Part shown: positions 1 through 64,000 of the stretch, one piece after another | How positions within the stretch are numbered: the stretch's first letter is position 1 | How the letters are laid out: the number at the start of each line of letters is the position of its first letter | Assembly (NCBI GenBank): GCA_040221175.1 | Contig: JAVJVK010000001.1 | Span: 248,001 to 312,000, forward strand | Source of the DNA: Phycisphaerales bacterium | Lineage (GTDB): Bacteria; Planctomycetota; Phycisphaerae; Phycisphaerales; UBA1924 | Direction of reading: 5' to 3' | DNA: 64,000 bases | Position numbers and translations under genes: made by a program | The notes under the pieces: model-generated | Database searches by the model: none | What the model was told of the DNA's origin: nothing | The model's input: only the letters and a program-made list of their open reading frames with translations

Positions 1-258
1 CATCGCCTGCTGACCGATCCATCGCTTGCCGGCCGGACGCACCTTTGGCCGTTCGAACCCGTGCCCGAACATCAAGGCGCCATCAGCATCGCCGAGATCT
101 ATCCCAGCCTGTTTCCGCAGCGAGCCCCGAAGCACTGGTATCGCGACGCTCGACAGGTCGTGGATGCACGCGACGCCATGTGGGCCCTGCCGGGTCTGGC
201 TCAACCCAGCCACGAGCGAGCGGCCCTCGAGGGATGGATCCTCGGCGTGGAGAGTTGA
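1..258 (+). CDS. C-terminal end of a DUF429-like predicted nuclease (5' end outside window)
   Basis: An open frame enters from the left edge and stops with TGA at 256-258, so only about 85 C-terminal residues are visible. They carry THLWPFEP, then AEIYPSLFP, a D-A-R-x-V stretch and a final EGWILGV. As I recall them, these blocks mark the end of DUF429-like RNase H-fold proteins, sometimes misannotated as cobalamin protein CbiG. The block order and the EGWILG ending are what I rely on. The catalytic part is not visible, so the function is unproven. The methyltransferase start codon lies 2 bp downstream, so the genes may be cotranscribed. Confidence 0.5.
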   Translation, partial: HRLLTDPSLAGRTHLWPFEPVPEHQGAISIAEIYPSLFPQRAPKHWYRDARQVVDARDAMWALPGLAQPSHERAALEGWILGVES

Positions 259-260
259 TC

Positions 261-968
261 ATGCCCCGCAGGCTCGTGGGTGAATTGATGGATGATCCCT
301 CCCTCGATGCGGCGCAGCACGCGCATGCATTGGCGGGACTCGCGCGGCTCAATGCCCTCAGCGGGGTGTCGAGGCAGTTCTACCGCATCCTCGCCCGCGA
401 AGCTAGCCTCGTTGACCGATCCCTCACCATCGTTGACGTCGCCACCGGAAGCGCCGACTTGCCCGTGGCAATCCTGCGGCAGGCTCGGCGCGACGGCGTG
501 AGCCTTCGGTTCACGGCATGCGATATCAGTTCGGTCGCACTCGCGCAGGCTCGTGAGCGAGCCGCGAAGGCAGGCGTCGAGTTGGAGACACGCCAACTGG
601 ACATCCTGCATGAGGCGCCACCCCCCGCCGACGTCGCCATGTGCTCGCTCTTCCTGCACCATCTCCAGGACGAGTACATCCGGTCGGTGCTCGGCAAGAT
701 GGCTTCCGCCGGCAGGCAGGTCGTCATCAGCGATCTCTGCCGCGGGCCCTGGGGCTTGGCCCTGGCGGCCATCATCCCCAGGCTGGTCACGCGGTCCAGG
801 GTCGTGCACGTCGATGCCGTTCGCTCGGTACGGGCGGCTTTGACGATCGGGGAGGCCCGCTCGATCACACGGGGAATCGCCGACGAGTCGGCGTGGCAGA
901 TCGATCGGGCCTTTCCCGCGCGTATGCTCATCCGATGGCCGGCAAGCGCCAGTACGACGCGATCGTGA
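261..968 (+). CDS. Class I SAM-dependent methyltransferase of the type III PKS operon
   Basis: A 235-residue protein with a Rossmann-type SAM-binding fold. The motif I region reads VDVATGSADLP at about residues 55-65, followed by an acidic beta2 end (FTACDIS) and a motif IV-like segment (ADVAMCSLFLHHL). I chose ATG 261 because GGAGAG lies just upstream and because the sequence before it is the coding frame of the preceding gene. The 3' end overlaps the oxidoreductase start by 34 bp. Position directly before an FAD oxidoreductase and a type III PKS suggests it O- or C-methylates the polyketide. The substrate cannot be read from sequence. Confidence 0.8.
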   Translation: MPRRLVGELMDDPSLDAAQHAHALAGLARLNALSGVSRQFYRILAREASLVDRSLTIVDVATGSADLPVAILRQARRDGVSLRFTACDISSVALAQARERAAKAGVELETRQLDILHEAPPPADVAMCSLFLHHLQDEYIRSVLGKMASAGRQVVISDLCRGPWGLALAAIIPRLVTRSRVVHVDAVRSVRAALTIGEARSITRGIADESAWQIDRAFPARMLIRWPASASTTRS

Positions 969-2005
969 TCGGAGCTGGTCCGGCGGGTGCACTCGCCGCC
1001 GGTACGCTCGCCGCCCGGGATGTTCGAACGCTCATGGTCGACAAATCGGTCCAGGGGCGTTGGAAAGTATGCGGTTGTTGCCTGGGCGAACTGGGCCAGC
1101 GCGTGCTGTCCGATCTTGGTCTTTCCGATCGTGTGCTCAGGGCCGCAGAACCGCTTCGGCGAATCATGCTCGCCGCTGGCGGCAAGCAGGTCGACCTTGG
1201 GTTGCCCGGCTTCGTGTCAATCTCACGAGAGTCGCTCGATGCGGCGCTCGTCGCGGTTGCGCAAGAGCGAGGCGTGGAAACTCGATGGAACACGACCGCC
1301 ACCATCCACGCGGATGGACGCGTCCAAGCCGGCGGCGAAGAACTGCTCGCCGGCGTCGTGATCGATGCCTCGGGGCTGAGGTCTCACGCACGCCGGGTCG
1401 CCAAGTCCGGGCGCATCGGCCTGGGCATGACGGCCGAGGTTGCAGGCGGCATCTCCGACGTGCTGACGATGGCCGTGGCGCGTGGCGGCTATGTGGGGCG
1501 TGTCGAATTGCCCGATGGTCGCACGGACTTCGCCATGGCTGCAACGCCGGCCTTCGTTCGGCAAGCCGGCTCACCGACCGAGGCCGCCCGGTCCATCTAT
1601 CGGCATGCCGGACTCGATCCCGCAGAGGTACCCGATGGTCGCTGGCATGGCACGCCCGTGCTCACCCGCCAAGCCCGAGCCCAGGAGGGACGCATCCTGC
1701 GTGTGGGTGACGCGGCCGGATACGTCGAACCGTTCACGGGTGAAGGCATGTCGTGGGCGCTGCTCGGCGGCTCACGCATTGCCGACGACGCGATGGCATG
1801 CGCAGAACACGGCCCGGACGCATCGAATTGGCCAGCAAAGCTCCATTCGCTGCTCGCGGCACGACAGGCCCGGTGTCGAGCGGTGTCGATCGCCGTCCGC
1901 TCGCCGGGTCTCCTGCGCACCGCGATCGGGTTAGCGTCGATGTCGCCCGGCATCGGTACGGCAGGGGCAGGCATGCTCAGCGGTTCGCGTCGGAGCGTCG
2001 CATGA
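935..2005 (+). CDS. FAD-dependent oxidoreductase (geranylgeranyl reductase / aromatic hydroxylase-like)
   Basis: A 356-residue flavoprotein. The N-terminus carries the dinucleotide-binding motif VIGAGPAGALAAG (residues 10-22). A conserved second FAD motif, RVGDAAGYVEPFTGEGM, lies near residue 255, and a CGCCLGELG segment near 48-56. Start ATG 935 places the glycine motif at the normal distance from the N-terminus; in-frame sequence upstream is only shadow of the methyltransferase. The stop overlaps the PKS start in an ATGA (2002-2005). In characterised operons a flavoprotein of this class hydroxylates the resorcinol to a hydroquinone or quinone. That role here is inference from context. Confidence 0.85.
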   Translation: MAGKRQYDAIVIGAGPAGALAAGTLAARDVRTLMVDKSVQGRWKVCGCCLGELGQRVLSDLGLSDRVLRAAEPLRRIMLAAGGKQVDLGLPGFVSISRESLDAALVAVAQERGVETRWNTTATIHADGRVQAGGEELLAGVVIDASGLRSHARRVAKSGRIGLGMTAEVAGGISDVLTMAVARGGYVGRVELPDGRTDFAMAATPAFVRQAGSPTEAARSIYRHAGLDPAEVPDGRWHGTPVLTRQARAQEGRILRVGDAAGYVEPFTGEGMSWALLGGSRIADDAMACAEHGPDASNWPAKLHSLLAARQARCRAVSIAVRSPGLLRTAIGLASMSPGIGTAGAGMLSGSRRSVA

Positions 2006-3054
2006 CGGCCCGCCTGCTCGGCATCGGCACCGCCACACCCAGCGGCAGGCTCGATCAGGCCGCGGCCGCACAGATGGTCGCCACGATCGCGGATGCATCG
2101 CCCGGCCGGGCCCGCGCCATGGCCCACCTGTACGAACAGTCTGGGATCGAGCATCGTGCCATGGCCATCCTGGACGGCACGCGGCAGACGTATTACAACG
2201 GCATCATCCCCGATACCGCCCACCGGATGCGCACGTTCCACGAACTTGCGCCTCCCCTGGCTCACCAGGCCAGCAAACGAGCCATCGAGGCTGCCGGCGT
2301 AGATGCTCGGAACATCACGCACCTGGTCACCGCGAGTTGCACGGGGCTCGCATCGCCCGGGGTCGACATTGCGCTGATTGGTTCGCTCGGGCTCGAGGCC
2401 TCGGTGCAGCGCGTGAATATCGGTTTCATGGGTTGCCATGCGGCCCTGAACGCCATTCGGACGGCACGCGCTCTGGCCATGGCAGAGCCGTCCTCGTGTG
2501 TGCTGGTCTGCTGCGCCGAGTTGTGCTCGCTGCACATCCAGGCGTCGCAAGCCGACGGGTGCGCAGTAGCCGACGCACTCTTTGCCGATGGAGCGGCGGC
2601 ATGCGTGATCGATGCCGACTCCGCGGCAGGTGCCCCGATCCTGCGTCGATCGGCCTCGATCCTGCTCCCCCAGAGCCTGGAAGCCATGGGCTGGCACATC
2701 GGCGAAGCCGGCTTCAGGATGTCGCTCTCGCCCAACGTCCCAGATATCCTGGCGCGATCGGTTCGACCGTGGATCGAAGACGTTCTCCGACGAGAACGGC
2801 TGGCCATCGAGGACGTGGCGGCGTGGGCGATCCATCCTGGCGGCCCACGCGTGCTGGCGTCCGTCGCGGGCGCTCTGTCGCTGGATGCCGCAGCGACGCG
2901 AGCGTCGGGCGACGTCTTGCGAACCCACGGCAACATGAGCAGCGCCACGATCCTGTTCATCCTCGAGAAACTACTTCAGCAGCAACACGCTGGTCCGCTC
3001 GTCGCGTTGGCGTTCGGACCGGGATTGACCGGCGAAGCGTTGCTTCTGGCCTGA
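2002..3054 (+). CDS. Type III polyketide synthase (chalcone/stilbene synthase fold)
   Basis: A 350-residue thiolase-fold enzyme that extends an acyl starter with malonyl-CoA and cyclises it. The full triad is visible: Cys113 in TASCTGLASPG, His278 in WAIHPGGPRVL and Asn311 in HGNMSSAT. The family block GFMGCHAALNA (141-151) and a C-terminal AFGPGLTGE are present. ATG 2002 follows GGAG at a good distance and overlaps the previous stop by 4 bp. With a methyltransferase and flavoprotein in the same operon, an alkylresorcinol, alkylpyrone or derived quinone lipid is the most likely product class. The gene ends exactly where the convergent lipoprotein gene ends (3054/3055), leaving no space for a terminator. 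Confidence 0.93.
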   Translation: MTARLLGIGTATPSGRLDQAAAAQMVATIADASPGRARAMAHLYEQSGIEHRAMAILDGTRQTYYNGIIPDTAHRMRTFHELAPPLAHQASKRAIEAAGVDARNITHLVTASCTGLASPGVDIALIGSLGLEASVQRVNIGFMGCHAALNAIRTARALAMAEPSSCVLVCCAELCSLHIQASQADGCAVADALFADGAAACVIDADSAAGAPILRRSASILLPQSLEAMGWHIGEAGFRMSLSPNVPDILARSVRPWIEDVLRRERLAIEDVAAWAIHPGGPRVLASVAGALSLDAAATRASGDVLRTHGNMSSATILFILEKLLQQQHAGPLVALAFGPGLTGEALLLA

Positions 3055-4341
3055 CTAGGGTGCCGACGCTGGGGCCATGCCAAAGACCATCAGGTCGGTC
3101 GCGGATCGACGCATCGGGGCGAACAGCACGAACGGACGCGCCACGCTCGCGGTCCGGCGGGGCAGATAGTCCTCGCTGAGCACGCGCGTGGCGGTTCCGC
3201 GGCCGGCTTGCGGGCCGGGCGTCCACAGTACCAGGCCATCGGGCGTTGAGCACAGCGCCCGGCCATCGCCCGCATCGACCGCCGCAACACTCTTGGGAGC
3301 CATCGCCACGAGCGAACGCCGGGACGTATCGACCGCGGCACAGCGATCCATGGCCGGATGGAAGAATATCGGCCCCAGCGATGCTTCGGTTGGCGCGACG
3401 GCGGAATCATCGAGCGCATCGCTCGCAGACAGGCCCTGCACGGCCGATTGCGACGCGGCCACGATCTGAGCCGCGCCGGGAATTCCTCCGCTGGCGGCCA
3501 ACTCCCATCGCCGCACGACGCGTCCGACGTCGCCGCCCGATCGTGTCGTCAGGTCGATGAGCAGGATATCGATGGCGCCCCCGTCTCGAACGGCCAGGCA
3601 CGTGGCATACCGCTGATCGGGTGCGAGCAAGGGGAACACCAAGTCCGCATCCGGCAGCGAGAGCCTGCGCCGCTCGCCATCGCGACCCCGCCATACGAGG
3701 GAGAATCGCTGCTCGCCCGCCCCACGCCGGCAATAGAGCAATGCGCCATTGCCCGCGAAGACTGCATGCGCCGACACCGAGTCGTCACGAACCAGCCAAC
3801 GGACGCCCGCCGCGTCTTCGCTCCATCGCGCGATGCCGATCCAGCGCGTGCCATCGGGCCTGGGCGACTCCACGAGCACGCCCTCCACATCGGTGTCACG
3901 ACCCAGCAGGATCGGCGTTTCGAGATCGAATACCTCGACGCTGGTGCGAAAACCGCCAACCCCCGGCTTCAGTGGAGCGATGGACACGGTGGCATGCTCA
4001 CCGCGCGACAGGCTGACGCCGCTCGTCGCAAGCCGTTGGTCACGCGGGGGCGCTGGTGAGTCCTGCGTCGCCAGAAACTGCCCATCGGGGCTGACCATCG
4101 GAACACTCAGCCCGTCGTAGGCGATAGTGCCAAGCGACTCGACCGAGACCGACACGCGCGATGCCGTCGTGCCGCTGATCACGGGGCGGGCGATGGGATC
4201 GGCAGGCAGCGTCGGCGGTGCATTGTCGCGCTCTTCGCGCAACGCCTCGGTGCGCTGCTCGTCGACCACGCAACCAGCTGTTGACGCGGCCAGCAATGAA
4301 AGCAGGATGGCCCTGACTCGATTACCCCGGCTCGCTGGCAT
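3055..4341 (-). CDS. Putative lipoprotein with beta-propeller-like repeats, last gene of the T2SS block
   Basis: A 428-residue protein starting with a hydrophobic signal that ends in LLAASTAGC, so Cys24 is the likely lipidated residue. The lipobox is weak because Thr, not Leu, precedes Ala-Gly. The body has repeated blade-like units: SPDGQFLATQDS, WRGRDGERRRLSL, LLAPDQRYATCLAV, HPAMDRCAAVD. These resemble WD40/TolB propellers, but no family is named with confidence. The start overlaps the end of gspD by 20 bp on the same strand, so it is almost certainly cotranscribed with the secretion genes. A pilotin-like or substrate role is possible but unsupported. Confidence 0.6.
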   Translation of the reverse strand: MPASRGNRVRAILLSLLAASTAGCVVDEQRTEALREERDNAPPTLPADPIARPVISGTTASRVSVSVESLGTIAYDGLSVPMVSPDGQFLATQDSPAPPRDQRLATSGVSLSRGEHATVSIAPLKPGVGGFRTSVEVFDLETPILLGRDTDVEGVLVESPRPDGTRWIGIARWSEDAAGVRWLVRDDSVSAHAVFAGNGALLYCRRGAGEQRFSLVWRGRDGERRRLSLPDADLVFPLLAPDQRYATCLAVRDGGAIDILLIDLTTRSGGDVGRVVRRWELAASGGIPGAAQIVAASQSAVQGLSASDALDDSAVAPTEASLGPIFFHPAMDRCAAVDTSRRSLVAMAPKSVAAVDAGDGRALCSTPDGLVLWTPGPQAGRGTATRVLSEDYLPRRTASVARPFVLFAPMRRSATDLMVFGMAPASAP

Positions 4342-6832
4342 CCACGCCCTCCTCGTCGGGCACGAGTGGCTCGCCCTCCAGCGGTTCTTCGATGCCCATC
4401 TGCTCGCGCTGCATCCGCAGGCGCAGTCGGTAGGCCTCGTTGATGGCGTCCGCCTCTTCGGCGTTCTCGACGATCACGGGCGTGATGAAGATGAGCTGCT
4501 CGGTACTGCTCACCCCGGTCTCGCGAGAGCGGAACAGCCACCCCAGGATCGGGATGTCGCCCAGCAGCGGCACCTTCCGCACGACCTGCGAGTCCTCGTT
4601 TCGCAAGATGCCGGATATGACCAGGGTTTGTCCGCTACGGACGATGAGCTGCGTCGTCGTCTCGCGACGATCGACCACGACTTGACCGCTGGCGTTGGAT
4701 TGTCCGGGCGCCACCGAGCTGAGCTCGATGTTTACCCGGAGGTCCACGTCCTTGTTGGGCGTCAGGCGAGGCCGCACGCGCAGCTGGATGCCGACCGCGC
4801 GATACTCGAAGCCCTGGGTGGTTCCGCCGCTGTCGGTCGTCTGGGCATTGGTGATGAACGGAATGTCCTGCCCGTCGAAGAACTCCGCTTCCTGATTGTC
4901 GCTGGTGAAGATGATCGGCCGGCTCAGGATGCTCACGTCCGTACGCTCGTTGAGCGCCTGGAGCACGGCGTTCAGATCGACGCCGACGTTCAGCACGCTG
5001 GTATCGAACAGGTTGCCGAACACGCCGCTCTCACTCGCCGTCGTGCTCGAGACGAACGAGATGGAGTTGTCCGTTCGGCTGAGGTTGATCGGAGAACTCG
5101 ACCACCGGAGGCCCAGGGCCTCGGCATCATCGCGGCTCACTTCGGCGATGACGGCCTGGATAAGCACCTGCCGGCCCGGTTGATCAAGCTGCTGGATGAG
5201 ATCGACCACCGCGGCTCGATACTCGGGCGGACTGAGCACCATGATCGCGTTCTGCCGCCACACGGGCACGATGCGGAGCTTGCCAATCAGGTTGCTCGCG
5301 CCGCTGTTGTCGGTTTGCTCGCGGGCGGTCTGCCACCAGAAGGTGATGCTTCCCGGATCATTCTGGGTTTCGGTCGTCGCCGTATCTTCGGCGTCGCTGG
5401 CAAAGGGACTCGAACCGGCGCCAGCGCCGCTCGTCAGCCCGCTCTCGCTCCGCGGGATGCTCGCAAGCGTGCCATCGAGGGCCAGCAGCGCGTTGAGTTG
5501 CTCGGCAACTTCCTCGGCCGACACGTGCTTGAGCGAGACGATCGCGGGCAGCCCCACGCTCTTGGGCTGATCCAGGTCCTTGATGATCTGATCGATGACT
5601 GCCAGGTTGTCCGGGCTCTTTGCAACCACGGCGATCTGGCCTGCCGAGGGAATCGCCTCGAATGCGAACTGTCCCGCCAGACGGCCCACGCCCTGCGACG
5701 AGCCCGAACTGCCCTGATTGGCCTGGTTGCCCTGCCCGCCACCGCCGCCGGCCGCCGCAGCGCTCGGCTCGCCAAACAAGCCAACAAGCAGATCTCGGAC
5801 GGCGATCGGATCGCTGTTCTCCAGCGTGTAGATCCGCGGCGTCACGGTTTCTTCGGGAAGGGGCAGATCCCATTCGGTCTCGATCAAGTCGGCGATCTGA
5901 TCCATGACGCCCTGCTCGGCAGCGACCGTCACGCCATTCTGCTGGGTGTTGGCGGTCACGCGCAGTTCGGCTGTCGAAGCGCCACCGCTGCTCTCTTCCT
6001 CGCCGCCGCCGCGACCGAAGAAGCGGTTGAAGTTGCGGCCACCCTGCTGCTGATTCTGCGTCGTCGAACTGCTTTCGCCAAACAATTCGGTGATGTTCTC
6101 CGCGATGAGTTCGGCATCGGCGTATCGAAGCCGGAACGTCCGCGTCACCAGTGCCCGAGAGCCCGGCTGGTCCATACCCGCCAGCAGGCCCTCGATTCGC
6201 CGGAGCAGACCGATGTTGCCCAGTACGGCGATGTGGTTGCTTGCCTCATCCACCGTGATCTTCGCGTACTCGGGCACGACGTCGCCGAGGGCCTCGGCCA
6301 GTTCCGATGCTTCCGAGTTGCTGATGCGATAGATCTTCTCGGCCATCGACCCGAGGTCGGTGCGGTCCATCACGCTTTCGCTGGGGCCGATGACGGGCAC
6401 GTCCTGCCGTATGACTTCGTTGATGTCTCGGAGGATGATGATGTCTTTGGTCTCGACGATGGCCACGCCGTCCTGCTGAAGCGCCAGGATGACCAGATCC
6501 AGCGCCTGCTGCCGCGGAATGGGCTGATCGCTGACCAGCGTGATACGCGCTGGAAGCCGCATCTCGGGAACGATCACGACCTTCCCGGTTGCCTCGACGA
6601 TGAACGGGATCAGGTCTTCAATCGATGCGTCGCGGAACGACAGCGTCGTCGGTGGGCCGTTCAGCACGCGGCGCCCGTCGGGGCCACGCTCCACGGCCGG
6701 CGCTTCCTGGCCGTCGTCTGCCTGCGGCTCAGCGTCCTGTGAGCCGAAGGCGGGAACCGCAAGCCCCGCTGCACACACCAGGGCGAGCATCGCCGATCGG
6801 GTCGTCCGGCTGCAACGAATATCCGCATTCAT
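4322..6832 (-). CDS. gspD: Type II secretion system secretin GspD
   Basis: An 836-residue outer-membrane secretin. A signal peptide (about residues 1-30, ending in VPAFGSQ) is followed by N0 and N-domain repeats (STTLSFRDASIEDLIPF-like start; later TFRLRYADAELIAENI and TPRIYTLENSDPIAV). Gln/Gly/Ser-rich linkers separate them. The C-terminal secretin domain carries the diagnostic VPLLGDIPILGWLFR. ATG 6832 has GAGG about 9 nt upstream. It is distal in the operon, after gspE to gspM, whereas in proteobacteria gspC-gspD usually come first. It forms the channel through which folded exoproteins leave. Confidence 0.95.
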   Translation of the reverse strand: MNADIRCSRTTRSAMLALVCAAGLAVPAFGSQDAEPQADDGQEAPAVERGPDGRRVLNGPPTTLSFRDASIEDLIPFIVEATGKVVIVPEMRLPARITLVSDQPIPRQQALDLVILALQQDGVAIVETKDIIILRDINEVIRQDVPVIGPSESVMDRTDLGSMAEKIYRISNSEASELAEALGDVVPEYAKITVDEASNHIAVLGNIGLLRRIEGLLAGMDQPGSRALVTRTFRLRYADAELIAENITELFGESSSTTQNQQQGGRNFNRFFGRGGGEEESSGGASTAELRVTANTQQNGVTVAAEQGVMDQIADLIETEWDLPLPEETVTPRIYTLENSDPIAVRDLLVGLFGEPSAAAAGGGGGQGNQANQGSSGSSQGVGRLAGQFAFEAIPSAGQIAVVAKSPDNLAVIDQIIKDLDQPKSVGLPAIVSLKHVSAEEVAEQLNALLALDGTLASIPRSESGLTSGAGAGSSPFASDAEDTATTETQNDPGSITFWWQTAREQTDNSGASNLIGKLRIVPVWRQNAIMVLSPPEYRAAVVDLIQQLDQPGRQVLIQAVIAEVSRDDAEALGLRWSSSPINLSRTDNSISFVSSTTASESGVFGNLFDTSVLNVGVDLNAVLQALNERTDVSILSRPIIFTSDNQEAEFFDGQDIPFITNAQTTDSGGTTQGFEYRAVGIQLRVRPRLTPNKDVDLRVNIELSSVAPGQSNASGQVVVDRRETTTQLIVRSGQTLVISGILRNEDSQVVRKVPLLGDIPILGWLFRSRETGVSSTEQLIFITPVIVENAEEADAINEAYRLRLRMQREQMGIEEPLEGEPLVPDEEGVDASEPG

Positions 6833-6846
6833 GAAGTAACCTCGCT

Positions 6847-7377
6847 TCAGCCATCCGCCGACGAGCGATCGTCGCGATTCGGAATTACCACTCGATCCCG
6901 GCCCATGAGGGGCACGTCAAACTCGATTCCCCGCCACATCACTCGGATCGACCAGGGGGCCGACGCTTCGAGCACGCGAAGGTTGTCGTCGTTTCCCTCA
7001 CCGACCGCCAGGATCGTCTTGTCGTCAAACAGCACCTGCCCGTTCACGAAGGCCACGACCTTCGGTCCCCCGTACGTACTCGGCGCAGGCGGTGGCGATG
7101 GCGGTGGTGGTGGGGGAGCAGGCGGCGGTGGTGGTGGCGGTGGCGGCAGAGGGGGAGGCGGCGCACCGGGAACGAAGAACGGCGATCGACCATCGAGCTG
7201 CGCCCGATACCGCGCCGTAACATCGCCCAGTTCGTTGGTCGCGCCGACACCGGCATCCGCCTCGGGCAGCGAGAGCGTCGCCGAGCGAGCGATGCCGCCC
7301 AGCCCGACGATCAGTGCCACGCTCGCCGCAACGCCGGCGGCGCCGACGAGCACCCATGCCGAGGTTGGTGCACTCAT
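6847..7377 (-). CDS. GspC/PilP-like inner-membrane protein with polyproline linker
   Basis: A 176-residue bitopic protein: short cytoplasmic start, one membrane helix (about residues 7-29), then a nearly pure proline tract (about residues 72-101). A small C-terminal domain follows (FVNGQVLFDDKTILAVG...IEFDVPLMGRDRVVIP). This layout matches GspC, whose periplasmic HR domain contacts the secretin N0 domain. The C-terminal domain looks HR/PilP-like by its short strands, but similarity is too weak to be certain. It overlaps gspM by 4 bp and precedes gspD by 14 bp. The long proline tract would act as a stiff spacer across the periplasm. Confidence 0.6.
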   Translation of the reverse strand: MSAPTSAWVLVGAAGVAASVALIVGLGGIARSATLSLPEADAGVGATNELGDVTARYRAQLDGRSPFFVPGAPPPPLPPPPPPPPPAPPPPPPSPPPAPSTYGGPKVVAFVNGQVLFDDKTILAVGEGNDDNLRVLEASAPWSIRVMWRGIEFDVPLMGRDRVVIPNRDDRSSADG

Positions 7378-8009
7378 GACGCGCTTCCCCCCGTCCGCCG
7401 GGCCGTCGTGCCGAGCGCCCAGGCCTCGACCGTAAGCGTCGCCGAAACCTGGCGGGAACCATCATCGGCACGCCGCACGATCACGCGCGTGACGGCAGCA
7501 ACGTCGGCGTTCGCCTCCAACGCGCCGAGCACCTCGCTGAACGCCTCGGGCGAGGCGTCGAAGCTCACCGTGCTGACCAGCTTCACGAGCGAGCCGCGGC
7601 CCCCGTAGTACTGCGTCGCCGGCCCATCAGCCAGATTCTGCTCGGTCGTTTGCGTCCGAGCTCCGGTCACGCCGGCCTGCCGCAACGCAGTATCCACGGC
7701 ACGGTTCAAGGCCGTTGCCCGCTCGCTCCGTGGCCCGGGCAACTCGATGGGGCCGTGCATGCGCGAGCCCAACGCGATGCGCTGCTGGTCGTCCTGCGCC
7801 TTCTCGCCCATGGCGCGAACCGCCCGGATGCGCGCCGCCATCGCGTCGGCGCGTCCAGATGCATCCACCGTTACGTCGACGACGGGTTCAACCAGCAGGA
7901 AATATCCGGCCAGGCCCGCGACAGCCCAGACCAGCCAACGCCCAGCCCGGGGCAGCCGGCCATACCACGCGAAGCGATCGGCGCCAGTCTTGGCTTTCGA
8001 GTGACTCAT
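7374..8009 (-). CDS. gspM: GspM-like T2SS assembly protein
   Basis: A 211-residue bitopic inner-membrane protein. A basic N-terminus precedes one membrane helix (about residues 25-42, WLVWAVAGLAGYFLLV). A coiled region and a small ferredoxin-like C-terminal domain (LVKLVSTVSFDASPEAFSEVLGALE...VSATLTVEAWAL) follow. The fold, length and position after the gspL-like gene fit GspM, which pairs with GspL. It overlaps both neighbours by 4 bp. Sequence identity to known GspM is not obvious, so the assignment rests on topology and gene order. Confidence 0.65.
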   Translation of the reverse strand: MSHSKAKTGADRFAWYGRLPRAGRWLVWAVAGLAGYFLLVEPVVDVTVDASGRADAMAARIRAVRAMGEKAQDDQQRIALGSRMHGPIELPGPRSERATALNRAVDTALRQAGVTGARTQTTEQNLADGPATQYYGGRGSLVKLVSTVSFDASPEAFSEVLGALEANADVAAVTRVIVRRADDGSRQVSATLTVEAWALGTTARRTGGSAS

Positions 8010-9778
8010 CCGCCGCTCCCAACTTCACGGTACCGAGCGATCAACTTGTCGGCCTCTTCCTTGAGCCTTGCACGGGTCTCCGCGTCATTCTTCTCATCGC
8101 GCGAGGCGCTGTTGCGGATGCGCCACTGATTCAGCAACTCACCACGATCCAGGGCCGCAATGTCAGCGTCCGAGATCGGTGTCGGTACCCCATCGACGGA
8201 GGCCGGACCGCGCTCGCTCGTGGGCCTGCGATCGCCCGACGCGTCTCGGCCGCCCTCGATCGCACCGTCACGCGACGCCCGTTCTTCCGTGCTGCGAGCC
8301 GACGAGGGCCCCGAAGGCCTTCCGCGACTCGTTGACGTGCTCGCCGCGGCAACGATGGGCGTGGCCGTGTTGCTGGCGCCCTCGCCATACAAGACCTCGG
8401 CCAAGGGCATGTCGGCAAAGTCCATCGGCAGGTTGCCCCGAGCCGTGGCGTTGCGGACGCGCGCGGTCACCTGAAACTCGACCGAATCGCCAACGATCTC
8501 ACGGCGAACGACCGTGACCGATCCCAGCGTCCCGAGTTCATTCAACGCGGACTCATACCTCGTAAGCAGCGTTTCGGGTGGGTTCTCCAGCGTCGGCCCC
8601 CCCGGCGCCACTTGGACGAAGCCTTCGATGTCGATCTGAGCGTTGCTGTCCATGCGGACACTCTCGAGCACCACGTGCACCGGAGCGGCGGCGCTCACCT
8701 CGGCAAGCATCTTGCTCATGGGCCATACGCGCTCGTTGAGCTGTCCGTAGATCGCCGACAGCCGCGCGTCGGCTTCGTATCGTTCACGCAACGCCTCGGC
8801 TCGACCAACCTTCGAAGTCAAAAGCATCTCACGGGCCTTCGCGCTCAACAGCGGAGCGAATAACAGAACGAGCAGGCACACGATGCAGGCCAGCACGACG
8901 TGGCGTCTCGAAGACAGCCACGAATTCACGCGATCGCCGACCCCCTTGCGCTCGGCGGGTTGGTCGCGTCGCAAGCTGGCAAGGGCGCGAACGGTGCCGT
9001 CCGGATGCACCGCCAGCATGCCGGCGCAGACCGCGACGAACGTGCGCGAAGCTTGCGAATCTGTCTCCGACCAGCCTCGAACCAGACGCGACAGCGACGC
9101 TCCGATTTCCGGTGACCACCCAACGCGGCGGCCTTCCCAGGGCGATGCAGCCGAGCGAAGCGTTGAGCGCACCTCGTCCTCATGCAACCCCACGGCCGTA
9201 GCGGCCTCACGCAACCGCTGCTCGACGTGGGCATCCGTCGCGACGACGTCAGGCGACTCTCGAAGCGAGCGCACGATCATGCCCTCGGGGCCGCGGGCTG
9301 CGACGATCAGCACGCCCGACTGGGCATCGCTGCCAAACACGCACCCCTCGGCCAGCGAGACGGCCAGACCAAGGGCTGCCGGTGCCGTCGAGTACATGGA
9401 GCCATCGTCGACGCCGCCCGACTCATCCGCTGTTGGCATCCAGGCCGTCAACAGCGCGGTTCGGCCTTGACCCTCGACCGGAACGGCACCACACCCCCGG
9501 CGATGAGCCGGGACTCGCTCGGGCAACTCACCATCACCGAGGATCTGGAGCACGCTGGCAAGTTCTTCAACAGGAAGATCATCGACGCCTCGGCAACGAA
9601 CCAGGGAACGCTCCCAGGGCGCCACCCGGACGAGCGGCACCCCATCGAAGTCGCCGGTCGTCGACAGCTGATAGCCGTCGCCGCGTCGCTCGAGCATGAC
9701 GCGAACGTCGTCGCCGTCGTTCTGACGGTCAAGCGCGACCACGCGCTGGCTGGGCTGTGTCTCGCGTTGCCTGGCCAA
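8006..9778 (-). CDS. gspL: GspL-like T2SS protein (actin-like cytoplasmic domain plus PilN-like part)
   Basis: A 590-residue protein. About 290 N-terminal residues form a PilM/GspL actin-like cytoplasmic region. One membrane helix follows (near residues 294-314, VVLACIVCLLVLLFAPLLSA). Then come a coiled stretch and a PilN-like ferredoxin domain (PVHVVLESVRMDSNAQIDIEG), and a charged Ser/Arg-rich tail. The likely start is TTG at 9778, preceded by GGAAGGGG about 8 nt upstream; no ATG occurs until well inside the conserved region. GspL recruits the GspE ATPase to the membrane. The assignment uses architecture and position between gspK and gspM. Confidence 0.7.
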   Translation of the reverse strand: MARQRETQPSQRVVALDRQNDGDDVRVMLERRGDGYQLSTTGDFDGVPLVRVAPWERSLVRCRGVDDLPVEELASVLQILGDGELPERVPAHRRGCGAVPVEGQGRTALLTAWMPTADESGGVDDGSMYSTAPAALGLAVSLAEGCVFGSDAQSGVLIVAARGPEGMIVRSLRESPDVVATDAHVEQRLREAATAVGLHEDEVRSTLRSAASPWEGRRVGWSPEIGASLSRLVRGWSETDSQASRTFVAVCAGMLAVHPDGTVRALASLRRDQPAERKGVGDRVNSWLSSRRHVVLACIVCLLVLLFAPLLSAKAREMLLTSKVGRAEALRERYEADARLSAIYGQLNERVWPMSKMLAEVSAAAPVHVVLESVRMDSNAQIDIEGFVQVAPGGPTLENPPETLLTRYESALNELGTLGSVTVVRREIVGDSVEFQVTARVRNATARGNLPMDFADMPLAEVLYGEGASNTATPIVAAASTSTSRGRPSGPSSARSTEERASRDGAIEGGRDASGDRRPTSERGPASVDGVPTPISDADIAALDRGELLNQWRIRNSASRDEKNDAETRARLKEEADKLIARYREVGSGG

Positions 9779-9800
9779 GAGATCCCCTTCCGCCGGTCGC

Positions 9801-11126
9801 CTATCGGAATATCACGTCTCGGATCACGACGGGAAGCCGCGACCGATCCACGGTAGCAATCATCTCGACGCGCGTCCCGGACGCTTCATCGATACCCACG
9901 CTGCGAATCACAAAGACCGAACTACGAAAGCCAAAGACCTGCATCAGTTCCTGCACCCTGCCGCGCGTCAGGCCGGGTACTTCCAGCAGGTCTGTTGCGG
10001 TGCGAAAGCCCAGGGGCCGCCCCGCACGCTCGCGGATGATCGTATCGGCGATCGAACTGGTGACCCCCGGTGCATACGCGAGCGTGTCTTCGGAGACGGT
10101 GTTGATGTTGATGCGCCCGGGAATCAGTGGTCCGGAGGCGTCGAGCCAGGTGCCGTCGATGGCTGCTTCTTCCAGCAACAGCCCGATCTGTTCATCGTTC
10201 AGCGGCTGGGCGCGTGCGTCGATCGGCTGACCGGTCAGGCCCGGAAGGGACCGCAGCGGAGTGGTAATCAGCGTCTCGAGCGCCGCGGCGTTCGTGCCCG
10301 CGTACTGAGCGATCACGTCGGCCTGTTCGGCCGTGATACCCACGCGACCCACCAGTTCCCCGCCGCCGAGCCCAAGGCCCAGCCGGACGCGAGGCTGGCC
10401 CGAAAGCCCATAAGTACTCTCGCTGCTCACCACCGTCAGGATGCCCGACCAGCCAGCTTCCAGCACGCCGTCTCCGTTGTCCGGCGGCCAGGTTTCATCA
10501 CCGTCGTTCTCGTTCGGGTCGAGCACGTTGTTGAGGTTCCAATCCTCCTCGCGCGCGTCAATGGGCAGAATGCCCAGAATGAGCTCGAGTTCTTCGATCG
10601 ACTGCATCGGGCCGTTTCGTGGCTCGTATGCGTGCTCCTGAGACAAGTACGAGCCCACCTCGGCCCCCAGCGGGCTCACCTCATCGTCCGCATCGGTCCA
10701 ATCGATGATCCGCGAGATCAGGTCCTCGGTCATGTTGGGCAGCCAGAAGAGGTCGTCGGCCGTCATTCGCGCAATGTTGATCCGGGCGCTCGCGTCGGCG
10801 GGGCCGTCGAACCGTTCTCCGCCCTCCCAATGCTCGATGCGATACGAGCCGCTCGTCCCGATCGTCCCCCGGGAGGCCTCGGCCATCCGGTCGTAGACGT
10901 CGTATGCGTCGGTCGGATGCGGATCTTCGGTGTCGTCGGCCAGGATCGCAACCATCTGTTCTACGCCCGAAACCGCGGCCCAGCGAGCGCGAACTTCCGC
11001 GAGGCTATCACGTGCACCAAAAGCCTGGCCCAGCCCCGCTGACTGCACGCCCAGCACGAGCACCGCCGCGAGCCCGATGACCCACAGCGCCAGTACGGTG
11101 GCAAAGCTCTTGCGCGACCGCCTCAC
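9801..11126 (-). CDS. gspK: T2SS minor pseudopilin GspK
   Basis: A 441-residue pseudopilin. The N-terminal hydrophobic helix (SFATVLALWVIGLAAVLVLG) lacks the usual Glu5, as is typical of GspK. A large alpha-domain insert follows, and the C-terminal part has helix-hairpin-helix signatures (PGRININTVSEDTLAYAPGV and LLEVPGLTRGRVQELM). The start is GTG, overlapping the gspJ stop in GTGA (11123-11126). The residue before the helix is Ser, not Gly, so prepilin-peptidase cleavage may be less efficient or differ. GspK caps the pseudopilus tip with GspI and GspJ. Confidence 0.9.
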   Translation of the reverse strand: MRRSRKSFATVLALWVIGLAAVLVLGVQSAGLGQAFGARDSLAEVRARWAAVSGVEQMVAILADDTEDPHPTDAYDVYDRMAEASRGTIGTSGSYRIEHWEGGERFDGPADASARINIARMTADDLFWLPNMTEDLISRIIDWTDADDEVSPLGAEVGSYLSQEHAYEPRNGPMQSIEELELILGILPIDAREEDWNLNNVLDPNENDGDETWPPDNGDGVLEAGWSGILTVVSSESTYGLSGQPRVRLGLGLGGGELVGRVGITAEQADVIAQYAGTNAAALETLITTPLRSLPGLTGQPIDARAQPLNDEQIGLLLEEAAIDGTWLDASGPLIPGRININTVSEDTLAYAPGVTSSIADTIIRERAGRPLGFRTATDLLEVPGLTRGRVQELMQVFGFRSSVFVIRSVGIDEASGTRVEMIATVDRSRLPVVIRDVIFR

Positions 11127-11818
11127 GGTTCGTCCCCCTCGCTCGCGGCTTCAATCTCTGCCAGCGTGGGCTGCGCAAACACTCGCGGCAGTGCCGCCAC
11201 GCGCCGAGCCACGGCCGTGCCACGGCCATCAGGCGTCGCGGTTCGCACCTCGATGACGACCATGTGGGGCAGTCCATTCTGGTCCGAATCCCAAGCCGCC
11301 CACACGCCATCGGCGTCCGCCGCCGTCACGGAGAAGCTCACAACGTCGCGAGCGATTTCGCTGGTCACGCCGCCCGCGTCCTGATACTCGTCAAAGGCCA
11401 TGTCCACCCGGCGCCATAGCGAGGATCCCTCCGCCCCGCCGCGGATCCTGAACCCAACCTCGAACTCGCCTCCCTCACTTTCGAGCGCCGCGTTGTCCAC
11501 GGGCCGTACGGATTCGAGGCCGCGTGCAATCAGGTAGATCGAGTCTTGCGAGATCTCACCTCGGCCACCATCGCGAATGACCAGCCGTGTCTGCGACAGG
11601 TCCTGCCGCCGGACGGTCTGAAGCACCGCTCGCTGCACCATCTGGGCGGCCTGATCCGCGCTCGCCCAGGCGCGCGCGTTGGCGCGGGACGCCTGCCGGG
11701 CTGAGGCTAGACGCGTGACCGACGTCGCCACAAGCCCCGTGATCAACGCAATCACGCCCGCCGCCGCCAGCGTTTCGATCAGCGTGAAGCCACGGAAGCG
11801 TGGGCGGGCAGGCGTCAT
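11123..11818 (-). CDS. gspJ: T2SS minor pseudopilin GspJ
   Basis: A 231-residue prepilin-like protein with the type III signal RFRGFTLIETLAAAGVIALI: cleavage after Gly, Glu5 present. Length and the C-terminal pattern (SFSVTAADADGVWAAWDSD, then HMVVIEVRTATPDGRGT) fit GspJ. I chose ATG 11818 because it sits 8 residues before the cleavage motif; the longer in-frame extension only reads the previous gene out of frame. It overlaps gspI and gspK by 4 bp each. Confidence 0.88.
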   Translation of the reverse strand: MTPARPRFRGFTLIETLAAAGVIALITGLVATSVTRLASARQASRANARAWASADQAAQMVQRAVLQTVRRQDLSQTRLVIRDGGRGEISQDSIYLIARGLESVRPVDNAALESEGGEFEVGFRIRGGAEGSSLWRRVDMAFDEYQDAGGVTSEIARDVVSFSVTAADADGVWAAWDSDQNGLPHMVVIEVRTATPDGRGTAVARRVAALPRVFAQPTLAEIEAASEGDEP

Positions 11819-12252
11819 CGGTCGATAGCCTCGGGCGGCTGGCGGTTCGGGTCGGGCTCGTCGCCCAGCCTCGGCGCAATGAGTGCGTCGAGTTCGAAAG
11901 AACGCGGCTGACCCGTCGCAGATTGCCATGTCACGCGAACTTTTACTTCATCGGCCTGGCCCGCCCCTCCCGAATCGATGTCGACGCGATACTCGAACCG
12001 CTCAAAGGGCTCGCTGGCCCGGCCGCGGGACCGCAGCACGCGGGTGTATTCCTCCGTGCCATAGGCATAGATCGTCGACATCACCTCGTCGGCAACCATC
12101 CCTGCCTGGCGCAGGGACGCAGCCTCTCGCTGCATGGCCAGGGCCCGCGTCGAGACCACGAGGATGCCCCCCAGCGCCACGCCGAGCAATACCGTGCCGA
12201 CGATCACGTCGACGAGCAGGAAGCCCCCAGATCGGCGATGCCGCGCTACCAA
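11815..12252 (-). CDS. gspI: T2SS minor pseudopilin GspI-like
   Basis: A 145-residue pseudopilin with the N-terminal motif SGGFLLVDVIVGTVLLGVAL: Gly at -1 and Asp rather than Glu at +5. Length and position between gspH and gspJ fit GspI. No ATG is available, so the start is probably TTG 12252, with GGAGAG upstream and a 7-bp overlap with the end of gspH. The Glu5-to-Asp change keeps the negative charge needed for pseudopilin assembly. Confidence 0.8.
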   Translation of the reverse strand: MVARHRRSGGFLLVDVIVGTVLLGVALGGILVVSTRALAMQREAASLRQAGMVADEVMSTIYAYGTEEYTRVLRSRGRASEPFERFEYRVDIDSGGAGQADEVKVRVTWQSATGQPRSFELDALIAPRLGDEPDPNRQPPEAIDR

Positions 12253-12782
12253 GGCGTGCTCTCCATGCCAGTGGCATCAAGGTCCACCCGTCCAGGCGGC
12301 TCGATCAGCCGATCACCCTCGACGACCACCGCACGCAGCGCCCCTGGCATGAGCGCCACGCTCACTGGGCCGCTGCCGCCAGCAAGCCCGATCTCGACGC
12401 TCGAACCAGCACCGAGTTCAACGATCCACGGCGAACCCCGCTGGGCCATGCCATTCACGTAGACCGACTGCACCGTGGCACGGTTCAGGACCGCCGGCGG
12501 CATGAACGGGTCGCGCTCCCAGACCCAAGACTCGAGTCGACCCTGTTCGACCAACGCTCGGCGCTCGATTGCCACGCTCTTGGCGTCCGCTCGCACGCGC
12601 AGCGGCTGCGATCCGACGGCCGATCGACCCGCGGCATTGGAGAGCAGGCCCGCGATCGCGTCCGCCTCGGCCGTCACGCCGCGCCCCGCCAGGGTGGCTA
12701 CGCGCGGCACCGTCAGGCCCAGGATCAGGCCCACGATCACCAGCGTGACCACCAGTTCGACCAGCGTGAAGCCGCGGTGCAT
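12246..12782 (-). CDS. gspH: T2SS minor pseudopilin GspH
   Basis: A 178-residue pseudopilin opening directly with MHRGFTLVELVVTLVIVGLI: a very short leader, Gly -1 and Glu +5. The globular part is all-beta as expected of GspH. ATG 12782 leaves a 3-residue leader; the longer reading frame upstream is shadow of gspG. It lies 35 bp after gspG. Confidence 0.87.
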   Translation of the reverse strand: MHRGFTLVELVVTLVIVGLILGLTVPRVATLAGRGVTAEADAIAGLLSNAAGRSAVGSQPLRVRADAKSVAIERRALVEQGRLESWVWERDPFMPPAVLNRATVQSVYVNGMAQRGSPWIVELGAGSSVEIGLAGGSGPVSVALMPGALRAVVVEGDRLIEPPGRVDLDATGMESTPW

Positions 12783-12817
12783 CGATCCTCCAGATCCATC
12801 ACCCCCGATCCGAGTGA

Positions 12818-13249
12818 TCAGGGCTTGATGATGTCGGCATCCTCGCCCTCGCCGCCCGGCTGCCCATCGGCGCCATAGCTCACGATGTCGAAGTCCGTGT
12901 TCTTTTCGCCCGGCGCCACGATGATGTACGGATTGCCCCACGGATCGATCAGCATCTCGTCGTTGCTGATGTACGGCCCGTTCCACGTACCGCTCATCCC
13001 GCTGGGTTCCTTGCGAAGAAACTCCAGCGTCCCCGTGTCGGGCAGCTTGCCCATATCAATCAGGAACACCTGGACCTGCCCGGCGATGCTCGCGGCGTTG
13101 CTCTCGGCGGTCGCCTGGCGGCTCTGGCCGATGCGGCTGAACAGTCGCGGCACGACCACGGCCGCGATGATCCCCATGATCGTGATGATCACCAGCACTT
13201 CGATGATCGTGAATCCCCGCCGGCGACGGCGCGTTTCGTTCTTCTTCAT
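12818..13249 (-). CDS. gspG: T2SS major pseudopilin GspG
   Basis: A 143-residue major pseudopilin. The leader is short and very basic (KKNETRRRRR), then GFTIIEVLVIITIMGIIAAV with Gly -1 and Glu +5. The C-terminus carries the GspG signature: WGNPYIIVAPGE, then SYGADGQPGGEGEDADI, the calcium-binding loop. ATG 13249 was preferred because it precedes the basic leader by the normal distance. It lies 36 bp downstream of gspF. It forms the body of the pseudopilus. Confidence 0.95.
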   Translation of the reverse strand: MKKNETRRRRRGFTIIEVLVIITIMGIIAAVVVPRLFSRIGQSRQATAESNAASIAGQVQVFLIDMGKLPDTGTLEFLRKEPSGMSGTWNGPYISNDEMLIDPWGNPYIIVAPGEKNTDFDIVSYGADGQPGGEGEDADIIKP

Positions 13250-13285
13250 GTCCGCTCCATGCTCATGCCTGCTCGTATACATCCA

Positions 13286-14539
13286 TCACATCGCGTTTCC
13301 AGCGACGTCCTGCAACTCAAGCATCGGAAGCAGGATCGCCAGCACGATGAAACCCACCACGCCCGCCATCGTGACGACCAGCAGCGGAGGAAGCAGCGTC
13401 GTCACCAGCTTCAGCGTGGCCTCGGTTCGCTCTTCCATGGCCCGGGCCGCATGGCCCAGAAGTTCTTCCAGCCGCCCGCTTCGTTCGCCCATGGCCACGA
13501 TCTGGACCAGCATGGGCGGAAAGTAGCCGCTCTGCTCCATGGGCGTCGCCAGGGTCTTGCCCTGGCTCACCTGGCTGACCACGTCGTCGATGACGTTCTC
13601 GAGCGCACGATTGCCCAGCGTTGCCCGCGTGATACGCAGCGCCTGGAGCAAGCTGATGCCAGAACCCGTCAGCGTGCCCAGCGTCCGGGTGAACCGACTC
13701 ACCGCCACGTCGCGAGCCAGCAAGCCGATCAACGGCGTGGCCAGCAACGCCCGATCCATGCTCAGCCGTCCCTCGTCGCTGCGCCGCATCGCAACAAAAC
13801 CGGCTACCAGAAAGCCCAGCAACGCCAGGATCAACCACCACCAGCCCAGCACGAGATTCGCAAAGCCCTGCACGACCAACGTGGGCCATGGCAGGTCGTC
13901 GATCGCCCCTGCGGCCTCTTCGAGGATCTTGGGCGCAATCACGGTCGATACCAGCACGATCGACGCAAGGCACAGCACCAGCAGCAACCCAGGATACGTC
14001 GTTGCGCCCACGAGCGCGCGCTTCAGCCGCACGTCGCGCTCCAGAAGGTCGGCAAGCTGGCCAAGCACCTCGGCAAGCTTGCCAGATGCCTCGCCCGCAC
14101 GCACCATGTTCACGCTCAGGTCGTTCGCAAGCTCGGGCGAGGCCTCCAGCGCGTCGGCAAGGCCCCGACCATGCTCGACCTTCTCGATCACCCGCTCCAT
14201 CACCGCACGCTGCGCCTTGCTCTTGCGCTGCCGGGCGATCAAGCGGAGTGCTTGCACCAGCGGCAAGCCAGCATCCAGGCCAGTCGACAGCTCTCGAATG
14301 ACCGCGGCCCGCTGCGTACCGCTGAAACGGCCACTCAAGAGCGAGAAGCCCGCCGAGGACGCCGGCTCGTCGGAAGCCGCCGAACCAACCTTGGTCGAAG
14401 CCGAGAACGCATCCATTGGCTCGACGACCAATGGCGTCAGTCCACGACGAGACACTTCGCGGATTGCCGCGGCGCGCGTGGGCGCGTCGATGATCGGAGC
14501 GTCGCCACCGCCGGCGCACTGCACGCGAAAGCTCGGCAT
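13286..14539 (-). CDS. gspF: T2SS inner-membrane platform protein GspF
   Basis: A 417-residue polytopic protein with the two T2SSF repeats: the first around LSTGLDAGLPLVQALRLIA (near 85-103), the second around LGTLTGSGISLLQALRITR (near 290-308). Each is followed by MVRAGEASGKLAEVL or MGERSGRLEELL. Three hydrophobic segments include LLLVLCLASIVLVSTVIAP and the C-terminal LLVVTMAGVVGFIVLAILLP. The ATG shares one base with the gspE stop (TGATG at 14541-14537), so the two are translationally coupled. Confidence 0.94.
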   Translation of the reverse strand: MPSFRVQCAGGGDAPIIDAPTRAAAIREVSRRGLTPLVVEPMDAFSASTKVGSAASDEPASSAGFSLLSGRFSGTQRAAVIRELSTGLDAGLPLVQALRLIARQRKSKAQRAVMERVIEKVEHGRGLADALEASPELANDLSVNMVRAGEASGKLAEVLGQLADLLERDVRLKRALVGATTYPGLLLVLCLASIVLVSTVIAPKILEEAAGAIDDLPWPTLVVQGFANLVLGWWWLILALLGFLVAGFVAMRRSDEGRLSMDRALLATPLIGLLARDVAVSRFTRTLGTLTGSGISLLQALRITRATLGNRALENVIDDVVSQVSQGKTLATPMEQSGYFPPMLVQIVAMGERSGRLEELLGHAARAMEERTEATLKLVTTLLPPLLVVTMAGVVGFIVLAILLPMLELQDVAGNAM

Positions 14540-16185
14540 CAGTCGGCATCCTCGAGCAGCATGTCCGTGCCGCTGTCCTGCGTTGCGCGAAGGACCTCAC
14601 CCACGGTCGTCAGTCCCTGCGATGCCTTGATGAGGCCGTCACGCCGCATGGTCTGGTGCGTCGGGTGCGCCGTCTCCAGGAGCTTTTGTGCGTTGACACG
14701 ATCGCCAATAGCCGCACGCATGGCGCGCGTGACCGTGAGCACCTCGTAGAAGCCGATTCGTCCCTTAAAGATCGATTGGCCGGCATCGTGCGAGTCGATC
14801 GCCTCGCCGGTCGCTTCCGCGAACAACTCACGTTCTTCGGGCGTCAGCCGAAGCATCTCGGCATCGGTCGGGCGATGCGCGAACGCATATGGCTTGGCCA
14901 GCCGCCGTCCCAACCGCTGAGCGATGACCGCCTCGAGTACGCTGGCAAGCAGGAACGGCTCGATGCCCATGTCCAGCATTCGGCCCACGGCGCTTGCCGC
15001 ATCGTTGGTGTGCAGCGTGGACAGGATCAGGTGGCCCGTCATCGCCGCACGCACCGAGATCTCCGCCGTCTCGCCATCGCGAATCTCGCCCACCATCACC
15101 ACGTCGGGGTCCTGACGCAGGATCGATCGCAATCCCGATGCAAAGCTCAATCCACGCTTTGGATTGACCGGAATCTGGTTCACGCCCTCGAGCTCGTACT
15201 CCACCGGATCTTCGATCGTGATGATCTTTTTCCGCGGGTCGTACAGCTTGCTGAGCGCGGCGTAGAGCGTGGTGGTCTTGCCCGAGCCCGTCGGACCGGT
15301 GACCAATACCATCCCGTGCGGAATCGCGATCAGGCGATCGATCTCGCGCCGGTCCGTCTCACGCATCCCCAGCGTCGTCAGGTCCAGTTGCAGGCTCTGC
15401 TTGTCCAGAACGCGCATCACGATCGATTCGCCGTAGATCGTCGGGGCCGTCGAGACACGGATATCGATCTTGCGGCCGTCGAACCGGAGCGTGATATGGC
15501 CATCCTGCGGCGCATACCGCTCAGCAATGTTCATCCCCGCCATGATCTTGATGCGGCTGGTGATGGCCGGCTGCAAGCGCTTGGGCGGCGGCTGCTGCTC
15601 GACCAGCACGCCGTCGATGCGGTACTTGACCTTCAAGTCACGCTCGAATGGCTCGACGTGCACGTCGCTGGCGCCAAGACGGATCGCTTCCAGGATCAGC
15701 AGGTTGACCAGGTTGATCAGCGATGGCTGCTCGGCCATCCGGTGCAGGTCTTCGGCCTCGATCGATTCGAGGTTGGCCAGCACCTCTTCGTCGCCGCCGC
15801 CCATGCCCAGGTTGGCGGCCATTGCGGCGGCCGTGGTGCCATACTCACGCTGGACGAGCGCCCGAAATGCCGGCTCGGCAATCGCGACCGGCGTGACCGG
15901 CCGACCGACGATGAGCGAGGCCTCGTCCGCCGAGGCCCAGTCCGACGGATCCAGCATCGCAAGCGCGATGCGGCCCTCGCGCTCGCCGATGGGCGCGGCA
16001 TGCAACCGAGCCACATCGTCGCCACCCATCAGGCGCGAGATCGCACGCTCCACCGACGGCGCCTCGGTCAGCAATGCCGGCCCCGCTTCGACAGCATCAT
16101 GGCCACCGCCCGACGGGGGGTGGTCGACGTGCCCATTGCTCGAGCCTTCGCGCGTATCACGGCCTGTCAGCGTCGTCCGGTCCAA
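14539..16185 (-). CDS. gspE: T2SS traffic ATPase GspE lacking the zinc tetracysteine motif
   Basis: A 548-residue hexameric ATPase. Walker A GPTGSGKT lies at 297-304, the Asp box near 323-330 (ITIEDPVEY), Walker B DVVMVGEIRD at 361-370 and the His box HLILSTLHTNDA at 385-396. The segment between LGRRLAKPYA and FKGRIGFYEV (about 425-480) normally holds two CxxC pairs of the zinc-binding subdomain; here it has no cysteine. The first available start is TTG 16185, with GGAGG 10 nt upstream. The TGA of the upstream gene is in the same frame only two codons earlier. Confidence 0.93.
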   Translation of the reverse strand: MDRTTLTGRDTREGSSNGHVDHPPSGGGHDAVEAGPALLTEAPSVERAISRLMGGDDVARLHAAPIGEREGRIALAMLDPSDWASADEASLIVGRPVTPVAIAEPAFRALVQREYGTTAAAMAANLGMGGGDEEVLANLESIEAEDLHRMAEQPSLINLVNLLILEAIRLGASDVHVEPFERDLKVKYRIDGVLVEQQPPPKRLQPAITSRIKIMAGMNIAERYAPQDGHITLRFDGRKIDIRVSTAPTIYGESIVMRVLDKQSLQLDLTTLGMRETDRREIDRLIAIPHGMVLVTGPTGSGKTTTLYAALSKLYDPRKKIITIEDPVEYELEGVNQIPVNPKRGLSFASGLRSILRQDPDVVMVGEIRDGETAEISVRAAMTGHLILSTLHTNDAASAVGRMLDMGIEPFLLASVLEAVIAQRLGRRLAKPYAFAHRPTDAEMLRLTPEERELFAEATGEAIDSHDAGQSIFKGRIGFYEVLTVTRAMRAAIGDRVNAQKLLETAHPTHQTMRRDGLIKASQGLTTVGEVLRATQDSGTDMLLEDAD

Positions 16186-16191
16186 GGTTGC

Positions 16192-17430
16192 TCAGCCTCC
16201 CCCGAACTCGCGGAGCACTTCGTCGGCATCGAAGCCCGACTCGCCCACCTCGGGCATGTTCTCGATCTGCTGGGGCGTCAAAAGGCCCCGCACACGCTCC
16301 ACGAATCGCTCATCCAGATCCTGGCGAGCCTGTTCGGCTTCATCAACCTCGGTCGAATCCTGCCCCCAGCCCCACCAGTTCATCTGGTCGCCGGACTGTT
16401 GCTCGTCGATCGCCTTGGCCCAGCGATCGTTGATGGGCGATGCCTCGCGCTCGTAGCTTTGCCGAATGGCCTCCAGGCTCTCACGCTGCTCGGCCGTCAG
16501 ATCATCGAGCTTGCCTGCCGCCTCGATCTGGCGCTCGGCCTTGCTCTGTCGGTACACGGTGGGCCACGTGCGGCGCTTAACCTCCCGGTCCCACGCGCCC
16601 TGACGGTCGGCAGGCAGGACCTGCATGATCTGGCGTGCGTAGCGGGCGTTGATCGCCTTGCCCTGCGCTCCCAGTTCACGCATCTCGGTCATCGCTTCCT
16701 GCATCTTCGTCATCGCGTCCTGATCAAAGCCCATCGACTCGTCGTCGTCGGCCATGTTCTTCATGCGCTCCATCTGCTCGCGCATGAACCCGTACGAACG
16801 GTCGATCAACCGCTTGTAGACCGGATCGATCTCGGCCTCATACGCGAGCAACGCCTCACGAGCGGGTTCATTGCCCAGGACCTCGACCTCACGGGCAATT
16901 TCACGCAGGTCGATCGTTCCGCCGTTGACCACGCTCATCTGGCCGGCAGTCTCGACCTTCTCGCGCCTGCGGGCCCGCTCGACCCTGACAAAAGCCTCCT
17001 GCTGGCCCGGCTCGATGGCGATCATCCGAAGGTCCTCGAAGAACGTCTCTTCGAGGGCCTCCACGCGTTCAAAGAAGCCCAACATGATTTTGCCCATGGG
17101 CTTCATCATCTTCTGCCAGTCGCCCGTCTTGCCCGCTTCCTCCTGGAGCCTCCGCATGGCATCCATCAGGGTGTCGTTGGCCTGCTTGAACTTGTCCAGA
17201 TAGTCCCGGTGCAGCATCTCGGCGGTTTCCTGCTGCACCTCGTCGAAACCGAGCAACTCCGAGTACCGGTCGACGGCCGTTCGCCCGATCGCCATCTGCA
17301 TGGCGTCGTTGCCCATGCCCATGCCGAACTGAGCACGAGCAGGGCTGGCGCTCAGGAACACGGCCAGGAGCATACCGATCACAACCCATACGGATGTCCG
17401 TGATGCGCCGCCACACATTGCCATCTTCAT
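16192..17430 (-). CDS. Secreted helical protein, paralog 1 (LTxxQ, Spy/CpxP-like pattern)
   Basis: A 412-residue protein with a signal peptide (about 1-34, ending SPARAQ) and otherwise almost entirely charged amphipathic helix. It shares ordered blocks with the next two genes: YSELLGFDEVQQETAEML, LEETFFEDLRMIAIEPGQQ, WPTVYRQSKAERQIEAAGKL, and a final LLTPQQIENM. LT-P-x-Q ends recall the Spy/CpxP periplasmic family, but length and repeats differ. ATG 17430 has GGGGAAG 8 nt upstream. Its stop lies 6 nt before the gspE start, so it is very likely in the same transcript as the secretion system. Function unknown. Confidence 0.7.
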   Translation of the reverse strand: MKMAMCGGASRTSVWVVIGMLLAVFLSASPARAQFGMGMGNDAMQMAIGRTAVDRYSELLGFDEVQQETAEMLHRDYLDKFKQANDTLMDAMRRLQEEAGKTGDWQKMMKPMGKIMLGFFERVEALEETFFEDLRMIAIEPGQQEAFVRVERARRREKVETAGQMSVVNGGTIDLREIAREVEVLGNEPAREALLAYEAEIDPVYKRLIDRSYGFMREQMERMKNMADDDESMGFDQDAMTKMQEAMTEMRELGAQGKAINARYARQIMQVLPADRQGAWDREVKRRTWPTVYRQSKAERQIEAAGKLDDLTAEQRESLEAIRQSYEREASPINDRWAKAIDEQQSGDQMNWWGWGQDSTEVDEAEQARQDLDERFVERVRGLLTPQQIENMPEVGESGFDADEVLREFGGG

Positions 17431-17574
17431 GTCGCTTCCCCTACGTCAACCACCGCGTCGCCCGCGAGCGGGGCGTATCGAGCCGGCAGCCAGATCCCAC
17501 TTCCTTCTTTGGGATGATCGCCAAGGGGTTGCACCCCGAAGCGAGCATTCCATGCCCTCCGCTGATCCTACGGC

Positions 17575-18783
17575 TTACCGGGGAGATCGGATCGTCCGAC
17601 TCTCGCTCGATCCGGGCGTGAACTCGAATCGCAGCTCCGACTCGGCCTTGGGCAGTTCGGCCAGTTGCTCGGCTCGAAGGATCGACGTGAGCTTCGATTC
17701 CAGCCGCTCGTCGAGCTGCAACACGGCCGCTTCGGCCTCATCGCTCGGCGAAGGGTCCTGTCCGTGCACCACCAGCACGACGCCCGGTGGCAGCCGATCC
17801 TCCGCTTCACGCTCCCGCTCGGCGACCACCCACCGATCTCGCGCGGCGGCAACGTCCCGCTCGTGCTGATCGGCGGCGGCTTGCAGTTGATCCCGTTGCG
17901 CCTCGTCGAGGGTCGCCAGGCCCATGGCGGCTTCGAGTCGACGCTCCCCGCTGGTCTTCTTGTACACACGCGAATACGCCTGCCGAAGCCAGGCCGACTC
18001 GACCCGATCATGCTCGAGCACGCCCGCCAGCGTTCGGACCGCCTGCTGACCTGCCGTTGCGATCCTGGCGTCCAACGTCCGAAGAGGTTCGTACGGATCC
18101 TCCTCGCCATCAAAAATGAACACGCCACCATTGAAGCCGGGGCCGCCGCCGATATCTTCGGCCTTGCGCATCCGTTCGACCAGCAGACCATCTACGTGGA
18201 CCGCCCAGCGTTCCAGCACCTCGGTAACGGCGGGTTGCCCATACGCGTCGGCAAACTCGGTTCGCACCAGATCATCCAGATCGACCCGCGCCTCGGATCG
18301 CGTCAGCGAGCCCAGGTTCTTCGCCCGACGGTGGATGCGTTCGGCTTGCTCCCACAACACGTCCTGCTCGGGGGACAACATCGCCCGCATATCGCGAAAC
18401 AGCGTCTGCTCGAGTTCCGCAACCGCCGACTGGTGAGCGCCATTGACTTCCTTCATGCGGGCCATCATGGCCCCGAAGTCGCCGTCGGTCACCTCTTTCC
18501 GGGCGGCTTCCAGGTCCTGTCGCAACCTGTCGTTCAACTGCTGGCGTTGGTCGGCAAATTCCTTGAACATCTCGAACGCGACGTCGAGTTGGATCTCGTC
18601 GAGCCCCAGCACTTCGCCCATCCGCTGCATGGTCTCTCGAGACAACGCCCGGCCACCCCGATGCACCCCGCCGGGCGCACTCGTGGACGTAATCATGACA
18701 GTGTCTCCCTGCTGACCGAGTGCCGGCGTGCCAACTGCCAGACCCAGGCCCACGATCGCCACGCCCCCGAGCTTCAGTCGCAT
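17575..18783 (-). CDS. Secreted helical protein, paralog 2
   Basis: A 402-residue protein with a short signal peptide (about 1-24, ending TPALGQ) and long charged helices. Blocks matching its neighbours: MGEVLGLDEIQLDVAFEMF, LEQTLFRDMRAMLSPEQD, then YSRVYKKTSGERRLEAAMGL with an LDEAQRDQLQAA continuation, and a final ILRAEQLAEL. ATG 18783 has a strong site (AAGGAGG, 8 nt spacing). A Gly-rich, acidic insert (FNGGVFIFDGEEDPYEP) sits mid-protein. A 144-bp gap to paralog 1 shows no convincing terminator. Function unknown. Confidence 0.68.
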   Translation of the reverse strand: MRLKLGGVAIVGLGLAVGTPALGQQGDTVMITSTSAPGGVHRGGRALSRETMQRMGEVLGLDEIQLDVAFEMFKEFADQRQQLNDRLRQDLEAARKEVTDGDFGAMMARMKEVNGAHQSAVAELEQTLFRDMRAMLSPEQDVLWEQAERIHRRAKNLGSLTRSEARVDLDDLVRTEFADAYGQPAVTEVLERWAVHVDGLLVERMRKAEDIGGGPGFNGGVFIFDGEEDPYEPLRTLDARIATAGQQAVRTLAGVLEHDRVESAWLRQAYSRVYKKTSGERRLEAAMGLATLDEAQRDQLQAAADQHERDVAAARDRWVVAEREREAEDRLPPGVVLVVHGQDPSPSDEAEAAVLQLDERLESKLTSILRAEQLAELPKAESELRFEFTPGSSESRTIRSPR

Positions 18784-18896
18784 ACCGATGCCTCCTTCAG
18801 ATAGACCAGGACGACGCGCCGCACCACTCCCAACAGGTGGATGCGCCGCGTCGTGATTGCCGTCAGCGAGGCCCTGGTCTGCTGGCCAGCCGACGA

Positions 18897-20120
18897 TCAG
18901 AACTCCCGCTGTCGAGACCGCTGCTGCTGGCGATCACCACCGCGGCCCGCCGGACGGGCTCGATCACCCCGCCCTTCTCCCTCATCGTCGGCGCCGATGG
19001 CCGCCTCGAGCTTCCCGGCCTGCTCCTCGGTCAGCACCGCCCTGATCTGCTGTACCGTCTGGTCGACCACGTCACGCTTCTCACGGAACAGCTCCCGCGT
19101 GCCGTCCTCGTTTCCCCGGCGCCCACCACGCATCATGTCCCGAAGGCTCATGTTGACTTCGTTGCTCTCGATCGTGTCGGCAAGCTTGCGGTTCACCTGA
19201 TCCATCCGGCGGCTCGTCGAGAGCGCAATCGCCTCGATCTGCTCGCGCTGGTCGCCGCTCAGGTCTTCCAGGCCCCTGGCCGCCTCGATCGCCCGGTCGG
19301 CCCGGTTTTCGCGATACACCGTCGGGAAGCTCGCTCGACGCACGGCCGATTCAAGCTCCGGGAGCTTCTCCCGCGGCATGATGGCCTCCAGCCTCCGGGC
19401 AAACGTGCGGTGCGTATCCCGGACGCGCACGCTCGCCTCGCGAGCGCTCTCGAAGTGGCTCTGCAAGGCCTCGAAATCGCGCTGGCGGAACATCTCGATG
19501 CCTTCCTCGAACTTGTCGTTCCGGGCCATTAAAGCTCGATCCAAGGCAAGCTCGTAGTCCGCCAGGACGGTTTGAGCCTCAGCGGCCGGCTCGCCCTCGA
19601 GTTGCAGGCCTTCCACGATCTCGAACAGGTTCACTCGCTCGCCGCTCATCAGCCCCCGCGGCAGCGTCGTCGCCCTGCGATGGGCCATCTCCACCTTGGG
19701 CCAGGCCTCGGCCTGTTCGGGCGTCAGCATGGTTTGCAAGTCCGCCATCAACTGCGATTCGAGCGTCTCGACACGCTCGCGGGTCTGCTCGCCCAGTTCG
19801 CGCAGGCTCTCGAATGCCGAGCGGTCGCGCGTCTCCTCAAACTCCTGGCGAGCCTTCTGGGCCGCGTCGCGCATGGTGTCCATCGTCGACTGCACGCCGT
19901 CGATGTATTCCTCGAGCATCATCTGGGCGATCTCTCGCTGATCGGCGTCCAGCCCCAGGATGTCGGCGTAGTCCTCGAGTTGCTCGCGGTTCACCTGCGG
20001 GCCCTGAGCCCCGCCGAAGCCGCCGCCCCCGCCGCCAAACTGGGCCAGGGTCGGCCGCGTCATCGCCAGCATCGCCACGCACGCACACCCGATCAGAATC
20101 CGATTCAATAGCCTGCTCAT
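18897..20120 (-). CDS. Secreted helical protein, paralog 3
   Basis: A 407-residue protein with a signal peptide (about 1-27, ending RPTLAQ), a short Gly-rich stretch (FGGGGGGFGGAQG) and then continuous charged helix. Shared blocks: YADILGLDADQREIAQMML, LESQLMADLQTMLTPEQAE, SFPTVYRENRADRAIEAARG with LSGDQREQIEAI, and a late IRAVLTEEQAGKL. ATG 20120 directly precedes the signal peptide; longer in-frame starts lie in the divergent panD gene region. It is the first gene of the minus-strand block that runs into the T2SS genes. An Arg/Gln-rich tail ends the protein. Function unknown. Confidence 0.68.
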   Translation of the reverse strand: MSRLLNRILIGCACVAMLAMTRPTLAQFGGGGGGFGGAQGPQVNREQLEDYADILGLDADQREIAQMMLEEYIDGVQSTMDTMRDAAQKARQEFEETRDRSAFESLRELGEQTRERVETLESQLMADLQTMLTPEQAEAWPKVEMAHRRATTLPRGLMSGERVNLFEIVEGLQLEGEPAAEAQTVLADYELALDRALMARNDKFEEGIEMFRQRDFEALQSHFESAREASVRVRDTHRTFARRLEAIMPREKLPELESAVRRASFPTVYRENRADRAIEAARGLEDLSGDQREQIEAIALSTSRRMDQVNRKLADTIESNEVNMSLRDMMRGGRRGNEDGTRELFREKRDVVDQTVQQIRAVLTEEQAGKLEAAIGADDEGEGRGDRARPAGRGGDRQQQRSRQREF

Positions 20121-20250
20121 CGTTGCCAGCCTCCAGATAAGGGGACGCACCGCGCCCACTCGGCCCAACGCCCGTGTACACCCGCTTATTGCCCGCATCC
20201 TCGACCGTCCACCCGGCCGGCCGGTTTCCCAACCCATACCATGGCTCCCC

Positions 20251-20619
20251 ATGCTCCGAAAGGTCCTCCACAGCAAGATCCACATGGCCGCTGTCACCGC
20301 GGCCCGTCCCGACTACGTCGGCTCTATCACCATCGACCGCCGACTCCTGCGGGCCGTTGGCCTGCGGGCCAGCGACGCGGTCGAGGTCGCGAACGTCGCC
20401 AATGGCGAGCGATTCGAGACCTACGTCTTCCTGGGCGACGATGGCGTCATCGAGGTCAACGGTGCCGCCGCCCTGCTGGTCAATCCGGGCGACAAACTCA
20501 TCATCATGCACTATGCCTACATGGACGAAGCCGAGTACGTGGCCCACCAGCCCAAGGTCGCGCTCGTTGCCGATGGCAATGCCCTCGACCGGGTCGTGGC
20601 CTACGACCCCTGGCCCTAG
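20251..20619 (+). CDS. panD: Aspartate 1-decarboxylase (pyruvoyl-dependent)
   Basis: A 122-residue enzyme that decarboxylates L-aspartate to beta-alanine for pantothenate and CoA synthesis. The N-terminal block MLRKVLHSKIHMAAVT matches the family. The self-cleavage site is YVGSITID, with Gly24-Ser25, Ser25 becoming the pyruvoyl group. Tyr58 and the C-terminal GDKLIIMHYAYMDE block are also present. It is divergent from the paralog 3 gene, 130 bp away. Its TAG stop shares the tetranucleotide CTAG (20616-20619) with the stop of the convergent glycosyltransferase. Confidence 0.96.
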   Translation: MLRKVLHSKIHMAAVTAARPDYVGSITIDRRLLRAVGLRASDAVEVANVANGERFETYVFLGDDGVIEVNGAAALLVNPGDKLIIMHYAYMDEAEYVAHQPKVALVADGNALDRVVAYDPWP

Positions 20620-21782
20620 GCGGTTTGCATTTGAGGCGCCTCGATCAGCGCCTCGTGCGCCGACCAGAACTTCTCAAAGCTCGCCGAGATCGAGAAGTCT
20701 TGCGCCCAAGGCACGCCCGCCGCCCCCATGGCCTTCCGCTTGTCGTGGTCGATCGCCAAATCGCTCACCGCGTCCACCCACGCCGGTGTCTTATGTCCGG
20801 GCAGCACCAGGCCCGTTCGGCCGTCGTCCACGACTTCCTTGGGCCCGCCCTGATCCGCCACGATCACCGGGATGCCGCTTGCCTGGCTCTCGAGCACCAC
20901 CTGCCCCAGCGTGTCGGTCAGCGACGGAAACACGAACATGTCCGCCGACGCATACAGCGTGGCCAACTCGGTTCCATGCTTGAACCCCGGGAACACCGTC
21001 CCGTGCCCGCCGAGCGCCGACTTCATCTCGTCCAGGTACGGCCCGCCACCCACGATCACGAGATGCGCATCCACGCCCGCCGCCTTCGTCCGCTCGCGCA
21101 CCTGCGTCCAGATCGCCGTCAGCATCGGCAGGTTCTTCTCGGTGCTGATGCGGCCGACATACAACACTTTCACTGAGTCGCGTGGCAGGCCGTACTCGTC
21201 CCACACGCCCTCGTCCTTGTGTTTCGCGTCGAAGTCGTCCAGCTTGATGCCCGGTTCGAGCTTGGCCATGCGATCCCGCGAGAAGCCGAGCTTCTCCAGC
21301 GACTCCATGTACTGCTCGCTGCGCGACAGGATCAGCTTGAACGGCTTGTAGAAGTACTTCATGTACTGGGCCGTCACCGTGCCGTACATCTCATCGTGGA
21401 ACAGGTGCTCCAGGTACGCGGGGAAATCGGTGTGGTACACCCCTGCGATCGGGATGCCGCGCTTCTTGGCATAGTCGCGGCCAACCTTGCCCACCGAGCC
21501 CGGCGTCGAAACATGCACCACGTCGGGCCTGAACTCGTCGGCACGCCTCACGAGGTCCCGCTTCTGCGGAATCACCATGTCCAGTTCGGCGTACTTGGGC
21601 ATCTTCATCGCGAACCGAGGCTTCACGTTGTAGAAGCAGGGGTCATCGGGCACCTCGAAGCGCGTCGACGTGGCGATCAGCATCTCCCGCCCGGCCGCCA
21701 TCGATTCGTGCCCCATGTTGCGAATGAAACGGCTCACGCCATTCACATCGCCAAGCGTGTCGGTGAACAGCATGAGCCGCAT
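20616..21782 (-). CDS. Family 4 glycosyltransferase
   Basis: A 388-residue GT-B fold enzyme. The N-terminal Rossmann half opens with LMLFTDTLGDVNGVSRFI, the acceptor-side loop typical of GT4 enzymes acting on lipids. The donor-binding half contains VLYVGRISTEKNLPML, VIVGGGPYLDEM and the EX7E-like region LTDTLGQVVLESQASGIPVIV. ATG 21782 precedes the first strand directly. The acceptor cannot be read; alpha-mannosyl or diacylglycerol glycosyl transfer is plausible from the N-terminal loop. It lies 34 bp after icd on the same strand. Confidence 0.85.
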   Translation of the reverse strand: MRLMLFTDTLGDVNGVSRFIRNMGHESMAAGREMLIATSTRFEVPDDPCFYNVKPRFAMKMPKYAELDMVIPQKRDLVRRADEFRPDVVHVSTPGSVGKVGRDYAKKRGIPIAGVYHTDFPAYLEHLFHDEMYGTVTAQYMKYFYKPFKLILSRSEQYMESLEKLGFSRDRMAKLEPGIKLDDFDAKHKDEGVWDEYGLPRDSVKVLYVGRISTEKNLPMLTAIWTQVRERTKAAGVDAHLVIVGGGPYLDEMKSALGGHGTVFPGFKHGTELATLYASADMFVFPSLTDTLGQVVLESQASGIPVIVADQGGPKEVVDDGRTGLVLPGHKTPAWVDAVSDLAIDHDKRKAMGAAGVPWAQDFSISASFEKFWSAHEALIEAPQMQTA

Positions 21783-21816
21783 GGTTCGCGCCCTCGTCTT
21801 TCCAGGATGTTGAGCG

Positions 21817-23055
21817 TTAGCCCATCTTCTCGACAACGGCCTCGCCAAACTCGCTGCACTTCAGCAACGTCGCCCCGTCCATCAAACGCTCGAAGTCGTA
21901 CGTCACCGTCTTCGCGGCGATCGCGCCTTCCATGCCCTTGATGATCAGGTCGGCAGCCTCGGTCCAGCCCATGTGCCGGAGCATCAGTTCGCCCGAGAGG
22001 ATCACGCTGCCGGGGTTCACCTTGTCCTGGCCGGCGTACTTCGGAGCCGTGCCGTGTGTCGCTTCGAAGACCGCGTGGCCCGTGTCGTAGTTGATGTTCG
22101 CCCCAGGCGCGATGCCGATGCCGCCCACACACGCCGCCAGGGCGTCGCTCACGTAATCGCCGTTCAAGTTCATCGTCGCGATCACGTCGTACTCGGCCGG
22201 CCGCGTCAGGATCTGTTGCAGGAAGGCGTCGGCGATGACGTCCTTGATCACGATCTTCTTGCCGTTGGGCGCGGTGAACTCGTGCCACGGTCCGCCATCG
22301 AGCGGGGTCGCGCCGAAGTGCTTGGCCGCCACCTCGTAGCCCCACTTCATGAAGGCGCCCTCGGTGAACTTCATGATGTTGCCCTTGTGCACCAGTGTCA
22401 CCGAAGGACGATCGTTGTCGATCGCGTATTGGATCGCCGCCCGCACCAGCCGCTCGGTGCCCTCTTGCGACACGGGCTTGATGCCGATGCCACACGAATC
22501 AGGGAAGCGGACCTTCTTCCAGCGATCGGGGAACGTCTGGCTGAAGCCTTCCTTGAACTTCTTGAGGTCCTCGCTGCCGGCCTCGAATTCGATGCCCGCG
22601 TAGATGTCCTCGGTGTTCTCGCGGAAGATCACCATGTCGGTCTTGCTGGGGTCCTTCAGCGGGCTGGGCACGCCCTCGAACCACCGCACGGGCCGCAGGC
22701 AGGTATACAAATCGAGCTGCTGCCTGAGCGCAACATTAATCGAGCGGATGCCGCCACCGGTTGGGGTGGTCAGCGGGCCCTTGATGCCCACCAGATATTC
22801 GCGGAACGCGTCCAGCGTCGCATCGGGCAGCCAATCGCCGGTCTGGTTGTGGGCCTTCTCGCCCGCCAGCACCTCGTGCCAGTGGATCTTCCGCTCGCCG
22901 CCGTAGGCCTTCTCAACGGCCGCATCGAATACCCGCACGGAAGCCGCCCAGATGTCCGGCCCCGTTCCATCGCCCTCGATAAACGGGATGATGACCTGAT
23001 TGGGCACGTTCAGGCGGCCATTGCTGGTGGTAATCGGCTCTGCGGTCGCGGGCAT
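21817..23055 (-). CDS. icd: NADP-type isocitrate dehydrogenase
   Basis: A 412-residue TCA-cycle enzyme converting isocitrate to 2-oxoglutarate. Recognisable blocks are [14 protein letters not shown], the phosphorylatable/substrate segment [33 protein letters not shown], and the metal/NADP region [21 protein letters not shown] with later [21 protein letters not shown] 23055 was chosen because the coding similarity begins soon after; a 13-residue upstream extension is not conserved-looking. Length fits the homodimeric bacterial enzyme. Confidence 0.96.
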
Positions 23056-23128
23056 GGGTGGTTTCTCCGGAGTCGGTGGGGGAGTTCCAAACACCCAGCA
23101 TAGGTCGACAATTCCGCGGTTTTGTCCG

Positions 23129-24571
23129 CTATTCGTAGAGTTTGGACAGCTCCGTCCAGAATCCCGGATACGTCTTCCGCACGCACCCCGGGTCGGCGAT
23201 GCTCACGTTGGGCCGATGCAGCGCAATCAGCGACAACGCCATCGCCATCCGGTGGTCGTCATACGTGTCGAACACCACCGGCGTCGCCGATGATGAGCGA
23301 TCGAGCCCTCTGGCCGGAGGCTCGACGCGGACCGCCCCGTCCTCGCCGTGGACGTCGAGCTCAACCTCCACCCCGACCTTGGCCAATTCGGTTTTCAAAG
23401 CCTCCAGCCGGTCGGTTTCCTTCACTCGCAGCGTGTGCAGCCCCCGGATCATCGACCCGCCGCTGGCCAGCGACGCGAGCACGACCAATGCCATCGCCGC
23501 GTCGGGCATGTCGCGCATGTCGGCCATGACCGGATTGATGGAAGACCCACCACGAACCGTCAGCCGCGGCCCCCCGGGTCCATCGTCCGCCCCGATCGAT
23601 GTCATGGTGGCACCCATCCGCGCCAGCACCGAAGGAAATGCGACGTCGCCCTGCAGGCCGGATTCGTCCACGCCGTCCATCGTCACACGGGCGCCTGGCG
23701 TCGCGGCCGCCGCGGCCCAGAAGACCGAGGCCCCGCTCGCGTCCGGCTCGATGTCCAGTTCGAATCCATCGATGCCTCCGCCGTGGCTCGCGACACGCAA
23801 GACCCGCATGTCCGCCGAAGCGCGCACGTTCACGCCCAGCAGGTCGAGCAGCCCCATCGTCATGCGGATGTACGACGCACTGGTGGCCTCGCCGTCGATC
23901 TCCACCGACAATCCACCGGGCAGGAACGCCCCGAGCATCAATACCGCCGAAACGAACTGACTCGACGGCAACTCTTCGAAGAACACCTGCCCCCGCTCGG
24001 GTGGGCTCGCGGGCGGCGTGATCCGAAGGGGTGGACATCCAGGCGACTCGAGGCTCTCAACACGAGCGCCAAGATCGCCAAGTACGCCAGCCAGAGCTCC
24101 GATCGGTCGCGCACGCATCCGCTGATTTCCGGTGATCACGATCGGCACCGGCGACAAAACGCTGGCCGCAGCGAGAAAGCGCGTAGCCGTGCCCGCGTTC
24201 TCCAGGTCCAGCGTGATCTCCGAAGCACCCTTTGGCGCCCATCGGCCCCCGACGCCAGACACGCGCATCGTGGTGCCATCGATCTCGATCCCAACGCCAA
24301 GGGTCTGCAAGGCCGCCAGCATTACCTTCGTATCAACCGCATCGGCCAGGGCGCCCCGCAACTCGCTCGTGCCCCGGGCCAAAGCCGCCAACAGCAGTGC
24401 CCGGTTGGTCAGGCTCTTGCTGCCCGGCGGCCGGAGGGTAACGTCAAAGGCAGCCTCGCCCAGGACCGAACGCAGCGTCGGCACGGGCAGCGGGTCTGCG
24501 AGTGTGTCCAGGGGCGCCGCCAGATGCGACGCCATCTCCTGGGGGCCGGCGTGTGGGGCGAATTCTGGCAT
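23129..24571 (-). CDS. aroA: 3-phosphoshikimate 1-carboxyvinyltransferase (EPSP synthase)
   Basis: A 480-residue shikimate-pathway enzyme joining PEP to shikimate 3-phosphate. Substrate-binding motifs are [20 protein letters not shown] near residue 48, [13 protein letters not shown] near 126, [11 protein letters not shown] and the late [16 protein letters not shown]. The usual Gly before NAGT is Glu, and the usual Pro after the Arg is Phe, as in several non-enterobacterial variants. ATG 24571 has AGGAG 11 nt upstream; the alternative ATG at 24535 sits directly on its AGGAG. It begins 14 bp after the GroES-like gene. Confidence 0.95.
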
Positions 24572-24585
24572 GGCGTCGATGGCTC

Positions 24586-24930
24586 CTACACCCCGCCAGC
24601 AGCGTCCGTGTCATCTCCGGCCGCCCGAAACACCGCAACGACGTCGGTGATCGGCACCACGAATAACCGGTTATCACCCTCGAAATCGACGGGAATCGCC
24701 TTCCCGGGGTGAAACAGCACGCGCTGATACTGCCGCACCGGATAGTCCTCGTCGTGCTCCACCTGGCTCGAAATCGCCACGATCCGACCCGTGAGGGTGG
24801 GAATTTCCATCTTGTCGGGCAGGTGCAGGCCGGCCTTGGTCTGCTTCTTGTCCTCGTCCTTGCGAATCAGAACCCGCGCGCCGATGGGTTCCACCGTCTC
24901 AATTCGTTTGGTCGAACCCGTCCGAGCCAT
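24586..24930 (-). CDS. GroES-like co-chaperonin domain protein
   Basis: A 114-residue protein with the Cpn10 barrel pattern: ETVEPIGARVLIRKDEDKKQTKAGLHLPD, LTGRIVAIS and RVLFHPGKAIPVDFEGDNRLFVVPITDVVAV. The mobile-loop region (KQTKAGLHLPDKMEIPTL) is present, but the protein has an insert and no groEL gene is nearby. It is therefore probably a divergent GroES paralog rather than the main co-chaperonin. ATG 24930 has GGAGG ending 7 nt upstream. It heads a run into aroA on the minus strand. Confidence 0.75.
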   Translation of the reverse strand: MARTGSTKRIETVEPIGARVLIRKDEDKKQTKAGLHLPDKMEIPTLTGRIVAISSQVEHDEDYPVRQYQRVLFHPGKAIPVDFEGDNRLFVVPITDVVAVFRAAGDDTDAAGGV

Positions 24931-25032
24931 CCACCAACCTCCAGACCGTTCGGTCCGCAAGACCGCCGCTGCCGGCCGCTATCCTAGCTCCGCGCTCAGC
25001 CAGGCCCTTTGATACTTTTTCAGGACCAATCC

Positions 25033-25554
25033 ATGCACGACCAACTCCTCCGCCTCATCAAGGACGTTCCAGATTTCCCAAAGCCCGGAATCGTCTTCAA
25101 GGACTTCACCCCGCTCCTGGCAGATCCCGGTGCGCTCGCTTTGGCCGTCGAACTCATGGTCAACCCCTTCCGAGGAAAGCGCGTCGACCTGGTGCTTGGG
25201 GCCGAATCCCGCGGCTTCATCTTCGGTACGGCCATCGCCCAGGCGCTCTCGGCGGGGTTCGTGCCGATCCGAAAGGCAGGCAAGCTGCCACGTGCCGTGC
25301 ATCACGTCGAATACCAACTGGAATACGGGGTCGATCGACTCGAGATCCACGCAGACGACATCAACGCCGGCAGCCGGGTGCTCATCGTCGATGATCTGCT
25401 GGCCACCGGAGGCACGCTCGACGCCTCCGCTCAGCTTGCCCGAATGGCGGGCGCTTCGATTATCGGGGCCACCGTGCTCATCGAGTTAGAGTCGCTCCGC
25501 GGCCGCGAGAAACTGGCGGGTCTCGAGCCGCTGCATTGCGTGTTGAAGTTCTAG
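25033..25554 (+). CDS. apt: Adenine phosphoribosyltransferase
   Basis: A 173-residue purine salvage enzyme making AMP from adenine and PRPP. The N-terminal IKDVPDFPKPGIVFKDFTPLL block and ESRGFIFG are family signatures. The PRPP-binding loop is VLIVDDLLATGGTLDA (about 120-135). ATG 25033 aligns with the family start; an in-frame TTG 24 nt upstream is less likely. It stands alone on the plus strand, divergent from the groES-like gene and convergent with the first sorting-tail gene. Confidence 0.96.
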   Translation: MHDQLLRLIKDVPDFPKPGIVFKDFTPLLADPGALALAVELMVNPFRGKRVDLVLGAESRGFIFGTAIAQALSAGFVPIRKAGKLPRAVHHVEYQLEYGVDRLEIHADDINAGSRVLIVDDLLATGGTLDASAQLARMAGASIIGATVLIELESLRGREKLAGLEPLHCVLKF

Positions 25555-25602
25555 TCGAGCACGAATACTCGACCGTATCCTGGTGCGCTATCGACAAAAG
25601 AA

Positions 25603-25630
25603 CACGGGCCCGACTCTCGTCGGGCCCGTG
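25603..25630 (-). terminator. Rho-independent terminator after sorting-tail gene copy 1
   Basis: A perfect 12-bp stem, CACGGGCCCGAC / GTCGGGCCCGTG, with loop TCTC. Read on the minus strand it lies 34 bp after the stop of the 25665-26240 gene and is followed by TTCTTTTGT. On the plus strand there is no T-run after the stem, so it chiefly serves the minus-strand gene. Confidence 0.85.
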
Positions 25631-25664
25631 CAGAATCAGAATCTAGCCTGTCGCAGAAGCCGGA

Positions 25665-26240
25665 TTAGCGGCGACGACGGGCGGCGGCCAGGCCGCCGAG
25701 GCCCAGCAGGGCCAGGCTGGCGGGAGCGGGAACCACGTTGATGGCGCCCGAACCCTCGCGCAGGTCGGCCAGACGGCTCTCGCTGAGAGCCTGGTCACGG
25801 GCGACGTACACGTCGAAGCGGCTGGTGCGGGTGCTCAGGTCGACGGTGAACGCGTCGGCAACCACGGCCGGAGCGGTGTAGGTGGCGGTCCAGAAGGCGA
25901 TGGGGTTGCTGTCGTCGGCGTAGATGCCGGCGAGCGGGAAGTTCAGCTGGCCGGCAATGATGCCGTCAACGCCCGTGCCCGAAGCAGCGCCGGGGGTGGT
26001 GCCGGGGCCGTTCATGGGGGCGACCAGAGCGAGGTCGCTCCAGCCGTCCGAGCCAACCGAGCTGATGAAGTTGGTACCAACGCCAGCGATGGCGTAGTCG
26101 GTGCCGCCGTAGCCGGCGGACAGGGTGACCGTGGTGCTCTCACCCGGGTTCAGGGTGGGGTTGGCAACGTCGATCGTGATGGACTGGGCAGCAGCGGCAG
26201 CGGCAACACCAGCAACGGCAAGAATCGCAGCAGTCTTCAT
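25665..26240 (-). CDS. Secreted protein with C-terminal PEP-CTERM-like sorting tail, copy 1
   Basis: A 191-residue protein: signal peptide (about 1-20, ending AAAAAQ), an all-beta Gly/Thr-rich body (SITIDVANPTLNPGESTTVT...) and a tail. The tail consists of VVPAPAS, a hydrophobic segment LALLGLGGLAAA and RRRR. This three-part tail fits an exosortase-type sorting signal, with VPAP in place of VPEP. ATG 26240 has AGGAGAG upstream. A second, closely similar copy lies upstream on the same strand. The body has no named domain; a surface or matrix role is inferred from the tail. Confidence 0.8.
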   Translation of the reverse strand: MKTAAILAVAGVAAAAAAQSITIDVANPTLNPGESTTVTLSAGYGGTDYAIAGVGTNFISSVGSDGWSDLALVAPMNGPGTTPGAASGTGVDGIIAGQLNFPLAGIYADDSNPIAFWTATYTAPAVVADAFTVDLSTRTSRFDVYVARDQALSESRLADLREGSGAINVVPAPASLALLGLGGLAAARRRR

Positions 26241-26252
26241 CTTGGTCTCTCC

Positions 26253-26279
26253 TCTTGAGCTCAAGAAACCTTGTTTCTT
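26253..26279 (-). promoter_or_regulatory. Leader of copy 1 with two mutually exclusive hairpins next to the ribosome site
   Basis: Two inverted repeats overlap. TCTTGAGCTCAAGA is a perfect 14-bp palindrome at 26253-26266, touching the Shine-Dalgarno sequence. AAGAAAC / GTTTCTT is a 7-bp stem with a 3-nt loop at 26263-26279. They share 26263-26266, so an RNA could form only one at a time. Regulatory meaning is inference. Confidence 0.4.
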
Positions 26280-26343
26280 CATGGATTCACACAACAACAG
26301 TTCTGTCGATCCCGAACTTGCTGACCCGCGGATCGACGAGTCG

Positions 26344-26372
26344 AGTGTAACCGAATTGAGAGAGGCCGACAA
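26344..26372 (-). promoter_or_regulatory. Candidate sigma70-type promoter for sorting-tail gene copy 1
   Basis: On the minus strand TTGTCG (26372-26367) and TACACT (26349-26344) are separated by exactly 17 bp; each matches the consensus at 4 of 6 positions. It would give a leader of roughly 95-100 nt before ATG 26240. Found by eye, not by a scored search. Confidence 0.4.
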
Positions 26373-26556
26373 GAGCATTTGCGTGTTCAGATCGCGGTTT
26401 TGCGCCAAATTTGACGATTCAACGTCCTATAAAACGTATCACGTCGGCATGTTGTACGAAGAATGTTCGGATTTGCACGTCGGTTAATCCAGGTAAACCC
26501 CTGATAACACGCCAGTTACTTCCTGAAAGCGCACGACAAACCGGGGGCGCACAAAA

Positions 26557-26586
26557 ACGCGGTCCCGACTTTCGTCAGGACCGCGT
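26557..26586 (-). terminator. Rho-independent terminator after sorting-tail gene copy 2
   Basis: A 13-bp stem with one mismatch, ACGCGGTCCCGAC / GTCAGGACCGCGT, loop TTTC, followed on the minus strand by TTTTTGTG. It lies 33 bp after the stop of the 26620-27198 gene. Its stem-loop resembles that after copy 1 (both contain CCCGAC-T-TC-GTC), suggesting it was copied with the gene. Confidence 0.82.
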
Positions 26587-26619
26587 GAATTCAGCGTTTC
26601 ACTGAACCCGGACGCCGGA

Positions 26620-27198
26620 TTAGCGGCGACGGCGGGCAGCGGCCAGGCCGCCGAGGCCCAGCAGCGCGAGGCTGGCGGGGGCGGGGACCACGTTGATGGC
26701 GCCCGAGCCCTCGGTCAGGTCGGCCAGACGGCTCTGGCTGGTGGCCGAGTCACGAGCGATGTACACGTCGAACTTGCTCGTGTCGGTGCTCAGGTCGACG
26801 GTGAACGCGTCGGCAACCACGGCCGGAGCGGTGTAGGTGGCGCTCCAGAACGCGATGGGGTTGCTGTCGTCGGCGTAGATGCCGGCGAGCGGGAAGTTCA
26901 GCTGACCGGCGATGATGCCGTCAACACCCGTGCCCGAAGCGGCGCCGGCGCTGGTGCCGGGGCCGTTCATGGGGGCGACCAGAGCCAGGTCGCTCCAGCC
27001 GTCCGAGCCAACCGAGCTGATGAAGTCGGTGGCGATACCGGCGACGGCGTAGTCGGTGCCGCCGTAGCCAGCGCTCAGCGTGACCATGGTGCTCTCACCG
27101 GGAGCCAGGGTCGGGTTGGCGACATCGATGGTGATGGACTGGGCGGTGGCGGCAGCGGCAACACCGGCAACGGCGACGAGGGCGAAAGCCTTCTTCAT
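26620..27198 (-). CDS. Secreted protein with C-terminal PEP-CTERM-like sorting tail, copy 2
   Basis: A 192-residue near-duplicate of the gene at 25665-26240. Same signal-peptide style (ATAQ before SITIDVANPTLAPGEST), same body and an identical tail start VVPAPASLALLGLGGLAAA then RRRR. Differences are scattered substitutions (for example LSTDTSKFDVYIARD against LSTRTSRFDVYVARD). ATG 27198 has GAGGAG upstream. The leader contains a separate 6-bp GC hairpin (CGGGGC / GCCCCG, 27220-27236), unlike copy 1. The genes are probably independently transcribed. Confidence 0.8.
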   Translation of the reverse strand: MKKAFALVAVAGVAAAATAQSITIDVANPTLAPGESTMVTLSAGYGGTDYAVAGIATDFISSVGSDGWSDLALVAPMNGPGTSAGAASGTGVDGIIAGQLNFPLAGIYADDSNPIAFWSATYTAPAVVADAFTVDLSTDTSKFDVYIARDSATSQSRLADLTEGSGAINVVPAPASLALLGLGGLAAARRRR

Positions 27199-27426
27199 AT
27201 CTACATCTCCTCACGCGACCGGGGCCGTTTGCCCCGAAAGCCTTGGTTCAACAGTCGTCTGCTTGCGACCTATCACCCACAACCTACCACCGATCCGAAT
27301 CCACGCCAGAAATCAGAACGCTTTTTTTCGCGAACACTGGCCCGAATCCGCTCGTACGAGCCCCCAAGGCCGGTTTTCACTTCCGATAATGAAGGGAAGA
27401 CCCCTCGCCGGGCGTGCGGGCACACT

Positions 27427-30400
27427 TCAGACCTCTACCAACTCGGCGTCCACCTCATCGACCGCCACGCCCAAGACCTCAGCCAGGGCCAGCCGGTAGA
27501 GCTCGATCTGGTCCCGTCCCTCGTCCGTCGCACCGCCCGTCTTGAAGTCCACGATCAGGCACCGCACGGGTCGTCCCCGGTCTCGGCCCAGGATCAACCG
27601 ATCAATCCGGCCCCGGACCAACGTCGGCCGCCCCCGCACCTCCACGATTGCCGAGATCGGTCGCTCTCGCTCGACCGACAGATCCAACCCCTCGCCCATT
27701 CGACGGGAAACACCAGTTCGAGAGAGGACACCCGGCAGGGCATCCCCGGCAAGCGCTCGGCGGATGCGATCCGCCGCCTCGGCCGTACGCGGTCCTGATT
27801 CGTCCACCCAGTCGGCCGGGTCGCTCAAAGTTTCTTCCAACCAGGCGACGCCCTCCAGCAGCCGGTGTACCTCCGCCCCCAGGTCTGCCGCCCGAGCATC
27901 GATCGAAAGCAACCGCGACACCTCGTGCTCCGGCTGGAGATCGGAGGGGCGCAATGCCGCGATGCGCCAGGGCTCGTCCGGACCGCTCCAGCCCTTCGGC
28001 ATCGCCTCAGGCCTGGCCCATGATGGGGGGGCGGGCTGGTGAACCGCCGGCGCGTCGGCTGGTTCATCGGCCCAGCCCGGGCTGCCTTCCACGTGCTCGG
28101 CGCCAGTCGCGCCCAGACCGTGCCACGCCACCGTGCCAAGTCCCTTCTTGCTCGATCGCACGAAGAGCTCGAGGTGGGCCTTGGCCCGCGTCATGCCCAC
28201 GTAGAGCAGGCACAACTCTTCGTAGGCCGCCCGCTCACGCCAACGCTCGTACATCTCGTGGAGGCGTGGGCAATGAGCACGCAACTCCTTCGTACCCGAG
28301 AGGCTCATCCGCGTCGGCGCCGCCGTCGGATCGTCGACCTCGGCCCCGCCCGCATCGGCCAGAAAGGCTGGCCCGCGCGTTGCCAACTGGCCGTCGATAT
28401 CGGTCAGGAAGACGGCGTCAAACTGCAGTCCCTTGGCCGCATGCAGCGTCAGCACGCGTACAAGTCCGCTGCTGCGCGGTCGCACGCGGCTCGTGCGAAC
28501 GTAGCCGATGAAGTCGTCGATGCCGCTGGCTTCGGAAAGCTCCTTCTCGTACGCCTCGGCGAGCGATACCAAATCGCCAAGTCGAGCCCGCCCGCGCTGG
28601 TTGGCCGACCGGCCGGCCAGGCCCGCCAGCCACTCGACCGTGCGTGCCAGCCCGTGCTCGAAGATCCGCATGGCAAGATCTCGCGACACGCGGCGTGCGT
28701 CGTCTCGGTCTTCCCACCGCTCGAGACCGAGCGCAGCGCCCAAGGGTCCCGTTGCAATGGCGAACCGGCTCGGCCCATCGCCCGGATGGGCCGCCAGATG
28801 CAGCGCCGAGAGCACCGCTTCGACAACCGGATGGTCGCACGGGCTGGCCGACGCGCTCGACACCGCCGGCACGTCGCGAGCGGCAAGTGCAGCCACGATC
28901 TTGCCGATCAGCTTCTGCCGACGAACGAGCACCGCAACTTCGGCGCCGGGCCGACGCTGGTGCACGGCCGCCACCGCGTCGGCGACCGCAGCCACGGCTG
29001 CGTCCTCATCGTCGGGATCGTCCAGCGTCGCCGAGAGGTCCACGATGCGAACCTGGCCCTCGCCCGGCACGGCCGAGACGTGCGGCATGAATTGATCGGC
29101 AAAGCGATCCCGGGCAGCGTCGTGCCCCTCCAGGCTCGGATTCGAGTCCAGACCGCCGAACACTCGATTGACCGCCTCCACGATCGTGCCCCGGCATCGA
29201 TACGTCTCGTTCAGCGGGCGTGTGTGCATCTGAGGCCATCGATGCGCCACGTAGGGCAGCAAGGCCGCCTGCGCGTTGCGCCAGCCATACAGCGACTGCT
29301 TCACGTCTCCGACGATGAACACCGATCGATCGCGGTCGCCGCCCGCAACGGCCTCATCGATGAGCGGAGCAAGCACGCGCCATTGATCGATCGACGTGTC
29401 CTGAAACTCATCGAGCAGGATGTGATCGAACTGCGCATCCATCCGATAGGCCACCTGCTGGCTATCGAGGTCGCACTCGGCCAACGCACGCCATAAATCG
29501 CCCAGCGAATAGGCGCGGTGCTCGCGTCGCACCACGTCCTCGATCTGCACCGCTTGCCGAAGCAACTCACCGGCGACAAGGTTGCGCTCGTGCAATAAGC
29601 CGAGTTCCGCACGGACGACACCGCGCAGGATCGTTCGCAGTTCGGCGAGCCATTCCGGCGGTACGTCGATGCGGTGGTATGTCGGCGCCGCCTGCTCGCA
29701 GCAGGCCACCAGGGTTTTCTTGAGCAGGCCGGCGTGATCTCCAGCTTCCAATGCGTCCAGCACCGCAGCACGAGCATTGACGAATTGCTTGTTGGGCGTC
29801 TTGCCATCCTTGTTCGTCGGCCCGGCGATGTCGCGCAAGCGGGCCGCCGATGCTCGCACGTCGTCCATGGTGGGGCCGTGCGACGACTCGTCGGCCAGGC
29901 AATTCCAGGCGTCCTGAGCCGCACGTCGAAGCTGGGCGCCAGAATCGGCCAGGAGCTCGGCCAACCGCTCGTCGCCCGAAGCGCTGCCCTCCTGCCCGGC
30001 AAGCAATCGGATTGCCGCTCGCTCTTCTGCCGTTGCCCGTTCTTGAAGGAGCCGCTCGACCACTTCCGAACGCAACTGCTCTTCCGCGTGTTCGAATGCC
30101 TGCCGCCAGGGCGCGATGAGGCCAAGCTGAGGCGCCAGCGAGCGGGCCAGGGACTGGGCCGTACTGTCCAGCGTTCCCATACGAACGCGATGAATGCTGC
30201 GACCGAGCCGGCCCAGAACGTTCAGCCAGCCGCTCGTATCCAGCGAGACCCCGGCATGCTCGGAAAGGTCAGCCGCGGCCGCTTCATCCTCCGCGGCGCT
30301 GGCAATGCGCGTGAGCAGCCGTTCGCGGATCTCGCCGGCTGCCTGACGGGTAAACGTGGCCGCCAGGACGCGTTCGGGCGCGACGCCACGGGCCAGCAGT

Positions 30401-30504
30401 CCGGCGAGCTTGTTCGTCAGGGTAAACGTCTTGCCGGTGCCCGCCGAAGCCATCACGACCTCGAACGGGTGGTTGGACTTGGTCCTGTTCAAGGCTGCGG
30501 TCAT
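27427..30504 (-). CDS. addA: AddA-like UvrD helicase-nuclease
   Basis: A 1025-residue superfamily 1 helicase with a C-terminal RecB-family nuclease. Walker A is ASAGTGKT at residues 19-26, motif Ia-like ATFTRQAAGEIRERLL follows, motif II is HILLDEFQDTSIDQW, and a late helicase motif is VRVLTLHAAKGLQFDAVFL. The nuclease site is IVDFKTG (Asp986, Lys988) with DQIELYRLAL after it. It resects double-strand breaks together with the AddB-like partner. ATG 30504 overlaps the addB stop by 4 bp. Length is a little below typical AddA. Confidence 0.88.
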   Translation of the reverse strand: MTAALNRTKSNHPFEVVMASAGTGKTFTLTNKLAGLLARGVAPERVLAATFTRQAAGEIRERLLTRIASAAEDEAAAADLSEHAGVSLDTSGWLNVLGRLGRSIHRVRMGTLDSTAQSLARSLAPQLGLIAPWRQAFEHAEEQLRSEVVERLLQERATAEERAAIRLLAGQEGSASGDERLAELLADSGAQLRRAAQDAWNCLADESSHGPTMDDVRASAARLRDIAGPTNKDGKTPNKQFVNARAAVLDALEAGDHAGLLKKTLVACCEQAAPTYHRIDVPPEWLAELRTILRGVVRAELGLLHERNLVAGELLRQAVQIEDVVRREHRAYSLGDLWRALAECDLDSQQVAYRMDAQFDHILLDEFQDTSIDQWRVLAPLIDEAVAGGDRDRSVFIVGDVKQSLYGWRNAQAALLPYVAHRWPQMHTRPLNETYRCRGTIVEAVNRVFGGLDSNPSLEGHDAARDRFADQFMPHVSAVPGEGQVRIVDLSATLDDPDDEDAAVAAVADAVAAVHQRRPGAEVAVLVRRQKLIGKIVAALAARDVPAVSSASASPCDHPVVEAVLSALHLAAHPGDGPSRFAIATGPLGAALGLERWEDRDDARRVSRDLAMRIFEHGLARTVEWLAGLAGRSANQRGRARLGDLVSLAEAYEKELSEASGIDDFIGYVRTSRVRPRSSGLVRVLTLHAAKGLQFDAVFLTDIDGQLATRGPAFLADAGGAEVDDPTAAPTRMSLSGTKELRAHCPRLHEMYERWRERAAYEELCLLYVGMTRAKAHLELFVRSSKKGLGTVAWHGLGATGAEHVEGSPGWADEPADAPAVHQPAPPSWARPEAMPKGWSGPDEPWRIAALRPSDLQPEHEVSRLLSIDARAADLGAEVHRLLEGVAWLEETLSDPADWVDESGPRTAEAADRIRRALAGDALPGVLSRTGVSRRMGEGLDLSVERERPISAIVEVRGRPTLVRGRIDRLILGRDRGRPVRCLIVDFKTGGATDEGRDQIELYRLALAEVLGVAVDEVDAELVEV

Positions 30505-33221
30505 GGCCGAACCCCATCGATGCGATCCAGGTGCTCTTCATCGAGCAGCATCCCGATGCCGGCCAGCCTCGCGTGCGGCCCGTCGTATCTGGGGCTGCCA
30601 ATGTCCGCCATGGCCTCGAGCCCCGAGCGCACGCGTGTTGCGATGTCGACCGCACACGCGTGCGCCTCGGCCAGGTCTTCCTCGGTCCAGCCGGTCTCCT
30701 GCACCTTCACTTCGGACCCTGCCAGCGAGATATACCCAAGCACTGGGATCTGCTCGGCATCCACTGCCGCGGCGAGCGGTCGCGCAAGCACTTCGTACAA
30801 GGGCAACTGCAGGTCTCGCCAACCGCCATCGCGTTTGCGGTGCGATGACCGAGGGTTGTGGGCGGTGTTCGACGTCTTGTAGTCATACAGCGCGATGGCG
30901 CCGCTCTTTGCGTGATGGTCGATGCGATCGATCGTGCCGCGAAGCACGACGCCGGACTGGGCCAGCATGGGCAGAGACTCGGGCGACCACTCGACCTCAA
31001 GCGTGCGCCACCCGGCGGCCCGTCTCTGGGCCTCCACGCGCGCCAACTCTTCCAGTCGTCGCTCGGCCGCATCGATCTGCGCCAGCGTCATCGCCGAACG
31101 AACCGGCCCGGTGAGTTGCTCGGCGGCCTCCCACAGCCCGGCGTGCATTAGCCGGCGAATCTCTGCTTCGTCGCTTACGTCCCGTGCACCAACATCCGCA
31201 CCGAATCGACGCAGCGCCTCGTGCAGCAACGTGCCGAACCCGCTGGCGTCCAGCCGGGCCACGGCCGGCATTGCCGAGGCCTCGCGAAGGCCCAGGACGT
31301 GTCGCAGGTAGAACTGATACGGGCTCTCGAGGAACGTACGGAAACTGGTGACCGACATGCTCGCGATCGGCTCGGTCTCGCGCATGACCCCTACGCGGTA
31401 GCCGCACGCGGGCGGAGCCTCTTCCGCCGGCGGCGTCGCAAAACCCTCGCGCACCCGCGCCAGCATGCGGGCCGGGCCGTCGCCCGAGCCACGCAAGAGC
31501 AGCGTGCTCGGCAGCAGCGACTCACCAGCGGCGTCGACTGAGCCCAGCACGAACCGAACGTGCCGGCCGCCACCGAGCAACGAGACCATGTTTGCGGCGT
31601 CGCGTGCCAGTGTCCGATGCTCGCCCGGCAGGCCCAGGGCCCGTCGCAGACCCTCGGTCATGAGCGAGCCCGGAGCCCGTGCGACGGGCAGCGACGAATG
31701 GTGCGCACCCAGAACGACCATCGACGGCGAGGGATCCAGCGGTAGTTCGAGCCACCCCAGCACGTCCAGGTCTTCGCCTCCCGGTTCGGCCGGGCTGCTG
31801 CTTGTCTCGAGCTGGGCGAGCACCAGATCGATCGCCGCATGCGCGGGCGCCGGTTCGGGCTCGAGCACGTCGGGCAGCATGGAAAGCGTCCGCAACTGCT
31901 CACCGATGACGCCTACGGCCTCGAGCGACGTTGTGCCCAGATGGTCTTGCGATGGTTCAAGCAGCGCGACGAGGGTGCGCTCGATCGCTTCCGCCCAGGC
32001 GTGCAGCGGTCGTGGCTTTTCGCGAAGCGGCCGCAACATGGCAGCGAGCCTCCGCCGCGCTCGTTCGACGATCTCGCGCGGCCGGGCAGCGTGATCGTTG
32101 CCAGCCGGCAGCGTTGCGAACGCTCGCGTGGGTAACGCCGCCTGCAGGTAGTGGTCCATGGCCCGCGGCAGTTGCCCAAAACGCAGATCTGCCGCCGCAA
32201 GCGTCGTCACGACAATCGGCGACCGCAGCACGCGTGCGAGCGCCTCGAAGCTGCGCTCGCGCAGCAGCACGGCAATATCACCGAGCAGGCGAGCCGGACC
32301 CGACGTCCCGATCGGCTTACCCCAGGCCACGTGTACGCTCAGCCCGTGCGTCGCTGCTGCCCGCCGCACCGGGCCAGCCAGCCCCTCATCCGCCGTCCCG
32401 ATGGCGGAAGTATCCAGATCGACGGCGGCGCGGATGGCCAGTGTTCCCTGTGCCTCGGCATCGCCGGTTACGAACACGGCATCGGGATCAACATCAATGC
32501 TCGCATCGCGCCAGTACGACTCGTCCACGACGCCGTCGGGGTGCAGTCCCCGATTCAGCATCGCCAGCACGTGCACCGGACATGCCGCGACGCGCAGCAT
32601 GCGCCGAGCCAGCCCGGGTAGGTCCATGCAGCCCAGCAGGACGATCGCGTCCAAGCCGGCAGCGACGTCGTTGCCCGCGTCGATCGCGTGCAGCCCCGAG
32701 TCGACGAGCCCGGCGCGATCGAGCAATGCCTCGTAACCGTCCTGCAATTTGGCAAGGGCCTGCCAGCGCTCGGGGTCCTCAAGCGGGGGTAACTCGGCCC
32801 GCGCGACGTCCGCCGCCCGCAAGCCCGCGCGAGCAAGTTCGTCGATGGTGCCGCCGATTTCCTGGGCCCATGCTGCCGGATCGACCACGTCGGGCAAGAC
32901 ACGCCAGAGCACGTCGGCCTCCGCAGCCCGCAAGACCGATTGCCAGGCCAGACGCGTGTGCAGTGGCCCGGCCCCCCGAGCCGTGGGCGTCAGAGATTCG
33001 GCCAATCGCCCGGCGGTGGTGGTCTGAGGCGGAAAGAGGACCAGCCCGCGATCCTGGCATGCGCGTGCCAGCAGCGTTCCCAGCACGCGCCCCGCCCGGG
33101 CCCCCGGCGTCGCAACGAGCGTGCTCGATAGGTCCAGCACCCCGTCAGCGGCCCGGCCAAGGAACCAGTTGATCGCCGAAGCCATGGGGGGCTGCGAGTC
33201 GTTCAGCCGGTGGGTCTGCAT
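30501..33221 (-). CDS. addB: AddB-like PD-(D/E)XK nuclease subunit
   Basis: A 906-residue partner of AddA. It has a degenerate helicase-like body and a C-terminal nuclease domain: SVTSFRTFLESPYQFYLRHV, GFGTLLHEALRRFG, and IALYDYKTSNT with DLQLPLYEVL. Cysteines that bind an iron-sulfur cluster in Bacillus AddB are absent here; the usual CPxxF position reads SPYQF. ATG 33221 has GGAGGGGG about 6 nt upstream; the longer in-frame extension runs under the divergent helicase gene. It is head to head with that helicase, 67 bp apart. Confidence 0.85.
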   Translation of the reverse strand: MQTHRLNDSQPPMASAINWFLGRAADGVLDLSSTLVATPGARAGRVLGTLLARACQDRGLVLFPPQTTTAGRLAESLTPTARGAGPLHTRLAWQSVLRAAEADVLWRVLPDVVDPAAWAQEIGGTIDELARAGLRAADVARAELPPLEDPERWQALAKLQDGYEALLDRAGLVDSGLHAIDAGNDVAAGLDAIVLLGCMDLPGLARRMLRVAACPVHVLAMLNRGLHPDGVVDESYWRDASIDVDPDAVFVTGDAEAQGTLAIRAAVDLDTSAIGTADEGLAGPVRRAAATHGLSVHVAWGKPIGTSGPARLLGDIAVLLRERSFEALARVLRSPIVVTTLAAADLRFGQLPRAMDHYLQAALPTRAFATLPAGNDHAARPREIVERARRRLAAMLRPLREKPRPLHAWAEAIERTLVALLEPSQDHLGTTSLEAVGVIGEQLRTLSMLPDVLEPEPAPAHAAIDLVLAQLETSSSPAEPGGEDLDVLGWLELPLDPSPSMVVLGAHHSSLPVARAPGSLMTEGLRRALGLPGEHRTLARDAANMVSLLGGGRHVRFVLGSVDAAGESLLPSTLLLRGSGDGPARMLARVREGFATPPAEEAPPACGYRVGVMRETEPIASMSVTSFRTFLESPYQFYLRHVLGLREASAMPAVARLDASGFGTLLHEALRRFGADVGARDVSDEAEIRRLMHAGLWEAAEQLTGPVRSAMTLAQIDAAERRLEELARVEAQRRAAGWRTLEVEWSPESLPMLAQSGVVLRGTIDRIDHHAKSGAIALYDYKTSNTAHNPRSSHRKRDGGWRDLQLPLYEVLARPLAAAVDAEQIPVLGYISLAGSEVKVQETGWTEEDLAEAHACAVDIATRVRSGLEAMADIGSPRYDGPHARLAGIGMLLDEEHLDRIDGVRP

Positions 33222-33288
33222 GAACACCCCCTCCATGGGTCCGCGCCCGCCGACCGGGCCGTGCTGCGGGCATAGTGTAGTCAAAGGA

Positions 33289-35766
33289 ATGTCCAAAACC
33301 CAAACAAAACAAGGGCCGACCCTCGATCGCCTCCGCGGCTGGTTTGCCGACCGCGGCTGGCGACCCCATGGTTTCCAGGAAGAAGCCTGGGCCCGACACG
33401 CCGCCGGAGACAGCGGCCTGATCCTCGTGCCAACCGGCTCGGGCAAGACCTATGCGGCCTACCTGGGGGCGTTGGCCGAGCTGGCCGACGCCGGCGGCTC
33501 CCGCCGCGGCCTGTCCATCCTTTATATAAGCCCGCTCCGTGCCCTCTCTCGGGACATTGAGCAGGCTCTGCAGGCGCCGATCGACGCCCTCGACCTGCCG
33601 TTTACGGTGGAGAGCCGCACGGGTGACACCTCCAGCACCGTCCGCAGCCGCCAACGCCGAAGTTTGCCCAGCATCTTGGTCACGACGCCCGAATCACTTT
33701 GCCTCCTTCTGACGCAGACCGACGCCGAACATCGGTTCTCGGACCTTCGCACGGTTATCGTCGACGAATGGCACGAATTGCTGAGTAGCAAGCGGGGCAG
33801 CCAAGTCGAACTGGGCCTGGCCCGCCTGCGCCGGTTCGCGCCCGAGGTCCGCACCTGGGGCCTGAGCGCCACCATCGCCAACGCTGATGATGCCGCAGCC
33901 GCCCTGGTTGGTACGAGTGCCTCGCCGGCCATCGTTCGGGCGCCCATCGACCGTCCCGTCCGCGTCGAATCCCTGCGACCGAGCAACATCCGTCGCTTTC
34001 CCTGGGCCGGGCACATGGGCCTTGCCATGCTCGACGACGTGCTGGACTACCTCGATCCCGACGTACCCACGCTCGTTTTCACCAACACGCGGTCGCAGGC
34101 CGAGCGTTGGTTCCATGCCATCTCCATCAAGCGGCCGCAGTGGGAGGGCTGCGTCGCGCTCCACCATGGGTCGATCGATCGAGACGAGCGGGAGCGCGTC
34201 GAGGCGGGCGTCAAGGCCGGTGACATCGGCATCGTCGTGTGCACGAGTTCGCTCGACCTTGGCGTCGACTTCGCGCCCGTCGAACGCGTCGTGCAGATCG
34301 GCTCGCCCAAGGGCGTCGCTCGGCTCATGCAACGCGCCGGGCGGGCACGGCATCGGCCCGGTGAATCCTGCGAGATCACGTGCGTCCCGACCAACGCGCT
34401 CGAACTGCTGGAGATCGCCGCCGTGCGAGAAGCGATCGACGCAAACGCCGTCGAGCCGCGCGACCCCGTCAACCAGCCGCTCGACGTGCTCGCCCAGCAC
34501 ATGGTCACCGTGGCGCTCGGGGGCGGCTTCGAAGCCGACGAACTCTTCGATGAAGTGCGATCGGCCTGGTCGTTCCGGCACCTGACCCGCGAAGCATTCG
34601 ACTGGACGCTGCTGCTGGTCACCCAGGGCGGCACGACGCTGCGGGCCTACGAACGCTTCCATAAAGTCGAACTGGTCGATGGCTCGTACCGCGTTCCCAG
34701 CAAACGCGTCGCACAGATGCACCGGCTCAACGTGGGCACCATCACCGGACCGAGCACCATCGAGATGCGATTCGTCAGCGGCCGAAGCCTCGGCCACATC
34801 GAAGACAGCTTCGTCGGACGCCTGCGCGAAGGGCAGCACTTCAATTTTGCCGGACAGACGCTGCGATTCGTGGGTGTGCGGAACGAGGTCGCCCTCGTGC
34901 GAAAGGGCACCAGGCATACCAACCTCACGCCGATCTGGGGCGGCACGCGTTTGCCCATCAGCGAGAGCCTGTCGATAGCAGTGCGAGCCTCTCTGGAGCG
35001 GTCCGCGAGGGCCGTCGAGACCGGCGATGCCGACGGCCTGCCCGCCGAGTTGGAAGCGTTCCTGCCAGTGGTCGCCGTTCAATCTCACCGCTCGGTGGTT
35101 CCCGACGCGGACGAGGTCCTCTTCGAGTTGCTCGAGAGCCGCGATGGGTTCCGCCTGTTCGCTTATCCGTTCGAGGGCCGGCTGGTGCACAGCGGCCTGA
35201 GTGCGCTGCTGTCGCTTCGGCTCGGCCGAATCGCGCCGGCGACGTTCACGACCACGTTCAACGACTACGGCTTCGAGTTGCTCTGCCCCGAGGCCTTCCC
35301 ATACGCCGACCACCTGGCGCCGGAGCTCTTCTCACGCGAGAACCTCGTGGACGACGCCCTCGAGAGCGTCAATAGCGCCGAACTGGCACGGCTTCAGTTT
35401 CGCGAGATTGCGCGCGTCGCCGGCCTGGTCTTCCAGGGCTATCCCAGCGCCAGGACGCGGGCTGCTGGCAAGCACCTCCAGGCGTCCAGCGGCCTCATCT
35501 TCGACGTACTCAACGAGTTCGACCCCGACCACCTGCTGCTGGCCCAAGCCCGGCGCGAGGTCCTCGAAAACCAGTTCGAGCAGGGGCGACTCGCCGCCGC
35601 CCTCGACCGCATCGCCTCGAGCAAGATCAAGATCGTGCGGACGGAGAAACCAAGCCCGCTCGCGCTTCCGCTCATCATCGAACGCATCGGCACCCAGACG
35701 ATGTCGAGCGAAGACCTCGAGTCCCGCGTCGCACGCATGCAGGCGGAGATGCAGGCCGAGCTATGA
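33289..35766 (+). CDS. Ligase-associated DEXH-box helicase (Lhr-like)
   Basis: An 825-residue superfamily 2 helicase. Walker A LVPTGSGKTYAAYLGAL lies near residue 47, motif II reads IVDEWHELLSSKRGSQVEL, motif III GLSATIAN, then TLVFTNTRSQAERWF and motif VI VARLMQRAGRARHRPGE. The protein continues with an Lhr-core winged-helix and C-terminal region. Size and the adjacent PdeM-type phosphoesterase identify the ligase-associated DNA damage response class, which in other bacteria clusters with an ATP-dependent ligase and an exonuclease. ATG 33289 has AAAGGA upstream. Neither ligase nor exonuclease is in this window. Confidence 0.9.
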   Translation: MSKTQTKQGPTLDRLRGWFADRGWRPHGFQEEAWARHAAGDSGLILVPTGSGKTYAAYLGALAELADAGGSRRGLSILYISPLRALSRDIEQALQAPIDALDLPFTVESRTGDTSSTVRSRQRRSLPSILVTTPESLCLLLTQTDAEHRFSDLRTVIVDEWHELLSSKRGSQVELGLARLRRFAPEVRTWGLSATIANADDAAAALVGTSASPAIVRAPIDRPVRVESLRPSNIRRFPWAGHMGLAMLDDVLDYLDPDVPTLVFTNTRSQAERWFHAISIKRPQWEGCVALHHGSIDRDERERVEAGVKAGDIGIVVCTSSLDLGVDFAPVERVVQIGSPKGVARLMQRAGRARHRPGESCEITCVPTNALELLEIAAVREAIDANAVEPRDPVNQPLDVLAQHMVTVALGGGFEADELFDEVRSAWSFRHLTREAFDWTLLLVTQGGTTLRAYERFHKVELVDGSYRVPSKRVAQMHRLNVGTITGPSTIEMRFVSGRSLGHIEDSFVGRLREGQHFNFAGQTLRFVGVRNEVALVRKGTRHTNLTPIWGGTRLPISESLSIAVRASLERSARAVETGDADGLPAELEAFLPVVAVQSHRSVVPDADEVLFELLESRDGFRLFAYPFEGRLVHSGLSALLSLRLGRIAPATFTTTFNDYGFELLCPEAFPYADHLAPELFSRENLVDDALESVNSAELARLQFREIARVAGLVFQGYPSARTRAAGKHLQASSGLIFDVLNEFDPDHLLLAQARREVLENQFEQGRLAAALDRIASSKIKIVRTEKPSPLALPLIIERIGTQTMSSEDLESRVARMQAEMQAEL

Positions 35767-36440
35767 CGACCACCGCTGGCGATGCGACCATGACCTTGGA
35801 AGGCCAGGAATTCCTGCTCATGGCAGAACGGGCCGTGTACTGGGCGAAGAAACGCTGGTTGTTGGTTGCCGATACGCACTGGGGCAAGTGCCAGGCCTTC
35901 CGAGATGTGGGCGCCGCCTTGCCCGTGGGACCGCTCGAAAGAGACCTCAAACGCTTGCGTCTGGCCGCCGAGCGCGTCGACGCCCAGCGAATCATCGTTC
36001 TGGGAGACCTCGTGCACGGCCCTGCCTCGTTCGCGCCGGGCATGGACGAGCTCATCCGGGCATGGCGTCCGACGCTTCCCTGCGAGCTCGCGATCGTGCC
36101 GGGCAATCACGATCGTGCGCTGGTCTCGCCCCGTGGCCGGGAGATTCTCGAGGGCTGGCAGGTCGAGGTCCTGCCGACGCGATATGAGGTCGAGGGGTTC
36201 GCGCTGGCCCACGAGCCCCCGATCGTGGCGCGCCACTACACTCTGTGCGGCCACGTGCATCCGGCCGTACGACTGCGCGGCCGAGGCGAGCGCATCAAGC
36301 TGCCGTGCTTCTGGCTCGACCGGGAGTATCGGGCCCTGGTGCTCCCCGCCTTTTCCACGTTCATCGATGGAGCCGTCGTTACGGTTGGCCAGGATGACGA
36401 ACGATGGGCGACGGCCGGTGCGCGGGTGTGGCGGGTGTGA
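35763..36440 (+). CDS. pdeM: Ligase-associated DNA damage response phosphoesterase PdeM
   Basis: A 225-residue calcineurin-like metallophosphoesterase. Metal-binding motifs run in order: LLVADTHWGK (DxH), IVLGDLVHG (GD), VPGNHDRAL (GNHD), LAHEPP and CGHVHPAVRLRG (GHxH). It overlaps the DEXH helicase by an ATGA, so the two are cotranslated. Experimentally described family members hydrolyse phosphodiesters and join the helicase in repair. Its last 62 bp overlap the 3' end of the convergent NRPS gene. Confidence 0.92.
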   Translation: MTTTAGDATMTLEGQEFLLMAERAVYWAKKRWLLVADTHWGKCQAFRDVGAALPVGPLERDLKRLRLAAERVDAQRIIVLGDLVHGPASFAPGMDELIRAWRPTLPCELAIVPGNHDRALVSPRGREILEGWQVEVLPTRYEVEGFALAHEPPIVARHYTLCGHVHPAVRLRGRGERIKLPCFWLDREYRALVLPAFSTFIDGAVVTVGQDDERWATAGARVWRV

Positions 36441-39400
36441 TCGGTTCGGTCGCACCTAGAACATCGCGGATTTCTTCGGCAATCCGGTCGGCCCCGGTAG
36501 TCAGCATCGCAAGGTGCTCGACGTCCGTCACGCGAACGTCGACGGGGCCGCGCAGCGCAGGGCCCAGCCCATTCGTCGCAGCATGCCAGACCGGACGCAC
36601 GTGCCGCCAGGCCGGTCGCGAACGAACAAGCACGGTCTCGGTGCAGAGCGTGGGCGGCGTCCAGTCCGCCAGCGTGCGATGGATCCCTCGCCACGTGGCA
36701 CGGCTGGCCTCGGCGGCATGGGCATCGCCGCTCTCGTGCGATCGCGGTGCCAGCGTGTAGGTGTTGCCAGGTCTGCCGATCGCGCGTATCCGGGCATTAG
36801 CCTTGGCCAGGAACCACCAAAGCGTGCGGCTCAGGTATGGTGATGCGTACGCGTCCAGCAGCACGACCCGCCGAACATCATGGCCCAACTCGACCAGCCT
36901 GTGGGCCATGTCGATGGCAACGAGCCCACCGAGCGAGTATCCAAGAACGGTAATGGGTCCATTGCGATGGCCGGCCATCGCATACGCGTGCGTAAGCGCG
37001 GTAAATCGCGAGAAGAACCGGGCCGGATCAAACGTGTCAGATTCGCCCGTAGCAATGGTTGCCAGGTCGAAGGCAAGCATATCCGGAGCCGGGGCATCGC
37101 CCTTGCCCAATTCGTGCCACAACCGATACAAGTCGATGGCTCGACCGGCCGAGCCGGGAATGCCGATGAACCATGCCGCCTCGCTGTGATCGTCGTCGGG
37201 CCCGGCAACGGAAAACTCGGCGTAGGGATGTTCGGCGTCGTCTCGAATGCTCGCGGCAAGACCATCGAGGGTGGGCCGACGCAGGAATTGGTTGAGCATC
37301 AGGCGACGCCCCAGCCGCTTGTGGATCGCCCCGGCCAGCCGCATCGCCAGCAGGCTCGTACCCCCGTCCTGGAAGAAATCGCGCTCCGGCCTTGGCTCGG
37401 ATCCGAGGAACTCGGTCCATAGCTCCGCAAGGACGCTGCGCTCCGCGAGCGAGGCTGTGTGGTCTTCCTCGGCTTGGAAACGCTCGATCCGAGCCGATCT
37501 GGCGGGCGACGCCGAACCGCGCAGCATCAAGTCCATGATTTGTCGCCCGACTTCCACGAGTTGATCGTCGGTGAAGCTATCGGCGGACGCTTCCAGCCAC
37601 AGGCGCAGTTCGTTGGTCCGCCGCTCCACGTGGAGGCACAGGCCAAAGCGTGCGGCAGGCTGGGGGATCTCCACCGGCGTTGCCATCGATGCACCCATTG
37701 GGCGCGGCCGATCGTCGATGTAGCGATACGTCAGGCCGAATCGTGTCGCATCGCCCGCGCGGTCCGGTGCGGTTTGGCGTACGCGATCGATGAGGGCCTC
37801 CAGCGGTAGCGTCCGGTCTTCCTGGGCATCGAGCATCTGCCGGTGGAGGTGCCCTGCGGCTTCTTCCAATGACCCAGCCGTGCACTCTAGCGGCCGCATG
37901 TCCAGGCAACATCCGACCACGCGTTGCAGCTCCTCGCTCGGTCGGCGGGCGAAGGGCGTCAGCAGCCATCGGCCGGGCTGGCCGTACATGGATTGCAGCG
38001 TCAATCCCAGTGCGGCTGCCGCCAGGGCAGCGGGCGCGACGCCCAGGCCTGCCGCCCGAGCGTCGACGTTGGCCAAGGTCAGTTCTGGATCCCGCAACTC
38101 GAGGTTGCGTCCGGCCTGTGGTCCCGCAGGAGGAAGCACGGTGGTGGGGGGCTGGCCGGTGGCGATGCGTTGTGCCAGGTCCGAGGCCAACTCGTCATCG
38201 CGCATGGCCGCTTCGGCGCGCACGAACGAGCCGTAGGGCGCGGGACTCGAAAGCGATCGGCCGGCAAGCAAGGCATCGAGTTCATCGGCGAGGATCTGGA
38301 GCGACCACTCGTCGATGGCGGCATGGTGGAAGACCAACAGCAGCAGCTGGGAGCCGTCGTCGATGTTCCAGGCGTGCAGGCGGGCTGGTGGATCTCCAGC
38401 ACCGATGGACGCTTCACAGGCTGCACGCACCCGTGGATCGCTGGGGTCGGGCGCACGCAGGCGGCCATGTTCGGCGTGGAACACCGCGGCGGCATGGGGA
38501 TCGTGTTCGACGAGTCGGGGCCCGGCGTCGGTGAACACCACGCTCGTGCGCAATGCTTCGTGCCGCTCGAGCAGCATGCGCCAGGCGGCATCGAGGCGGT
38601 CGAGGTCGTGGGCCGGGTCAACGTGCCACGCCTGGTGCACGAGCATCGCCATCGCGGTGCCATCGCGGGCGTGTTCGATGCTGGCGCGTCGTCGGATGTC
38701 GCCGATGGGATCGTCGGCCTCGTTCGTGTGCTCCACGGTCTCCGCCGCGAGCGTCGGGATGATCCGCGACATCTCGGCGATCGTGTTGCGGCGAAGGATC
38801 TCGGCGGCGGGCAGGGCAATGCCCATCTCTCGGCGGATGTCGACGCTGAGCCGCATGGCAAGCAGCGAATGACCCCCTCGCTCGCGGAAACCATCGTCCG
38901 GGCCGATCTTGACGCCCAGCCGACGTTCGAAGAGTTCGACGAGCCGTGCTTCGGTGGGGCTGGCTTCACGGCCAGCCGTTGGCTCGCGGGGCTTGTCGGC
39001 CGCGGCCAGGAGGGCGTTGCGATCGGCCTTGCCCGTCGTGCCGATGGGCATGGACGCCACGGCGATGAATCGCTCGGGCATGTGCGTTGGCGGAATGCGC
39101 TCGGCCAGTTCGGCGCGCACCGTTGCGTCGTCGGCGTCCGCTCGTGGTACGTAGAAGGCAATCAGGCGCCGGGTTTCGGCGGTGTCGCCCGCAACCGCGA
39201 CGACGCCCTGGTCGACGCTGGGGCAAGACGCCAGTTCGTGCTCGATGCCGTCCGGTTCGACGCGATGGCCTCGGATCTTGACCTGCCGATCGACGCGACC
39301 GATGAAGACGACGGCGCCATCCTCGCGCAGTCTGACGAGGTCTCCGGTGCGATACCAACGCTCGCCCGCTGCGTCGGTTACGAACTTCTGGGCGCTCCGC

Positions 39401-40449
39401 TGCTGGTCGTTCAGGTAGCCCAATGCAAGCCCGAGGCCGCCCACGAGCAGTTCGCCCTCAGGCAGCGGTTGCTTCGGTGCGTCGGCCGAGGCGCCAGGTT
39501 CGACGATCCGCATGGTGCTGCCATGAATGGCGGTTCCGATGGGGATGCGATCCTGCCGCGCGTCCTCGTCGGAGATCGTGTGGCAGAGGCTGAACGTCGT
39601 GTTCTCAGTAGGGCCGTATCCGTGGATCAGCGTGACGCCGGGACAGGCGCGTTTCATGCGGCGCACGTGCGGCATGCTCTCGCGCTCGCCGCCGGTGAGC
39701 AGTTGGCCCATGCCGGCCATGGCGCCGGGGTGCTCGTCGACCATCGCGTTGAAGAGCGAGGCCGTGAGCCAGGCGTCCGTCACGCGACCCTTGGTCAGAT
39801 AGTCGGCAAGATCGTCCAGGCTGGGGACCGGCATCGCCTGCACCACGCAGCAGCCACCGTGCAGCAAGGCGCCCCAGATCTCCAGCGTCGAAGCATCGAA
39901 TGCCACGGCGCTCATCACGCCCCAGCGGTGATCAGGACCAAAGTGCGCAAAGTCCGCGTCGATGACCAGCCGAATCACCGCGCGGTGGGGCACGATGACG
40001 CCCTTGGGCTGGCCGGTCGTACCACTGGTATGCATGACGTACGCGGCATCGTCGGGCGCGACGGTGACGTCGGGGGCCGCTCCCTGCTCGTCGATGCGGC
40101 TGGGGTCGAGCATGCCCGCCTCCTGCCCGATGACCACCGGCGAGCCCAGCGATTCGAGCATGTGGCGACGCCTGGGATCGGCCGGATCGATGGGGGCGTA
40201 GGCGGCGCCGCAGCGAAGCACCGCGACGACGGCGACCAAGTAGTCGGGCGATCGGGGCATGACGAGCGGCACCATCGAGCCGGGACGGACGCCCTGCCGC
40301 CACAGCGAGGCCGCGAGTGAAGCGCTGGCCTGATCGAGCTGGGCGTACGTGAGCGCGCGTCCGTCGGGCCATTCCTCGATGGCGACCCGATCGGCGTGGC
40401 GATCGAACGAGGCATGCAGGGCTTGGATGAGCGAGCCGCCGGGGGGCAT
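36379..40449 (-). CDS. Non-ribosomal peptide synthetase, A-T-C-T-TE
   Basis: A 1356-residue synthetase. The adenylation domain carries VMHTSGTTGQPKG, AVAFDAS (Asp185, which would bind the substrate amino group), HGYGPTENTTF, WYRTGDL and the catalytic Lys in PIGTTGKADRNAL. Carrier 1 has GGHSL (Ser528). The condensation domain has FHHAAIDEW, with Glu replacing Gly after HHxxxD. Carrier 2 has DGGTSL (Ser1032). The thioesterase has GYSLGG (Ser1172) and a late VEHLAML His. ATG 40449 has GAGG upstream; an in-frame TTG at 40518 is possible. One A domain for two carriers suggests iterative use or an external acceptor. No tailoring gene or phosphopantetheinyl transferase is adjacent. Confidence 0.92.
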   Translation of the reverse strand: MPPGGSLIQALHASFDRHADRVAIEEWPDGRALTYAQLDQASASLAASLWRQGVRPGSMVPLVMPRSPDYLVAVVAVLRCGAAYAPIDPADPRRRHMLESLGSPVVIGQEAGMLDPSRIDEQGAAPDVTVAPDDAAYVMHTSGTTGQPKGVIVPHRAVIRLVIDADFAHFGPDHRWGVMSAVAFDASTLEIWGALLHGGCCVVQAMPVPSLDDLADYLTKGRVTDAWLTASLFNAMVDEHPGAMAGMGQLLTGGERESMPHVRRMKRACPGVTLIHGYGPTENTTFSLCHTISDEDARQDRIPIGTAIHGSTMRIVEPGASADAPKQPLPEGELLVGGLGLALGYLNDQQRSAQKFVTDAAGERWYRTGDLVRLREDGAVVFIGRVDRQVKIRGHRVEPDGIEHELASCPSVDQGVVAVAGDTAETRRLIAFYVPRADADDATVRAELAERIPPTHMPERFIAVASMPIGTTGKADRNALLAAADKPREPTAGREASPTEARLVELFERRLGVKIGPDDGFRERGGHSLLAMRLSVDIRREMGIALPAAEILRRNTIAEMSRIIPTLAAETVEHTNEADDPIGDIRRRASIEHARDGTAMAMLVHQAWHVDPAHDLDRLDAAWRMLLERHEALRTSVVFTDAGPRLVEHDPHAAAVFHAEHGRLRAPDPSDPRVRAACEASIGAGDPPARLHAWNIDDGSQLLLLVFHHAAIDEWSLQILADELDALLAGRSLSSPAPYGSFVRAEAAMRDDELASDLAQRIATGQPPTTVLPPAGPQAGRNLELRDPELTLANVDARAAGLGVAPAALAAAALGLTLQSMYGQPGRWLLTPFARRPSEELQRVVGCCLDMRPLECTAGSLEEAAGHLHRQMLDAQEDRTLPLEALIDRVRQTAPDRAGDATRFGLTYRYIDDRPRPMGASMATPVEIPQPAARFGLCLHVERRTNELRLWLEASADSFTDDQLVEVGRQIMDLMLRGSASPARSARIERFQAEEDHTASLAERSVLAELWTEFLGSEPRPERDFFQDGGTSLLAMRLAGAIHKRLGRRLMLNQFLRRPTLDGLAASIRDDAEHPYAEFSVAGPDDDHSEAAWFIGIPGSAGRAIDLYRLWHELGKGDAPAPDMLAFDLATIATGESDTFDPARFFSRFTALTHAYAMAGHRNGPITVLGYSLGGLVAIDMAHRLVELGHDVRRVVLLDAYASPYLSRTLWWFLAKANARIRAIGRPGNTYTLAPRSHESGDAHAAEASRATWRGIHRTLADWTPPTLCTETVLVRSRPAWRHVRPVWHAATNGLGPALRGPVDVRVTDVEHLAMLTTGADRIAEEIRDVLGATEPITPATPAHRPSPIVRHPGQP

Positions 40450-40555
40450 GGGTCCTCTATCGACATGGCCGCACGTGTCGGCATTGACTCCCGATTCTTC
40501 GGCTAGAACGGGGGCCAACCTTGGTCAATCCGGTGTCGGGCCGGCTCAAACGGGT

Positions 40556-41734
40556 TCAAGCCGGCTCAGCGGCTTCGATCCAACCCCCACCCAGCACCAG
40601 GTCGGGTTCGGCCGAGCTGAACAACACGGCGGCCTGGCCGGGGGCGATGGCACGCTGGGGCTCGTCGAAGGCCAGAGCGAACCGGCCGCGACGGCCCGAC
40701 GGCGTGGGGCGGTCCCCGTCGGCCAGGTGGGCGATCGTGGCCAGGCATTCGCTGCCGTGGGCCCTGTAGCGGACGAGCACGCGCTCGCCGTCTTGGGGGG
40801 GCGGGGCCAGCCAGTTGGCCTCGCCGACGTCAACCGAACCGCAGTGCAACGCTTCGGCGCCGCCGACGGTAACGGTGTTGCTCTTTGGATCCTTCGAGAC
40901 CACGTACAACGGTTCGGCGGCGGCGATGCCCAGGCCGCGGCGCTGGCCCACGGTATAGCGGTGCTGCCCGCCGTGCTGGCCCAGTGGCTTGCCGTCGATG
41001 GTGAGCACCGAGCCCGCGCCCACCAGCTCGGGCCGCCGCCGCTCGACCAGCCCGGCGTAGTCGTCGTCAGGCACGAAGCAGATCTCCTGGCTGTCGGGCT
41101 TGCTGGCGACGTTGAGGCCAAGGGCGCTGGCGGCGTCGCGGACTTCCTGCTTGTCCTCGAATTCGCCGATTGGCAGGACCATCTCGGCCAGCCGCTCGCG
41201 GGGCGCGCCGAAGAGCACGTAGCTCTGGTCCTTGGCGTGGTCTCGCCCACGCATGAAGCGGGGTTCGGGTCCCGTCCGGTGGATGCGGGCGTAATGGCCG
41301 CTGACGACGACCGAGGCGCCCACGCTCCTGGCGTACGAGTGCAGCTTGCCGAACTTCAACCAGTCATTGCAACGCACGCACGGGTTCGGCGTGCGGCCCT
41401 TGGCGTAGGCGTCGACGAAGTAGTCGATGATGCGCCCGAAGTCGTCCTTGAAGTTGCAGACGTAGAGCGGGATGCCCAGGTCGGCGGCGACCAAGCGAGC
41501 GTCCTGGGCGTCGTTGATCGAACAGCAGCCGCGGTGGCCGATCTTCGTGTCGCCGCCGAGCGCTTCGTCGGGCGAACCCAGCCGCATGAAGCAGCCCACC
41601 ACGTCCCATCCTGCCCGCACCATGGCCGCGGCGGCGACGGACGAATCAACGCCCCCCGACATCGCCACCAGGGCCTTGCGGCCGGCGGCGGGGGGAATGG
41701 CGTTCAGGACGTGATCGGGAATCTCGATGGGCAC
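40556..41734 (-). CDS. mnmA: tRNA-specific 2-thiouridylase MnmA
   Basis: A 392-residue enzyme thiolating U34 of Lys, Glu and Gln tRNAs. The ATP pyrophosphatase loop is AMSGGVDSSVA (about residues 24-34). The two catalytic cysteines sit in TPNPCVRCN and SQEICFVPD. Other family blocks are SGHYARI, KDQSYVLFG and YTVGQRRGLGIA. The start codon is probably GTG 41734, since no suitable ATG lies upstream in frame. It is 91 bp divergent from the phosphofructokinase gene. Confidence 0.95.
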   Translation of the reverse strand: MPIEIPDHVLNAIPPAAGRKALVAMSGGVDSSVAAAAMVRAGWDVVGCFMRLGSPDEALGGDTKIGHRGCCSINDAQDARLVAADLGIPLYVCNFKDDFGRIIDYFVDAYAKGRTPNPCVRCNDWLKFGKLHSYARSVGASVVVSGHYARIHRTGPEPRFMRGRDHAKDQSYVLFGAPRERLAEMVLPIGEFEDKQEVRDAASALGLNVASKPDSQEICFVPDDDYAGLVERRRPELVGAGSVLTIDGKPLGQHGGQHRYTVGQRRGLGIAAAEPLYVVSKDPKSNTVTVGGAEALHCGSVDVGEANWLAPPPQDGERVLVRYRAHGSECLATIAHLADGDRPTPSGRRGRFALAFDEPQRAIAPGQAAVLFSSAEPDLVLGGGWIEAAEPA

Positions 41735-41822
41735 GGATCATTGTAGAAGCCGCCCCGGCGCGACCCCGGGCCAACAATCCGCCTCTTTCGGGCCCTTTTC
41801 GAGCAGCAGCAGGAGGCGGGGT

Positions 41823-43049
41823 ATGTCGGATCTTCCCAAGGGAACCGCGGTCATCGGGCAATCGGGCGGGCCGACGGCGGTCATCAACCAGAGCCTCGTC
41901 GGCGTCGCCCTGGGCCTGCGGCAGGGCCTGCACAAGAGCGGCCACGTCACGAAGGTCCTGGGCATGCGCAACGGCGTCCGCGGGCTGACCGAGGGCCGCC
42001 TGACCGACATGACCGACCTCTCGGCCGACATGCTCGATCGCGTCGCCCACACCCCCAGCGCGGCCCTGGGCAGCACGCGCGACAAGCCCGACGCCGCCTA
42101 CTGCCAGCGGATCTTCGAGAGCTGCCGGGAGATCGACGCCCGCTACTTCTTCTACATCGGCGGCAACGACAGCAGCGACACCTGCCGCATCGTCAGCGAG
42201 GCCGCCAAGGCCGCCGACTACGACCTGCGCTGCATCCACGTGCCCAAGACGGTCGACAACGACCTGGTGGGCAACGACCACACGCCCGGCTACGCCAGCG
42301 CCGCGAGATTCGTCGCGCTCGCGCACATGGCCGACGGCATGGACAACGCCGCGCTGCCGGGCATCAAGATCAACATCGTCATGGGCCGCCACGCGGGCTT
42401 CCTGACCGCCGCCGCCGCCGCCGCCCGGCAAGAGGAGCACGCCGGCCCGCACCTGGTCTACGTGCCCGAGGTCCCATTCATCACCGACCGCTTCGTGCAG
42501 GACGTCGCGAGTGTCTACGACAAGCTGGGCCGCTGCCACATCGCCGTCAGCGAGGGCATCCAGGACAAGGACGGCGTGGCCATCGGGGCGCTCTTGATGG
42601 GCGAAGAGAAGGACGCCCACGGCAACGTCCAACTCTCCGGCTCGGGCGCGCTGGGCGACCAACTCTCCAGCCTGCTCAAGGCCAAGCTCGCCCCCGAGGG
42701 CGGCAAGCCCCCGCGCGTGCGGGCCGACACGCTGGGCTACCTCCAGCGCTGCTACCCCGACGCCAGCCCGGTCGACGCCCGCGAGGCCCGCATGGTCGGT
42801 GTCGCCGCGGCCGAGCTGGCCGCGCAAGGCCACGCGGGCATCTCGATCACCCTGGAGCGCACCAGCCGGGTCGGCCCCAACGAGGCCTACCAGTGCCGCA
42901 CGGGCGTGCAGAAGCTCGAAGACGTGGCCGCCAAGACGCGGCACCTACCCGAGGCGTACATCCGGGGCCACAACGACGTGAGCGAGTCGTTCCTGCACTA
43001 CGTGCGGCCGCTGCTGGGGGCGTTGCCGCCGTTTGAGTTGTTGGAGTGA
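41823..43049 (+). CDS. pfp: Phosphofructokinase, PPi-dependent type
   Basis: A 408-residue PFK-fold enzyme of glycolysis. The phosphoryl-donor site reads GGNDSSDTC and VPKTVDNDLVGNDHTPG. Asp in GGxDS and Lys in PKTxDND mark the pyrophosphate-dependent form, where ATP-dependent enzymes have GGDGS and PGTIDND. IVMGRHAGFLTAAAA fits the substrate site. ATG 41823 has a strong ribosome site (AGGAGG, 7 nt spacing). It would let glycolysis run reversibly on PPi. The specificity is a sequence prediction. Confidence 0.88.
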   Translation: MSDLPKGTAVIGQSGGPTAVINQSLVGVALGLRQGLHKSGHVTKVLGMRNGVRGLTEGRLTDMTDLSADMLDRVAHTPSAALGSTRDKPDAAYCQRIFESCREIDARYFFYIGGNDSSDTCRIVSEAAKAADYDLRCIHVPKTVDNDLVGNDHTPGYASAARFVALAHMADGMDNAALPGIKINIVMGRHAGFLTAAAAAARQEEHAGPHLVYVPEVPFITDRFVQDVASVYDKLGRCHIAVSEGIQDKDGVAIGALLMGEEKDAHGNVQLSGSGALGDQLSSLLKAKLAPEGGKPPRVRADTLGYLQRCYPDASPVDAREARMVGVAAAELAAQGHAGISITLERTSRVGPNEAYQCRTGVQKLEDVAAKTRHLPEAYIRGHNDVSESFLHYVRPLLGALPPFELLE

Positions 43050-43080
43050 TCGGACGGAGGTTGGCGATAATCGAGATGAA

Positions 43081-44853
43081 GTGCTGAACGCAACCTCCCT
43101 CCGATCGCGATGGTGCCTGCTTGCGTCGCCGTTTGTCTATTTGGTACCGGGATCGATCGCGCAAGAAGATCCGCTTGTGTCTCCGTTTCCGGGCACGATC
43201 GCCGTTGGTGATGTGCCCTCCGCTGGCGGTTTCGTCGTACAGTGCATGACGTCGTTCGGCGTGCCGCCGAGGAGGCTGACGGGCATCGGAGACCTCAACG
43301 GCGATGGTTTTGACGACTTCGCCATGGGCCTGCCTCGCGCGTACGTCGGAGGCATGCCCCAAGTCGGGCGCGTCGTCGTTGTCTTCGGTCGGGCCCGCGA
43401 CCGGTTGTTTCCAGCCGAGTTCGATCTCATAGACAGGTTGCCCGGAGAAGCCCTGTTTCTCGATGGCATCGATCAGGGCGACTACACCGGCCGGCGCGTT
43501 GAAGGGGTCGGAGACATCAACGGCGACGGCCTTGATGATCTGGCCATCTCGGCGCGCTCGGCAGATCCGGACGGCCTGGCGGGCGCCGGATCCGTGTACG
43601 TCGTGTTCGGACGGTCCGGTTCGATGGGGCACCCCTTCCCCGAGCGGTTTTCGCTGGACGGGCTCGACGGTTCTACCGGCTTCAGGCTCGACGGCGATCT
43701 TGCGTTTGCCAAGCTCGGCCTGGACATCGCCCGGGCGGGAGATCCCAACATCGACGGTGTCGACGACGTCCTGGTGACAAGCTACGGCGAGGACGTCGCG
43801 GGCCGGACCTATCTCATCTTTGGCCGCACAACGGATGACCCGGATCCGTTTCCGGCGATCCTCTCGGTGGCAGACCTCGGGCCCGGGCAGGGGTGTCGGT
43901 TCGATGGCATCCCCAGGGAGATCGCGGGCCTGTCGGTCGCGGGGGTCGGCGACGCCAACGGGGATGGCCTCGACGACTTCGTGATCGGGGCTCCGCAGCG
44001 CAATGTCGATCTGCTCCCCCAGGTCGGTGTGGCGACGCTCGTCTTCGGTCGCGAGCACTGGCCCCACGCCATCCCGCTGGCAGAACTCGATTCGGTCGTC
44101 ACCTTTCGCGGAGAGGGCGCCGAGCATCGATGTGGGTACGCGGTGTCGGGCATCGGAGACTTCAACGGCGACGGCATGAGCGACTTCGCCATCTCGGCGA
44201 CCGAGGCGGGCTATGGGGCCTTCCGTCAGTCCGGCGAGACCTACGTCATCTACGGTCGGCCCGCCGACGATCCGTTCCCGCCGACGCTGGCGCCCGATCA
44301 GCTCGATGGACGCAACGGGTTTCGCATCCACGGCGTCCAGCGTCGCGACTTCAGCGGTATCGGCCTGGACGGAGGCGGCGACCTGAACGGCGACGGGCTC
44401 TCCGATATCCTGGTGGGCGCTCCGTTCGCCACCCGGGCATGGAATGACTCCGGTGAGGTCTCGGTCATCTTCGGTGGCGATGGCGTCCGCAGGCCCCTGG
44501 CGCCGGCAGTCTTGAACATCGCGGATCTCGACGGCCAGAACGGGCTGCGGATCCTCGGAGGACTCAACGGCGGCTTTGCCGGATTCTCGGTGTCATTCGT
44601 CGGCGACGTCAACGGCGACGGGCGCGGCGACATGGCGTTCGTCGAGCTCGCAAGCCAGCAGGCGTACGTGCTGTTCGGCCGGTCGTGCCCCATCGATCTC
44701 AACGGCGATGGCGTACTCGACGTGCATGACTTCCTGGAGTTCCAGAGCCTGTACGAGCTGGGCGATGCGCGTGCAGACATCGATCGCGATGGCGTGTTGA
44801 CGCTGTACGACTTTCTCGCATTCCAGAACGCTTTCAATACGGGTTGTCCGTAG
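43081..44853 (+). CDS. Secreted seven-repeat FG-GAP beta-propeller with C-terminal dockerin-like domain
   Basis: A 590-residue secreted protein: signal peptide (about 1-28), then seven FG-GAP/integrin-alpha type repeats, each with a D-x-N-x-D-G calcium loop. These are GDLNGDGFDDFAMG, GDINGDGLDDLAIS, GDPNIDGVDDVLVT, GDANGDGLDDFVIG, GDFNGDGMSDFAIS, GDLNGDGLSDILVG and GDVNGDGRGDMAFV; seven fits one complete propeller. The C-terminus has a paired EF-hand, DLNGDGVLDVHDFLEFQ and DIDRDGVLTLYDFLAFQ, and ends NTGCP, like the GC-type dockerin tails of this phylum. The start is probably GTG 43081, giving a clean signal peptide. Confidence 0.85.
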   Translation: MLNATSLRSRWCLLASPFVYLVPGSIAQEDPLVSPFPGTIAVGDVPSAGGFVVQCMTSFGVPPRRLTGIGDLNGDGFDDFAMGLPRAYVGGMPQVGRVVVVFGRARDRLFPAEFDLIDRLPGEALFLDGIDQGDYTGRRVEGVGDINGDGLDDLAISARSADPDGLAGAGSVYVVFGRSGSMGHPFPERFSLDGLDGSTGFRLDGDLAFAKLGLDIARAGDPNIDGVDDVLVTSYGEDVAGRTYLIFGRTTDDPDPFPAILSVADLGPGQGCRFDGIPREIAGLSVAGVGDANGDGLDDFVIGAPQRNVDLLPQVGVATLVFGREHWPHAIPLAELDSVVTFRGEGAEHRCGYAVSGIGDFNGDGMSDFAISATEAGYGAFRQSGETYVIYGRPADDPFPPTLAPDQLDGRNGFRIHGVQRRDFSGIGLDGGGDLNGDGLSDILVGAPFATRAWNDSGEVSVIFGGDGVRRPLAPAVLNIADLDGQNGLRILGGLNGGFAGFSVSFVGDVNGDGRGDMAFVELASQQAYVLFGRSCPIDLNGDGVLDVHDFLEFQSLYELGDARADIDRDGVLTLYDFLAFQNAFNTGCP

Positions 44854-44860
44854 GGCGCCC

Positions 44861-46123
44861 CTACTCCGGTACGATCCGGATCAGCTTGCCATCGCGCTCG
44901 TCGGTGAGGACGTAGAGGGAGCCGTCGGGGCCCTGGCGGACGTCGCGGATGCGGGCGTCGAAGGGGAGGGTCTGGTTGCCCTCGACCTCGACGGCCTCGC
45001 CCTCGCCATCGAGCATCACGCGGCGGACCTGGCGGCTGACCAGGCCGCCGGCGAAGAGGTCGCCCTGCCAATCCGGGAACTTGTCGCCCGTATAGAACGC
45101 CAGCCCGCACGCGGCCAGCACGGGCGTCCAGACGCAGACCGGGTCGGCCATGCCCTCCCTGGTCACGTGCTCGCTGATCTGGTTGCCGTTGTAGTGGATG
45201 CTGTAGGTCGCCTCGGGCCAGCCGTAGTTGGCGCCGGGGGTGATGCGGTTGAGCTCGTCGCCGCCCAGGGCGCCGTGCTCGGTGGCCCAGACGGTGCCGG
45301 TGGCCGGGTCGAGCACCATGCCCTGGATGTTGCGGTGGCCGTAGGTGTAGATGAACCTGCCGACGTCCTCACGATCACTGAAGGGATTGTCGTCGGGCGC
45401 GGTGCCGTCGTCGTTGAGGCGGAGCACCTTGCCCCACGCGTTGTCGAGGAACTGCGGGTTGTCGCGGGCGAGCCTGCCGCCGACGCGTGTTGGCGGGTTG
45501 CCGCCGTCGCCGACGGACATCAGCAGCGTGCCGTCGGGCAGCCAGACCAGGCGCGAGCCGAAGTGCTGGCCGCCGGGCTTGTCGGGCGTGACGCGGAAGA
45601 GCTCTTCGACGTTCTCCAATCGCGCAGACTTCAAGAGCTGGGTTCCCGGGACGTCGTCCTCGTCGCCGGTCTCGATGACGAGCGTGCCGCGCGAGAGCAC
45701 CGTGCGGTTCGCGCGGCCGTCGCCGGTCGCGTGGGTGAAGTAGACGAGGCCGTTGGTCTCGAAGTCCGGGTGGAGCGAGACGTCCATCATGCCGCCCTGG
45801 CCCAGCCGCCTCGACTCGGGCGCACCCTCGACTTCTTCAGGCGTGACGACGAACGGGCTGTCCTCGGCGAACTGCGCCGCGTCGACGAACACGACGCGGC
45901 CACCGCGCTCGGTGATGAGCATCGAGCCATCGGGCAGCCAGGCCATGGCCCAGGGTCGGTTCAGCCCCTCGATGACCGTCTCGGTGCGGTAGCCGGCGGC
46001 CTGCGGGCTGTCTTCCTCGCTGTCCGAATAGATCGGCGCGGGCCCCGAGGTCGGCAGCTCGGCGCGCTGGCCGCACGCGGGGAGGGCCAGGGCGACGACG
46101 ACGAGCGTGGCGGTTCGCAGCAT
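44861..46123 (-). CDS. PQQ-dependent sugar dehydrogenase-like lipoprotein
   Basis: A 420-residue protein of the soluble glucose / aldose sugar dehydrogenase propeller family. The signal ends LPAC, so Cys17 is probably lipidated. Family motifs are LNRPWAMAWLPDGSMLITER, DVSLHPDFETNGLVYF, FIYTYGHRNIQG, and EHGALGGDELNRITPGANYGWP, the calcium- and PQQ-binding face. It probably oxidises aldoses at the cell envelope if PQQ is available; no PQQ synthesis genes are in the window. It ends 7 bp from the convergent propeller gene. Confidence 0.87.
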   Translation of the reverse strand: MLRTATLVVVALALPACGQRAELPTSGPAPIYSDSEEDSPQAAGYRTETVIEGLNRPWAMAWLPDGSMLITERGGRVVFVDAAQFAEDSPFVVTPEEVEGAPESRRLGQGGMMDVSLHPDFETNGLVYFTHATGDGRANRTVLSRGTLVIETGDEDDVPGTQLLKSARLENVEELFRVTPDKPGGQHFGSRLVWLPDGTLLMSVGDGGNPPTRVGGRLARDNPQFLDNAWGKVLRLNDDGTAPDDNPFSDREDVGRFIYTYGHRNIQGMVLDPATGTVWATEHGALGGDELNRITPGANYGWPEATYSIHYNGNQISEHVTREGMADPVCVWTPVLAACGLAFYTGDKFPDWQGDLFAGGLVSRQVRRVMLDGEGEAVEVEGNQTLPFDARIRDVRQGPDGSLYVLTDERDGKLIRIVPE

Positions 46124-46141
46124 GCGGGACGATACGGGGGG

Positions 46142-47230
46142 CTAGCCCCCCAGCGCCTCGCGAAGGGCATCCAGATTGGCCCGCATCACGTCCATGTAGT
46201 CCCCATCGGTCGTGGGGTCGGGCTGGCCCTCGGCGGGGCTGAAGAGGACGCTGGTGACGCCCAGCTCGTCGCTGAGCGCGGCACGGATGGCCTCGGTCGG
46301 CTCGCCCTCCCACAGCAGGATCACGGGCTTGTCGCCGTGCGAGTGCTCGTGGTCATGGTCATGTTCGCCTTCGCCCTCGTCGTGCGCATGGTCGTGGCCG
46401 TGGTCCTCACCATGCTCGTGATCGTGCGAGTGGTCCTCGTGGTGGTGCAACGCGTCGTGCACGGCGTCAACGACGGTCTGCACGTCCTCGCTCTCGGGGT
46501 CGAGGTCGAGGTTGGTGACGTCCCAGCCCAGATCGCGGGCGAGGTAGTTGTACGCGGGGTGGCTGGCGAGCAGGCGATGCTCGCCAACGAGGGGCGTGAG
46601 GTCGTTCAGCGAGACGCGGAGCATCTCGAGGTCTTCGACGAGCGACGCGAGGTTGGTCTCGAACGCCTCGGCGTGCTCGGGCCACGCGGTCTTCATGGCG
46701 TCGGCGATGTTCCTTGCCTGCACGATGGCGATGTCGGGGCTCACCCAGGTGTGCCCGTCGAGTCCCTCGTGGGTGTGCTCGCCCGCGGGGCCGTGGCTGT
46801 GGCTGGTGGTTTCCATGGTGATGGGCCCGCCGGTGGTTTCGAGGTCTTCGTCGCTCAGGCTCGCGACGGTGCGGGCGCGGGGCAGCGGGGCACGGGCGAC
46901 CCACTTCTCGAACTCGGCGCCGTTGGTGATGACCAGCCGGGCATTCTGGAACTGCACCATCTCATCGGCCCCCGGCTGCCAGAAGATCGGGTCTTCGTCG
47001 GCCGGCAGCGGGCTGCGGACGGTGACGAGCCCGCCGGCGATGCGGCCTGCGAAGTAGGCGGTGGGGTAGAAGGTGGTCAGCACCTCGCTGTTGGTCGCCG
47101 GGCTCGATTGGCCGGTGCCCGCCGCGGGTTGTTCCTTGCAGCCTGGCATGGCCAAGCCGGCGATGGCGACCAGCAGCGCGGCGGTCAGCGTGGTGGGCAA
47201 GGTGGCGGGCATTGCGATGCGCGTGCGCAT
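46142..47230 (-). CDS. ZnuA-like metal-binding lipoprotein with long His-rich loop
   Basis: A 362-residue periplasmic metal-binding protein of ABC cluster 9, with a probable lipidated Cys31 (weak lipobox MPGC). Conserved blocks are FYPTAYFAGRIAG, WQPGADEMVQFQNARLVITNGAEFEKW, DGHTWVSPD (His159) and SHPAYNYLARDLG (His223). A loop at 261-297 carries 16 histidines, and a shorter one lies near 143-151, typical of zinc capture. The first family His ligand is not evident; the place reads DPIFWQP. It is followed on the same strand-wise cluster by an FtsX-type permease and a LolD-type ATPase rather than ZnuB and ZnuC. Confidence 0.88.
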   Translation of the reverse strand: MRTRIAMPATLPTTLTAALLVAIAGLAMPGCKEQPAAGTGQSSPATNSEVLTTFYPTAYFAGRIAGGLVTVRSPLPADEDPIFWQPGADEMVQFQNARLVITNGAEFEKWVARAPLPRARTVASLSDEDLETTGGPITMETTSHSHGPAGEHTHEGLDGHTWVSPDIAIVQARNIADAMKTAWPEHAEAFETNLASLVEDLEMLRVSLNDLTPLVGEHRLLASHPAYNYLARDLGWDVTNLDLDPESEDVQTVVDAVHDALHHHEDHSHDHEHGEDHGHDHAHDEGEGEHDHDHEHSHGDKPVILLWEGEPTEAIRAALSDELGVTSVLFSPAEGQPDPTTDGDYMDVMRANLDALREALGG

Positions 47231-47263
47231 GGGGAGGCTCTCCTTCTCGTGCCGGTTCGCGGA

Positions 47264-48436
47264 TCATACGAACGCCGATGCGCGGCTTGCGAAGAGTATC
47301 GTCGGCCACGCGACGGCGATGGCCAGTGCGACGCCCAGGAGCACCAGGCACAGCAACTCCCCGCCCACCAGCACGGCGGCGGCAGACCTGGAAGCGCCCA
47401 TGTCGGCCAGCGTGCGGAGCTCGTCGGCCCGCAGTCGGTACCCCAGCATGGCGATGAGCGCGATGAGGGCGGCGGTGCTGGCCGCCAGCACGACCGAGAT
47501 GGCGTCGAAGACCAGCCGCAGGCGCACGACGAAGGCGATGAGGTCATCGACCACCGCGCTGGGCTCGATGGCCTGCGCGTCGTCGCGGGCGTTGAGTCGC
47601 GCGGTGAGGATGGTCGCGGCACGGGCGTCTCTGGGGTACAACAGAACGGCGGTCAGCGGGAAGTCGTCGCGCGAGCCATGGATGTGGAAGCTGGGCGCAT
47701 TGGCTTCGGTCACTTCCTGGTATGTCCGTAGCGCCTCGCTGAGCGCGACCTGGCCGTCCCTTCTGGCAATGACCAGATCGGGGCGCTCGACCTGCTGCGC
47801 ATCGTCGTGGCCGTGGGCGAAGCCCTCGAGCAGCCAGGCGGTCTCCAGGTCAACGAAGAGTGCTTCATCGTCGCTGGTGCCCGTGGGGGCCAGCACGCCG
47901 ACGACGTCGAGCTTGAGCGAGGGCGGCTTGGTGATGTCGTATGTCTCGGTCACGTCGCTGAAGATGGATGCGCCGGGCGTCAGGCCGTGGCGGGCAGCGA
48001 CGGCCGAGCCGACGACGGCCTCGCCCATGCGCGCAAAGAGCCGGCCCTCGGACAGCGGCAATGGCACGGCCGAACGCTGGAAGTAGCCGATGTCGGTGGC
48101 GACGATCGGGTCGCCCGACGCGGTGAAGCGCGCGTGGATCGGTACGGCGGTCGCGAGCGGATCATCGGCCAGCCGCTCGAACATGCTGAACGGCACGGGG
48201 TCGAGCGGGGCCGGGCGGAAGTAGAGCGACGCGAGGACCAGATCGAAGCGGCCGCCCTTGGCGCCGACGACCAAAGGCGCCATCGCGGCCCGCTCGCGCT
48301 GGGCGCTCTCGAAGCGAGCCGCGAGCGATCGGCTGAGCAGCGGCACGAGCAAGGCGATCGCGACGCACCCGACGAGCAGGAAAGACCGCCCACGGTGCCG
48401 CCAGGCGTGCCACCATATGAGCGGCAGCAGCTTCAT
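47264..48436 (-). CDS. FtsX/MacB-type ABC transporter permease
   Basis: A 390-residue permease: one N-terminal membrane helix (about 18-38), a large extracytoplasmic domain, then three C-terminal helices including VLAASTAALIALIAMLGYRL and LVGGELLCLVLLGVALAIAV. The motif between them (RADELRTLADMGASRS) is the FtsX coupling segment. It overlaps the ATPase stop by 4 bp. It lies directly upstream of the ZnuA-like gene, 33 bp away, so a zinc-uptake or metal-dependent envelope role is likely though unproven. Confidence 0.88.
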   Translation of the reverse strand: MKLLPLIWWHAWRHRGRSFLLVGCVAIALLVPLLSRSLAARFESAQRERAAMAPLVVGAKGGRFDLVLASLYFRPAPLDPVPFSMFERLADDPLATAVPIHARFTASGDPIVATDIGYFQRSAVPLPLSEGRLFARMGEAVVGSAVAARHGLTPGASIFSDVTETYDITKPPSLKLDVVGVLAPTGTSDDEALFVDLETAWLLEGFAHGHDDAQQVERPDLVIARRDGQVALSEALRTYQEVTEANAPSFHIHGSRDDFPLTAVLLYPRDARAATILTARLNARDDAQAIEPSAVVDDLIAFVVRLRLVFDAISVVLAASTAALIALIAMLGYRLRADELRTLADMGASRSAAAVLVGGELLCLVLLGVALAIAVAWPTILFASRASAFV

Positions 48437-49119
48437 GCGGTGGCGGCCTCTATGGCCAGCGTGCCCATGTCGAGCACGTGCTCGAATCGGGGCAGCAGCG
48501 CGTGGTCGTGGGTGACGAGCAACACGGTGGCCCCGGTGTGCTCGGCTTGCTCCAAGATCAGGTCCATGATCGACGCGGCGCGGGCGGGGTCGAGGTTTCC
48601 CGTCGGCTCGTCGCAGGCGATCAGCTTCGGGCTCGTGATGAGCGCCCGGCAGATGGCGACGCGCTGTTGTTCGCCCTGGCTGAGGCGATCGGGCCGTCGC
48701 CTGAGCGTGTGCGCAATGCCGGCGCGCGTCGCAAGTTCATGGGCGCGGTCGCGGGCCTCGGCATCGAGCGTGACCGACCCGTGCAGGCGCAGGGGGAGCA
48801 GGATGTTCTCCATCGCCGTGCAATAGTCGAGCAGGGCGAACCGCTGGAAAACGAAGCCGACGGTGGCGATGCGAACCGCGCGCCGACGGGGTTCGGCCAG
48901 TTCGTCGAGGCGGTGGCCGTCGAGTTCGATCGTGCCGGCGGTGGGGGTCAGGATGCCGGTGAGCAGGCGCAACAGCGTGGTCTTGCCGCAGCCGCTGGGG
49001 CCGACAACGGCGGTATGATGGCGCGGGTAGACAGTGAACTCGGGCAATTCGAATAGCGGGCCTTCGGATTGGTCGAAGGCGTGCTGCAGGTTCGTTGCTT
49101 TCAGCAGAACGTCGGCCAC
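48433..49119 (-). CDS. LolD/MacB-type ABC transporter ATPase
   Basis: A 228-residue ATPase. Walker A is VGPSGCGKTTLLRLLTG (near 36-52), the Q-loop VGFVFQRFALLDY, signature LSQGEQQRVAICRAL and Walker B LIACDEPTGNLD, then VTHDHALL. It has the ATPase pattern of the MacB/LolD family that partners FtsX-type permeases. The start is probably GTG 49119. It overlaps the permease gene by 4 bp and follows the membrane-protein gene by 35 bp. Confidence 0.93.
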   Translation of the reverse strand: MADVLLKATNLQHAFDQSEGPLFELPEFTVYPRHHTAVVGPSGCGKTTLLRLLTGILTPTAGTIELDGHRLDELAEPRRRAVRIATVGFVFQRFALLDYCTAMENILLPLRLHGSVTLDAEARDRAHELATRAGIAHTLRRRPDRLSQGEQQRVAICRALITSPKLIACDEPTGNLDPARAASIMDLILEQAEHTGATVLLVTHDHALLPRFEHVLDMGTLAIEAATA

Positions 49120-49154
49120 TGGTTCTGGGGCACTCCTTCAGTGGTGCGTCACCG

Positions 49155-50471
49155 TCAGAACGATTGACGATCGGGCGATTCCGGCAGCCCGTCATCATCC
49201 ACCCGACGCTGCTCGAGCATCTTCTGCCCCACGATGCGCCAGCCCTGTTCGAGCCCGGCGAGCGTGTAGATGGCCTCGTATTCGTGGACGCGTGTGTGGC
49301 TATGGCCCCAGTGGTAGACCGTGCCCTCAACGTTCCAGCGGTGCATCACGTCGATGCGGGCCCGGCCTTGTTCGTCGGTGGCAATGGACTGGACCTCGAG
49401 GTTGATGGGCTCGACGCCGGTCACGATGCCCAGCATGCCGCCCTGCTCGGCCTGGACGAGCGAGTTGTAGACCTGCGTGTACAGTGACTTGAGCAGGGGG
49501 CCGCTGATCGAGCGTTCCAGCGCGTCGTAGATCTCGCCCTCGTTGCCGTAGTCGAAGGCCTTATAGAGGTTCTCGTGCAACGGCTCGAAGATGGCCGCGG
49601 CCTGGTCGTTGCCCGGCAGGGGCAGTCGACCACCCGTGCCGGGAACGGGAACGGCAAGCAAAGGCAAGAGCACGGCGGCGGCGGCGCCCGAGCCGATGGC
49701 GGCCAGCAGCGTGGCGGTTGCCGGGAGCACGCCGTGCTTCTTGTGCACCACGATGGCGGCGCGAAGGCCCAGCAGCAGCAGCACGACGCCCAGCAGAGAA
49801 AGCCGAAGCGGCTCGCTTGGCGTCGGCACGGGGGGCACGCTGGCGTAGCGCGAGTCGCCCGATTCGTCGGCGTGCCACTCGATGGTGGGCTTCGCCCGGC
49901 TGAAGGGCTTGATGTCGACGGTGCCGTCAGAGGTCTGAACGAGGGATTCGAGCACCATGAACGGCGCCCCGCCATCGGGCCCGGTGAGGCCCTCGAGTTC
50001 GGCGGCGACCCGATCGCGCGGGTACGTGGGCCAGGTCACCTTGACGATCTGGGGATCGTCGGCGGCGTAGCGGACGGTCATGGCGCAGCGGATGAGGGCC
50101 CGGGCTCCATACTTCGGGAACACGCCGATCATCCAGGGCTCGGGTTTGTCGTAGAAGTGGTATTGCTGGACGTCGGGCTCGATGATGACGCCGTCGATCT
50201 CGATGACGACCTGGGTGGCCACGTAATCACGCATGGCCTGCTCGAGGGCCTGTGCCTCGATGGCGGCGATCTGGTCGAGGGCCTCGCGCTGGATGGGGAC
50301 GGCCTCGTCCATAAAAGCGAGATTCAGGCCGATCTGGAAGGTCACCCCCTGCCCATCGATGGCCAGTCGCAGGTCGGCGTGGGGACCATCTTGGGGATGC
50401 GCATGAGCCCCGCCGGCCAAAACGAGGCAGCAGAGCAGGGTCAACAGGGCATGGGTTGGGGATGTCCGCAC
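49155..50471 (-). CDS. Exported membrane protein of the ZnuA-FtsX-LolD cluster, unknown function
   Basis: A 438-residue protein. Signal peptide (ends GGAHAHPQ), a beta-rich extracytoplasmic N-domain (DLRLAIDGQGVTFQIGLNLAF), two membrane helices in the middle (LRLSLLGVVLLLLGLRAAIV and LLAAIGSGAAAAVLLPLLAV) and a second soluble domain ending VYHWGHSHTRVHEYEAIYTL. Several His/Asp/Glu-rich patches could bind metal. GTG 50471 gives the only clean signal peptide. Being first in the same-strand run before the ATPase, permease and ZnuA-like genes, it is probably part of the same transport unit. I do not recognise the family. Confidence 0.6.
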   Translation of the reverse strand: MRTSPTHALLTLLCCLVLAGGAHAHPQDGPHADLRLAIDGQGVTFQIGLNLAFMDEAVPIQREALDQIAAIEAQALEQAMRDYVATQVVIEIDGVIIEPDVQQYHFYDKPEPWMIGVFPKYGARALIRCAMTVRYAADDPQIVKVTWPTYPRDRVAAELEGLTGPDGGAPFMVLESLVQTSDGTVDIKPFSRAKPTIEWHADESGDSRYASVPPVPTPSEPLRLSLLGVVLLLLGLRAAIVVHKKHGVLPATATLLAAIGSGAAAAVLLPLLAVPVPGTGGRLPLPGNDQAAAIFEPLHENLYKAFDYGNEGEIYDALERSISGPLLKSLYTQVYNSLVQAEQGGMLGIVTGVEPINLEVQSIATDEQGRARIDVMHRWNVEGTVYHWGHSHTRVHEYEAIYTLAGLEQGWRIVGQKMLEQRRVDDDGLPESPDRQSF

Positions 50472-50568
50472 GCAACGATGGTACGGCAGGACATCTATAT
50501 TGCATCCGTCGAGCCCTGACGTGGCGGGAACCCCCGCGCATCTCCCTGGGGCGAAAGGAACCCGATCC

Positions 50569-52485
50569 ATGCAGACCAAGCACCTCCGCACGCCCGCCGT
50601 CCTCCTTGCCCTGGCCGCCGCCTGCTCGGCGTGGGGACTGACCGACCGCAACGACGAAAACAGCGTCCAGAGCGTTCAGGGTTCGCCCATCGCCGACGTG
50701 CTCTCGAAGATGCCCGAAGACGTTCGCACCTTCGACGTGCACATCTCGACGCTCGCGAGTCCCTACATGCAGGGCCGCGTCCCCGGCTCGGAGGGCGCCG
50801 AGCGGGCCAAGGATTACATCGAGCACTACTTCCGCGAGGCGGGGCTGACGCCGGCTTTCGAGGACGAGGACGGCAACGGGTTTGCCAGCTACCGCCAGCC
50901 GTTCCCGCTTTCGGGTACGTGGACGGTGGAGCGGGAGTCGATGTCGGCCTCGATGGGTGACAAGCGCATTGAGTTGGAAGCCGAGAATGACTTCATGCTC
51001 ACCGGCATGGGCCAGAACGGCACCGTGTCGGGCGAGGCCGTGTTCGTGGGCTACGGCATGGACGACGGGCCCGATGGCTACAACAACTTCGAAGGCGTCG
51101 AATCGCTCGAGGGCAAGATCGCGGTGTTGTTCCGCTTCGAGCCCATGGACGAGGACGGCAACAGCAAGTGGAACGAGGGCCGTCGCGGCTGGAGCGGCCG
51201 GGCGGGCTTTCGCAACAAGATCGGCAACGTGGCCGAGCGCAACCCGGCTGGCATCGTGATCATCAACCCGCCCGGCGCGTCGGACAACCGGGCCGAGCGT
51301 CTGGCTCGCTTCCAGGGCGCCGCCCAGGCCAGCGTTCCGGTAATGATGCTCTCGCACGACGCGGGCGATCGGATGCTCAAGGCCATGGGCAGCGACATGA
51401 CCATGCTCGAACTCCGCCGCCACGCCGACAACGACGCCTCTTCGAAGGCGCTGGGCTTCGAACTCGAGCTTGATGGCCTGGCCGAACGCAAGAGCCTGAT
51501 GGCCGAGAACGTGGGCGGCGTGATCAAGGGCGTGGGCGACCTGGCCGACGAGTGGATCGTCGTGGGCGCCCACCTCGACCACCTGGGCATGGGCTACTTC
51601 GGCTCGCGCTCGGGGCCGGGCGAACTGCACCCGGGTGCCGACGACAACGCGTCGGGTACGGCGGGTCTGCTGCTTCTGGCCGACCGGCTCGGCCGCCGGC
51701 TGGAGGGCGATGATCGCCCGCGTCGCTCGATCCTCATCGTGGGCTTCGACGCCGAGGAGAGCGGCCTGAACGGGTCGGCGTATTACACGCGTAACCCGAT
51801 CGCTCCGGTCGAGGACCACATGCTGATGTGCAACTGGGACATGATCGGTCGTGTCAGCAACGAGCGTCTGCTGATGGCCGGCGGGTTCACGGGCGAAGGG
51901 CTGAGCGAGTTCATCGAGCCGTACTTTGCCGACAGCGGGCTGGAGATCGTGGTGCCCGAGACCATGAGCGGGGCCAGCGACCATACGCCGTTCTATCGGG
52001 CGGGCATCCCGGTGTTGTTCTCGATCATCGCCGACTTCCACGCCGACTACCACACCCCGGCGGACACGGTCTGGAAGATCAACCGCGTGGGCGCCGTGAA
52101 GACGGTGCACCTGTACGAGAACATCGTGGCCGACGCGGCGGTTCGCCCCGAGCGGTTCCGCTTCGTGAGCCCCGAAGAGCAGCGCCGCCAGCGCGAGCAG
52201 GCCGAGGCCAACCAGCCCGCGGTCAGCGTGTACGTGGGCGTCGTGGTCGACAGCGACGCCGAGGGCGATGGCGTGGTGCTGGCCGAGATCGCCGACGATT
52301 CGCCCGCTTCGGCCGCGGGCCTTCGTGCCGGTGATCGGCTCGTTCGGTGGGATGGTCAGAAGCTGACCGACGCCGACGCGTGGCGCCGGCTGCTGGCTCG
52401 GCACAGCGCCGACGACACCGTGAACATTGGCGTAAAGCGGGGTGAAGAAGAGATCACCTTGGAGGTCACGCTGGCGGGCCGTTGA
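50569..52485 (+). CDS. Secreted M28-family metallopeptidase with C-terminal PDZ domain
   Basis: A 638-residue exported aminopeptidase-like enzyme with a signal peptide (about 1-23). The di-zinc site is complete: His335 in GAHLDHLG, Asp358 in GADDNASG, Glu396-Glu397 in FDAEESGL, Asp424 in CNWDMIG and His495 in ADYHTP. A protease-associated-type segment precedes it (GEAVFVGYGMDDG). A PDZ-like domain ends the protein (GVVLAEIADDSPASAAGLRAGDRLVRWDG). ATG 50569 has AAAGGA upstream. It is 97 bp divergent from the membrane-protein gene and has its own terminator. Confidence 0.92.
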   Translation: MQTKHLRTPAVLLALAAACSAWGLTDRNDENSVQSVQGSPIADVLSKMPEDVRTFDVHISTLASPYMQGRVPGSEGAERAKDYIEHYFREAGLTPAFEDEDGNGFASYRQPFPLSGTWTVERESMSASMGDKRIELEAENDFMLTGMGQNGTVSGEAVFVGYGMDDGPDGYNNFEGVESLEGKIAVLFRFEPMDEDGNSKWNEGRRGWSGRAGFRNKIGNVAERNPAGIVIINPPGASDNRAERLARFQGAAQASVPVMMLSHDAGDRMLKAMGSDMTMLELRRHADNDASSKALGFELELDGLAERKSLMAENVGGVIKGVGDLADEWIVVGAHLDHLGMGYFGSRSGPGELHPGADDNASGTAGLLLLADRLGRRLEGDDRPRRSILIVGFDAEESGLNGSAYYTRNPIAPVEDHMLMCNWDMIGRVSNERLLMAGGFTGEGLSEFIEPYFADSGLEIVVPETMSGASDHTPFYRAGIPVLFSIIADFHADYHTPADTVWKINRVGAVKTVHLYENIVADAAVRPERFRFVSPEEQRRQREQAEANQPAVSVYVGVVVDSDAEGDGVVLAEIADDSPASAAGLRAGDRLVRWDGQKLTDADAWRRLLARHSADDTVNIGVKRGEEEITLEVTLAGR

Positions 52486-52564
52486 CGCGGTTTGCATGAA
52501 ACGCTTCTCACGTTGAAACCCGCGCGTTCTAGCGATTTTCCCGAGACATGGTGAAACCCCACTC

Positions 52565-52593
52565 ATCCGGACAGTTCCTGTCCGGATTTGTTG
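52565..52593 (+). terminator. Rho-independent terminator after the M28 peptidase gene
   Basis: A perfect 10-bp stem ATCCGGACAG / CTGTCCGGAT with loop TTC (52565-52587), followed by TTGTTG. It lies 80 bp after the peptidase stop and before the next plus-strand gene, which therefore probably has its own promoter. Confidence 0.8.
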
Positions 52594-52647
52594 TATGGTG
52601 AGCGCATCTCGCGTTCCGTTTGTACAAAGCAAGAGGGAGTTTCAACG

Positions 52648-53169
52648 ATGCAGAAAAACGCCATGACGCTTGGTGTTCTTGCCGCGGCGACCCTTTGGGC
52701 TCCATTGGCGATGGCCGATCCCGTGGCGCTGCCCGATCAGGACAGTCGCTTCGGGGACGTGTCGCTCAACTGGTTCCACGACTTCATCGCCAACGTGGCC
52801 GGTCCTTCGCCCGTGGCGCCGCCGATGCGTGAATCTCGCACGGTGATGTCGCATGGGAGCGTGGAGGGGCTGCAGTTCCTAGCGTTCGCCGGGCCGAGCC
52901 ACATCGCGTCGCGCGGCCCGGGCCTGACCATTCACGCGGGCGGCTTCGGCGATGGGCCGGACGATGCGCCGGGCGCGTTCACGCCGGTGGACCGCCTCGG
53001 CAGCCTGCAGCCCTACCTGGTCTCCGACCTGCGCATCGGGCCCGCGGCCGGCGCGCCGAAGGTCCAGCCATCAGAGGGATCGTTCCAGGTGGCGGTGCCC
53101 CTGCCCGGAGCGGGGGCGTTGGCCGCCGGTGGGTTGGCCTTCGTGGCGATTCGCCGCCGCCGGCGTTGA
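52648..53169 (+). CDS. Secreted protein with VPLPGA-type C-terminal sorting tail
   Basis: A 173-residue protein: signal peptide (about 1-23, ending PLAMAD), a short body without recognised domain, and the tail AVPLPGAGALAAGGLAFVAI then RRRRR. The tail is the same class as the next gene's and differs from the VPAPAS tails at 25-27 kb. ATG 52648 has GAGGGAG upstream. The body contains a possible short target segment (GDVSLNWFHDFIANVAG), nothing more. Surface sorting is inferred. Confidence 0.7.
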   Translation: MQKNAMTLGVLAAATLWAPLAMADPVALPDQDSRFGDVSLNWFHDFIANVAGPSPVAPPMRESRTVMSHGSVEGLQFLAFAGPSHIASRGPGLTIHAGGFGDGPDDAPGAFTPVDRLGSLQPYLVSDLRIGPAAGAPKVQPSEGSFQVAVPLPGAGALAAGGLAFVAIRRRRR

Positions 53170-53247
53170 GCCTCGCGGGGTTGCGCCAGCGACGTCCGCT
53201 TCGTGCTTTCAAGGCCCGGTAACCATACCAAGATCCCCATAACCACG

Positions 53248-53282
53248 TCGACCGAGGGGCTGTTTGCCGTTCGGTCGATTTT
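53248..53282 (+). terminator. Rho-independent terminator after the VPLPGA-tail gene
   Basis: A perfect 8-bp stem TCGACCGA / TCGGTCGA with a 15-nt loop, followed by TTTTC. It lies 79 bp after the stop codon at 53169. The loop is larger than usual, which lowers confidence slightly. Confidence 0.65.
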
Positions 53283-53373
53283 CATGTGCATCCGATGCGT
53301 GCTTCTTGAACGAATCGGTGTACGCTTCTAGGGACTTCCGCACAACGTGAGAGTGAGAGAGGGAGAGATCGCG

Positions 53374-54006
53374 ATGTTGAAGAGAGAGGTATTCGCTGTG
53401 GCCGTGGTCGGCCTCGGTGCAGCCGTTGCATCGGCGGATTCGGTTGCTATCCAGGGCGTCGTGTCGGCCAGCACCGAACAGACGGGCGCGACCTATTCGG
53501 GCTCGCTCGAGTACAACTTCATCAGCGGTACGACGGGCGAACTCAAGGTCTCGTTGACCAACGACACGCCCGCGTCCGTCGGCGGCTTCCTGACGGGTTT
53601 CCTGTTCCGGGCCGACGCCCTCACGGGAACGGGCCTCAACTCGGCCAACCCGTCTACGTTCCTGAGCACCGGGGCCGAGTCGGGCGCGCCGTTCGGCATG
53701 TTCGACGGGGGCGCTGCACTGGCTGGGAGCTTCCTCGGCGGCGGCAATCCGAGCGGCGGTCTGGCCGTGGGCGAGAGCGGCATGTTCGTGTTCAGCATCA
53801 CCTCGGCGACGGCCGCGACGATCTCGGCCGCCGACTTCCTCGGCTCGCTGGATAACCCGGGCTTCGTTGCCCGCTTCCGCGGCCTGGCCGATGGCGGCTC
53901 GGACAAGGTGCCCGGCGGGGGCTTCCTGGTCGCGGTGCCGCTGCCTGGCGCCGGTGCGCTCGCGGGCGCTGGCCTCCTGGTGGTCGGCCTTCGCCGTCGT
54001 CGCTGA
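53374..54006 (+). CDS. Secreted protein with VPLPGA-type C-terminal sorting tail
   Basis: A 210-residue protein: signal peptide (about 1-21, ending VASAD), a Thr/Gly/Ser-rich beta body (YSGSLEYNFISGTTGELKVS) and the tail AVPLPGAGALAGAGLLVVGL then RRRR. ATG 53374 has GGGAGAG upstream. It shares the tail class with the preceding gene, but the bodies are unrelated by eye. It is separated by terminators on both sides, so it is a single-gene unit. Confidence 0.75.
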   Translation: MLKREVFAVAVVGLGAAVASADSVAIQGVVSASTEQTGATYSGSLEYNFISGTTGELKVSLTNDTPASVGGFLTGFLFRADALTGTGLNSANPSTFLSTGAESGAPFGMFDGGAALAGSFLGGGNPSGGLAVGESGMFVFSITSATAATISAADFLGSLDNPGFVARFRGLADGGSDKVPGGGFLVAVPLPGAGALAGAGLLVVGLRRRR

Positions 54007-54033
54007 TCGATCGGCTTGATTCGAGGAAACTGC

Positions 54034-54059
54034 GAGGCCCGCGAGAGCGGGCTTCTTTT
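54034..54059 (+). terminator. Rho-independent terminator between convergent genes
   Basis: A 9-bp stem with one G-T pair, GAGGCCCGC / GCGGGCTTC, loop GAGA, followed by TTTT. It lies 27 bp after the 54006 stop and reaches the end of the convergent prmC gene. Confidence 0.8.
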
Positions 54060-54940
54060 CATGCGCGAATAGCGGCGATCACGCGTTGCCTGCCGGCGAA
54101 GTCGCGCACGATCCGGGGCTGGTCGTATCGCGCGTCTGCGCTCACCAGTTCCATCGCTTCGGCGGCCCTGGCGCTTGCCACTTCGATCGCCAGCAGGCCA
54201 CCCGGTTGGAGGCGGTTGGCCGCAGTCTCAATCAGGCGTCGCACGACGTCGAGCCCGTCCATCCCTCCGCGCAGGGCGTGGGTCGGCTCGTGGTCCTTGA
54301 CGTTTGGCGCGACGGCCTCCCATTCGTCGTCTGGGATGTAGGGGGGGTTGGCGACGATCACGTCGTATTGCTGCCCTTCGGGCAGGGCGGCAAGGAGATC
54401 GCCTTCGAAGGTCGTAATGCGATCGGCGAGCTTGGTTCGTTCGATATTCTCCCTGGCCAGTGCGAGGGCGTCGGTATCGATGTCGGTGGCGTGAACGTCT
54501 GCGTTGCCGGCCTGGCTGGCGATCGCGATGGCGATGCAGCCGCTGCCGGTGCAGACGTCGGCGACGAGCGGCGATCGGCCTTCGATGTCCTTGATGCCGG
54601 CGACGGCCTGATCGACGAGGGTCTGGGACTCGGGCCTTGGGATGAGGGCCCGCTTGTCGGTCTTGAGGGTGATGCCGTAGAAGGACCACTCGCCCACGAG
54701 GTACTGCACGGGCTCGTGGTTGAGGGCTCGCTTGGCCAGGTCGCGGAGCCTGGTGAGCTCGTCGGGCGTGGCGGGGCGGTCGGCTTCCATGTAGAGCCGC
54801 AGACGCTCGCAGCCGATGACGTGGGCGACGAGCAGCTCGGCGCACAGGCGTGCGTCGTCGACGCCCTTGTCTTTCAGGGCGCCGCGTAGCCACTCGAGCA
54901 GCTTGCGCGTGGTCCAGGCTTCCTTGGCGGCGGTTGTCAT
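54059..54940 (-). CDS. prmC: Release factor glutamine N5-methyltransferase PrmC
   Basis: A 293-residue SAM methyltransferase modifying the GGQ glutamine of release factors. The N-terminal helical RF-binding domain ends in EPVQYLVGEWSFYG, the family block. The SAM motif is VADVCTGSGCIAIAIA, and the catalytic motif is IVANPPYIPDDEW (NPPY). ATG 54940 overlaps the GNAT stop by 4 bp. It is last in the polA-GNAT-prmC run. Confidence 0.93.
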   Translation of the reverse strand: MTTAAKEAWTTRKLLEWLRGALKDKGVDDARLCAELLVAHVIGCERLRLYMEADRPATPDELTRLRDLAKRALNHEPVQYLVGEWSFYGITLKTDKRALIPRPESQTLVDQAVAGIKDIEGRSPLVADVCTGSGCIAIAIASQAGNADVHATDIDTDALALARENIERTKLADRITTFEGDLLAALPEGQQYDVIVANPPYIPDDEWEAVAPNVKDHEPTHALRGGMDGLDVVRRLIETAANRLQPGGLLAIEVASARAAEAMELVSADARYDQPRIVRDFAGRQRVIAAIRA

Positions 54941-55551
54941 GGAGCGGTCCAGGTGTCGGCGGTCGTGGCGTAAATCAGGGTATCGCTCCAGCCGATCCCC
55001 TTCACCCATCGGTGCGATTTCAGGGTCGCCTCGTGGTCGTAGCCGGCCTTTCGGGCTACGCCGGCTGACGCGGGATTGTCGGCCGAGCAGACAATCTCAA
55101 GGCGGCGAATGCCAAAGCCGCCCCGACTCTGCGGCCGAAGTGCGATCTCGGTGAGCGCGACGACGGCCTCGGTGCACACGCCCGAGCGGCGCCGGCTTGG
55201 AAGAACCCAATAGCCGATCTCGGCCTGGTGCGTGTTGGGTTGAAAGTTGTGCACGCCAGTGCCGCCGATGGGCGATCCGTCGGCCCGGTCGCAGATGAGG
55301 ATCGTCAGGTCGCCGGGCAATTCCTGGCGGGCCTCGCGGATGAACCGCTCGATTGTGTAGTAGGTCTGGGCAAGGGTGAGGTTCTCACGCTCGGCCCACT
55401 CCATCCACGGCAGCAGTTGCGCGCGGTTGGCGTCGATAGCCTCGAAGATGGCTGGCACGTCGTCGTGCGTGGAATGGCGCAGCACCAGCCGCTCTGTCTC
55501 GATCGGCAATGGCCACTGTTCCGGCCGCTTCCATGGTGGTGGCGCTTCCAT
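54937..55551 (-). CDS. GNAT acetyltransferase, RimJ/RimL type
   Basis: A 204-residue N-acetyltransferase. The N-terminal [22 protein letters not shown] and the [20 protein letters not shown] region are typical of the Rim group, followed by [22 protein letters not shown]. The pyrophosphate loop is altered ([10 protein letters not shown] where R/Q-x-x-G-x-G/A is usual). The ATG shares a base with the polA stop in TGATG (55553-55549); a GTG three bases earlier is also possible. Substrate unknown; ribosomal or other N-termini are typical for the group. Confidence 0.85.
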
Positions 55552-58505
55552 CACTTTCCCTCGTACCAGTTGCTCGCCACGCTGGCCTCAACCACCAGTG
55601 GCACGCGCAGGTCCATGGCGCTCTGCATGCGTTCGACGATGAGTTTCCTGGCTTCGCTGCTGTTCTTCTTGTCGGCCTCGAAGACCAACTCGTCGTGGAT
55701 CTGCAGCAGCATCAGCACGCCGTCGATCTCGGGCTTCTTACCGCCGCGCAGGTGGGAAGCGTGGGGGCTCAGGCGCGCGTGCAGATCGACCATCGCCAGC
55801 TTGATCAGGTCGGCCGCCGAGCCCTGCACGACCGAGTTGATGGCCATGCGTTCGGCCAGCGATCGGCGGGAGGGGTTCTTCGCGTCGATCTCGGTGATGG
55901 GGCGGCGGCGCTTGAGCATGGTCTCGACGTAGCCCTTGCTGCGGGCCTGCTCGATGCATTCTTCGAGGAACGTCGTAATGCCCGCGAACTTCTTCTTATA
56001 TCCCTCGATGATCTCGCTGGCCTCGGTGTTGCCGATGCCCAGGCGGCGGCCCAAGCCGTAGGCGGTGACGCCGTAGATGATGCCGAAGTTGACCATCTTG
56101 GCGCCGTCGCGTTGCTCGCGGCTGACGTCCTTCGGCTTGACGCCGTGGATCTGGGCGGCGACGGCGCGGTGGATATCCTCGCCGGCCTCGAAGGCGGCGA
56201 TGAGGGCGGGGTCTTGCGAGAGGTGCGCGAGGATGCGCAGCTCGATCTGCGAGTAGTCGCCCGCGATGAGCACGCGGCCCTTGGGGGCGACGAAGGCCTT
56301 GCGGATCTCGCGGCCGACCTCGCTGCGGATGGGGATGTTCTGGAGGTTGGGGTCGCTCGAGCTGAGCCGGCCCGTGGCGGCGACGGTCTGGTTGAAGCTC
56401 GCATGGATGCGCTTGGTGTCGGGGTTGATCTCCTCGCGAAGGCTGACGAGGTAGGTGTTCACGAGCTTGGTGAGCTGGCGGTACTCGAGGATCAATTGCG
56501 GCAGCGGGCTCTCGATGGTCACGTCCTGGGCCAGCTTCTCGAGCACCTCGGCGTCGGTCGAGGGGCCGGTCTTGCCGCGCTTGAGCGGCTTGATGCCCAG
56601 GCCCGCGTCGGCGGCGTCGGGCTTGTTGAAGAGGATGCCGGCGAGCTGCTTGGGCGAGTCGGGCTCGAACGTGCGCCCGCAGGTGGCCATCGCTTCGTCC
56701 TGGATCTGGTCCTTGAGTTCCTGGATTCGACCGCTGAGGCGTTGCTCCTGATTCTCCAGTTCCTCTGGATCGACCTGGATGCCGTTCCATTCCAGCTCGG
56801 CGAGCACGCTGATGAGCGGCACCTCGACCTGGTCGTTGAGGTCCTGCAGGCCCATGCTCTTGATCTGCGGGGCCATGAGCTCGTGCAGGCGCAGCGAGAC
56901 GTCGGCGTCTTCGCTGGCGTAGGGGCCGGCCAGTTCGAGGGGGACCTCGTCGAAGCACTTCTGGTTCTTGCCGCTGCCGATGAGGCTCTTGATGGGGATG
57001 TTCTCGCGTTCGAGCAGGGCGAGCGAGAGCGCATCCATGCTGTGGGCCGAGCGCGAGGCGTCGATGAGATAGCTGCCCACCATGGTGTCGAAGCCGATGC
57101 CGGCCAGCTCGACGCCCGCGCGGCGAAGCACGAGCAGGTCGTACTTGAGGTTGTGCCCGGTCTTCTTGATCTTCGCGTCTTCGAGGATGGGCTTGAGGGC
57201 CTCCAGCGCGGCGGCCTCGTCCAGGTGGCTTCCGCAGTCGGGCGAGCGCACGGGGACGTACCAGGCGGTGCCGGAATCCACCGAGAAGCTCAGGCCGCAG
57301 AGGTTGGCGCGCATGGGACGCAGCGAGGTGGTCTCGGTGTCCAGTGCGATAAGCTTTGCTTTCTTCAGGGCGGTGCAGAGCTTCTTGAGCTCCGCCTTGG
57401 TCGTGACGATCGTGTACTCGCCGTCAAGGCCGGCATGGGCCTGCTGCGGCTCATCGCTCCGCGCGTCGAAGAGGCCGCCCTGCGCCTGGCCGCGCTCGGC
57501 CGTCTTGGCGGTGGGGGGCTTGGGCTCGATCTCGGCGGCGGCCTCGGGATCTTCGCCCAGGAGTTGCTTGAGCTCGTCCTGGTAGCGGTTGAAGCCCAGC
57601 TCCTTGAGGATGGGCATGAGGGCCTCGGGTTTGAGGCGGTCGAAGGCGGCGCGTTCGAGGTCGAAGTCGATCTTGACGTCGTCGATGAGCGAGACGAGCT
57701 GCTTGCTGCGGTGCAGCACGTCGCCGGCGGCGCGGATCTTCTCGCCCCGCTTGCCCTTGATCTGGTCGGCGTTCTCGAGCAGGTTGTCGAGCGTGCCCCA
57801 CTCGGCGATGAGCTTGGCGGCGGTCTTGACGCCCACGCCCTCGACGCCGGGGATGTTGTCGACCGTGTCGCCCGCGAGGGCGAGGACGTCGCGCCACTGC
57901 TGGGGGGTGACGGCGAACTCGTCCATGAGGCCCTGGGCGGTGATGAGCTCGTCGTTGTGGACGTCGTAGAGCTCGAAGGCGGCGCGCTTGCCGTCGTTGG
58001 CGGGCCCAGTTCCAGGAGAATGCAGGAGCTGCTTGAGGTCCTTGTCCTTGCTGACCACGCGGACGTTGACCTCGGATTCCAGTTGCCTGGCCAGCGTCGC
58101 GATCACGTCGTCGGCCTCGTACCGCTCGGCCCCCAGCACGGGCACGCCCACGGCCTCGAGGATCGAGATGCACCGCTGGACCTGCTCAGGAAGATCCTCG
58201 GGCGGCGGGGGCCGGTTGGCCTTGTACTTGGGGTCGATCTCGCTGCGGACGGTTTCCAGGTCTCCCGAGACGTCGATGGCGACGGCCAGGTAGTCCGGCC
58301 GCTCGCCCACGAGCTTCGCCCCGCCGGCCGCCCCGCGCAGGAGCTTGAGCAGCATGCCCACGAAGCCGAAGGTGAGGTTGGTGGGTTCCTTGGTGACCGG
58401 GCTGGTCATGGGCGTGCGGATGGCGTGGTAGGCCCGGAAGAACTGGGCGTAGCCGTCCACGAGATAGAGCGTCTTGAAGCCGTCCTGCTTTGTTGGTTTG
58501 GCCAT
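55551..58505 (-). CDS. polA: DNA polymerase I with all three activities
   Basis: A 984-residue enzyme. The 5' nuclease domain has [25 protein letters not shown] and [21 protein letters not shown]. The proofreading domain keeps its acidic residues: [18 protein letters not shown] and [13 protein letters not shown]. The polymerase domain has [35 protein letters not shown] and [10 protein letters not shown]. An extra acidic/Ala-rich linker makes it slightly longer than the E. coli enzyme (928 residues). ATG 58505 was chosen over an upstream in-frame start because the conserved domain begins soon after it. Confidence 0.96.
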
Positions 58506-58749
58506 GGCGGGCGATGCTATCGGCCCGCCATCGCGGGCGGGAATGCTCGGGCGGGCCTGTCGGTTGGCCCCCCGCACGCCTATACTCTCGCCTCAGCGGA
58601 CGCTTCCGACGCAACGGACCGACGACCGCACCCGAAGCCCTGGGCCGGCCCCAAAGCCGCGATCCATCTTCGGTACGAGTCAGTTGGCCTTCTTTTTTGC
58701 GTCGCACCCGCGATGGGGCCATTGATCCTCCGAGTTTCCCAGGCCGGCG

Positions 58750-60282
58750 ATGCACGTCGGCCGCGATGCCCGTATTGGGCCGAAAGCAGCGCACTTGTCC
58801 AACAGTTCCGTGATCGACTCCCCCGCCTCCTCCGACCTCCAGACCGAAACCAGCACCACCCCCGGCTTCGACGCCCTGGGCCTGGCCGACCCCATCGCCC
58901 GGGTGCTTGCCAAGCGCGGCTACGAGACCCCCAGCCCCATCCAGGCGCTGGCCATCCCCGCCGTGCTCGAGGGCCGCGACGTCTTCGGCACCGCCCAGAC
59001 GGGCACGGGCAAGACGGCGGCCTTCGCGCTGCCCATCCTGCACGACCTCTTCGAGGCGGGCCATCGCGGCGGCAAGGGCCGCGGCAAGTTCGGCCGCGCC
59101 CCGCGTGCGCTCGTGCTGTGCCCCACGCGTGAGCTGGCCGTGCAGATCTTCGACTCGTTCGTGGCCTACGGCCGCAACGTCCCGCTGCGCCACGCGGCGG
59201 TGTACGGCGGGGTCAGCCAGTTCCGCCAGGAGAAGGCACTCAAGACGGGCGTGGACGTGCTCATCGCCACGCCCGGCCGCCTGATGGACCTGCACCAGCA
59301 GGGCCTGATCGATCTTGGCTCGATCGAGGTGCTGGTGCTCGACGAGGCCGATCGGATGCTGGACATGGGCTTCCTGCCCGACATGAAGCGCATCGCGGCC
59401 CTGACGCCCGAGGCCCGCCAGACGCTGCTGTTCAGCGCGACGGCCAGCAAGGCCATCAAGGCCCTGGCCAATGGCCTGCTGAAGGACCCGGTGCACCTGG
59501 AGACGACCCCCGAGTCGACCACCGTCGAGCGCATCGCCCAGCAGGCGTACGTGGTCGAGAAGGCCAACAAGGGCAACCTGCTCCGCGCGCTGCTCGAGGA
59601 TGGTGGCGTGGGCCGGGCCCTGGTCTTCACCAAGACCAAGCACGGCGCCGACCGGCTGGTCAAGCAGCTCGACCGCGTGGGCGTCCGGGCGGGGGCCATC
59701 CACGGCAACAAGACCCAGAACGCGCGCACGCGCGCGCTGGACGCCTTCAAGCGCGACCCCCAGGGCGTGCTGATCGCCACCGACGTGGCCAGCCGCGGCA
59801 TCGACGTCAGCGGCATCACCCACGTGATCAACTTTGACATGCCCGCCGATGCGGAGACCTACGTGCACCGCGTGGGCCGGACGGCACGAGCCGGGGCGTC
59901 GGGCGTGGCGATCACCTTTTGCGAGCCGGCCGAGGTCCGCGACCTGGCCGGCATCGAGCACCGCACCAAGGCCGTGATCGAGCCCGGCCGGGCCGGCGGC
60001 GAGTTGGCCAGCGGCTACGTCAAGCCCGAGCGTCCCGCCTACAGCGGTGGGGGTGGCGGTGGCGGTGGCGGGGGTCGTGGGGGTCGTGGCGGCGGTGGTG
60101 GTGGTGGGGGTCGTGGGGGTCCGCGTGGGGGCGGCTATCGCGGCCAGCGAACTGGTGGGAGTGGTGGTGGCGGTGGTGGCGGGGGCAGGCCCGGGGGCTA
60201 TCGCGGCCGCGGCAAGCCGGGCGGCAAGCCCGGCGGTCGCTCCGGCGGCCGGCGCTCGAGCAACGCCGGCGCCCGCGGCTAG
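58750..60282 (+). CDS. DEAD-box RNA helicase with Gly/Arg-rich tail
   Basis: A 510-residue RNA helicase. Motifs in order: Q-motif ([14 protein letters not shown]), [78 protein letters not shown] and [10 protein letters not shown]. Residues after about 430 are Gly/Arg-rich (RGG and GYRG units), a typical RNA-binding tail like RhlE. ATG 58750 is tentative; GTG 58810 also fits the family. The 244-bp leader contains TATACT at 58581-58586, giving a long 5' UTR as in some cold-induced helicases. Its TAG stop shares CTAG with the convergent gene. Confidence 0.92.
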
Positions 60283-61037
60283 CCGGCGGCCTTCTTCGGT
60301 GTCGGCTTCGGTGTCGGCGTCGCGGCCTCGCCCGCGATCGATGGCGCCACGGGCGGCGCGGAGCCAAGCTGCATCCGCGTGACCGGGCCGGCAACAGCGT
60401 GCGGGCCGTGCTTGGCGACGATCTGGTAGAGCGCCACGGGCGTGCCGATGGGCAGCGTCCGGTCGACGAACCGCTTCTCGTGCGTGTCGCCCACCAGCGT
60501 CCAGCCGGTTTCGTGCTCCAGCTTCCGCCGCACGGTGTACCGCGTGCCGGCCGGGCCGCGGCCGGTCCACGCGAGCACGATGGCCCCCCCGTTCTGAAGG
60601 TTGGTCGTCGGCAGGCCGGGGGTCTCGGGCGGCGGCGCCGCGCTGGGCTTGCCCGGGAAGCTCAGCCACGCCTTGGTATAGATCGCCCGCTCGGCCGCCT
60701 CGCCACCCCCACCGCCCCCACCAGGCGTGCGCGCTGCGAGCGCGGCGGTCGTCTTGATGAGCGACACCGACGCGGAGACCTCGGCCTTCATGGCGTCGGC
60801 CAGGCGGTGCCAGGCTTCGGTGGCCGCGCGGGCCCGGGCCCTGGCCACCTCGGCCTCGACCAGCGCCGCCCGGGCGGCCTGTGCGGCGTCGCGCATCGAT
60901 TGCACGCGGGGGCCATCCAGGCCGATCTCGCCGGCGACCTGATCCCAGCGGTCCAGGTGCGAGAGGGTCCACTCGAGCGCGTCGGTGCGGTTGTACGGCA
61001 GGTTGCGTCCCATGCCCACGGTCTTCGGCACGATCAT
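60279..61037 (-). CDS. Fibronectin type III-like domain protein, unknown function
   Basis: A 252-residue protein: an N-terminal helical region (NRTDALEWTLSHLDRWDQVA... about 1-105), a Gly-rich linker, then one fibronectin type III-like sandwich (AIVLAWTGRGPAGTRYTVRRK and PVALYQIVAKHGP), and a Thr/Pro/Lys tail. No signal peptide is seen. ATG 61037 is the first start after the low-complexity stretch. It is divergent from the zinc-ribbon gene across a region of inverted repeats. The role is unknown. Confidence 0.6.
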   Translation of the reverse strand: MIVPKTVGMGRNLPYNRTDALEWTLSHLDRWDQVAGEIGLDGPRVQSMRDAAQAARAALVEAEVARARARAATEAWHRLADAMKAEVSASVSLIKTTAALAARTPGGGGGGGEAAERAIYTKAWLSFPGKPSAAPPPETPGLPTTNLQNGGAIVLAWTGRGPAGTRYTVRRKLEHETGWTLVGDTHEKRFVDRTLPIGTPVALYQIVAKHGPHAVAGPVTRMQLGSAPPVAPSIAGEAATPTPKPTPKKAAG

Positions 61038-61137
61038 GGGGCGGCTTGAGTGGCGTCTTTCGGGCCCCAGGGCCGCGCCCGGGGACCGTGTGGCCGCGCG
61101 ACCGGGCCGTCTGGCCGCGCCGGGGGCCTCGCCGCCC

Positions 61138-61205
61138 GCGCCACCGGCCCGATGGACCGCGCAACTGCCCCAGTTGCGCGCGCAACCGTGCCGGTGGCGC
61201 GGTCC
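61138..61205. repeat. Nested inverted repeats between divergent genes
   Basis: An outer perfect 11-bp inverted repeat GCGCCACCGGC / GCCGGTGGCGC (61138-61148, 61190-61200) encloses an inner perfect 9-bp stem GCGCAACTG / CAGTTGCGC with a 3-nt loop (61159-61179). A competing pair GGACCGC / GCGGTCC (61154-61160, 61199-61205) overlaps both. It is in the 223-bp gap between 61037 (-) and 61261 (+), so a shared operator or a structured leader is possible. No T-run follows on either strand, so it is not a simple terminator. Confidence 0.6.
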
Positions 61206-61260
61206 GCTGGAGCGATGGCGCCGCCGGCGGCCCCCGCGGCGCGGCCATACCGTCGGCGTG

Positions 61261-61935
61261 ATGGCCGTCGGGGCGACCAAGGCGAGGCGGCACCGGATCG
61301 TGACGGCCCGGATGGTGGTGGTGAGTGTCGCCGTGGGCGTGGTGCTGGCGGTGGCCAGCGTGCCGGTGGGCGTGCTGATCGGGCAGGCCCGGCAGACGCC
61401 GCCCTTTCCCGCCCCGGTGATCCGAGTCACGCTCGACCGGGGCGACTATGGGGTGCGGATCGATCGGCACGACAGCTTCGGCTATGAGATCTGGAACGCG
61501 TGGAACGTGCGCTTCAGGCCGAACAGGCAGTTCCCATCGCACTCCAACATGACCAGCCACGACCCGCGACCCGAGTACGCGGCCATTGCGAGCGATGATC
61601 CCGACCTTTGGGTCATGTGCATCCGTGCCGGCTGGCCGCTGCACGGCGCGCAGGGGAGGTCGTGGTCGACGACGACCAGCAACAACGAGCAATTCCTGCC
61701 CGAGCCCGTGCTGTTCGGGAGGGACTGGACGCTGCCCGTTGGACCAATCTGGCTCGGCCTGCTCGGCAACACGATCTTCTACGCCGCGCTCACGCTCGCA
61801 TTGCTGGTCGGCCTGCGCCTCATCCGCACCCGTCGCCGCCGCACTCGCGGCCGGTGCGTGGCGTGCAACTACGAACTCGGCGAGGGCATCGGCGTGTGCC
61901 CTGAGTGCGGATTGGCTCGCACGTCCACGGACTGA
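61261..61935 (+). CDS. Membrane protein with C-terminal zinc ribbon
   Basis: A 224-residue protein. A basic N-terminus and one membrane helix (about 18-40), an extracytoplasmic domain with no recognised family, a second helix (about 170-190) and a cytoplasmic tail RRRRTRGRCVACNYELGEGIG then CPECG. The tail is a four-cysteine zinc ribbon of a kind common in planctomycete membrane proteins. ATG 61261 follows the inverted-repeat region without a strong ribosome site. Function unknown. Confidence 0.65.
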   Translation: MAVGATKARRHRIVTARMVVVSVAVGVVLAVASVPVGVLIGQARQTPPFPAPVIRVTLDRGDYGVRIDRHDSFGYEIWNAWNVRFRPNRQFPSHSNMTSHDPRPEYAAIASDDPDLWVMCIRAGWPLHGAQGRSWSTTTSNNEQFLPEPVLFGRDWTLPVGPIWLGLLGNTIFYAALTLALLVGLRLIRTRRRRTRGRCVACNYELGEGIGVCPECGLARTSTD

Positions 61936-62048
61936 CCAATGTGTCCAGTCGATGCCGTCCAGCCGAACTCCAGGGCCGTGTGGACCGCCCCCCCTAAACT
62001 TTCTGGTGCGTCCGAGCGTCCGCCGGGCGACCGTCGCGAGGCCTTGCC

Positions 62049-62624
62049 ATGATCGAGAGCATGCTCCAGTCGTTCCAGGACCCGCACAGCCGCCACGCCG
62101 TGCTGGTGCACTTTCCCATCGTGCTGGGGGCGTTGGGGCTCATCCCCGTGGCCGCGCTGGCGGTCCTGCGGTTTCGATCGCGCGTGGCGAGCGCGGTGTG
62201 CATCGCGTGGTTCGTGCTGGCGATGGCCGGGCTGGGCCTGGCCTCGGGCGCGGGCGAGGAGGCGTACGAACGCGTCGAAGAGGCCCAGCCGCCGCTGACC
62301 CAGGCCGAGCACGACGCGCTCGAAGAGCACGAGTCGCTGGGCGAGGGGGCGTGGCTGTGGGCCCTGCCGGTGGTCGTACTGGCGGCGGCCACCCTCGTAC
62401 CCCGCGCGCCGGTGCGCATCGCAGCGGGCGTGCTGCTGGTGGCCGCGGCGGGCACGCTCAGCGGCTTCGTGGCCGTCACGGGGCACACCGGCGGCAAGCT
62501 GGTCTACGAGCACGGCTTGGGCGTACCGCAGCGCGCGAGCGGCGCCGCGACGACGGCCGGCGCAGGTCGCGCATCGGGTTCCGAATCGCGCGAGGGTGAG
62601 TGGCACGACGACGACGACCATTGA
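62049..62624 (+). CDS. DUF2231-like membrane protein with Asp/His C-terminus
   Basis: A 191-residue protein with about four membrane helices. Characteristic spots are HSRHAVLVHFPIVLGALG at the start and VTGHTGGKLVYEHGLGVP near the end, matching DUF2231-type proteins, which often carry or sit beside heme or cytochrome domains. It ends EWHDDDDH, a metal-binding-like tail. It lies 113 bp after the zinc-ribbon gene, same strand. The role is unknown; a redox or metal link is a guess from the family. Confidence 0.75.
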   Translation: MIESMLQSFQDPHSRHAVLVHFPIVLGALGLIPVAALAVLRFRSRVASAVCIAWFVLAMAGLGLASGAGEEAYERVEEAQPPLTQAEHDALEEHESLGEGAWLWALPVVVLAAATLVPRAPVRIAAGVLLVAAAGTLSGFVAVTGHTGGKLVYEHGLGVPQRASGAATTAGAGRASGSESREGEWHDDDDH

Positions 62625-62648
62625 GCCCGGGCCGAGTCGCCCGTACGC

Positions 62649-63188
62649 CTACACCCCATCCCCATACAGCGGATCGCCCTCGAACGCCTCGGCGGCGTCG
62701 CCCGTCGGCTGGGGCGGGGCCTGGAGCACCATCTTGCGGTGGCCGATGCCCGCTTCCTCGAAGGGCTCGCCCTCGGGCGTCCAGCCGAGCTTCTCGTAGA
62801 AGCCGATGGCGCGGTCCTGGGCGTGGCAGTAGAGGCGGCTCAGGCCAAGCTCGCCGAAGGCCCTCGCCTCGGCGGCGACAACCAGGCGGCGGCCCAGCCC
62901 CTCGCCCTGGCGCTGGGGGTCGACGGCCATCTGCATCACTTTCGCCTGCGTCTGGCCGCCCTCGCTGGGCTTCTCGTCGGTCAGCAGCAGCAGGCAGCCA
63001 ACGACTCTCGGGCCGGTCGGATGGTCCATGACGGCCACGAAGTGCTCGGCACGCTCGTCGACCCTGGGATACTCGGTGGTGAACTTCTCGTGCGTGTAGC
63101 CGATGGGCTCGAGCAGCACGCTCTCGCGCAGGGCGACCGAGCTCGAGTAGAGCGGGCTCGTGGGCGTGATGCGCTCGATCCTGATCAC
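62649..63188 (-). CDS. GNAT family acetyltransferase
   Basis: A 179-residue N-acetyltransferase: VMQMAVDPQRQGEGLGRRLVVAAEARA is the acetyl-CoA loop (Q-R-x-G-E-G-L-G), followed by LYCHAQDRAIGFYEKLGWTPEGEPFEEAGIGHRKM. The probable start is GTG 63188; no ATG fits. The pattern resembles ElaA/YitH-type GNATs with unknown substrates. Convergent with the DUF2231 gene, 24 bp apart, and 39 bp after the partial gene upstream. Confidence 0.85.
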   Translation of the reverse strand: MIRIERITPTSPLYSSSVALRESVLLEPIGYTHEKFTTEYPRVDERAEHFVAVMDHPTGPRVVGCLLLLTDEKPSEGGQTQAKVMQMAVDPQRQGEGLGRRLVVAAEARAFGELGLSRLYCHAQDRAIGFYEKLGWTPEGEPFEEAGIGHRKMVLQAPPQPTGDAAEAFEGDPLYGDGV

Positions 63189-63227
63189 GGGGGCAGGATA
63201 GGCGGGAATGCGGGGGCGGCGCTGGGC

Positions 63228-64000
63228 CTAGCGCACGCCCCGGCCGCCGGTGATCGCGTGGAACGCCTCGCCCCACAGCCGCTGCTCGACGCTCTGGCGG
63301 GGCGTCGCCAGGCGGGCCGAGCCGTCGAGCATGATCATGGCGGCCGCCCCGCCGGAATGGGCGCGGCCCATGGCGTTGATCTCGGTCGCGCCGCGGCTGG
63401 TCAGGGCCTCGCCGAAGCGGGCGTTGTCGGTGAAGACGTCATCCACCTCGGGGTAGGCGAAGGGAGCGTCGCCCGCGCCCGTACCCGCGCCCGAGGTCGG
63501 CTCGCGCTCCGGGCTGCGGCCGGCGGTGACGCCCACGAAGGGAACGATGGGCCGGTGGCTCATGATGGTCGGGCCCTGGGCGAGCGCCGCGTAGCCGTCG
63601 CTCACGAGCCACTCGGTGACCAGCAGCGTCCGGGCGGGGTCGATCGCGTCGCCACGTCGCACGAGCCGCGATCCCGACTGCAGCGACGCTGCCGCGTGGC
63701 GGACGAGGCGGTAGTGGCGGTCGGTGCCCGAGTACGCCAGCGGCTCGGGCGGCATGATGGCGCCGTTGACGGTGAACGCGGTGCGGTCGACCTGGGCGAC
63801 GTGGTCTCCGGCCGCGGGCGCGCCCCCATCGGGCGCCAGCGGGCTGGTGAAGTCGGCCGCCGCCGCGTAGCCACCGGCGACGAGCACGGCCGAGTGGTGC
63901 GTGATGGACCCATCGAGCGCGGTGCGGAAGGCCGGCGCGTACACGCCCGCGTCGAAGGCCATGGCCTCGATGCCCAGCGCCACCGAGCGGGCCTGCAAGA
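63228..64000 (-). CDS. Prepilin-like protein fragment with H-x-DG motif (5' end outside window)
   Basis: The frame is open to the window edge; about 256 residues are visible and no convincing start is seen. The visible part lacks an N-terminal methylation motif. The end carries RAHSGGAAAMIMLDGSARL, an H-x10-DG variant of the H-x9-DG motif typical of planctomycete DUF1559-like pseudopilins, followed by a Trp-Gly stretch. Such proteins are common T2SS-type pilins in this phylum. The link is by motif only; the N-terminus would confirm it. Confidence 0.45.
   Translation of the reverse strand, partial: LQARSVALGIEAMAFDAGVYAPAFRTALDGSITHHSAVLVAGGYAAAADFTSPLAPDGGAPAAGDHVAQVDRTAFTVNGAIMPPEPLAYSGTDRHYRLVRHAAASLQSGSRLVRRGDAIDPARTLLVTEWLVSDGYAALAQGPTIMSHRPIVPFVGVTAGRSPEREPTSGAGTGAGDAPFAYPEVDDVFTDNARFGEALTSRGATEINAMGRAHSGGAAAMIMLDGSARLATPRQSVEQRLWGEAFHAITGGRGVR

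Follow-up and report, generated by a model that had tools for sequence, protein, structure and literature searches.

Results

Genes at the locus

The window analysed here is a 64,000-nt stretch of DNA from a Phycisphaerales bacterium (GCA_040221175.1, contig JAVJVK010000001.1, positions 248,001-312,000 of the forward strand), and all coordinates are those of this stretch. Three genes, designated A, B, and C, lie ahead of gspE (Table 1). The length of A was counted from an ATG codon, and its longest ORF extends to 20297. A showed 30% identity to C (E 3.8e-32) and 30% identity to B (E 1.8e-21); judged from these comparisons, the homology among the three proteins exceeds chance. An earlier sequence-only reading of this DNA described three consecutive same-strand genes, the last of which ends 6 nt ahead of gspE. 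Both points were borne out: the ORFs of C, B, and A are all on the minus strand, and 6 nt separate the stop of C (16192) from the start of the gspE ORF (TTG, 16185).

The genes downstream of A, B, and C are those of a type II secretion system (T2SS), as assigned from Pfam matches to T2SSE, T2SSF, T2SSG, T2SSK, Secretin with its N0 domain, and, below threshold, T2SSJ. A relative of the gspL/PilN-like protein (L043:15214-17097) matched PF05137 with an E of 2.3e-10. The protein encoded at 6847-7377 gave no family or PDB match. The idea that the A/B/C family replaces a missing GspC was weakened, because this protein of GspC layout is present in the operon.

The spacer between A and the divergent panD is likely, by inference, the site of the operon promoter; a sigma-70 scan of 15900-20400 returned no site. 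A strong terminator before gspE, which the sequence-only reading had named as counting against its proposal, was not seen; a search of the minus strand over 15900-20400 turned up nothing resembling a terminator.

Table 1 Features of the A/B/C and T2SS locus
Feature	Position	Strand	Remarks
Spacer A/panD	20121..20250	.	130 nt, divergent
Protein A, lead copy	18897..20120	-	407 aa; three Spy-like units behind a signal peptide
A unit 1	19656..19988	-	Residues 45-155; LDADQ ... LTPEQ pair
A unit 2	19329..19628	-	Residues 165-264; motif-degenerate hairpin, nearest solved fold CnrX
A unit 3	18996..19304	-	Residues 273-375; LSGDQ ... LTEEQ pair
Protein B, middle copy	17575..18783	-	402 aa, ATG start
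Protein C, gspE-abutting copy	16192..17430	-	412 aa, ATG start; same triple hairpin in model
gspE	14539..16185	-	PF00437 E 8.8e-126, MshEN 3.5e-8
gspF	13286..14539	-	PF00482 E 2.2e-56
gspG, major pseudopilin	12818..13282	-	PF08334 E 1.7e-27
gspH-like, minor pseudopilin	12246..12803	-	N_methyl only; named by position
gspI-like	11815..12252	-	Without Pfam support; named by position
gspJ-like	11123..11929	-	T2SSJ E 0.0011, below its cut-off
gspK	9801..11126	-	T2SSK_1st E 6.9e-12
gspL/PilN-like	8006..9778	-	PilN E 1.1e-4 with profile A5
gspM-like	7374..8009	-	By position; no family or PDB match
GspC-like by layout only	6847..7377	-	N-terminal hydrophobic stretch, proline-rich linker, small domain
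gspD, secretin	4322..6832	-	Secretin E 4.8e-47, N0 domain 1.3e-9

Threefold internal repeat

Each of the three proteins consists of three tandem helical hairpins of about 115 aa. This threefold repeat of the LTXXQ/Spy kind is new here and was absent from the sequence-only reading. Profile comparisons between units scored 46-66, whereas shuffled profiles (60 column shuffles per pair) or reversed profiles reached at most 19. A rotated-column control in local mode scored up to 47.8, 65.8, and 44.6, nearly as high as the real pairs; it was not counted as a null because rotation preserves the homologous stretch. Confident AlphaFold models of A and C agreed with the three-hairpin architecture and, for these two proteins, bore out the almost wholly helical character that had been proposed.

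A pair of L-x-x-x-Q motifs, spaced by about 75 residues, is present in each of units 1 and 3, and the middle unit is without motifs. The pairs are located at positions 57/132 and 287/363 in A and at 61/136 and 292/369 in B; unit 1 of C has F and I where the motif has L. Among the 63 rows of the family, the Q columns of the four motif sites were kept in 60, 62, 59, and 60. The second residue is mostly D at the first site (46/63) and T or S at the last three (50, 46, and 47 of 63). The two L-T-x-x-Q motifs about 75 residues apart that characterize PF07813 are thus found in the family with a relaxed second position. As for the four shared blocks of the sequence-only reading, the first, L-G-[FL]-D-x-x-Q, was exact; the other three were right in kind but, as given there, off by a single residue. 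In A and B the second reads D-[LM]-x-x-M-x-x-x-x-Q, from which C deviates (DLRMIAIEPGQ); the third reads Y-[RK]-x5-R-x-[IL]-E-A-A, and the last L-x-x-x-Q.

Signal peptide and composition

The proposed export fits the N-terminal signal peptides of the family, the consensus of which ends in PAxAQ with a nearly invariant Q27. By a crude pattern, AxA followed by Q was found after the hydrophobic stretch in 60 of 103 members, so that consensus and pattern point to periplasmic proteins with a cleavable signal peptide, as in the LTXXQ family. No membrane anchor was found as a rule among the members, in which, by pattern, a site of the signal-peptidase-I type follows the hydrophobic stretch. PulS/OutS pilotins are helical periplasmic accessories of the T2SS and are lipoproteins. 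The present family is likewise helical and periplasmic, but a lipobox-like site beside the hydrophobic stretch occurred in only 6/103 members; pilotins were rejected because a lipobox is absent as a rule.

The net charge of the units is negative (medians of -5, -5, and -4 in 63 rows). Histidine makes up 0.7% of residues at the median, and 72/103 members have some Cys in the matched stretch; no invariant or nearly invariant column is occupied by His or Cys.

Family and fold matches

We take PF07813 (LTXXQ) to group Spy, CpxP, ZraP, and STV-like periplasmic proteins. A, B, and C of the window did not match it at E up to 1, and 18 of 63 members did so at E up to 0.05. The curated cut-off was passed by gspE-linked copies of six genomes (G021, G024, G013, G008, G010, and G016), and in G024 C25 it was exceeded at both ends of one protein. 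Metal_resist (PF13801), to which the CnrX/NccX metal sensors are presumably linked, matched 11/63 members at E up to 0.05. Against NCBIfam, the 63 members yielded only weak and scattered matches, none in more than two members. The signal peptide, the helical hairpin unit, and, in units 1 and 3, L-x-x-x-Q pairs with a spacing of about 75 residues are shared with the LTXXQ family; unlike that family, the present proteins have three units per chain rather than one and about 400 aa, a motif-less middle unit, a net negative charge, and a place in a T2SS operon.

STV was the top PDB profile match, a weak one (E 0.042), and Foldseek found nothing in PDB at E up to 0.001. Using a second-look aligner, we found that the first 11 rows for the A model were CnrX, STV, and NccX. 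The best match of A was that of unit 2 with CnrX (Z 11.4, rmsd 1.9 Å over 107 residues); STV reached Z 9.5 and Spy 6owx Z 8.0 (rmsd 3.7 over 89), the last tied with an unrelated plant protein; in helical proteins a Z below about 13 may mean a common arrangement only. For the C model, ranks 1-8 were CnrX, STV, and NccX at Z 7.4-7.9, a range where chance likeness is possible; Spy was absent from its match list, the best Z of which was 7.9. The CnrX/NccX group contained the nearest solved folds for unit 1 of C. Given that Foldseek found no match, the fold reading was drawn from the second-look aligner, the motifs, and Pfam: the models of A and C have the four-helix hairpin fold of the CnrX/STV/Spy group, at a Foldseek E that is not significant. 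The suggestion of proteins of the Spy/CpxP kind agrees in fold and motifs with the internal repeat, the models, and the Pfam matches in relatives.

The CnrX match of unit 2 would also suit a CnrX- or CpxP-like role, in which a periplasmic protein senses or regulates envelope or metal stress and thereby tunes the operon. We regard this as very improbable: the low His content and the lack of His or Cys in conserved columns count against it, as does the outcome that none of the window genes scanned in the vicinity of the operon was named as a sensor kinase or a sigma-factor pair. The family resembles CnrX/NccX in the nearest solved fold of A unit 2 and C unit 1 and in its PF13801 matches, but differs in having no conserved His/Cys, no membrane anchor as a rule, and no linked sensor system seen. 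The conserved His/Cys ligands of CnrX/ZraP metal binders were not found, and because of this metal sensing was rejected as the main reading.

Distribution and linkage to gspE

The family and this gspE lineage were present in the identical 28 of 41 related genomes. Among 301 genomes of the order, 172 have both; the family occurred without gspE in six, four of which have its gspD, and gspE occurred without the family in seven. A related gspE (50-53% identity) was found without a family copy in six f6 genomes. The family was present in 73/148 genera of the order, and no full-length member was found outside it in a phylum-wide sample of 294 genomes. A copy lay directly upstream of gspE in 63 of the 65 gspE loci examined, and 36/38 gspE-adjacent copies end within 108 nt of the longest gspE ORF or overlap it. 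The tie of the family to the T2SS is strong, and the claims of a lineage-specific family physically tied to the secretion machine are well supported by these counts.

The number of linked copies per locus varied from one to four. Between the window and L036, the identities were 77% for A, 59% for B, and 83% for C, compared with 70% for L, 73% for M, and 80-85% for H-J of the T2SS; within the genus, B is thus less conserved than either A or C. The paralog abutting gspE differed between lineages in a tree made by a quick method with no mixture model, whose branches are long and which leaves 32 of its 100 forks open.

These data bear on the possibility that the proteins are a component with a structural or assembly role in this T2SS lineage, namely a helical scaffold in the periplasm that keeps inner-membrane platform, pseudopilus, and secretin aligned, or that aids the building of the secretin or of its passage through the cell wall. 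The position upstream of gspE and the divergence of A and C, about as fast within the genus as that of other T2SS parts, are as expected for such a component. However, the variable copy number, the faster divergence of B, the change of the gspE-abutting paralog, the copy-less f6 genomes, the usual lack of a membrane anchor, and the protein of GspC layout already in the operon speak against it, and we consider it rather unlikely. Still less probable is that the proteins are cargo, exported by the machine and then acting outside or on the cell surface. Signal peptides, predicted solubility, multiple copies, unlinked paralogs, and presence or absence together with the T2SS are compatible with cargo; nevertheless, the proteins share their fold with periplasmic chaperones and sensors, and they hold a constant place at the front of the core operon throughout whole families, with short gaps. 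To our knowledge, cargo does not normally have such a fixed place.

Possible chaperone function

A copy kept beside the export machine in nearly every examined relative suggests a dedicated secretion helper. We tentatively favor the reading that A, B, and C are soluble periplasmic holdase or handover chaperones dedicated to the T2SS, which has a little under an even chance of being correct. Counted for it were the predicted signal peptides, the three Spy/LTXXQ-like hairpins, the position before gspE, and the near-obligate co-occurrence with the T2SS. Once exported and freed of its signal peptide, the protein would act as an ATP-independent holdase like Spy and bind secretory clients before their folding is complete; a single chain would offer three binding hairpins, whereas Spy works as a dimer. 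Clients would be kept soluble and let go close to the pseudopilus or the vestibule of the secretin. Expression together with gspE would adjust the supply of chaperone to the number of machines, and A, B, C, and the unlinked copies would share out the clients; the one to four linked copies plus unlinked ones fit such specialization.

Precedent exists in LipB and CpaB, dedicated chaperones of the periplasm on which T2SS effectors depend; as far as the relevant part of PMC4713064 describes them, Lif/LipB and CpaB have a membrane anchor and are encoded next to the effector they serve, and the T2SS chaperones described there serve one or a few effectors. The A/B/C family would be alike as a periplasmic helper of type II secretion, which is its predicted role, but it is predicted to be soluble, has another fold, and is encoded beside gspE. 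By pattern it has no N-terminal membrane anchor of the Lif/CpaB class, and its linked genes adjoin gspE rather than a cognate effector. Against the chaperone reading, the units have a negative net charge, whereas a section of PMC8546600 describes the concave binding surface of Spy as positive; also counted against it were the window proteins without an LTXXQ match, the lack of a Foldseek match, the low Z, and the copy-less f6 genomes.

A large branch of one planctomycete order may possess a T2SS with a machine-encoded, single-chain triple-Spy chaperone that takes up clients in the periplasm and hands them to the secreton, client handling then being a near-obligate part of type II secretion in this lineage; we put this forward as less likely than not. 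How the T2SS recruits its clients in the periplasm is a matter of continuing debate. A chaperone-like family whose genes sit in the operon of the machine itself, and which is present in 73/148 genera of the order, would give a direct handle on this recruitment. A single-chain triple repeat would be an unusual architecture for the Spy/CpxP/CnrX fold. In Planctopirus limnophila, a T2SS-annotated operon with six planctomycete-only proteins is described in a portion of PMC10632474. Both cases involve phylum-specific uncharacterized genes within a T2SS operon, but the lineage is another one, and full-length members of the present family were confined to the order in our sample.

Unlinked copies

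Additional copies of the family lie away from the operon; the genome that contains the window has two such unlinked copies. The sequence-only reading had held that homologs scattered without T2SS neighbors would speak against it; unlinked copies do exist, but nearly all that were seen belong to genomes with this T2SS. At 25 unlinked loci, the neighbors formed 16 groups of similar ORFs, identified in part, in at least three genomes, many of them antisense or from one f4 syntenic locus; no partner gene was seen to recur consistently from lineage to lineage. The widest group (six genomes) comprises secreted proteins joined by short C-terminal domains.

In f4, a GSDH gene was observed near unlinked copies in G027, G031, G035, and G039, perhaps representing one ancestral locus. 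A gene with the C-terminal domain A6 was located within 6 kb in 6/8 unlinked f4 loci, compared with about 0.31 expected per locus, and in 0/5 gspE-linked f4 loci within the stretch covered. Three of the six loci are one syntenic locus, and the association of the A6 domain gene with unlinked f4 copies is suggestive only.

Three paralogs at the head of the secretion operon

Three consecutive paralogs on one strand had been claimed by the sequence-only reading. Indeed, the open reading frames (ORFs) lie in the order A, B, C, and they matched one another when the window's own genome was searched (A and C, 30% identity, E 3.8e-32; A and B, 30% identity, E 1.8e-21). A three-way alignment contains 53 invariant columns. 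Downstream, the Pfam families T2SSE, T2SSF, T2SSG, T2SSK, and Secretin were found. Since panD, upstream of A, is divergent and 130 nt away, it is plausible that the operon starts with A. In a scan of 15900-20400, which is weak evidence in this phylum, no promoter-like site was found and the one terminator-like site was on the strand opposite to A-C. Pfam searches at E up to 1 found nothing in two ORFs after gspD, which are possibly operon members.

Coordinates of the features (window unless a fetched locus, L, or another genome is named)
Feature	Position	Strand	Remark
gene A	18897-20120	minus	
gene B	17575-18783	minus	
gene C	16192-17430	minus	
gspE	14539-16185		after A, B, C
ORF after gspD	3055-4341	minus	428 aa
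ORF after gspD	1597-2928	minus	443 aa
PEP-CTERM protein	25665-26330	minus	about 5.5 kb upstream of T2SS operon
PEP-CTERM protein	26620-27198	minus	about 6.5 kb upstream of T2SS operon
Proteins with PEP-type tails, G345	L113 5044-6150 and 4236-5033		
Unlinked paralogs, window's genome	L035 8609-11683		contig C4, 1088.6-1090.8 kb
PF07813 matches, G024	28339-28617 and 29086-29337		contig C25, both ends of one protein
Two-LTXXQ protein, G040	L121 7645-8568		contig C139, 307 aa
A6 domain examples	L057 16348-16665, L060 4837-5154, L065 12261-12578		

Three-hairpin architecture and kinship

AlphaFold models of A (built from 63 family members; pLDDT 87.5, pTM 0.82) and C (61 members; pLDDT 89.0, pTM 0.83) showed three helical hairpins in succession, of about 100-120 residues apiece; every hairpin has two long helices capped by short ones. 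The family alignment was cut at A residues 41-156, 157-272, and 273-382 (units 1-3), and the three profiles were compared pairwise. Local scores were 47.8 (1-2), 66.2 (1-3), and 45.6 (2-3), against maxima of 16.9, 13.7, and 12.7 in 60 column shuffles per pair and 18.8, 10.0, and 15.5 with reversed profiles; the global alignments were in register. The threefold repeat in sequence thus agrees independently with the modelled hairpins.

One pair of L-x-x-x-Q motifs is found in unit 1 and another in unit 3; in A the spacings are 75 and 76 residues, and the Q of the four motifs is kept in 60, 62, 59, and 60 of 63 rows. Such pairing characterises LTXXQ proteins, Spy and CpxP among them, and the motif spacing in Spy is similar. 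When the members were scanned one by one, PF07813 (LTXXQ) was the most frequent Pfam match (18/63 at E up to 0.05, best 8.1e-8), followed by PF13801 (Metal_resist; 11/63, best 1.6e-6); the window's A, B, and C did not match PF07813 at E up to 1. In whole-genome scans, PF07813 passed its cut-off inside gspE-linked members of G021, G024, G013, G008, G010, and G016, and in G024 it did so at both ends of one protein. Among PDB profile matches, STV of Salmonella ranked first, with a weak E (0.042) and most of the match in unit 3. In structure comparison, A was closest to CnrX, which superposed on unit 2 over 107 residues at an rmsd of 1.9 A (Z 11.4), followed by STV (Z 9.5), NccX (8.6), and Spy (8.0, on unit 1, equalled by an unrelated plant protein), while CnrX, STV, and NccX headed the list for C (Z 7.4-7.9), from which Spy was absent. 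Foldseek alone gave no match at E up to 0.001. A caution applies to helical proteins, in which a Z under about 13 may come from nothing more than a common arrangement; the case for kinship is made by fold, motif, Pfam, and profile together. G040, a genome without the present gspE lineage, encodes a protein in which LTXXQ passes the Pfam cut-off twice; this protein could stand midway between LTXXQ proteins of one unit and the triple form.

The favoured reading, inferred from the fold of the family at somewhat under even chances, is a periplasmic holdase dedicated to the type II secretion system (T2SS), which would pass its clients on to the secreton. It counts against this that all three units are net negative, whereas the concave surface of Spy is described as positive (PMC8546600), as does the lack of an identified client. 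T2SS chaperones described in PMC4713064 are effector-linked and membrane anchored, and PMC10632474 mentions, for P. limnophila, a T2SS-annotated operon with unknown genes confined to the phylum. No published T2SS with such a set was recognized among titles and abstract openings, a scope outside which most subscription papers fall.

Distribution and adjacency to gspE

The claimed physical tie to the secretion machine was upheld by both genome distribution and adjacency. Of 41 related genomes, 28 contained the family (E up to 0.001), and exactly these 28 contained gspE (54% identity or more); in all of them a family ORF lay directly upstream of gspE on the same strand. In an order-wide set of 301 genomes, 178 had the family (E up to 1e-20), 179 had gspE (E up to 1e-145), and 172 had both. 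Six genomes had the family without gspE (G500, G506, G554, G405, G487, and G513). A gspD search of these six found this lineage's gene in G500, G506, G487, and G513 (E 1.5e-280 to 3.6e-122), so that their gspE probably sits in an assembly gap; G506 retains a gspE fragment. Only G554 and G405 of the 301 keep a copy without this lineage's gspE or gspD. Conversely, gspE without the family occurred in G538, where 292 nt separate its start from the end of the contig, and in six genomes of taxonomic family f6, whose gspE is more distant (50-53% identity); the family profile matched nothing at E up to 0.001 in four f6 loci fetched. Physical linkage alone could mimic dependence through joint loss, but unlinked copies are likewise missing where the T2SS is absent, G554 and G405 being the two exceptions found. 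Lineage specificity is also well supported, with full-length members in this order alone in a phylum-wide sample of 294 genomes; one f6 and two f73 genomes had shorter proteins with a single LTXXQ-like stretch.

Order-wide adjacency was assessed in 65 of the 179 gspE-positive genomes, namely those with coordinates among the matches listed for both the family and gspE, plus G538. A copy adjoins gspE in 57 loci and in six more (G022, G462, G333, G329, G035, and G039); the nearest copy is 1.4 kb away in G424, and the last of the 65 is G538, with its gspE close to the contig end. Among the matches listed, linked runs in the 57 loci hold at least one copy in 23, at least two in 13, at least three in 20, and at least four in 1, and 113 of 150 members are in such runs. 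Measured to the longest gspE ORF, whose real start may differ, 36 of 38 adjoining copies end within 108 nt of gspE or overlap it, six by 4 nt. Synteny with gspE, which the sequence-only reading proposed to check, held in nearly all loci sampled; unlinked paralogs exist as well, including two more in tandem in the window's genome. A scan of ten ORFs at the latter locus, one paralog among them, gave Pfam matches (E up to 0.01) for four of the nine neighbours, in no case to a T2SS part. That A, B, and C are themselves T2SS cargo appears improbable, as their fixed place at the core operon is not easily explained thereby.

Within the genus, A, B, and C each form a clade of their own with seven rows (support 100, 100, and 98). 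Across families, the gspE-abutting copy switches paralog type, with at least 11 label changes on the tree, 7 of them forced by starred branches. Between the window and locus L036, identity was 77% for A, 59% for B, and 83% for C, and 91% for GspE, 93% for GspG, 80-85% for GspH-J, and 70-73% for the gspL/PilN-like and gspM-like products. A structural or assembly role in the T2SS would explain the near-obligate presence as well as the holdase does, but it fits poorly with one to four copies and paralog turnover and is considered unlikely, less so than cargo.

PEP-type tails and the C-terminal domain A6

Two closely similar secreted proteins of the window bear PEP-CTERM tails (PF07589 over its cut-off). 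By eye, similar tails are also borne by two proteins of the f6 genome G345, encoded 1.3 and 2.4 kb ahead of gspE.

At E up to 0.01, neither Pfam nor NCBIfam matched a further C-terminal domain of ~105 aa, A6, and no description of an A6-like domain was recognisable in literature listings. A6 numbered 113, 119, 122, and at least 150 copies in four genomes of taxonomic family f4 (G027, G031, G035, and G039), all of which carry this T2SS, and 0 in 18 other genomes searched. In 20 sampled loci, 21 matches covered most of A6 and ended 0-7 aa before the stop, and the proteins nearly always had a signal-peptide-like start by a crude pattern. A6 resembles a C-terminal tag for sorting or secretion, used on a mass scale.
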